Positions 1-32,695 of a DNA stretch of 32,695 bases are shown here, in pieces (the first letter of the stretch is position 1; each line of letters opens with the position of its first letter). The stretch comes from Gammaproteobacteria bacterium (GTDB lineage: Bacteria; Pseudomonadota; Gammaproteobacteria; Tethybacterales; Persebacteraceae), in contig JAHRAH010000120.1 in assembly GCA_020027345.1 (NCBI GenBank), positions 1-32,695 of the forward strand, written 5' to 3'. The position numbers were made by a program, and so were the translations under genes. Below the pieces are notes generated by a model, which ran no database searches, was not told the DNA's origin, and saw only the letters and a program-made list of their open reading frames with translations.

Positions 1-41
1 TGGAGGACGCCCGTTAACTTCGGCGGCGACTGTTGTTTTGC

Positions 42-127
42 GGGCGCTCTCCACCCCCCCGGAGAATTCCCCGCCGACTTCGTCGTCGGGGAATTCTCCG
101 ACCCCCCCCCGCAAGCGGCGGGGGGTA
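42..127. repeat. Modular C-rich repeat copy 1 (GGGCGCTCTCCACCCCCCC - palindromic core - CTCCGACCCCCCCCCGCAAGCGGCGGGGGGTA)
   Basis: Shared ends with 12686-12777; core GGAGAATTCCCCGCCGAC-TTC-GTCGTCGGGGAATTCTCC is a near-perfect palindrome. Confidence 0.8.
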
Positions 128-135
128 ACTGTTTC

Positions 136-141
136 TTTAAT
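136..141 (+). promoter_or_regulatory. -10 box TTTAAT, 6 nt before serC ATG
   Basis: TTTAAT-AGCGCA-ATG(148). Confidence 0.5.
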
Positions 142-147
142 AGCGCA

Positions 148-1227
148 ATGACGCGCGCGCACAATTTTAATCCCGGACCCTGCCGCCTGCCGGACGCCGT
201 GATGGAGCGCGCGCGCGAGGAGTTTTGCGAATACCGGCAAACGCGCGCTTCGCTTATGGAGCTCTCGCACCGCGGCGCCGAGTTTTCGGCCGTGCGCGCG
301 CGCGCCGAGAATCTGCTGCGCGAACTTCTGGAAATACCCGAAGAATACGCCGTGCTTTTTCTTTCCGGCGGCGCGACCGGGCAGGCGGCGGCGCTGCCGC
401 TAAACCTGACATCCTCCGCAAACGATTGCGCCGCCTATCTGGTGAGCGGGCATTGGTCGCGCCGCGCCGCCCGCGAAGGCGCAAAATACTGCGACGCGCA
501 TATCGTCGCCGGCGGCGCGGAAGAGGAAAGCGGTTTTTCCGCATTGCCCGCGGAATGGAACGAGCCGGAAGGCGCGGCGTTTTTTCATTACGCCGACAAC
601 GAAACCGTGCACGGTTTGGAATTTCCCGCCCCGCCGAAAGCGCGCGCGCCGCTTGCCGCGGACATGTCGTCCAACATCGCCTCGCGCAAAATAAACGCGC
701 GCGATTACGGGGTGATATACGCCGGCGCGCAAAAAAACCTGGGACCTTCGGGCGTGACCGTCGTCGTCGTCCGCCGCGATTTAATTCGCGCGCGCCCGGA
801 AACGCCGCTGATATGGGATTACGCCGGGCAGGAAAAGGACGATTCCATGGCGAACACCCCGCCGACTTTTCAGATATACATGGTCGCGCTGGTTTTGGAA
901 TGGCTCAAAGAGCAGGGCGGCGTCGGCGAAATGGAAAAACAAAGCGCCGAAAAAGCGCGCCTGATATACGCGGCGGCCGACGAAGGTTTTTACCGCTGCC
1001 ATGTTTGCGAACCCGCCGCGCGCTCGCGAATGAACATACCCTTTTTTCTGCCGGAGGAAAACCTGACCGCCGAATTTTTGCGCGGCGCCGACGACGCGGG
1101 CTTGCTCGGATTGAAAGGCCACGCCGTCCTCGGCGGCTGCCGCGCCTCGCTCTACAATGCGACAACCCTCGCCGCCGCCGCCGACCTCGCCGCCTACATG
1201 CGCGATTTCGCCCGCCGCCGGGGATAA
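148..1227 (+). CDS. serC: Phosphoserine aminotransferase
   Basis: 359 aa; NFNPGPCRLPDAV, SLMELSHRG, YGVIYAGAQKNLGPSGVTVVVVRRDL, NTPPTFQIYMV, RSRMNIPF, LKGHAVLGGCRASLYNA match SerC throughout. Confidence 0.95.
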   Translation: MTRAHNFNPGPCRLPDAVMERAREEFCEYRQTRASLMELSHRGAEFSAVRARAENLLRELLEIPEEYAVLFLSGGATGQAAALPLNLTSSANDCAAYLVSGHWSRRAAREGAKYCDAHIVAGGAEEESGFSALPAEWNEPEGAAFFHYADNETVHGLEFPAPPKARAPLAADMSSNIASRKINARDYGVIYAGAQKNLGPSGVTVVVVRRDLIRARPETPLIWDYAGQEKDDSMANTPPTFQIYMVALVLEWLKEQGGVGEMEKQSAEKARLIYAAADEGFYRCHVCEPAARSRMNIPFFLPEENLTAEFLRGADDAGLLGLKGHAVLGGCRASLYNATTLAAAADLAAYMRDFARRRG

Positions 1228-1265
1228 CCAAAAAACTTCCGCATTCCCGCGCGGAAAAGAATTAG

Positions 1266-2522
1266 ATGCAAAAATTCAATCCGCGCCTGCTGCGGGGAAA
1301 GGCGCGGTTTATGCCGTCGGCGGAAGAACCCGCCCCGCCGCAAACGGACGCGGGCGCTTTGCAAAGCCACCGTCTGCGCCGCGTGCGCGAAAGGATGCGG
1401 GCGCTCGGCTTTGGCGCGTGCATATTGTTTGATGCCGTAAACATTCGCTACGCCTGCGGCGCGCGCAATATGCAGGTTTTCACTTCGCGCAATCCGGCGT
1501 CGCGGTATTTGTTTGTTCCGGCGGAGGGGGATGTCGTGCTTTTTGAATTCCCCGGCTGCGCGCATTTGGCGAAGGGCGCGCTCGTCGGCGAAGTTCGCCC
1601 GGCGACCGTCGGCTCTTATGCCGCCGCCGGGGAAAAGCAGGCGGAAGTTTGCCGCAAATGGGCGGGCGAAATGGAGGATCTTTTGCGCCGCGGCGACTGC
1701 GGAAGAAAACTCGCGATGGAAGCGGCGACGCCTTTGCATATTCTGGAAATGCAAAAACGCGGTTATGCGATCTCCGACGCGCAGCAAATTATGGAAACCG
1801 CGCGCGCCGTAAAATCCGCCGAAGAAATACAATGCATCCGCCATTCGCTGCGCGTTGTGGAAGCCGGAGTCGCGCGCATGCGCGAAGCCGTCCGCCCGGG
1901 AATGAGCGAAAACCGATTGTGGTCGCTGCTGCACCGCGAAATCATTGCGGCCGGCGGCGACTACATGGAAACGCGCCTGCTTTCCTCCGGCGCGCGAACC
2001 AATCCGTGGATGCAGGAATGCGGCGAAAAAACAATTGAAGGCGGCGAACTCGTCGCGCTGGACACCGATGTCGTCGGTCCCTTCGGCTATTACGCCGATT
2101 TCTCCCGCACTTTTTTCGCCGGGGCGGGAAAGCCCTCGGCGAAACAAAAAACGCTTTACGCCCTCGCCCGCGAGCAGATATTTAAAAACATTGACATCCT
2201 GCGCCCGGGAATGTCCTTCCAAGAAATAGGCGAGCGCGCATGGAAAATACCGGAGGAATTCGCCGCCCGCCGTTATTTTGTCCTCGCCCACGGCGTCGGA
2301 ATGACCGGGGAATACCCCTACATTTTGCATTCCGCGGATTTTTCCGGCGGCTGCGACGGCGTCCTGCAGCCGATGACGACGCTCTGCGTGGAAAGTTTCA
2401 TCGGCTCGGAAAAAGGCGGCGAAGGCGTGAAACTGGAAGAGCAGGTATTAATAACCGAAACCGGCTGCGAAGTCCTCTCCCAATTCCCCCACGAAGAAAC
2501 CCTGACCGCAAGGGAAATCTGA
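1266..2522 (+). CDS. M24 metallopeptidase-fold protein, DddP-like (DMSP lyase family or related Xaa-Pro peptidase-like)
   Basis: 418 aa; METRLLSSGARTNPWMQECG...ALDTDVVGPFGYYADFSRTFF...LAHGVGMTGEYP...TLCVESFIGSEKGGEGVKLEEQVLITETG resembles DddP; metal ligands D-x-D...D, H, E, E present. Confidence 0.75.
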   Translation: MQKFNPRLLRGKARFMPSAEEPAPPQTDAGALQSHRLRRVRERMRALGFGACILFDAVNIRYACGARNMQVFTSRNPASRYLFVPAEGDVVLFEFPGCAHLAKGALVGEVRPATVGSYAAAGEKQAEVCRKWAGEMEDLLRRGDCGRKLAMEAATPLHILEMQKRGYAISDAQQIMETARAVKSAEEIQCIRHSLRVVEAGVARMREAVRPGMSENRLWSLLHREIIAAGGDYMETRLLSSGARTNPWMQECGEKTIEGGELVALDTDVVGPFGYYADFSRTFFAGAGKPSAKQKTLYALAREQIFKNIDILRPGMSFQEIGERAWKIPEEFAARRYFVLAHGVGMTGEYPYILHSADFSGGCDGVLQPMTTLCVESFIGSEKGGEGVKLEEQVLITETGCEVLSQFPHEETLTAREI

Positions 2523-2822
2523 CAACGGGGGAAACCCGACCACAAGGGAACCCTAACCACCCACAGGAAAAACAAAATTAATACTCCGAATTACCGCCGC
2601 GGCCGCCGCCGCCAAAACCGCGCAAACAACCGCAACCTTAACAACCCCCGAGCCAAACCGCCCGCCGCCGCCGTCAGCGACAGCCGCCTTCCGCAAGTCC
2701 CCTGCGCAATTCGTCATTCCCGGCATTTTACCGGAAAACTTTCGCCGCGCCCGCTCCAATTAATTAGGGACGGCGAGACGCCGCTCATGTTAACCCCAAC
2801 CGTCGTTTCCGCCGGCGGGTGT

Positions 2823-2828
2823 TATCAT
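2823..2828 (+). promoter_or_regulatory. -10 box TATCAT, 6 nt before polA ATG
   Basis: TATCAT-TGAAAT-ATG(2835). Confidence 0.55.
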
Positions 2829-2834
2829 TGAAAT

Positions 2835-5513
2835 ATGCGGTTGCTGCTTGCTGATGCTGCGGGGTATTTGTATCGCGCTTTTCACGCCGTCGGGGATTTG
2901 CGCACTTCCGGCGGGCAGCCGACGGGGGCGGTGTTTGGCGTGGTGCGGATGCTCGCCCGGCTGCGGCGGCGCTGGCCGCCGGAGAAAGTCGCCTGCATAA
3001 TGGACGCGCGCGGGCCGACATTCCGCCACAAAATGTATCCGCAATACAAAGCGCACCGCCCGCCGATGGACCCCGACCTCGCCGCGCAAATTCCGCTCGC
3101 AAAAGAGTTCATTCGCGCCGCCGGCTGGCCGCTGCTTTGCGTGGAGGGAGTGGAAGCCGACGATGTCATCGCCTCGCTCGCGCGCCTCGGCAAAGCGGCG
3201 GGAATGGAAGTCGTCATCGCTTCCGGCGACAAGGATTTGATGCAACTTGTCGGCGGCGGAACCCTCCTCTACGACAGCGCCTCCGACAAAACATACGACG
3301 CCGAAGGAGTGCGGGACAAGTTTTCCGTCCCGCCCGAAGCGGTCGCCGATTATCTCGCGCTGGTCGGCGACGCCTCCGACAACATTCGCGGCGTGGAAAA
3401 AGTCGGACCGAAAACCGCGGCGAAATGGCTGGCGCAGCACGGCACTTTGGACGCGATTGTCGCCGCCGCCGAAACCTTCCCCGGCAAAGTCGGCGAAAAC
3501 CTGCGCGCCGCCGTCGCCAACGGCGGGCTTGCGCTGGCGCGGGCTTTGGTCGCGCTGCGCGAGGATGTCGCCCCCGAAGGCGGATTGGAATCGCTCGCCC
3601 CGCGCGCGCCCGACGCGAAAGAATGGCGGCGGCTTTGCGACGAATGCGAATTCCGCGAATTCTCCTCCGCGCTGGAAACCGCGCCCGCAAAGGCGAAACC
3701 GCAACAGGAAGACGGACGCGCAAAAGCGGTGACCGTACGCGATGTCGCGACGCTAACAAAAATGCTGGAACAATCGCGCAAAAGCGGCGCGCTGGCGATA
3801 GACACCGAAACCGTCGGCGCGCCGGCGATGCAAGCGGAAATAGTCGGCTTTTCCTTCACCGCCGACGGCAAGACCGCCGCGTATGTCCCCCTCGCGCACA
3901 GCGAAAGCGCGGCGGAGGGCGAACAGTTGACGGTAACGCAGGCGGTCGCGGCGTTGCGCCCGTTTTTGGAAGACGCGAAACTGCGCAAGATAGCGCACAA
4001 CGGAAAATACGACATTCACATTTTCGCCCGTTGCGGCGCGCGCATAAACGGAATCTTTGACGACACAAAAATCGCCGCCTACATCGCCGAGCCGGGACTG
4101 CAAACTTCCATGCCGGCGCTGGCGAAACGGCATTTGAAAATGGAAAAGATAGTTTTCGGCGACCTCGTTGACAAAAAAACCGCAAAGGATTTTTCCGAAG
4201 TAAATGTCGACGCGGCGACGCGTTACGCCGCCGAAGACGCCGAAGCCGCTTGGCGCTTGCAAAAAATACTTTCGGCAAAAATGGATTCCGCCGCGCGCCG
4301 GTTGTACGAAACAATGGACCGCCCGCTGATGCCGCTGCTCGCAAAAATGGAACGGACGGGGGTGCGCATCAATTCCGAAGAACTCTCCGCTTTGGCGAAG
4401 GACATGCACGCGCGAATGGAAACGCTGGAAAAAGAAGCGGAAGAAGCCGCCGGGCATTCCTTTAATTTGAATTCGCCGCGGCAGTTGGAGAAAGTTCTCT
4501 TTGACGAAATGCGCGCGCAGCCCAAGCGCAAAACCGCCGGCGGAAAAGCGCGTTCCACAAGCGAGGAAGTTTTGGAATCGCTCGCCGCCGATTATCCGCT
4601 GGCGAAAATAGCGTTGGAACACCGTTCGCTTGCGAAACTTTCCGGCACCTACGCCGACGCCCTGCCGCGCGCCGTGCATCCGCAGACGGGGCGCGTGCAT
4701 AGCGAATTCAATCAAACTTCCGCGGCGACCGGGCGCATCGCATCTTCTTCGCCCAATTTGCAAAACATTCCCGTGCGCACCGCCGAGGGGCGCCGCATCC
4801 GCCGCGCGTTCGTCGCCGAAAAAGGAATGCTGCTCGCGTCCGCCGACTATTCGCAAATTGAATTGCGGTTGATGGCGCATTTTTCCGGCGACGAAAACTT
4901 GCGCGCCGCATTCGCGCGCGGCGAGGACATTCACCGCCGCACCGCCGCCGAAGTTTTTCATTTGCAAGCGGAAGAAGTGGACTCCGAACAAAGGCGCGCG
5001 GCGAAGGCGATAAACTTCGGGCTGATATACGGAATGTCCGCTTTCGGTCTGGCGCAAACGCTGCATATTCCGCAGGAGCGGGCGCGGCATTATATGGACC
5101 GTTATTTTTCGCGCTATCCGGGCGTCGCCGAATATATGGAAAACATTCGCGCGCAAGCGGCGCAAAACGGATATGTGGAAACCGTCTTTGGCCGGCGCCT
5201 TCCCGCCGGGCGCGGCGCCGGGCGCGCGCAAGCGGCCGCCGGGCGCGCAGCAATCAACGCGCCGATGCAGGGGAGCGCCGCCGATTTGATTAAAATGGCA
5301 ATGCTCGCCGCCGACGAGTGGCTGCAAAAAAACAAAATGCAAACAAGAATGATTTTGCAGGTCTACGACGAACTGCTTTTGGAAGTCGCCGCCGGCGAAG
5401 AAGCCGAAGTGCGCGCGCGCCTGCCCGAACTGATGTGCGCGCAGGGCGAATCGCTCGCCGTGCCGCTCGCCGTGGATGTCCGCCTCGGCGAAAACTGGGA
5501 CGCCGTCTCTTAA
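2835..5513 (+). CDS. polA: DNA polymerase I
   Basis: 892 aa with 5'-3' exo (VEGVEADDVIASLA, KVGPKTAAKWL), 3'-5' exo (LAIDTETVG) and polymerase motifs (ASADYSQIELRLMAHFSGD, RRAAKAINFGLIYGMSAFGLAQ, QVYDELLLEV). Confidence 0.97.
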   Translation: MRLLLADAAGYLYRAFHAVGDLRTSGGQPTGAVFGVVRMLARLRRRWPPEKVACIMDARGPTFRHKMYPQYKAHRPPMDPDLAAQIPLAKEFIRAAGWPLLCVEGVEADDVIASLARLGKAAGMEVVIASGDKDLMQLVGGGTLLYDSASDKTYDAEGVRDKFSVPPEAVADYLALVGDASDNIRGVEKVGPKTAAKWLAQHGTLDAIVAAAETFPGKVGENLRAAVANGGLALARALVALREDVAPEGGLESLAPRAPDAKEWRRLCDECEFREFSSALETAPAKAKPQQEDGRAKAVTVRDVATLTKMLEQSRKSGALAIDTETVGAPAMQAEIVGFSFTADGKTAAYVPLAHSESAAEGEQLTVTQAVAALRPFLEDAKLRKIAHNGKYDIHIFARCGARINGIFDDTKIAAYIAEPGLQTSMPALAKRHLKMEKIVFGDLVDKKTAKDFSEVNVDAATRYAAEDAEAAWRLQKILSAKMDSAARRLYETMDRPLMPLLAKMERTGVRINSEELSALAKDMHARMETLEKEAEEAAGHSFNLNSPRQLEKVLFDEMRAQPKRKTAGGKARSTSEEVLESLAADYPLAKIALEHRSLAKLSGTYADALPRAVHPQTGRVHSEFNQTSAATGRIASSSPNLQNIPVRTAEGRRIRRAFVAEKGMLLASADYSQIELRLMAHFSGDENLRAAFARGEDIHRRTAAEVFHLQAEEVDSEQRRAAKAINFGLIYGMSAFGLAQTLHIPQERARHYMDRYFSRYPGVAEYMENIRAQAAQNGYVETVFGRRLPAGRGAGRAQAAAGRAAINAPMQGSAADLIKMAMLAADEWLQKNKMQTRMILQVYDELLLEVAAGEEAEVRARLPELMCAQGESLAVPLAVDVRLGENWDAVS

Positions 5514-5521
5514 TATGCCGA

Positions 5522-5527
5522 TATAAT
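5522..5527 (+). promoter_or_regulatory. -10 box TATAAT, 9 nt before hisN-like ATG
   Basis: TATAAT-TAAACGCCG-ATG(5537). Confidence 0.6.
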
Positions 5528-5536
5528 TAAACGCCG

Positions 5537-6322
5537 ATGAAGGACGCCGAAGAACTCTGCCGCTTTGCCGAAGCGCTCGCCGACGCCGCGCGCGCCGCCG
5601 CCCTCCCGCATTTTCGCGCAGCCGTCGCCGTGGAATGCAAAGCCGACGCCTCGCCCGTTACCGCCGCCGACCGCGCCGCCGAAAAAGCGATGCGCGAAAT
5701 GATAGAAAACAATTACCCCTCGCACGGCGTCATCGGCGAAGAATTCGGCAACGAACGCGAAGGCGCGGAAACGGTGTGGTCGCTGGATCCGATTGACGGC
5801 ACCCGCAGTTTTATCACCGGCAGCCCGCTTTTTTGCTGCCTCATCGCGCTGTTGCGCGGGGGGTTGCCCGTCATCGGCGTCATAGATTTGCCCGCGCTTA
5901 ATGAACGCTGGCTCGGCGTTGACGCGAACGGTTTGCGGCGCGCTTTGTTTAATAAAAAACCCTGCGCCGTTTCGCAATCCGCGTCGCTCGCAACCGCGAC
6001 GATGATAACGACGACTTTGGGACTCGCCGAAGACGAACGCGAAAACTCTTTGCGCAAACTTTGCAACGCCGCCGGGCAAACGCGGCTCGGCGGCGACGGC
6101 GGCGCTTACGGCTGCGTCGCTTCCGGCTTCGCCGATTGCGCCTGCGATTACGAAATGCAGCCGCACGATTATCTTCCGCTGCCGCCCATTGTGCGCGCCG
6201 CCGGCGGCGTCGTCAGCGACTGGGAAGGAAACGAAAACATCGGCGCAAAAAACGGAAAAACAAAAATACTCGCGTCCGCTTCGCGCGCGTTGCACGAAAG
6301 CGCGCTGAAAGAATTGCAGTAA
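5537..6322 (+). CDS. hisN: Inositol monophosphatase family protein, histidinol-phosphatase (HisN)-like
   Basis: 261 aa; GEEFGNE, WSLDPIDGTRSFITGSPLFCCLIAL, GGDGGAYGCVASGFADCACDYEMQPHDYLPLPPIVRAAGG. DPIDGTRSFI is typical of HisN-type IMPases; substrate not proven. Confidence 0.75.
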   Translation: MKDAEELCRFAEALADAARAAALPHFRAAVAVECKADASPVTAADRAAEKAMREMIENNYPSHGVIGEEFGNEREGAETVWSLDPIDGTRSFITGSPLFCCLIALLRGGLPVIGVIDLPALNERWLGVDANGLRRALFNKKPCAVSQSASLATATMITTTLGLAEDERENSLRKLCNAAGQTRLGGDGGAYGCVASGFADCACDYEMQPHDYLPLPPIVRAAGGVVSDWEGNENIGAKNGKTKILASASRALHESALKELQ

Positions 6323-6326
6323 AACA

Positions 6327-7331
6327 ATGAACGCGAAAGTTTTAATAACCGGCGCCGCCGGATACATCGGCAGCCACACCGCGTGGGATTTTATTGATTC
6401 CGGCTGCGAAGTCGTCGCGCTGGACAATTTATGCACCGGCTTTCGCGAAATGTGCCCGCCGCCGGCGAAGTTTGTGGAAGGAAACGCCGGCGACGCCGAA
6501 TTGCTTTCGCAAATTTTCCGCGCCGAAAATATATCCGCCGTCGTGCATATCGCTGGCAGCGCAAGCGTCCCCGAATCGGTCGCCGACCCGGAAAAGTATT
6601 ACCGCAACAACACCGCCGCGTCGCTGGTGTTGATGGAGGAATGCGCGCGAAACAATGTGCGCGATTTTGTTTTTTCGTCGTCCTCGGCGGTGCAGCACGG
6701 AACGCCGGGCGAGTTTTTGGACGAAACAATGCCAACAATAACCATCAGCCCCTACGGCGCGAGCAAACTGATGACCGAGCAAATGCTCGCCGACATCGGC
6801 GCCGCGCGCGGCTTGCGCTGGTGCGCGCTGCGGTATTTTAATGTTTGCGGCGCCGACGAAAAAATGCGCGCCGGCGACTGCAAAAAAAACGCGACGACTT
6901 TGGTGAAAGCCGCGATGGAATGCGCCGCCGGTTTGCGAAAAGAAGTGCGCGTTTTCGGCGAAGATTACAAGACCGAAGACGGCACCGCCGTGCGCGATTA
7001 CATTCATGTCTCCGACATCGCCGCCGCCCACCGCCTCGCGCTCGCGCATCTCGCCGCGGGCGGAAAAGGCGGCGCGTTCAATGTGGGAATCGGAAAAGGA
7101 TTCAGCGTGCGCGAAGTCATCGCCGCCGCGCAAAAAGCAAGCGGCAAAACTTTTCCTACCCCGTCCGCCCCCCGCCGCCCCGGCGACCCCCCCCGCGTCG
7201 TCTCCAACCCCGCCCGCGCCTTCAAGGAATTAAACTTCCGCCCCCGCTTCGCCGAAATAACCCCAATGCTAAAAACCGCATGGCAATGGGAAACCCTCCT
7301 GCGCGAAAAAAACGGCGAAAAACGGAAATGA
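6327..7331 (+). CDS. galE: UDP-glucose 4-epimerase-like NAD-dependent epimerase
   Basis: 334 aa; VLITGAAGYIGSHTAWDF, YRNNTAASLVLMEEC, FSSSSAVQHG, SPYGASKLMTEQML, LRYFNVCGAD, DGTAVRDYIHVSDIAAAH. Confidence 0.9.
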   Translation: MNAKVLITGAAGYIGSHTAWDFIDSGCEVVALDNLCTGFREMCPPPAKFVEGNAGDAELLSQIFRAENISAVVHIAGSASVPESVADPEKYYRNNTAASLVLMEECARNNVRDFVFSSSSAVQHGTPGEFLDETMPTITISPYGASKLMTEQMLADIGAARGLRWCALRYFNVCGADEKMRAGDCKKNATTLVKAAMECAAGLRKEVRVFGEDYKTEDGTAVRDYIHVSDIAAAHRLALAHLAAGGKGGAFNVGIGKGFSVREVIAAAQKASGKTFPTPSAPRRPGDPPRVVSNPARAFKELNFRPRFAEITPMLKTAWQWETLLREKNGEKRK

Positions 7332-7343
7332 CGGCACTGTCTC

Positions 7344-7367
7344 GTTACATCTCTCCAGAGATGTAAC
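7344..7367. terminator. Perfect 11-bp inverted repeat, GTTACATCTCT-CC-AGAGATGTAAC, downstream of galE
   Basis: Exact inverted repeat read from sequence; candidate terminator or binding site. Confidence 0.5.
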
Positions 7368-7378
7368 GCAGCCAAAAA

Positions 7379-7400
7379 GAGCGGGCGTCCCCGCCCGCTC
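7379..7400. terminator. 9-bp GC-rich hairpin GAGCGGGCG-TCCC-CGCCCGCTC
   Basis: Exact inverted repeat; no clear U tract. Confidence 0.45.
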
Positions 7401-7409
7401 AAACTAACC

Positions 7410-7454
7410 GTCATTCCCGCACTCCTGTTAAAAACGGGAATCCGGCAAATTAAT
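7410..7454. repeat. REP/dRS3-like palindrome (GTCATTCCCGCACTCCTGTTAAAAACGGGAATCCGGCAAATTAAT)
   Basis: Shares GTCATTCC...GGAATCC ends with the other five elements in the window. Confidence 0.7.
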
Positions 7455-7490
7455 CAGGGGCGGCGGGGGCGGCGTTTATGGCGAATGCGT

Positions 7491-7496
7491 TATAAT
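7491..7496 (+). promoter_or_regulatory. -10 box TATAAT, 9 nt before soeA-like ATG
   Basis: TATAAT-CCGCGGGGT-ATG(7506). Confidence 0.6.
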
Positions 7497-7505
7497 CCGC
7501 GGGGT

Positions 7506-10403
7506 ATGTCCGGCAAACTTCCCGCTTTTGAAAATCATTGCGCGCAGGAGACGCGGTTTACCACTTGCTACATGTGCGCCTGCCGCTGCGGCGTCAAGGT
7601 TACGCTGGAAGGCGGGCGCATACGCTTTATCCAGGGCAACCCCAACCACCCCGTCAACCGCGGCGTGCTTTGCGGCAAGGGCAACGCCGCCATTATGAAA
7701 CAGCAGTCGCCGGCGAAACTGCGCGCGCCGATGCTGCGCAAGCCCGGCAGCGAGCGCGGCGCCGGCGAGTTTTCCGAAATATCGTGGGAGGAAGCGCTGG
7801 ACATCCTCGCAAAAAAACTCGCCGCCATCCGCGCGAGCGACCCGGACAAACTCGCATTCTTCACCGGGCGCGACCAAATGCAGGCGCTCACCGGATTGTG
7901 GGCTTCGCAATTCGGCACGCTCAACTGGGCGGCGCACGGCGGTTTTTGCTCCGTCAATATGGCCGCGGCGGGGCTTTTGACGACCGGCTTTTCCTTTTGG
8001 GAATTCGGCGAACCCGACTGGGAGTTGGCGCGCTATTTCCTCCTCTGGGGCGTCGCCGAAGACCACGCCTCCAACCCGCTCAAAATAGGAATGAAAAAAC
8101 TCAAAGAGCGCGGCGCAAAAATAGTCGCCATAAACCCCGTGCGCACCGGTTATCAGGCGATTGCCGACGAATGGATTCCCGCGCGCCCGGGAACCGACGG
8201 CGTTTTGGCGATGGCGATGGCGCAAACTTTATTGCGCAGCCGGAAAATGGACGAGGAGTTTCTCGTCCGTTACACAAATATGCCGTGGCTGGTAATTCAA
8301 AATCCCGGCGGCGCGAATCACGGTTTGTTTGCGCGCGGCGAAAACGGCGGCCCCCTCGCGTGGGATTTGGAAAACGAAAAAACAATCGCCGCGAATCTCC
8401 CGCAAATCGCGCCGGCGCTTTTCGGCGAATACAAACTCGCAAACGGCGCGCGCGCAAAAACCGCGATGACGCTCTTCGCCGAGCGCGCGATGGAAACAAC
8501 ATACGCGCCAAAAAACGCCGCAAAGATTTGCGGAATACCCGCGGCGACCATTGAAAGAATTGCGGATGAAATGTCCGCCGCCGCTTTGGAAAATCCGCAA
8601 ACGATAAAAACGCAATGGACGGACTGTCACGGCGCAAAACATCAATCGTTCGCCGCGCGCGCGGTCGCGATGCACGCGATGCGCGGAATATCGGCGCATT
8701 CCAACGGCTTCCAAACCTGCCGCGCGATTCATTTTTTGCAGGCGCTGCTCGGCGCGATAGATGCGCCCGGTTCGCATTTGGCGAAGCCGCCTTACCCAAA
8801 AAACCCGCCGTGCAGTCCCCCGCCGGCAAAAACTTCCGCGCCCGGAAAACCCTTAAGCTGCGCGCCTTTGGGAATGCCCGCATCGCCCGCCGACCTCGTC
8901 GTAAACAAAAAAGGCGAGCCGCTGCGCATTGACAAAGCGTTTTCGTGGGACGCGCCCTTCGCCGCGCACGGGCTTTTGCATAATGTTCTCGCAAACGCCG
9001 CAAACGCCGACCCCTATCCCATAGACGCGCTGATGATTTTTATGGCGAACCTCGCGTGGAATTCCTCAATGGATTCCAAAGCCGCCGTTCGTTATCTCAC
9101 AAAAAAGCGCGGCGACGGTTACGCCATTCCTTTCGTCGTCGTTTGCGACGCCTTTCATTCCGAAACGGTAAACTACGCCGACCTCGTTTTGCCCGACACG
9201 ACATATTTGGAGCGGCACGATGTCATCTCGCTTTTGGACCGTCCGATTTCGGAAGCGCACGCGGTTTGCGATGCGGTGCGCGCGCCCGTTGTCCCCCCGC
9301 AACACAACACCCGTCCGTGGCAGGAAGTGCTTGTGGAACTCGGCGAGCGTTTGAAGTTTCCGATTTTTACCAAAGAAAACGGCGAACGAAAATACGACGG
9401 CTATCGCGACTTCATCGCGCGATGGGAAAAAACCCCCGGCGTCGGCTTTCTCGCCGGATGGCGCGGAAAGAACGGCGAAAAAACCGTAACCGGCGAGCCG
9501 AACCCCGGACAATGGAAACAATACGAGGAAAACGAATGCTTTTTCCGCGAAGAACTCCCGCCCGCCGCGCGGTATTTGCGCTTTGCCAACCGCGATTATT
9601 TGCGTTATGCAAAAAACGCCGGCTGGATTGCAAGCGAGGAGCAAATTGTTTTGCAGTTGTATTGCGAGCCGCTGCAAAAATTCCGATTGGCGGGCGAGGG
9701 TTTTGGCGACGCCGTCCCGCCGAAGGAATGTCAGCGCGAGCGTTTGCGCGAGCATTGCGACCCGCTCCCCTTTTGGTCGCCGCCGCTTTTGCATAAAACA
9801 AATGCGGGGGACAAAAAGGGGGGGCTCTTTTACGCCGTAACGCAGCGCCCGATGTTTATGTATCATTCGTGGGATTCGCAAAACGCGTGGCTGCGGCAGA
9901 TAGCCGACCGCAATCCGGTTTTCCTAAACGCCGCCCGCGCCGCCGAAGAAGGATTGCGCGACGGCGACTGGGTCTGGCTTTCCTCGCCTTTGGGGCGCGT
10001 CGCCGCCGCCGTAAAAACAATGGACGGCGTGCGCCCCGACACCGTCTGGACATGGAACGCAATCGCAAAAAACACTTCCGCCCCCGGCGCGTGGGGGCTT
10101 TCCGCCGATGCCGCCGAAGGCGCCGAGGGTTTTTTGATGAATCACATCATCCCCGAAATATTGCCGGAAAACGGCGAAGGAAAAACCGCCATAAACAACA
10201 GCGACCCGGTAACCGGCCAAGCGGCGTGGTACGACCTCCAAATCCAAATAACAAAAATGACCGACGCCGAACGCGAACAACAAATGCAAAAAACCGCCTC
10301 TCCGAAAAACCCGCCCCCCGAAGGCGAAAAACAATTGCGCTACGCCACCCACAAAGCCGTCCACCTGACCCGCCCCCTGCGCGATGTCCTGACGCGGAAA
10401 TAA
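7506..10403 (+). CDS. soeA: Molybdopterin oxidoreductase catalytic subunit, SoeA-like (DMSO reductase superfamily)
   Basis: 965 aa from ATG 7506; N-terminal CYMCACRCG...GVLCGKGN 4Fe-4S motif, molybdopterin oxidoreductase body and C-terminal molydopterin-binding segment; SoeB- and SoeC-like partners downstream. The soe versus dms/psr assignment is inferential. Confidence 0.75.
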   Translation: MSGKLPAFENHCAQETRFTTCYMCACRCGVKVTLEGGRIRFIQGNPNHPVNRGVLCGKGNAAIMKQQSPAKLRAPMLRKPGSERGAGEFSEISWEEALDILAKKLAAIRASDPDKLAFFTGRDQMQALTGLWASQFGTLNWAAHGGFCSVNMAAAGLLTTGFSFWEFGEPDWELARYFLLWGVAEDHASNPLKIGMKKLKERGAKIVAINPVRTGYQAIADEWIPARPGTDGVLAMAMAQTLLRSRKMDEEFLVRYTNMPWLVIQNPGGANHGLFARGENGGPLAWDLENEKTIAANLPQIAPALFGEYKLANGARAKTAMTLFAERAMETTYAPKNAAKICGIPAATIERIADEMSAAALENPQTIKTQWTDCHGAKHQSFAARAVAMHAMRGISAHSNGFQTCRAIHFLQALLGAIDAPGSHLAKPPYPKNPPCSPPPAKTSAPGKPLSCAPLGMPASPADLVVNKKGEPLRIDKAFSWDAPFAAHGLLHNVLANAANADPYPIDALMIFMANLAWNSSMDSKAAVRYLTKKRGDGYAIPFVVVCDAFHSETVNYADLVLPDTTYLERHDVISLLDRPISEAHAVCDAVRAPVVPPQHNTRPWQEVLVELGERLKFPIFTKENGERKYDGYRDFIARWEKTPGVGFLAGWRGKNGEKTVTGEPNPGQWKQYEENECFFREELPPAARYLRFANRDYLRYAKNAGWIASEEQIVLQLYCEPLQKFRLAGEGFGDAVPPKECQRERLREHCDPLPFWSPPLLHKTNAGDKKGGLFYAVTQRPMFMYHSWDSQNAWLRQIADRNPVFLNAARAAEEGLRDGDWVWLSSPLGRVAAAVKTMDGVRPDTVWTWNAIAKNTSAPGAWGLSADAAEGAEGFLMNHIIPEILPENGEGKTAINNSDPVTGQAAWYDLQIQITKMTDAEREQQMQKTASPKNPPPEGEKQLRYATHKAVHLTRPLRDVLTRK

Positions 10404-10426
10404 AAAGAACAACCCCCGTTTCCCGG

Positions 10427-10546
10427 CCGTCATTCCTGCGAAAGCAGGAATCCACCGCCGAACGCCAACGGCGTCGGCGGCTAATCCCCCGATGCATTGA
10501 CACCTTCGGCGTCAACGCTGGATTCCTGCTTTCGCAGGAATGACGG
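10427..10546. repeat. REPIN-like element: perfect 28-bp inverted arms around a 64-nt spacer
   Basis: CCGTCATTCCTGCGAAAGCAGGAATCCA (10427-10454) and its exact reverse complement TGGATTCCTGCTTTCGCAGGAATGACGG (10519-10546). Confidence 0.85.
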
Positions 10547-10623
10547 AATTGACGGCGTTATGTTATACTTCACCCCGTCCGCGCCTTATCACGCTGGCAC
10601 GGAAACCAAAAGGAAAAACAGCA

Positions 10624-11184
10624 ATGAAAAACATCAAACACCTGTTGCAAGAGCGCGCGCCGGAATTGTTGCGCGCCGAAATCAAACTCGTGCGGCATGT
10701 GATTAAAAATAAACGCAAATACCCGCCTGAATTGCGGACATTTGTCAGGAGTTCCAAAGCGAACTTTGCCGAATGGCAATGCGTGATTGGCAAAAAAAGC
10801 AACGGCAAACATTTGCGCAAGTGCGATCTTTTCGTGTCGTCTTGCGATTTGCCGGACGGGCGCGCATTGTTCACCGGCGTGTTCCGCAACGGTAGCGGCA
10901 ACTCGCCGCCCACGCTGGCACTCGGTGACCTGTCCCCGGCACTCGCGGACATTTACCGGGTGTTATACCGCCGGGAAAGGGCAAGGGGGCAAAAACCGGA
11001 TGAGCGCTATCTTTTCCAATTCCGAAAAGATTCGCGTTTTGCGGACTTGGAGCGGCGCGTCGTGATTGTGTGGGGGGCGGGCGCCCGCGCTTGGGTGCAG
11101 AATTTTGACTCCAATAATCCGAAGAGAATTTTGCCTGCTTTGGGCGAACCGCGTCCGATTTTTAACGAGGGTTACGACGATTGA
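10624..11184 (+). CDS. Hypothetical protein
   Basis: 186 aa from ATG 10624 with upstream GGAAAAA; no family recognised by eye. Confidence 0.6.
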   Translation: MKNIKHLLQERAPELLRAEIKLVRHVIKNKRKYPPELRTFVRSSKANFAEWQCVIGKKSNGKHLRKCDLFVSSCDLPDGRALFTGVFRNGSGNSPPTLALGDLSPALADIYRVLYRRERARGQKPDERYLFQFRKDSRFADLERRVVIVWGAGARAWVQNFDSNNPKRILPALGEPRPIFNEGYDD

Positions 11185-11194
11185 ACTCTGCCCC

Positions 11195-11268
11195 CGTCAT
11201 TCCCGCGAAAGCGGGAATCCATACAAACCCCGCGCCCTCTATGGATTCCCGCTTTCACGGGAATGACG
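11195..11268. repeat. REPIN-like element, 29-bp inverted arms with one mismatch
   Basis: CGTCATTCCCGCGAAAGCGGGAATCCATA (11195-11223) / TATGGATTCCCGCTTTCACGGGAATGACG (11240-11268). Confidence 0.85.
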
Positions 11269-11336
11269 AATTATGATACAATGTCAATCTGCGTCATACT
11301 GGAATGTGACGCCACGCAAATGAAAGGACGCCACAA

Positions 11337-11822
11337 ATGAACGAACCATTGAATTTTTCCCCCGCCAAAATTTTGGCGGGTATGCGCCCCCTTTCCATCA
11401 TCGCCGTTGGTCATGGTGTTGCCGCCCTGCTTTTCGCTTTGACGCCCGCCGCCGGCGCCGAGGAATATCAGTCGGAAACCGAAAGGCGGCTGGGAATCAT
11501 TAAGAAAAAGTGCGAAACAGGCGAACTTACGCACTGCCCGCACTTGGAAAAGAAACGGCCGCAAAACGGTGCGGATACCCCAAAACAAGTATCCCGGTCC
11601 TGCATTTCCGACGGCTTTCGCGGAATCAGGCCCCCGATTCGCGTGGAACGCGCAGTCAAGGAGGTTTTGGCAGACCCCGGCAGTTATGAGTTTGTCAGCG
11701 CCAGCCAAATAGGGCGCGACATTATCATTGTGTTTCGTGGCAGCAACGCCTACGGCGCAAAAGTTGTTGACCGTGCAGTTGTTACTACGGACGGTAACTG
11801 CAATCCGGTGTCGGTAAAATAA
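11337..11822 (+). CDS. Hypothetical secreted protein
   Basis: 161 aa; hydrophobic signal-peptide-like stretch ending ALTPAAGA-EE; upstream AAAGGA; stop lies 9 bp before soeB-like ORF. Confidence 0.65.
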   Translation: MNEPLNFSPAKILAGMRPLSIIAVGHGVAALLFALTPAAGAEEYQSETERRLGIIKKKCETGELTHCPHLEKKRPQNGADTPKQVSRSCISDGFRGIRPPIRVERAVKEVLADPGSYEFVSASQIGRDIIIVFRGSNAYGAKVVDRAVVTTDGNCNPVSVK

Positions 11823-11831
11823 AAACTGACG

Positions 11832-12545
11832 ATGAAACTCGGGCTCGTCATTGACTTGGACACTTGCGTCGGCTGCCATGCTTGCGCGACCGCTTGCAAG
11901 CAGTGGAACACATCGGGGGCGACGGGGCCGCTGACCGACGAACGCCCCTACGGGCGCGACCCGGAGGGCGTTTGGTTTAACCGGGTGCGCACTTTTGAAG
12001 CGGAGGATTCGCCGGAAACGCCGGGCGGGCGCGCCGTGCATTTTCCGATGTCGTGCATGCATTGCGAGGACGCCGACTGCGTGACCGTCTGCCCGACCGG
12101 CGCGTCTTACAAACGCGAAGAGGACGGCGTCGTTTTGGTGGACCAGGAAAAATGCATGGGATGCAATTTGTGCGCTTGGGCCTGCCCCTACGGCGCGCGC
12201 GAATTGGATTCCGCCGACGGCACGATGAAAAAATGCACGCTGTGCATAGACCGCATTTACGACGAAAACCTGCCGCCCGCGGAAAGGCAGCCGGCTTGCG
12301 TTTTGACATGCCCGACCAACTCGCGCGTGTTCGGCGATTTTGACGACCCCGATTCGCAAGTTTCCAAACTCACGCGCGAGCGCAACGGCGCCGGCTTGCT
12401 CCCCGAGCTCGGTTACAAACCGGTAAACCAATACCTCCCCCCCCGCAAACCCGCAAAAGCAACCCCCGCCCCCGCGCAAACGGAACCGCCCCCCGCCCAA
12501 GAATCCCCCCCCCGCAACTGGATAAACAAAATCATCCGGCGGTAA
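11832..12545 (+). CDS. soeB: 4Fe-4S ferredoxin-type electron transfer subunit, SoeB-like
   Basis: 237 aa; DLDTCVGCHACATACKQWNTSGATGPLTDERPYG, CMHCEDADCVTVCPTGASYKREEDGVVLVDQEKCMGCNLCAWACPYGARELD, KKCTLCIDRIYDENLPPAERQPACVLTCPT: four Cys clusters and SoeB-like spacing. Confidence 0.82.
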   Translation: MKLGLVIDLDTCVGCHACATACKQWNTSGATGPLTDERPYGRDPEGVWFNRVRTFEAEDSPETPGGRAVHFPMSCMHCEDADCVTVCPTGASYKREEDGVVLVDQEKCMGCNLCAWACPYGARELDSADGTMKKCTLCIDRIYDENLPPAERQPACVLTCPTNSRVFGDFDDPDSQVSKLTRERNGAGLLPELGYKPVNQYLPPRKPAKATPAPAQTEPPPAQESPPRNWINKIIRR

Positions 12546-12546
12546 G

Positions 12547-12666
12547 CGTCATTCCGGCGAAAGCCGGAATCCATACGGGCTTTGCTTTTGCCGACGGATT
12601 GCGGACGGCGGCGGATTTGGCTTTTTCTCCGGCCTTGTATGGATTCCAGCTTTCGCCGGAATGACG
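12547..12666. repeat. REPIN-like element, 30-bp inverted arms with one mismatch
   Basis: CGTCATTCCGGCGAAAGCCGGAATCCATAC (12547-12576) / GTATGGATTCCAGCTTTCGCCGGAATGACG (12637-12666). Confidence 0.85.
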
Positions 12667-12685
12667 GGGTGTTGATGGATTTAAT

Positions 12686-12777
12686 GGGCGTTCTCCACCC
12701 CCCCGGGGGTTTTTCGCCCCCCAAAGCCCCGTGGGGGCGGCCAAACTCCGACCCCCCCCCGCAAGCGGCGGGGGGTA
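12686..12777. repeat. Modular C-rich repeat copy 2, same ends, different palindromic core
   Basis: GGGCGTTCTCCACCCCCCC ... CTCCGACCCCCCCCCGCAAGCGGCGGGGGGTA; lies just before the mod promoter region. Confidence 0.8.
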
Positions 12778-12846
12778 TAGTAGGCGCAAACGGTGGTATC
12801 ATTAACTCATCCGCCCATGCAAAACGGCGGGCGGGGGAAACGAACG

Positions 12847-15393
12847 ATGGCAAAACGCAAGATTGAAAACTACCAGCATTCCGGCAAGGAGCGCCCGAAC
12901 AACCCGCCGGTGGGGCTGGTAACGCCGAAGACCGACGCCGACGCGGGCAAACAAAAATACGCCCACGACCCGCATCTGGACCCGCAACTGCAATGGGCGG
13001 GCAAGCGCGAAAACGCCGGGTTTGAAGTGCCGACGGTTTCGCTGCATGTCCACGAACGCATAGACCCGCGCACGATAATGGACGCCGTGCGCAAGCACAA
13101 CGGCGCCGGGCATTTGCAGGGCGCGCTTTTTGCCAAAGAGCGCAAAATCCCGCTGCGGCAGGAAATTGAGTTTTACCGCCATTCGCACAATTGGAGCAAC
13201 CGCCTCGTCGCCGGCGATTCCCTGCTGGTGATGAACTCCCTGCTGCAAAAAGAAAACATGGCGGGAAAAGTCCAGTGCGTTTATATGGACCCGCCTTACG
13301 GAATCAAATACGGCTCCAACTTTCAGCCCTTCGTCAACAGGCGCGAAGTCAAGGACGGCAAGGACGAGGATTTGACCGCCGAGCCGGAAACGATTAAGGC
13401 CTTCCGCGACACTTGGGAATTGGCGATACATTCCTATCTTTCCTATTTGCGCGACCGGCTTTTGCTGGCGCGCGAACTGCTGACGGACAGCGGCAGCGTT
13501 TTTTTGCAAATCGGCGACGAGAATGTGCATCGCGTTGGAATGGTGATGGACGATATTTTTGGAGCGGGAAACCGCGTGGCGACTATATCTTTCGCCACGA
13601 CCAGCGGCAGTTCCACCGCGCATTTGCCGCAAGTGGCGGATTATTTGTTGTGGTATGCCAAAGACAAAAAAACAATGAAATACCGTCAATTGTATGAACC
13701 GCTTTCGCGCGCGGAAATTGTGGAACATTTTAGTTCCTATGCAATGGTGGAATTACCCGATGGCAAGTGCCGCAAGTTGAGCGCGGAGGAAGTATTTTCT
13801 CCTGACAAATATTTGCCGGAAGGCGCGCGCCTTTACCGCCGCACAGGGCTTGATTCACAAGGCGTTTCCAAAACAGGTCGTTCCGAACCGTATAAATGGA
13901 ATGACAAAACTTTTCGTTGCTCGGAAAAGCGGCAATGGTCGGTGTCCAAAGAGGATATGGACCGTCTGGCGAAAATGGGACGGCTGGAAGCGATTGCAGG
14001 AAAAGAAAATTCCCTGATGTGGAAAAGATACGAAGATGAAGTTCCGGGGCGGCGCATCAATAATGTTTGGCCCGTGCAGATGTATCCGAGCGAAAAACGG
14101 TATGTCGTGGAAACTTCCACAAAGGCGATTCAGCGTTGTGTGCTAATGGCGACCGACCCGGGCGACCTTGTTTTTGACCCGACTTGCGGCAGCGGCACGA
14201 CTGCGGTTGTTTGCGAACAGTGGGGGCGGCGCTGGATAACCTGCGACACTTCGCGCGTCGCTTTGACTCTCGCGCGCCAGCGACTGATGACCGCTCATTT
14301 TGATTATTACAACCTCGCCTATCCGAAAGAGGGCGTCGGCAGCGGTTTTGTTTATAAAACCGTCCCCAAAGTGTCCGCCAAGATTCTGGCGGAGGGAAGA
14401 AACACTTACGAAACCCTTTACGACCAGCCGGAAAAGGACGCGAAAAGAGTGCGCGTAACGGGTCCATTTACTGTGGAAGCGGTGCCGGCGCCGACGGTAA
14501 AACCGTTGCGGGAAAGCGACGCGCCGCCGATGCCGGCCGACGATTCGGTCGCGCGCAGCGGCGAAACGCTGCGGCAAAAAGAATGGCGGGAAGAACTTTT
14601 TAAGACCGGCATTCTCGCCAAAGGCGGGCGCAAACTTTCGTTTTCGCGCGTGGAACCGCTGCCCGGCAACTGGCTGCACGCCGACGCCGAAACGGACGCC
14701 CAAGGGAACGACGGCAAACCGCTGCGCGCGGTTGTTTGCTTCGGCCCCGAACACGCGCCGATGGAACAGCGGCAAGTGGAAAACGCAATACAGGAATCGC
14801 AAACGCTGCTGCCGCGCCCGGGCATAGTCGTTTTCGCGGCTTTTCAGTTTGACCCCGAAGCGGCGAAGGACATAGACGAAACGCGCTGGGAGGGGATGAT
14901 TTTTCTCAAGGCGCAGATGAATCCCGACATGCAAACCGGCGATTTAAAAAAGAAAAGCGCGGGCAGCCAGAGTTTCTGGCTGGTGGGGCAGCCCGAAGTG
15001 GATGTTCGGCGGGTGCTTAAAGGCCCCGACAGCAACCGCTGGGAAGCGGAGGTTTACGGCTTTGATTACTTCAACACGCAAACCGGCGAAATGGAAAGCG
15101 GCAACGCCGAAGACATCGCCGTGTGGATGCTGGACACGGACTACGACGGGCGCTGCCTGTATCCGGCGCAGGTGTTCTTCCCGCTCGCGGGCGAAGGCGG
15201 CGGCTGGGCGAAACTGGCGCGCAACCTGCGGGGGGAAATTGACGAGGAACTGATAGAGGCATACCGGGGGACGGTGTCGCTGCCCTTTGACCTTGACAAA
15301 AACCGCCGGGTTGCGGTTAAAATAGCGGACAAGCGGGGGATAGAAAGCATCGCCGTGGTGCAAATCCGCCCGCCGGGAAAAATCGGCAAATGA
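12847..15393 (+). CDS. Type III-like R-M modification subunit, beta-class N6-adenine DNA methyltransferase (Mod)
   Basis: 848 aa from ATG 12847 (upstream GCGGGGGAAA); YMDPPYGIKYGSNFQPFV (motif IV) precedes VFDPTCGSGTTAVVCEQWGRRWITCDTSRVALTLARQR (motif I). Confidence 0.9.
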   Translation: MAKRKIENYQHSGKERPNNPPVGLVTPKTDADAGKQKYAHDPHLDPQLQWAGKRENAGFEVPTVSLHVHERIDPRTIMDAVRKHNGAGHLQGALFAKERKIPLRQEIEFYRHSHNWSNRLVAGDSLLVMNSLLQKENMAGKVQCVYMDPPYGIKYGSNFQPFVNRREVKDGKDEDLTAEPETIKAFRDTWELAIHSYLSYLRDRLLLARELLTDSGSVFLQIGDENVHRVGMVMDDIFGAGNRVATISFATTSGSSTAHLPQVADYLLWYAKDKKTMKYRQLYEPLSRAEIVEHFSSYAMVELPDGKCRKLSAEEVFSPDKYLPEGARLYRRTGLDSQGVSKTGRSEPYKWNDKTFRCSEKRQWSVSKEDMDRLAKMGRLEAIAGKENSLMWKRYEDEVPGRRINNVWPVQMYPSEKRYVVETSTKAIQRCVLMATDPGDLVFDPTCGSGTTAVVCEQWGRRWITCDTSRVALTLARQRLMTAHFDYYNLAYPKEGVGSGFVYKTVPKVSAKILAEGRNTYETLYDQPEKDAKRVRVTGPFTVEAVPAPTVKPLRESDAPPMPADDSVARSGETLRQKEWREELFKTGILAKGGRKLSFSRVEPLPGNWLHADAETDAQGNDGKPLRAVVCFGPEHAPMEQRQVENAIQESQTLLPRPGIVVFAAFQFDPEAAKDIDETRWEGMIFLKAQMNPDMQTGDLKKKSAGSQSFWLVGQPEVDVRRVLKGPDSNRWEAEVYGFDYFNTQTGEMESGNAEDIAVWMLDTDYDGRCLYPAQVFFPLAGEGGGWAKLARNLRGEIDEELIEAYRGTVSLPFDLDKNRRVAVKIADKRGIESIAVVQIRPPGKIGK

Positions 15394-16772
15394 TAACCAA
15401 ACTGACATTGGGGAATTTCCGCCTGTTTGACGAGCCGGTGACGGTTCGCTTCCGCCCGGTCACGGTGCTGATAGGGGGCAACAATTCGGGCAAGTCGTCC
15501 GTCATCAAGTTTCTGCTGATGCTGCAGCAGTCGCTGAGCCCGCTCTCGCCGGATTTTCTCAACCCGGAGGGGGAGCGGGTGAAGTTGGGGGAATTCAAAT
15601 CCCTGAAAAACACGCAGTCCAAAAAGGACATGCTGACTTTCGCGCTGGAATTGGAAACCGCGAAGGTTTCGCGCGGGGCGGAATTGATAATTGACGCGAT
15701 GGGAACGGGGAAAAAGCCCGAAGAGACCCCTCCGTTGCCCGAAGGAAAAATTGATTGGGATGTCAAAGCGCGGTTTTCTATTTCCGCCGCTGTTCCTTAC
15801 CTGAGGGCAAAAAAAGGCGAGCATACGGTGACTGCAACCAGCAGCAGCGGTTTTGTGCTTTTCCCGTTGCATCGGAAAATTAGGAGGCACTCGTCCGTGT
15901 TTATGGGGTTTACCCAATTGGCTGAAAAGGCCATGCTGGAACAATCCGGGAAAATGATAGATGATTTTTTAAAAAAGGTTGCCACGGCAACGGGCAACGC
16001 TGATTCTCTTCCGGGCGGCATTCTTTATCGCCCCGTCAAAGAAATGTACACCGAGGCGTATATTGAAGGTGCGCGAATGGAGATCATCGGAATGCGGCAT
16101 CTTGCCCCAACGCGCCAAACTTTCAGTCGCGTCATGGAATTGGCTTCGCCGCCGGAAGGAATTGTGGGATTTGACGGCAAACATGCGATGCCGCATCTGA
16201 AAAAAATCATGGATAATCGCGGGGGCGCGCAAACCGAGTTGGTTTCGCGTTACCTGAATCTGATTTGCGACATTGAAAAAATTCGGTTTAGCAAAACCGA
16301 TTATTTGTCGGATGCTTACATTAAAGTAACTGCCACCAACAGGCACACCCACGCCACCCACCACTTGCCGGACTTCGGCTTTGGCGTCAGCCAGGCCCTT
16401 CCGATTATCGTTCAGGGCGCGATTGCGCCGAAAGGCGCGCAGTTTATGGTTGAGCAGCCGGAGGCGCAATTGCATCCGACCGCGCAATTGGAATTGGGGA
16501 GTTTTTTCGCGGACATTTGGAAAAAATTCGGCGTGGGCTCAATTATAGAAACCCACAGCGACAACATTCTCCTGCGCCTGCGCCGCCTCGTTGCAAACGG
16601 CACTCTCAGCAAGGACGATGTCTCCGTCGCCTTTTTTGAAATTGACAAAAAAGGCAAGGCGACGGTAAAAAATCTTGACATAGAAGCGGACGGCTCAATG
16701 GATCCGGGCTTGCCGATGGAGTTTTTCCACGCCGACATCATTGAGGGATTGGAACTCGGAGTCGGCAAATGA
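15390..16772 (+). CDS. AAA/ABC-type ATPase, OLD-like without TOPRIM, DUF3696-like C-terminus
   Basis: 460 aa; ITKLTLGNFRLFDEPVTVRFRPVTVLIGGNNSGKSSVIKF (Walker A), QFMVEQPEAQLHPTAQLELGSFFADIW (Walker B), GSIIETHSDNILLRLRRLV. Start overlaps Mod stop (ATGA at 15390-15393). Confidence 0.85.
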   Translation: MITKLTLGNFRLFDEPVTVRFRPVTVLIGGNNSGKSSVIKFLLMLQQSLSPLSPDFLNPEGERVKLGEFKSLKNTQSKKDMLTFALELETAKVSRGAELIIDAMGTGKKPEETPPLPEGKIDWDVKARFSISAAVPYLRAKKGEHTVTATSSSGFVLFPLHRKIRRHSSVFMGFTQLAEKAMLEQSGKMIDDFLKKVATATGNADSLPGGILYRPVKEMYTEAYIEGARMEIIGMRHLAPTRQTFSRVMELASPPEGIVGFDGKHAMPHLKKIMDNRGGAQTELVSRYLNLICDIEKIRFSKTDYLSDAYIKVTATNRHTHATHHLPDFGFGVSQALPIIVQGAIAPKGAQFMVEQPEAQLHPTAQLELGSFFADIWKKFGVGSIIETHSDNILLRLRRLVANGTLSKDDVSVAFFEIDKKGKATVKNLDIEADGSMDPGLPMEFFHADIIEGLELGVGK

Positions 16773-17269
16773 CTTTTCTCCGCGACTGCGTCGCCATAGA
16801 CACGAATGTGTTTGAGCATCTTCTTAACCCGCAAGAAAACACTTGCGGGCACATCACCGTCCTGTTGACGGCGCTGGCCAAATGCGGCTCCGTCCTGATA
16901 GTCGACGAAAAGCAAGAAATTGAGAAAGAATACAATCACCGCTTGAAAAAATTAATTAAGGCGGCGCACAACAAAGACCAAAGGGTCGGGAGGTTGTTGA
17001 GATTTTGGATTCGGGCAAAGCCCAAATCCAAGACGCGAATCGCCGTGAATTATAACGACGCGCTGATGACCGGCATCAAACGGATAATCCCCCGGAATTC
17101 CATTGACCGGATATTTGTTTATGTCGCGCTTCACAAGGATCGCGCGCTAATATCCAACGACCACTGGGACATCATCGGCGAAAAAAAGAATCTGTTGCGC
17201 CTCAGAAAAGGCGCGAATTCTGCTATCCTTACTTCCGGGGAAGCCGCCGCCTGTTTGCAAAAACAATGA
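16769..17269 (+). CDS. PIN-like domain nuclease
   Basis: 166 aa; acidic PIN pattern D11 (AIDTNVF), E50-54 region (EKQEIEKEY), D113 (SIDRIFVYVAL), D131/D134 (LISNDHWDI). Start overlaps ATPase stop (ATGA 16769-16772). Confidence 0.7.
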   Translation: MTFLRDCVAIDTNVFEHLLNPQENTCGHITVLLTALAKCGSVLIVDEKQEIEKEYNHRLKKLIKAAHNKDQRVGRLLRFWIRAKPKSKTRIAVNYNDALMTGIKRIIPRNSIDRIFVYVALHKDRALISNDHWDIIGEKKNLLRLRKGANSAILTSGEAAACLQKQ

Positions 17270-20001
17270 CCGAGAAGCCGGACAGTTTGATTATCAACTC
17301 GCCCTACGGCGAGCCGGCGGAGCATTGGCGGGCGGTGGAGGGCGCGGAATCGCTGGCGCGCGAGCCGGGGCGCAGGTCGGCGGGGTATATGACCGCCGAC
17401 CCGAAAGCGAAGCCGCATCAGGACGGCGGGATATTCGTCCCCCTGCCGCTGGTCAATCAAATCCGCGGGCGCGTCGGCAAATGGCGCGGCGAGGGCTACC
17501 CCGGCGTTACCGGCGCGACCAAAACGCTTTTGGAATACTGGTGCGACAAAGAGCAGCGGGAATTCCCTTTTTTCTTTTGCCAGATGGATGCGATTGAAAC
17601 GCTGATATGGCTTGTTGAAGCGCCGGACGCCGGAAAAACCGGCGCCGGCATTCCCTCCGACGGCGGCGCCTTCCGGCGGCTTTGTTGCAAACTGGCCACC
17701 GGCACCGGCAAAACCGTCGTGATGGCGATGCTCGCCGCGTGGCAAATCATAAACAAAGCCGCAAACCCGCAGGACGCGCGGTTTTCCAAAAACATTCTTG
17801 TCGTCGCCCCCGGACTGACGGTAAAAGACCGGCTGCAGGTTTTGCTTCCTTCGGGCGGCGGCTATTACGACGAATTCGGCGTCGTCCCCCCCTCTTTCGC
17901 CGACAAACTGCGGCAGGGAAAAATAGTCATACTTAACTGGCACGCGCTCGCATGGGAAAGCGAAGAAAAAATCAAAAACAAAAAAGGCGCGGACAAGCGC
18001 GGCGCAAAAAGCGACGACGCATGGTTGCGCGACACGCTCGGCGAAATGTCCGCCGCGCGCGGCCTCGCCGTCATAAACGACGAGGCGCATCACGCATGGC
18101 GCGTTTCGGCGAAAACAAAAGGCGCGAAAAAGGACGAGGTTGACCGGGCGACAAAATGGATAGGCGGGCTGGACCGCATCCACCGCGCGCGCGGCGTTTT
18201 GAATTGTTTTGATTTTTCGGCGACGCCGTTTGTTCCGGGCGGGAAAAAAGCCGCCGAGGAAGGTTTGTTCGGCTGGATTGTCAGCGACTTCGGGCTGAAC
18301 GACGCGATTGAATCCGGGCTGGTTAAAACCCCGCGCATCGTCGTGCGCGACGACGCCCCGCCCGACGCCAAAACCTACAAGCCGCGCCTTTACCACATCT
18401 ACAACGATTCGGAAGTGAAGGACGACCTGAACCGCAAAGCGGGGGCAAAAGAACCGCTGCCGGCTTTGGTAACCGCCGCCTACACCCTGCTGGGCTGGGA
18501 CTGGGAAAAGACAAAAAAAGAATGGAAAAAGCGGAACGCGCAAACGCCGCCGGTGATGATTAGCGTGGTAAACCGCATTGAAACGGCGGACCGCGTAAAA
18601 TTCATGTTTGACCGCAAAGCGGTGGAAGTTCCCGCGCTGTGCGAGCGCGAAGGCATTTTGCAGATAGACACCAAAACTCTTAAAACCGCGGAAACCCCCG
18701 GCGGCGGCGCGGAAACAAAAACCGGCAAACAATCCGCGGAAACATTGCGGGGGCAACTCAACACCGTGGGGCAGCCGGAAAAATCCGGGCAAAACATCCA
18801 AAATGTAATATCCGTGGAAATGCTTTCCGAAGGATGGGACGCGCGCACGGTCACGCATATTATGGGGTTGCGCGCGTTTTCCAGCCAACTGCTTTGCGAA
18901 CAAGTTATCGGGCGCGGATTGCGGCGCGCGTCCTACGATGTCAACGAACAAACCGGAATGTTTGAGCCCGAATATGTGAATGTGTTCGGCGTGCCGTTCA
19001 GTTTTCTGCCGCACGAAAAAGAAGCGGATTCCCCGCCGCCGCCGCCGCCGAAAAAGACGGTGATGCCGGACCCCGCAAAAAGCGAATTTGCGCTGACTTG
19101 GCCGAACATTGTCCGCATAGAACGCTCGTTCAACCCGGCGCTCGCTCTCAACGCAAAAAAAGCCGCGCCGCTGACGCTGAACGCTTCGGAAACTCCGCAA
19201 CTTGCGGAAGTCGCCCCGTCCGTCGGCGGCAAGCCCGACCTTTCGCGAATAACCGACATCAATCTGGAAGAATTGCGGAAAAAACAGCGCCGGCAGCAGG
19301 TCGTTTTCCGCGCGGCGAGCGACATTTGGCATCAGATGAAACCCGGCTGGAAGGGTTCGCCGCAGGCGTTGATGGCGCAGATTGCCGGCATCACCGAAGA
19401 TTTTATCGCGTCCGGGCGCATTACGGTGACACCCGCCCTCTTTAACGAAGGCAAAAACAAATTGCTGGTCATCACGCTCAATATGTCCAAAGTCGTTCAG
19501 CATATTTGGCATGCGATTGAATTCGCCAACACCGAAACACTGCGCCCGGTTTTTGACGACGCCCGCCCCGTCCGTTCCACCGCGGACATGCGCCCGTGGA
19601 GAACCGGAAAACCCTGCGAACACGCGCGCCGCAGCCACATTAATTTGTGCGTTTACGACAGCGCGTGGGAAGCGTCCGAAGCGCACGAACTGGACAAAAA
19701 CAAGGATGTCGCGGCGTGGGCAAAAAACGACCATCTCGGTTTTGAAGTAGTTTATATTCACGCCGGCGCGGTTAGAAAATACCGCCCCGATTTTATCGTC
19801 CGGCTGCGCGGCGGCGAAATGCTGGCGCTGGAAGTCAAGGGGCAGGAAAGCGAACAGGACCGGGCAAAACGCCGCTTTCTGAAAGAATGGGCGAAAGCGG
19901 CAAACAACCACGGCGGATTCGGCCGCTGGTCGGTCGCCGTTTCCAAAACGCCCGGCGACATAAAAGATATTATCGCCCGGTGCGCGCGCCCGCAACGGTG
20001 A
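17266..20001 (+). CDS. Type III-like restriction subunit Res: SF2 helicase plus PD-(D/E)XK nuclease
   Basis: 911 aa; LATGTGKTVVMAML (Walker A), VINDEAHHAWR (DEAH), DFSATPF, SVEMLSEGWDARTVTHIMGLR...QVIGRGLRR, C-terminal YRPDFIVRLRGGEMLALEVKG (PD...EVK). Start overlaps PIN ORF stop (ATGA 17266-17269). Confidence 0.92.
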   Translation: MTEKPDSLIINSPYGEPAEHWRAVEGAESLAREPGRRSAGYMTADPKAKPHQDGGIFVPLPLVNQIRGRVGKWRGEGYPGVTGATKTLLEYWCDKEQREFPFFFCQMDAIETLIWLVEAPDAGKTGAGIPSDGGAFRRLCCKLATGTGKTVVMAMLAAWQIINKAANPQDARFSKNILVVAPGLTVKDRLQVLLPSGGGYYDEFGVVPPSFADKLRQGKIVILNWHALAWESEEKIKNKKGADKRGAKSDDAWLRDTLGEMSAARGLAVINDEAHHAWRVSAKTKGAKKDEVDRATKWIGGLDRIHRARGVLNCFDFSATPFVPGGKKAAEEGLFGWIVSDFGLNDAIESGLVKTPRIVVRDDAPPDAKTYKPRLYHIYNDSEVKDDLNRKAGAKEPLPALVTAAYTLLGWDWEKTKKEWKKRNAQTPPVMISVVNRIETADRVKFMFDRKAVEVPALCEREGILQIDTKTLKTAETPGGGAETKTGKQSAETLRGQLNTVGQPEKSGQNIQNVISVEMLSEGWDARTVTHIMGLRAFSSQLLCEQVIGRGLRRASYDVNEQTGMFEPEYVNVFGVPFSFLPHEKEADSPPPPPPKKTVMPDPAKSEFALTWPNIVRIERSFNPALALNAKKAAPLTLNASETPQLAEVAPSVGGKPDLSRITDINLEELRKKQRRQQVVFRAASDIWHQMKPGWKGSPQALMAQIAGITEDFIASGRITVTPALFNEGKNKLLVITLNMSKVVQHIWHAIEFANTETLRPVFDDARPVRSTADMRPWRTGKPCEHARRSHINLCVYDSAWEASEAHELDKNKDVAAWAKNDHLGFEVVYIHAGAVRKYRPDFIVRLRGGEMLALEVKGQESEQDRAKRRFLKEWAKAANNHGGFGRWSVAVSKTPGDIKDIIARCARPQR

Positions 20002-20047
20002 CGCCGCATTCGGCGGACGATTAATTATTGCCGCGGCTGCTTGCGCT

Positions 20048-20677
20048 TTGCTGGAAAACACAATTCAATTTGCCGTTGTTGCTTTTGCGCTGGTGGTTTC
20101 GCCGGGGCCGGACACGATGGTTATTTTGCGCCACAGCGTCGGCGGGGGCGGGCGGCGGGCGGGGTTTTTTGCCGTTCTCGGGGTGCAGGCGGGGCTGGTC
20201 GGGCATATTATTCTGGTTGTTTCCGGGCTTAGTTTAATTGTCGCCGCCGACGCGCGGCTTTTGCGCGCGCTCGCATTTGCCGGCAGCGCGTATTTGGCGT
20301 GGCTGGCGGCGGGGATTGTCCGCTCGCCCATCGCCGTCGCCGGCGCAAACTCCGAAATTGCGGCGCGCGCCGGCGAACCGTTCCGGCAGGGATTGTTTTC
20401 CAATCTTTTAAATCCGAAGGTGATATTTTTGTTCGTCGGGCTGATGCCGAACTTCGCCGGCGCAAAAAGCGCGCCGCCGGAATTGCAATTCGCCGTTTTG
20501 GGCGCGACGCTCATCGTCATCAACACGATGTATCAAAGCGCGCTCGCGGCCTTCGCCGATTCCGTCCGCCGCTTTCTTTCCGACGACGCGAAGCAAAAAA
20601 CGGCGCGCTGGATTTTGGGCGGCGCGCTATTTTTTTTCGCCGCCGTGCTTTTTGTGGAAAATGTTTTGGAAAAATGA
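20048..20677 (+). CDS. LysE/RhtB family translocator
   Basis: 209 aa, TTG start; ALVVSPGPDTMVILRHSVGGGGRRAGFFAVLGVQAGL and NLLNPKVIFLFVGLMPNF are LysE-family signatures. Confidence 0.85.
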   Translation: MLENTIQFAVVAFALVVSPGPDTMVILRHSVGGGGRRAGFFAVLGVQAGLVGHIILVVSGLSLIVAADARLLRALAFAGSAYLAWLAAGIVRSPIAVAGANSEIAARAGEPFRQGLFSNLLNPKVIFLFVGLMPNFAGAKSAPPELQFAVLGATLIVINTMYQSALAAFADSVRRFLSDDAKQKTARWILGGALFFFAAVLFVENVLEK

Positions 20678-20715
20678 ACTTCGCCGTTTTGCGCGGTAGA
20701 ATTGCGGCGCATTGA

Positions 20716-21633
20716 ATGAAGCCCGCGCTTTCCATCGTTGTTTTCACCGTGCTTTCCGGCGCCGGGCTGGGGCTGGCGGCGGCGCTCGCTTTTTTCGGCG
20801 GCGGCGACGCGCTTTTTTGGCGCGCGGCGGCGCTTTCGGTTTTGCTCACCGGCGGCGGCTTGCTGGCGAGCGTTTGGCATTTGGCAAACCCCAAAAACGC
20901 GTGGCGCGCGGTGATGCGCCTGCGCTCGTCGTGGCTTTCGCGCGAGGCGGTTTTGGCTTTTTTGTTTTTTGCGCTGACGGCGCTTTGGGCATTGCATCGT
21001 TACCGCAACGGCGGCGGCGGAATCGGCGGCGCGGTTTTGCCCGCGGCGGCGGGGTTTTGCGCGCTGGCGACGGTGTTTTGCACTGCGATGATTTATCAAT
21101 CGCTGAAACCGATAGCGGCGTGGAATCATCCGTTGACATCCATTAATTATCTCGCCCTTTCGCTGACGAGCGGAGCGGCGCTTTTTGCCGCGCTTTCCGG
21201 CGGGCGCGGCGCGGCTTTTGCGGCGGTTGTTTTTGCGGCGACATCCGCAGTCGGAAAATTAATGCATTACCGCCGCATCGGAAAAGCGAAAGGAATCCGC
21301 ATAGGCCGCGCGGCGGGCTTTTCGCGCGCGAAGGCGAAACTGCTGGAAGCCGGACATACGGGGCCGACTTTTCTCACGCGCGAATTTATATTTGACGCGC
21401 CCGCGGATTTGCTGCGGCGGTTGCGAATTGCCGCGATGCTTTTGTGTTTTGCCCCACCGGTCGCCGGCGCCTGCGCGATATTATTTGCAAAAGCCGCGCC
21501 GTCCCCGTTCGCGGAAACAGTAATGGCGGCGTCCATCCCCCCGATGTTTTGCGGCTTGTTATGCGAGCGCTGGCTGTTCTTCGCCGAAGCCCGCCACGCC
21601 GTCCGCGCCTACCACGGCGACGGCGCGCCGTAA
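20716..21633 (+). CDS. soeC: DmsC/SoeC-like membrane anchor subunit
   Basis: 305 aa; MKPALSIVVFTVLSGAGLGLAAAL, SVWHLANPKNAWRAVMRLRSSWLSREAVLAFLFF and multiple TM segments match DmsC-type anchors. Confidence 0.8.
   Translation: MKPALSIVVFTVLSGAGLGLAAALAFFGGGDALFWRAAALSVLLTGGGLLASVWHLANPKNAWRAVMRLRSSWLSREAVLAFLFFALTALWALHRYRNGGGGIGGAVLPAAAGFCALATVFCTAMIYQSLKPIAAWNHPLTSINYLALSLTSGAALFAALSGGRGAAFAAVVFAATSAVGKLMHYRRIGKAKGIRIGRAAGFSRAKAKLLEAGHTGPTFLTREFIFDAPADLLRRLRIAAMLLCFAPPVAGACAILFAKAAPSPFAETVMAASIPPMFCGLLCERWLFFAEARHAVRAYHGDGAP
21543..21606 (+). repeat. Direct repeat soeC-3' left copy (within the soeC coding end)
   Basis: 64-bp segment encoding MFCGLLCERWLFFAEARHAVR; partner at 22306-22369. 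Confidence 0.8.
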
Positions 21634-21645
21634 ACGGCGCGGGCG

Positions 21646-22278
21646 TTACGCTTTTTTCCGGTGCGACAAATCCAAAGGCAACGATGCGCGGCGGGCAACC
21701 GGCGGATGACCGGGTTCGGACTCTTCCACAAAAGTGACCGACTCGTAAAAATCGTCCAGCGCGACAAAGACGCCGTTTTCTTCCGCCCACTTTCGCATGC
21801 GCAGGTTGCAGGAATACTCCCACGAAAGAACTTCTATGCGCCAGCCGCGCTTGTGCATCCGTTCCAGCGCGCAGTGAAATCCCTTGCCGGGACCTTCGTA
21901 ATATCCTTTGCCGTCGCCGGTGAGTAGCACGACGATGCCCGGGTCGCCGTTGTTGTCCAGCGCGTCCTCCATCATTTCCAACTGCAAAAAGCGGTCGGGG
22001 ACTTCCTGCTCGCCGCGCAGGGAACGCTCGCGGTCGTAGAGTTCCACCTTCACGCCCTTGCTGCGCAGGTTGCTCCAAAGCCGGCGCAACTGCGGCGGCA
22101 CCGAACCGGTCGCCAGCGCCTTTGCCACCGCACGGTCGGCGTGGGCCAGACGGTACATGTTTTCAAAATTGACGCGCAAACGGTAACTGGCGTCCGGGCT
22201 GCCCTCGCGCTCGTCCGCCAGCCCCTGCGCCCCGATAAAAATGTTGGAGTTGTCCCAGTAAACGAAAATCTTGTCCAT
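21646..22278 (-). CDS. NYN domain (LabA/DUF88-like) predicted RNase
   Basis: 210 aa from ATG at 22278; MDKIFVYWDNSNIFIGAQG, DPGIVVLLTGDGKGYYEGPGKGF, WEYSCNLRMRKWAEENGVFVALDDFYESVTF. The longer track ORF start is rejected because TATAAT lies 7 nt upstream of this ATG. Confidence 0.85.
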   Translation of the reverse strand: MDKIFVYWDNSNIFIGAQGLADEREGSPDASYRLRVNFENMYRLAHADRAVAKALATGSVPPQLRRLWSNLRSKGVKVELYDRERSLRGEQEVPDRFLQLEMMEDALDNNGDPGIVVLLTGDGKGYYEGPGKGFHCALERMHKRGWRIEVLSWEYSCNLRMRKWAEENGVFVALDDFYESVTFVEESEPGHPPVARRASLPLDLSHRKKA

Positions 22279-22285
22279 ACGGTTG

Positions 22286-22291
22286 ATTATA
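22286..22291 (-). promoter_or_regulatory. -10 box TATAAT, 7 nt before NYN ATG
   Basis: Minus strand TATAAT-CAACCGT-ATG(22278). Confidence 0.6.
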
Positions 22292-22305
22292 ACACGATAA
22301 CGCCT

Positions 22306-22369
22306 GATGCTTTGCGGACTTCTGTGCGAGCGCTGGCTATCCTTTGCCGAGTCCTGCCGCGCCGTCCGC
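22306..22369 (+). repeat. Direct repeat soeC-3' right copy (orphan fragment)
   Basis: Encodes MLCGLLCERWLSFAESCRAVR in the same sense; I count 13 mismatches in 64 bp against 21543-21606. Confidence 0.8.
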
Positions 22370-22385
22370 ATACCTGTTACCGTTT

Positions 22386-22416
22386 TTGATACAAAAAGAG
22401 CGGAATTTGTTATAAT
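22386..22416 (+). promoter_or_regulatory. Sigma70-like promoter of the DUF2130 gene (TTGATA-N19-TATAAT)
   Basis: TTGATA 22386-22391, TATAAT 22411-22416; leader about 18-20 nt with SD. Confidence 0.65.
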
Positions 22417-22441
22417 AGAGTCACAATCGGGAGAGCGCGAG

Positions 22442-23968
22442 ATGAAAAAAGAAGACCTGGTGACATGCCCCAAATGCGATAATGAGTTTCCGCTTGCCGA
22501 AGCGGTGAGGGGAGCGTTGCAGACGGAACGCGTTGCTTTGCGCGCGGAGATTGAACAAACAACACGCATGAGCGCGAAAGCGGAACGGGATGCGGCGGTT
22601 AAAGAAGCCCTCCGCGAGGTGGAGGAAAAAGCCGGCCGTGAAAAACAGGCGATGCAAGAGCGCCTTAAGCAATCCGACTTGACGGCCGAAAAAGCCAGTA
22701 AAGAGGCGGCCAAAGCCATTGAAGAACAGATGAGGGCGGAAAACGCTCTTAAAAAAGCGGAGGCGGAAACCGCCGAAAAAGCGAGCGTTATGGCGCAAAA
22801 ATATGTGAACGACGCCGTTCAGGCCGAAGTCCGAAAAGTGAAACTTGCCGCAGGGCGCGAAGTGCAGGCAATGCAAAATCGCCTGAATGACTCCGACAAG
22901 CGGGCAAATCAGGCCCGGGAAGATGCGAACGAAGCCATCAGGAAAAAGACGGAACTGGTCACTCGCATTAAAAGCATGCCCGCGGAAGTTGCTGAAAAGG
23001 CGGAGACGCTTGCGAAGCAACAAGTGGAAGGCGCCGTTAAAAGCGCGGTACAGGAAACGGAAGCAACCATGCGCCGGGAACACAATGCGACGGTTGCCGC
23101 GCTTAGGGCCGCGAAAGAAAGTGCAACGAAACGCGCAGAAGAACGCGAGAGTCAAATCCGCGCGGAAGAGGCGGACAAACAGCAATTGACGATTGCGACC
23201 AAAGAAAAAACAATTGGCGATTTGCGCCGGGAATTGGCGTTGCTGCAAAGCAAAGCCACTCCCGCACATCCGGAGTCGGAGGGCGAAGTACTCGAACAAA
23301 TCGTCCAAAGCAAATTGGAAAGGTCGTTTGTCATTGACGGGGTTCAACCCATTCCCAAAGGCGTGGCTGGGGCTGACATTTTGCAGGAGGTGCGCGATGA
23401 CAGCGCCCGTTTTTGCGGCCGCATTTTGTGGGAAGTTAAAAACGCCAAGTTGTGGCAAAAAGCATGGTTGGGAAAATTAAAAAATGACCAGCAAAAAGCG
23501 GAAGCTGACATTGCTGTGATTGTTTCTGATGCTCTTCCCCCGGAAGCGGAAGGCACCGGCTTCGCGCTCGCCAATAATGGCGTCTGGATAACCGGGAAAA
23601 AAGGGGTTATTCCTCTGGCCACTGCGTTGCGCGTCCAATTAAAGGAGGTGTCGGACGCCCGCGCCTATTCCGTGGGCAAAGAAGAAAAGATGGACATGCT
23701 GTACAAGTATTTGACCGGGCCCCAATTTAAGCGGCTGGTTGAATCCATTGGCAGCGCCTACGAGGAGATGAAAGTCCAATTGGAAAAAGAGCGCGCTCAA
23801 ATGGGCAAACACTGGGCAACGCGCGAAAAACATCTGAATCGCGTGCTTGAAGGCATGGCCACCATGCGCGGGGACTTTGAAGGCATCGTCGGAAAGCAAC
23901 CCGCGCTTGACATGTTGGGAGATGAGGTTTTGGGAATAGACAACGATGAGGGCGGGGAAGATAAATAA
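22442..23968 (+). CDS. DUF2130 domain protein (Zn-ribbon, coiled coil, C-terminal nuclease-like domain)
   Basis: 508 aa from ATG 22442 (SD GGGAGAG); CPKCDNEFP N-terminus, long K/E/A coiled coil, IVQSKLERSFVIDGVQPIPKGVAGADILQEV...GRILWEVKNAKLWQKAWLGKLKNDQ. Confidence 0.85.
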   Translation: MKKEDLVTCPKCDNEFPLAEAVRGALQTERVALRAEIEQTTRMSAKAERDAAVKEALREVEEKAGREKQAMQERLKQSDLTAEKASKEAAKAIEEQMRAENALKKAEAETAEKASVMAQKYVNDAVQAEVRKVKLAAGREVQAMQNRLNDSDKRANQAREDANEAIRKKTELVTRIKSMPAEVAEKAETLAKQQVEGAVKSAVQETEATMRREHNATVAALRAAKESATKRAEERESQIRAEEADKQQLTIATKEKTIGDLRRELALLQSKATPAHPESEGEVLEQIVQSKLERSFVIDGVQPIPKGVAGADILQEVRDDSARFCGRILWEVKNAKLWQKAWLGKLKNDQQKAEADIAVIVSDALPPEAEGTGFALANNGVWITGKKGVIPLATALRVQLKEVSDARAYSVGKEEKMDMLYKYLTGPQFKRLVESIGSAYEEMKVQLEKERAQMGKHWATREKHLNRVLEGMATMRGDFEGIVGKQPALDMLGDEVLGIDNDEGGEDK

Positions 23969-23986
23969 CCGCAACTTAGCCGGCGA

Positions 23987-24502
23987 TTAACCGCCGCTTT
24001 CAAAAACTCCGGCTTTGCGGTTTTTTTTGGCGGTGGCGGCGGGGAGGATTTTTCCGTTTATTGCTATGTAGACGCCGGTTGGCAGCAGGCGGGCGCAGGC
24101 GAGGGCGAAGCCGATGTTGAAGTCGGAATCGCTTTCGCGGAATTTGGCGGGGGAGAAAGCGCCGGTGAAGACGACGGTTTTATTCTTTGCCGGTTTTTGT
24201 TTGAGCGCGGATTCCACGGCGCGCGCGGTTTGCGGCATTGTGTCGGTGCCGTGCGTTATCACCATTCTTTTCGCTTTGCATTTGCGCACGGCGGCGGCGA
24301 TTGTTTCGCGGTCGGCGGCGGTGATATCCAAACTGTCCTTGCGCAAAAGCGATTGCGGCGCGGCGACTTCGGCCTCGGGGGCGATTCGCGCGCGGCGCAA
24401 AACGGCTTCGGCGGCGGGCTTGCCGACGCGGTAGGCGCTTTTCGCGTCAAAATAGATTTTGTCAATGGTTCCGCCGCAGCAGAGTATGGCGATTTTTTCC
24501 AT
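23987..24502 (-). CDS. Short (single-domain) asparaginase family protein
   Basis: 171 aa from ATG at 24502; MEKIAILCCGGTIDKIYFD, VITHGTDTMPQTARAV, KTVVFTGAFSPAKFRESDSDFNIGFALA; ends after the N-terminal asparaginase domain. Confidence 0.8.
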   Translation of the reverse strand: MEKIAILCCGGTIDKIYFDAKSAYRVGKPAAEAVLRRARIAPEAEVAAPQSLLRKDSLDITAADRETIAAAVRKCKAKRMVITHGTDTMPQTARAVESALKQKPAKNKTVVFTGAFSPAKFRESDSDFNIGFALACARLLPTGVYIAINGKILPAATAKKNRKAGVFESGG

Positions 24503-24508
24503 CGGCGC

Positions 24509-24514
24509 ATTATC
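24509..24514 (-). promoter_or_regulatory. -10 box GATAAT, 6 nt before asparaginase-like ATG
   Basis: Minus strand GATAAT-GCGCCG-ATG(24502). Confidence 0.55.
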
Positions 24515-24535
24515 GCACGGCGGGCGGGCGGCGTT

Positions 24536-24541
24536 TATAAT
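24536..24541 (+). promoter_or_regulatory. -10 box TATAAT, 7 nt before mfd ATG
   Basis: TATAAT-TAACGCG-ATG(24549). Confidence 0.6.
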
Positions 24542-24548
24542 TAACGCG

Positions 24549-27500
24549 ATGAAAATTGCGCGCACCGCATCGCCGCCGGGAACGGTTTTGCGGCGGGCGG
24601 CAGTTTGCGGGGCGGGTGAGGCGCTGCTTCTCGCCGATGCGGCGCGCGATTCGCCGGCGCTTTTTTTGGCGCGCGATGCGGCGCAGGCGGCGCACATAAT
24701 GGACGAACTCGCATTTTTTGCGCCCGCGCTTCCGGCGCGGCTTTTGCCCGATTGGGATGTTTTGCCCTACGACATTTTTTCGCCTTCGGCGGAAACCGCG
24801 GGCCGGCGCATTGCCGCGCTCGCCGCGGCCGGCGGCGACGGCATAACCGTCGCGGCGGCGGCGACGGCTTTGGAAAAATTTCCGCCGCCGGAGTTTGTCG
24901 CCGCGCGCACTTTTGATTTGCAAACCGGCGGCAAACTGGATTTGCATGCGATGAAGGAACGGTTGCTGCGCTGCGGTTACACAAACACGGGGCGGGTTTG
25001 CGCGCCGGGGGAGTTTTCTTTGTGCGGCGGGCAGATGGATGTTTTCCCGCCCGGATGCGATTCGCCTTTTCGCTTGGTGATGCTGGACGACGAGATTGAA
25101 CAGATTCGCATATTTGACCCGCGCACGCAGCGTTCGCAAAAAGAAACTTCGCGCGTGCGCTTGCTGCCGGCGGGCGAATGCGATCTTTCGGCGGAAGGGC
25201 GCGAGCGTTTTCTTTCGGCTTGGCGCGAACGATTCGGCGAAGAAGAACCGCCGCCGGAAATGTCGGCGGAAAAAGCGCCGGCGGGCGCGGAATGTTTGCT
25301 GCCGCTGTTTTTTGAAAAAAGCGCGGCGCTTTTTGATTATTTAACTTCGCGGCATTTGCTTTTTGTCGCGGACGGCGCGCGGGATGCGGCGGCGGATTTT
25401 TTGCAAAGAGCGCGCGAGCGCGAAACCTCGGCGCGGGCGCGCGGGCGCGCGGTTTTGCCCGCCGAGGAATTGTTTTTGAACGCGCGCGAGTTTTTTGCGC
25501 GCGCAAAAGCGCAGGGCGCGATTGAACTTCGCGGCGCGCTTTCCGCGACAAAACCCCCGCCGCTTTTGCGCCGCGCCGGCGAAACTCCCGCGCAATCGGC
25601 GGCCGCTGCGGCGCGCGCGGTTGCGGCGAAGGGAATGCGCGTTGTCGTCGCGACCGCGGGCGAAGGCGCGCGCGCGGCGATGCTGCGGGAGTTCGCAAAA
25701 GAAAAAGAAACAAACCGCGCGCGCGCGATTGACGGCTTTGGCGAATTGGAAAAATGCGGCGCGGGGGAAATAACCGTCGCCGTCGCCGCATTGCGCGGCG
25801 GCTTTCTTTTGCCGGAACGCAAACTCGCGGTGATTTGCGAAAACGAAACGACCGCCGGCGCGCGCGCGGTTTTGCGCGCGCAAAACTCCGGCGATTTTTC
25901 CGACGCCGGCGAAATATTGCCCGGCGATTTTGTCGTTCACCGGCAGCACGGAATCGGAAAATGCCACGGATTAAAAACCGCGACGCTCGGCGGAATCGCC
26001 GGGGAGTTTTTTGAAATTGAATACGCCGACGAAAAACGACTGTGGCTGCCGGTCGCGCAAATGCATCAGTTGTGCCGTCACCACGGCGGCGGCGCGCTTT
26101 CTTCTTTGGGCGGCGGCGGCTGGCGGCGCGCGCGCAGGCGCGCGGAAAAAAACGCGCGCGACACCGCGGCGCGGCTTTTGGAAATTCACGCGCGCCGCCT
26201 CGCCGCCGGCGGCGGGGGGATTCGCCCGGACGAAAAAACGCTGGCGCAATTCGCTTCGCGCTTTCCCTGGCCGGAAACTCCGGACCAGTCGCGCGCGATT
26301 GAAGAAACGCTCGCCGACATGCGCGCGGAAAAACCGATGGACAGATTAATCGCCGCCGATGTCGGCTTCGGCAAAACGGAAATAGCGATGCGCGCCGCCT
26401 GCGCCTGCGCGCTTTCGGGCGCGCAAACCGCAATTCTTGCGCCGACTACATTGCTCGCCGAACAGCACGCGCGCAACTTCGCCGACCGCTTCGCGGGCTT
26501 TCCGGCGACCGTCGGCGCGCTCAACCGCCTCACCGGCGCGCGCGAAAAAAAACAACTGCTGCAATCGCTCGCCGAAGGAAAAACGGACATTGCGGTCGGA
26601 ACGCACGCGCTTTTGCAAACTTCGGCGCGTTATAAAAATCTCGGACTGGTTGTTATTGACGAAGAGCACCGTTTCGGCGTGCGGCAGAAAGAGCATTTTA
26701 AATCGCTGCGCGCGAATGTCAATGTTCTTTCGCTTTCAGCGACGCCAATACCGCGGACGACGGCGATGGCGACGGAGGGCTTGCGCGATTTGTCCTTGGT
26801 TTCCACTCCGCCGGCGGGGCGGCTGCCGATACAAACTATGGTCCGCCCTTTTTCGCGCGGCGTAATCGCCGAAGCGTGCGAGCGCGAAATGCAGCGCGGC
26901 GGGCAGATATATTTTGTGCATAACGACATCGGCGGCATTGAGGACGCCGCGCTGCAACTGCGCGAATGGATTCCGCGCGCGCAAACGGCGGTCGCGCACG
27001 GGCGAATGCCGGCGGCGCGGATAGAAGAAGCGATGCGCCGTTTTTTGCGCGGCGAAGCGCACATACTTGTCTGCACGACGATAATAGAAAGCGGCTTGGA
27101 CATTGCGAATGTCAACACCGTCATCGTAAACCGCGCCGACGCGATGGGCGTTTCGCGCTTGCATCAATTGCGCGGGCGGGTCGGGCGCGCTTTGCATCAG
27201 GGTTACGCGTATTTTCTCACGCCCGCATTTGGCGCGGCGACGAAAGAAGGAGCGGAGCGGCTTGCTGCCGTTCGCGATTGCGCGCAATTGGGCGGGGGGT
27301 TTTTATTGGCGATGCGCGATTTGGAAATACGCGGCGCCGGGGAAATACTCGGCGAAAGACAAAGCGGCGAAATAGCCGGAGTCGGCTGCGCGTTGTATCA
27401 GAAAATGGTGCGCGAAGCGGCGCGCGCATTGCGCGGAAAACCGGCGCAGTCGCCGGTTACCGTGGATTTGGGCGAACAGGCGCGGCTGCCGGAAAACTAT

Positions 27501-27887
27501 GTTTATTCCGCCGGGGAAAGAATGCGGTATTACTGGCGGCTGGGCGGATGCGAATCGCAAAGGGCGGTCGGCGATGTTTTGGCCGAATGGGAGGACAGAT
27601 TCGGGCGCGCGCCCGCCGCCGCGCAAATATTAATCGCAAGCCACCGCGTGCGTTTGCTTGCGGAATCGGCGGGGGCGAATTCCGTGCGCGCCGCAAGGGG
27701 AGGGAAAACTGTTATTGATTTTTCCGGCGACGAAATATGCCGCGAAAGTTTAATGCAAAAAAGCGGCGAAGAAGAATGCGAATGGTCGGGCGAAACGGTA
27801 ATGCTCCCCCCTTGCGAAAGCGCATTGGCGCGCGCCGAACAAGCCGGAGATTTCTTGCGCGCGCTCGGCGAAAAAGCGGCGGCGTAA
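24549..27887 (+). CDS. mfd: Transcription-repair coupling factor
   Basis: 1112 aa from ATG 24549; GDFVVHRQHGIGKCHGL (RID), ADVGFGKTEIAMRAA, LAPTTLLAEQHARNF, VIDEEHRFGVRQKEH, LSATPIPRTTAMATEGLRDLSLV, VCTTIIESGLDIANVNTVIVNRAD. Confidence 0.96.
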   Translation: MKIARTASPPGTVLRRAAVCGAGEALLLADAARDSPALFLARDAAQAAHIMDELAFFAPALPARLLPDWDVLPYDIFSPSAETAGRRIAALAAAGGDGITVAAAATALEKFPPPEFVAARTFDLQTGGKLDLHAMKERLLRCGYTNTGRVCAPGEFSLCGGQMDVFPPGCDSPFRLVMLDDEIEQIRIFDPRTQRSQKETSRVRLLPAGECDLSAEGRERFLSAWRERFGEEEPPPEMSAEKAPAGAECLLPLFFEKSAALFDYLTSRHLLFVADGARDAAADFLQRARERETSARARGRAVLPAEELFLNAREFFARAKAQGAIELRGALSATKPPPLLRRAGETPAQSAAAAARAVAAKGMRVVVATAGEGARAAMLREFAKEKETNRARAIDGFGELEKCGAGEITVAVAALRGGFLLPERKLAVICENETTAGARAVLRAQNSGDFSDAGEILPGDFVVHRQHGIGKCHGLKTATLGGIAGEFFEIEYADEKRLWLPVAQMHQLCRHHGGGALSSLGGGGWRRARRRAEKNARDTAARLLEIHARRLAAGGGGIRPDEKTLAQFASRFPWPETPDQSRAIEETLADMRAEKPMDRLIAADVGFGKTEIAMRAACACALSGAQTAILAPTTLLAEQHARNFADRFAGFPATVGALNRLTGAREKKQLLQSLAEGKTDIAVGTHALLQTSARYKNLGLVVIDEEHRFGVRQKEHFKSLRANVNVLSLSATPIPRTTAMATEGLRDLSLVSTPPAGRLPIQTMVRPFSRGVIAEACEREMQRGGQIYFVHNDIGGIEDAALQLREWIPRAQTAVAHGRMPAARIEEAMRRFLRGEAHILVCTTIIESGLDIANVNTVIVNRADAMGVSRLHQLRGRVGRALHQGYAYFLTPAFGAATKEGAERLAAVRDCAQLGGGFLLAMRDLEIRGAGEILGERQSGEIAGVGCALYQKMVREAARALRGKPAQSPVTVDLGEQARLPENYVYSAGERMRYYWRLGGCESQRAVGDVLAEWEDRFGRAPAAAQILIASHRVRLLAESAGANSVRAARGGKTVIDFSGDEICRESLMQKSGEEECEWSGETVMLPPCESALARAEQAGDFLRALGEKAAA

Positions 27888-27890
27888 ACG
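27833..27890 (+). repeat. Direct repeat mfd-3' left copy (includes the mfd stop codon)
   Basis: CGCCGAACAAGCCGGAGATTTCTTGCGCGCGCTCGGCGAAAAAGCGGCGGCGTAAACG; 57/58 identical to 30473-30530. Confidence 0.93.
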
Positions 27891-27944
27891 CCGCTATGCC
27901 GATTGTGTGCATCGGGGCGGGCTGCCGGAAAGCGGTTTTTGTGG

Positions 27945-27987
27945 TATAATGGCGTCAAACGCCCGGCGGCGGGATGCCCCCGCCGGG
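27945..27987 (+). promoter_or_regulatory. -10 box and 5'-UTR hairpin of the TPR gene
   Basis: TATAAT 27945-27950; CCCGGCGG-c-GGG-atg-CCC-CCGCCGGG hairpin 27962-27987; SD GGAGCGGAG before ATG 28009. Confidence 0.6.
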
Positions 27988-28008
27988 AAATTTTCTTGGA
28001 GCGGAGAA

Positions 28009-29379
28009 ATGACGGTGATGGATTTGACAGAACTGAAAAAACAGGCGGGCCAACTTCTGTATCAGCAGAAGTGGAACGAATCGATTGCGGCGCTGACCGA
28101 AATCATTTCGGTTATGCCGAACAATCCTGAAAAAGCCGAGGTTTACAATAACCGCGGCAGCGCTTACGCCAACAAAGGCGAGCAGAAGCTTGCCATCGCC
28201 GACTACAATAAAGCGATTGAATTGGATTCCAATTACGCCATGGCGCATAGCAATCGCGGTGTTGCCTACGGCAAAAAGGGCGAACACGAACTTGCCATTG
28301 CCGATATGAGCAAGGCGATCGAGTTGAAGCCCGATGACGCCGAGGCGTGTAATAACCGTGGCGTCGCCTACAAAAACAAGGGAGATTACGACCTTGCCAT
28401 CGCCGACTTGGACAAGGCGATAAAGTTGAAGCCCGATTACGCTGATGCGTATAATAATCGCGGCATTGTCCATAGCAAAAAAGGAGAGCATGACCTTGCC
28501 ATCGCCGACTTGGACAAGGCGATAGAGTTGAAGCCCGACGACGCTGAGATGTATAATAACCGCGGCATTGTCCACAAAGGCAAAGGGAATTACGACTTCG
28601 CCATCGCCGATTACGACGAGGCGATAAAAATAGACCCTAAGTGCGCCAATGCGTATAACAATCGCGGGCTTGCTCGCGGCAAAAATGGCGAGTATGATCT
28701 CGCCATTGCCGATTTTGACAAAGCGATAGAAATTAATTCCGGGGACAAATCGGCGATTCACAACCGCGGGGTTGCGATGGCACTGAAAGACGCGAAGGCG
28801 GCGCGCACGGAAATTGAGGAACAATATAAGAAACAGGCAGAGTCCGACCAGAAAAAATTTGAGCAAACGCTCGAAAAATATCGGTCCGACATTTTAGGGC
28901 GGGGTGGTTACAAGCAACGCGCGAGCAGATATGACGACGCTTTCAAGCGCGTGGATGCGGATATTGCGGCCAAAACTCAGCGTCTGCAAAAGTTGGCCAT
29001 TTGGATTTTTGGGACAATTGGAGGCGTTGGAGTGTTTATATGGTTGGCTGCGAAACCGACGAGCGCATTTTGGCTTTTGCCTTTTGTCACCCTCGGTGCA
29101 TTGGTGCTGGCACCCTTTTGGTGGGAGATTCGGCTGCTTAACTGCGACAAAACGAAAGTGTGGGCGTTGCGCGAAGACGCTTATACGAAAGGCGTTCTCG
29201 CCACGCTGATTGATGTGGACAAAGAATCGCGAGCGGAGCGGGTTAATCGCTTTTTTGACCACCACGACCGGCGAGGGAGTGCGCAGTTAATTCTGGATTC
29301 CGAAAGCGCACGGAAGGACGACGGCGTTGCGGAACGGATGATAAATGTCATTCGCTCGGGCGATGGAAAAAAGGAGTAA
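28009..29379 (+). CDS. TPR repeat protein with C-terminal transmembrane segments
   Basis: 456 aa; at least six 34-aa repeats of the form YNNRGxAYxxKGEyDLAIADxdKAIELKPDdA, then coiled coil and hydrophobic segments (LAIWIFGTIGGVGVFIWLA, AFWLLPFVTLGALVLAPFWW). Confidence 0.9.
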   Translation: MTVMDLTELKKQAGQLLYQQKWNESIAALTEIISVMPNNPEKAEVYNNRGSAYANKGEQKLAIADYNKAIELDSNYAMAHSNRGVAYGKKGEHELAIADMSKAIELKPDDAEACNNRGVAYKNKGDYDLAIADLDKAIKLKPDYADAYNNRGIVHSKKGEHDLAIADLDKAIELKPDDAEMYNNRGIVHKGKGNYDFAIADYDEAIKIDPKCANAYNNRGLARGKNGEYDLAIADFDKAIEINSGDKSAIHNRGVAMALKDAKAARTEIEEQYKKQAESDQKKFEQTLEKYRSDILGRGGYKQRASRYDDAFKRVDADIAAKTQRLQKLAIWIFGTIGGVGVFIWLAAKPTSAFWLLPFVTLGALVLAPFWWEIRLLNCDKTKVWALREDAYTKGVLATLIDVDKESRAERVNRFFDHHDRRGSAQLILDSESARKDDGVAERMINVIRSGDGKKE

Positions 29380-29651
29380 ATTTTTTCTTCGTCATTTCGC
29401 GCCCTTTTAAAAAAATGGAAAAATGCGGCTTCGCCGAAAGGCAATCCAACAAGCCAAAAAGGCACGGAAAAGGGCGGCGCAAGATAGCGTAGGGCAACGC
29501 CTTGTGTCGCGGTAATCTCGCGCAGTCCTGTGCCGGGATAGTCAGCCCAGCGTTTGCCGCCGCGCTGACAGGAGTATTGCCACGGTTATCACCATCGTTG
29601 CCGCCCTGTAAAAAATATTTTCTTAAATGGGAAAGAACGCCCATTTTTTGG

Positions 29652-29657
29652 TATACT
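29652..29657 (+). promoter_or_regulatory. -10 box TATACT, 6 nt before zinc-ribbon ATG
   Basis: TATACT-GATGGA-ATG(29664). Confidence 0.55.
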
Positions 29658-29663
29658 GATGGA

Positions 29664-30020
29664 ATGGCTTTAGGACAATGCCACGAATGCGGCGGGAAAA
29701 TGAGCACCGAGGCGGCGACTTGTCCGCATTGCGGTGCGCCGGGTAAGGGCGCATCAAAATCGGAATCCGCTGTTGCGCCTGTCTCCCCTACGCCCCCGTC
29801 GCCGCCGAATAATACCGCGGCGAAATCGGACGGTGTCTACGCCACTACCCAAGCCACGGGCAAAAAGTGGAAAGGGCTGAAATTAATCGCTTTGGGGGCG
29901 ATGGTGTTGGGACTGGTTATTTCTTTCAACACAGCAGGATTTTCCGGATTGGTTATTGGCGCAGTCGGGGTCGTGTTACTTATTTACGCCTCTCTGATGT
30001 CGTGGTGGCATCACGACTGA
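29664..30020 (+). CDS. Zinc-ribbon protein with C-terminal transmembrane helices
   Basis: 118 aa from ATG 29664; CHECGGKMSTEAATCPHCGAPGKG zinc ribbon, linker, LIALGAMVLGLVISFNTAGFSGLVIGAVGVVLLIYASL. Confidence 0.75.
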   Translation: MALGQCHECGGKMSTEAATCPHCGAPGKGASKSESAVAPVSPTPPSPPNNTAAKSDGVYATTQATGKKWKGLKLIALGAMVLGLVISFNTAGFSGLVIGAVGVVLLIYASLMSWWHHD

Positions 30021-30271
30021 AAATTCTTGTCGTTTTTTGCGGCTATCGCCGTTTAGAGATGCTCTGAAGTCGTCAAAATCGCGCGTTTTGCCCGAAAAAC
30101 ACTGCCCGAAAAAGCAAAAGGGCGAAAACGGCGGACAATGGCAATTTCCGCTTTCCGGCGGCGAGAGAATTGATTGCTGGCTGGAATCTGAGCGATTGGT
30201 GGAGGTGGAGCGCAGTCGGGGTGTTGGAGTAACTGGGGTTGCCGTCTGTTGTTTCGTGGCGGGGGAATTGG

Positions 30272-30310
30272 CTGGATTCCCGCCTCTTAACAGGAATGCG
30301 GGAATGACGG
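30272..30310. repeat. REP/dRS3-like single element
   Basis: CTGGATTCCCGCCTCTTAACAGGAATGCGGGAATGACGG. Confidence 0.7.
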
Positions 30311-30472
30311 GGGTTGTTTTGCCGGGTTTTCGCTTTTTGGTGGGGGGCGCAGGTGTGTCCAATTAAAATTCTTCGCCCATCGCCGTAAGGGTTACCGTTT
30401 GCGGGATTACCGTACACGGCAAATCGGTGCGAAACTCACCCTCCCCCGAAGGAGCAGCGCAAATTAGTGCAA

Positions 30473-30530
30473 CGCCGAACAAGCCGGAGATTTCTTGCGC
30501 GCGCTCGGCGAAAAAGCGGCGGCATAAACG
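30473..30530 (+). repeat. Direct repeat mfd-3' right copy
   Basis: CGCCGAACAAGCCGGAGATTTCTTGCGCGCGCTCGGCGAAAAAGCGGCGGCATAAACG; exactly 2640 bp downstream of the left copy. Confidence 0.93.
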
Positions 30531-30540
30531 GCATTCTTCT

Positions 30541-30648
30541 GCGTCATTCCCGCACTCCTGTTAAAAGGCGGGAATCCAGCGAATTAAAACCATCCGCACA
30601 AATTAATTTGCTGGATTCCCGCCTCTGGAAAAAGTGCGGGAATGACGC
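30541..30648. repeat. REPIN-like inverted pair
   Basis: GCGTCATTCCCGCACTCCTGTTAAAAGGCGGGAATCCAGC (30541-30580) facing CTGGATTCCCGCCTCTGGAAAAAGTGCGGGAATGACGC (30611-30648). Confidence 0.8.
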
Positions 30649-30650
30649 GG

Positions 30651-32660
30651 TTAGGGTGCTATGGAGCCGTCCAGCCGGGTGTCGCCGGAGCGGCAGCGAC
30701 TGTTGCATCGCGCCCCCGCCGATTTCAGGTAGGTGCGCGTCGCTTCCCGGTTGCGCGAATTGGCGGTATCCAGCGGAGTAAAGTTGAATTGTGCGTCCAC
30801 CCGATTTATATTCGCCCCCGCTTCCACGAGAACGCGCGCCGCCGTTGTGTTGCCGCTAAACCCGGCGAGCCATAGCGGAAAATTGGAACTGCCGCCAATA
30901 TCTTCCTCAATATCCGCCCCCAGCGATATCATCATCCGCAGCAAATTTTCACTCGGCGCGCTGCCGCTCCATCCGGCGACGCCGTTCCACGAAAGGCGGG
31001 CGCAGGAGCTCATAATGGAACATTCAAATGATTCCAGCGTAAGCAAAAGCGTTACAGGCGGAGTTGCCGCCGAATCGTCGTCCGCAGTTATCGTCCCCGT
31101 AACCGTCCGCGCCCCGGTCGTTACAAACAATATTATGCTGCCGCCGACTTCCGAAAAACCGCCCGGCAGCGAAAAAGTGTAATCGCTCCCGGAATCCAAA
31201 TGCCCGCCGCCGATGCTCACCGAAATAGTCCCCGTGGAACCGGAAATAAACGAAGTGCCGGAAATAGTGGCGGAAACGCTAATATTGGAAAAAGCAGTAA
31301 CCGCGACCGTCAAAAACATATCGGCGACGCCGGAATGCGAATCACTTGCGCGGACGGTTGTCGTAAATTGTCCCGCCGCCGCCGCGTTTGCGACAATCAA
31401 AACAGTGTCATTGACAAAAGAAAAACCGTTCGCCGCGCCCGCAAAATCCGCATTCCCCGGATTGTCTCCGCCGGAGATTGCAACAGTCCCCACCGTCTTC
31501 CCCCCGGCAACAGTCAAAAAGGAAAGCGTCGGCGTCCCCTCAAAACCGATAGTCAACTCCGGCGGATTGACAATTTCCAATGTAACCGCTGCCGTCGCAA
31601 TTTGCAATTCGCCGATGAGGTTTTGCGCGCTCGCAGTCGCCGTCACCGAAACCGTTATCGGCAAATGCGGATTAACCGAAAAACGCAATTCGCCGTCATC
31701 AGTGTCAATCGCAAATGTCGGCGATGCGGGCGCATTAAACAAACCGTAATGAATGCCAGTCCCGCCGCCCGCCGCGAATTGCGCAAGCGGATTGTAATCC
31801 GTATGCGTCGTTACCGTCAAAACATCGCTGTGCGGCGGCGATAACGCAATCCCCGTCACCAGCGTAACAAAAACCGTCAACGAAACCCCGTCGGTATTGT
31901 CGTGCGAATCATTTGCCGTAACCGTTACCGTGAATACCGATGCATTTCCCGCATCAGTAAAAAACAAAAGCCCGTTTGCGTTCAGATTAAATCCGCCCGC
32001 CGGAGTGCCGAGTATCGCCGTAGTGCGAACGCCGTAACCGCCGCCGACGGCGACATTGCCGACGGTCGCATTGTCCCCCGTCGTAAGAAAAACAAAACTC
32101 CCCGCCGACGCAAAACCGATTCCCAAATCGGCGAGTATTGCCCTCGCGTTGCCGACAGCGGATATCGTAAACGGCGCGCTCGCCCCGACAACCGAAACAG
32201 TCCCTTCGTGCAATGTCATAGTCGTGCCGCCGCCGCCGACACCCCACGAAAAACGCGTTCCCAAAAGTCGCAAAGTAACGCCGGGCATTATCACCGTTTG
32301 CAGTCGGTTATTTCCAAAGCGTTCAAACTCGCCGCCGCCGCCGCTCACCGAAAGAATGCGCGCAGTTTGCAAAATGGCGACGGTGCTGTTTGCGTTTAAT
32401 GTCAGATTCCATCCCCCCGCCTGTTGCCGGAAAAACGCCTCGTTGCCGGTTGTGCCCGTTGTTATGTTTACATCGGAAGTCATTGCGAACGCATAGTTGA
32501 CGGTGTTTGCCGCCCGCGCGAATGTCGTTGCCGTCACCGCGCTGCTTATGCCGACCGCCAAACCCGAAGAAACCAAAACCGCCGCGAATTGCGAACCACC
32601 AACACCGGCGCGGGAGATGCGCTGCGAATATTCCCGGCGCGCTGAATCATAAAAATGCAA
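30651..32660 (-). CDS. Large secreted/surface protein with cadherin-like repeats and C-terminal ankyrin repeats
   Basis: 669 aa, TTG start; Ala/Ser-rich hydrophobic N-terminal segment, repeats ending in ASDSHSG/ANDSHDN...LTVFVT, C-terminal NFPLWLAGFSGNTTAARVLVEAGANINRVDAQFNFTPLDTANSRNREATRTYL (ankyrin). Confidence 0.75.
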   Translation of the reverse strand: MHFYDSARREYSQRISRAGVGGSQFAAVLVSSGLAVGISSAVTATTFARAANTVNYAFAMTSDVNITTGTTGNEAFFRQQAGGWNLTLNANSTVAILQTARILSVSGGGGEFERFGNNRLQTVIMPGVTLRLLGTRFSWGVGGGGTTMTLHEGTVSVVGASAPFTISAVGNARAILADLGIGFASAGSFVFLTTGDNATVGNVAVGGGYGVRTTAILGTPAGGFNLNANGLLFFTDAGNASVFTVTVTANDSHDNTDGVSLTVFVTLVTGIALSPPHSDVLTVTTHTDYNPLAQFAAGGGTGIHYGLFNAPASPTFAIDTDDGELRFSVNPHLPITVSVTATASAQNLIGELQIATAAVTLEIVNPPELTIGFEGTPTLSFLTVAGGKTVGTVAISGGDNPGNADFAGAANGFSFVNDTVLIVANAAAAGQFTTTVRASDSHSGVADMFLTVAVTAFSNISVSATISGTSFISGSTGTISVSIGGGHLDSGSDYTFSLPGGFSEVGGSIILFVTTGARTVTGTITADDDSAATPPVTLLLTLESFECSIMSSCARLSWNGVAGWSGSAPSENLLRMMISLGADIEEDIGGSSNFPLWLAGFSGNTTAARVLVEAGANINRVDAQFNFTPLDTANSRNREATRTYLKSAGARCNSRCRSGDTRLDGSIAP

Positions 32661-32666
32661 GCGCGG

Positions 32667-32672
32667 ATTAAA
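32667..32672 (-). promoter_or_regulatory. -10 box TTTAAT, 6 nt before the TTG start of the cadherin/ankyrin ORF
   Basis: Minus strand TTTAAT-CCGCGC-TTG(32660). Confidence 0.4.
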
Positions 32673-32695
32673 ACTCCCCGCCTTTTCCGCGCCCG

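Follow-up and report, generated by a model that had tools for sequence, protein, structure and literature searches.

A type III-like restriction-modification operon with a candidate ATPase-PIN nuclease abortive-infection module between mod and res

Four consecutive genes on the forward strand of the window (the whole stretch of 32,695 nucleotides analyzed here, from a draft assembly of 2.36 Mb that is 86.5% complete) are best read, with a probability of roughly 0.55, as a BPTD_3080-type restriction-modification (R-M) operon that carries, between mod and res, a two-gene abortive-infection module in which an ATPase would gate a PIN RNase. Comparison with related loci shows the ATPase-PIN pair to be an accessory module linked to restriction systems, not an R-M subunit.

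Results

The four open reading frames encode, in order, the methyltransferase Mod (12847..15393, 848 amino acids), an OLD/ABC-type ATPase (15390..16772, 460 amino acids), a small PIN-like protein (16769..17269, 166 amino acids) and Res (17266..20001, 911 amino acids), all on the plus strand. The ATG at 12847 is the most likely start of Mod; an in-frame GTG lies upstream, at 12793. The junction features described in the sequence-only reading are all present: the frames overlap by ATGA at 15390, 16769 and 17266 (the PIN/Res overlap being 17266..17269, plus strand), and the decamer CGGCAAATGA is found at the first two junctions (15384..15393 and 16763..16772, both on the plus strand). The same decamer occurs once more in the window, on the minus strand at 31918, the chance expectation for the window being 0.30, and two junctions have it because both upstream proteins end in Gly-Lys-stop; as evidence it carries little weight. 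These ends, together with the loss of the decamer in the orthologs, also rule it out as a regulatory signal. Overlaps of four bases are commonplace among bacterial operons. The triple ATGA is not found in the orthologous loci, in which the Mod-ATPase and PIN-Res junctions are spaced and, in most (9 of 11), the ATPase-PIN junction alone overlaps; since only this overlap is general, the tight packing is a property of the window's copy. The ATPase and PIN genes have a G+C content of 52.5% and 49.4%, as against 56.7% and 58.6% for mod and res.

Mod shows the motifs of N6/N4 DNA methyltransferases (DPPYG, DPTCGSGTT) arranged in the type III order, and matches Pfam PF01555 N6_N4_Mtase (4e-32) and PADLOC MTase_III (1.7e-154). 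Res combines a DEAH helicase with a C-terminal PD-(D/E)XK motif and passes the NCBIfam model NF046055 (BPTD_3080) with 1025.7 bits, the cut-off being 800. These matches place Res in the BPTD_3080 family of restriction endonucleases and make Mod a type III methylase, in agreement with the type III-like assignment made earlier.

The ATPase has a Walker A motif (GGNNSGKSS), a GFGVSQ signature, a Walker B motif (VEQPEAQLHP) and an ETHSDN switch, and its nucleotide-binding motifs are all conserved in eight orthologs. It matches AAA_15 (6.6e-22) and AAA_21 in Pfam, and no TOPRIM domain was found in any of the four cassette genes, so that the description of the protein as OLD-like and devoid of TOPRIM stands. 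Among PADLOC models the ranking is NsnB (which we take to be the Menshen ATPase; 2.3e-51), PDC-M55A (8e-45), HEC-03B (3.3e-35) and AriA (9e-24). The AlphaFold2 model of the ATPase (pLDDT 53) was too poor to judge interfaces and was left out of the fold search.

Taken alone, the window's 166-residue protein matched no family model in Pfam, PADLOC or NCBIfam, the PIN and HEC-03A models included. Its predicted active-site residues D11, E54, D113 and D131 do not vary among eight orthologs, and D11, E54, D113 and N130-D131 recur in all of seven orthologs, which come from Cyanobacteria, Chloroflexota and Nitrospirota. One ortholog (L071) passes the Pfam PIN model, with 25.1 bits against a threshold of 23.6, and another (L069) falls just under it, at 23.0. 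The AlphaFold2 model (pLDDT 81, pTM 0.79) has VapC toxins among its best Foldseek matches in the PDB, at probabilities of 0.94 to 1.00 and with weak E-values, the best being 3.7e-3. It is the orthologs and the structure model that identify the protein, from its acidic active site and predicted fold, as a PIN nuclease, and the earlier assignment is upheld by the invariant residues, the L071 score and the VapC-like model.

Seen from the ATPase, the cassette is conserved. Searching plasmids with the ATPase as query led to Planktothrix AP017994, which carries all four genes in the window's order (identities of 59% for Mod, 39% for the ATPase, 31% for the PIN protein and 57% for Res). Two peptide patterns of the ATPase, run against 85,462 species genomes, gave seven loci, of which five, all cyanobacterial, show the complete four-gene order. 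A further search with the ATPase, in 223 cyanobacterial genomes and centred on known carriers, gave two more, both with the full cassette. The Mod-ATPase-PIN-Res order is thus found in Planktothrix, Oscillatoriales, Fortiea, Nostoc and further cyanobacteria; in a Chloroflexota MAG the series can be followed through Mod, ATPase and PIN into the first part of Res, where the contig ends. In a Nitrospira MAG (L075/L085) the pair lies upstream of Mod, with a multi-ubiquitin/E2/E1-JAB/DUF6527 operon in between, and on another contig this locus goes on as Mod-TIR-nucleotidyltransferase-DUF2806-Res. The ATPase-PIN pair, the ubiquitin-like operon, the TIR protein (CAP12) and the nucleotidyltransferase are stacked in this MAG round one type III Mod-Res (L075:10001-15301 and L085). 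Over all loci with this ATPase subfamily, the PIN gene comes directly after the ATPase gene in 11 of 11, Mod stands beside the pair in 11 of 11, and Res comes next wherever the contig allows. The pair therefore recurs with Mod/Res across phyla, which supports the sequence-only reading on this point, and its constant place beside R-M genes argues for a functional tie. A search of phages and IMG/VR contigs for the PIN protein or the ATPase found nothing.

A different picture emerges when the loci are approached through Res. The sample comprised all PLSDB plasmids and, among genomes, 399 from the window's phylum, 194 from Cyanobacteria, 198 from Nitrospirota and 251 from Chloroflexota; in it we read 16 non-reference loci in which Res is at least 45% identical and the Mod-Res junction is readable. 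The window's phylum is assumed to be Pseudomonadota, since G253, a genome of the same phylum, has the R. etli plasmid locus. In these samples, on which the counts of loci rest, the pair is missing from 15 of the 16, the sole carrier being the Planktothrix plasmid. Mod and Res abut, or nearly so, in Rhizobium etli, A. pusense, G740, G1004 and G870, among others; L120 has a 1-kb gap without the pair; and elsewhere the gap holds other cargo, namely DUF433 with Uma2, DUF4258, Bro-N or DUF2283, with Mrr_N and DUF1828 as cargo of more distant or partial loci. Because most close Mod-Res loci lack the pair and many have other cargo in its place, the pair is not intrinsic to the R-M system, nor is it needed for restriction, and the evidence does not support the earlier view of it as a built-in part. 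That reading had counted an only sporadic association with Mod/Res against itself, an objection that is half borne out: the association is sporadic seen from Res and constant seen from the ATPase. On a 28-taxon tree of Res, the distribution of the pair calls for three or more gains or losses, and a single gain with two losses would be one such history; the window's Res stands apart from the cyanobacterial clade, inside which L100 is without the pair.

Other observations concern the same slot and its surroundings. The same genome's second type III R-M system (L062:7005-13538, minus strand, G000:C155) has the order Mod, HEC-01A, HEC-01B, Res, the two inserted genes matching the HEC-01A ATPase (1.6e-123) and the DUF4276 protein HEC-01B (6e-44). 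At L064:7598-8425 (G218:C49) an ORF of 275 amino acids, KilA-N-like as judged by eye, lies between a type III Mod and Res. Directly after Res at L158:1450-4499 (G1149) there are TniQ, TniB and Mu-type transposase genes; this cassette abuts a Tn7/Tn5053-like element and may be cargo of that element. In the window, the cassette and a LysE gene have a molybdopterin oxidoreductase/FeS (DmsA/DmsB-like) pair on one side and a DmsC-like anchor gene on the other (7485-21633), as if inserted into a DMSO-reductase-type operon. Near the DmsC-like gene, on the minus strand, an ORF (21649-22719) matches the NYN domain, a PIN-like RNase fold. Long direct repeats round the cassette were looked for as an insertion footprint and none was found. 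Immediately 5' of mod lies an inverted repeat of GTCATTCCGGCGAAAGCCGGAATCCAT (12547-12666), which, when up to two mismatches are allowed, is present 343 times in the draft genome (2.36 Mb); many of the copies form inverted pairs with a spacing of about 90 bp. This REPIN-like sequence is a genome-wide element and was ruled out as a footprint.

Discussion

The idea of embedded ATPase-nuclease pairs is already known, and a related pair is catalogued in PADLOC as HEC-03 ("Hma-embedded candidate" 03; PIN-like HEC-03A and ATPase HEC-03B); for the exact four-gene form we found no name. As in HEC-03, an OLD-type ATPase is followed directly by a PIN protein of about 160-180 amino acids, and the HEC-03B model matches all eight ATPases, while HEC-03A matches four of the eight PIN orthologs (best 2.8e-5). 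Unlike in HEC-03, the window's PIN protein has no HEC-03A match, the ATPase scores better with NsnB and PDC-M55A, the host is a type III Mod-Res and not an Hma operon, and there is no RNA ligase gene 3' of the PIN gene. HEC-03A loci in the window's phylum have the ATPase, then at once the PIN protein and often an RNA ligase next, and in most of them our ATPase profile scores 120-150 bits. The ligase gene (PF09414) was seen after the pair in L142 and L143 and, by start sequence, in L139, L140 and L144-L147, which suggests repair or protection of PIN-cut RNA. Some HEC-03-like pairs sit in DUF499/DUF1156-methylase/helicase operons. Together, these neighbors point to RNA as the substrate and to modification systems as the hosts.

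Precedents are not limited to HEC-03. According to a 2026 survey, the backup effectors of BREX include OLD-ABC ATPases that have an HNH, REase or PIN nuclease as partner; the survey also notes that such coupling had been reported earlier for R-M-like systems (PMC12839542), so that the precedent claimed from the sequence for ATPase/nuclease pairs is sound. Our cassette shares with the BREX effectors an OLD-ABC ATPase and a PIN endoRNase in a modification-based defense operon, but its host is a BPTD_3080 type III Mod-Res. PARIS and PrrC are regarded as guardians of R-M (PMC12707154). The cassette resembles PARIS in its OLD-ABC ATPase and small nuclease, and in the proposed guarding of restriction systems, but AriB is a TOPRIM nuclease, the effector here is a PIN protein and AriA is not the best model for the ATPase; with a PIN effector and no TOPRIM in its four genes, the cassette cannot be classed with PARIS. 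With EcoPrrI-PrrC it has in common an ATPase-linked RNase embedded in an R-M operon; PrrC, in contrast, is a single protein with a HEPN nuclease and belongs to a type IC system, whereas ATPase and PIN are separate proteins here, in a type III system, and the cassette cannot be classed with PrrC. The HEC-01 locus described above also places an ATPase and a small effector between a type III Mod and Res, but the ATPase is another one and the effector is DUF4276, not PIN. Among other catalogued systems, Menshen, in which the NsnB ATPase has DUF262 and OLD-nuclease partners, was rejected although NsnB is the best ATPase match, because the cassette has no DUF262 or TOPRIM gene (PMC10952713). Septu was rejected because there is no HNH and the PtuA model gives 1e-4 and 21 bits against a cut-off of 500. 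PDC-M55 as catalogued was rejected as well: its B model (315 positions) is unmatched in the genome and two examples lack a Pfam domain, so that this B protein is not the PIN.

In the reading that we prefer, an R-M operon with an abortive-infection module, Mod would methylate self DNA and Res would cut unmethylated invading DNA after ATP-driven translocation, as expected from their families. The ATPase would form a complex with the PIN protein that keeps the nuclease inactive; once the ATPase senses an infection cue, it would release the nuclease, which would cut RNA, most likely tRNA or mRNA, and growth would stop before the phage could finish. The cue is the least certain step, and may be an anti-restriction protein, an inhibited or engaged R-M system or another phage factor. 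An RNA substrate is proposed because of the PIN family, the VapC-like structure and the RNA ligase neighbors of related pairs, and an abortive RNase action of the pair is likely. In this reading the pair is a separable addition to DNA-modification systems, which it would back up as PARIS (OLD-ABC and TOPRIM) does. A narrower proposal is that the pair is a dedicated OLD-ABC/PIN guard of the type III Mod-Res, which strictly needs the R-M system, while the converse is not the case, and which would kill or stall the cell when restriction is inhibited; we advance it only tentatively.

Linkage at a collecting site is the main rival to a functional tie. Since the slot takes unrelated cargo, adjacency alone is no proof of a functional link to R-M, and the pair could be a stand-alone defense module for which the Mod-Res gap is no more than a landing site and which senses phage regardless of R-M. 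The many unrelated gap cargos (TIR, MNT, Bro-N, Mrr_N, DUF4258, DUF433/Uma2 and DUF2283), the three or more changes on the Res tree and the relatives of the pair in other operons would all fit, but a module of this kind would be expected also as free-standing copies, and every one of the 11 ATPase loci, from several phyla, lies beside Mod. We hold this explanation to be rather unlikely. A wiring like that of PrrC, in which the Mod-Res complex itself holds the ATPase-PIN pair inactive until anti-restriction factors release it, seems improbable. The four-base overlaps of the window suggest coupled translation and EcoPrrI-PrrC is a precedent (PMC12707154, PMC3710099); yet the outer junctions are spaced in the orthologous loci, the Nitrospira pair is not within the Mod-Res unit, the ubiquitin-like operon standing between it and Mod, and related pairs reside with unrelated methylase systems. 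Because of the two latter arrangements, the ATPase is a likelier holder of the PIN protein than the R-M complex, and the cassette is not obviously a PrrC arrangement. Still less probable is a toxin-antitoxin pair, with PIN as toxin and the ATPase as antitoxin, that would make the R-M cassette hard to lose without sensing phage. PIN proteins are the classic VapC toxins, some slot cargos (DUF433, DUF4258) are toxin-antitoxin-like, and a DarT and a macro-domain gene lie directly after a Mod-Res of the same clade (L116:915-2643), but a VapB-like gene is absent from the cassette. To our knowledge, OLD-ABC ATPases are not antitoxins. Relatives of the PARIS type, moreover, act against phage (PMC12839542).

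Known restriction guards include PrrC, for type I R-M, and PARIS, for the sensing of Ocr. The present cassette, with the same gene order across phyla, is a conserved candidate for such a guard in type III systems, its effector being a PIN protein. Because the dependence is one-way, the pair being always found by R-M genes and the R-M genes mostly without the pair, the guard hypothesis is directly testable. Moreover, defense effectors seem to collect in the Mod-Res gap of this clade, which could be mined for more.
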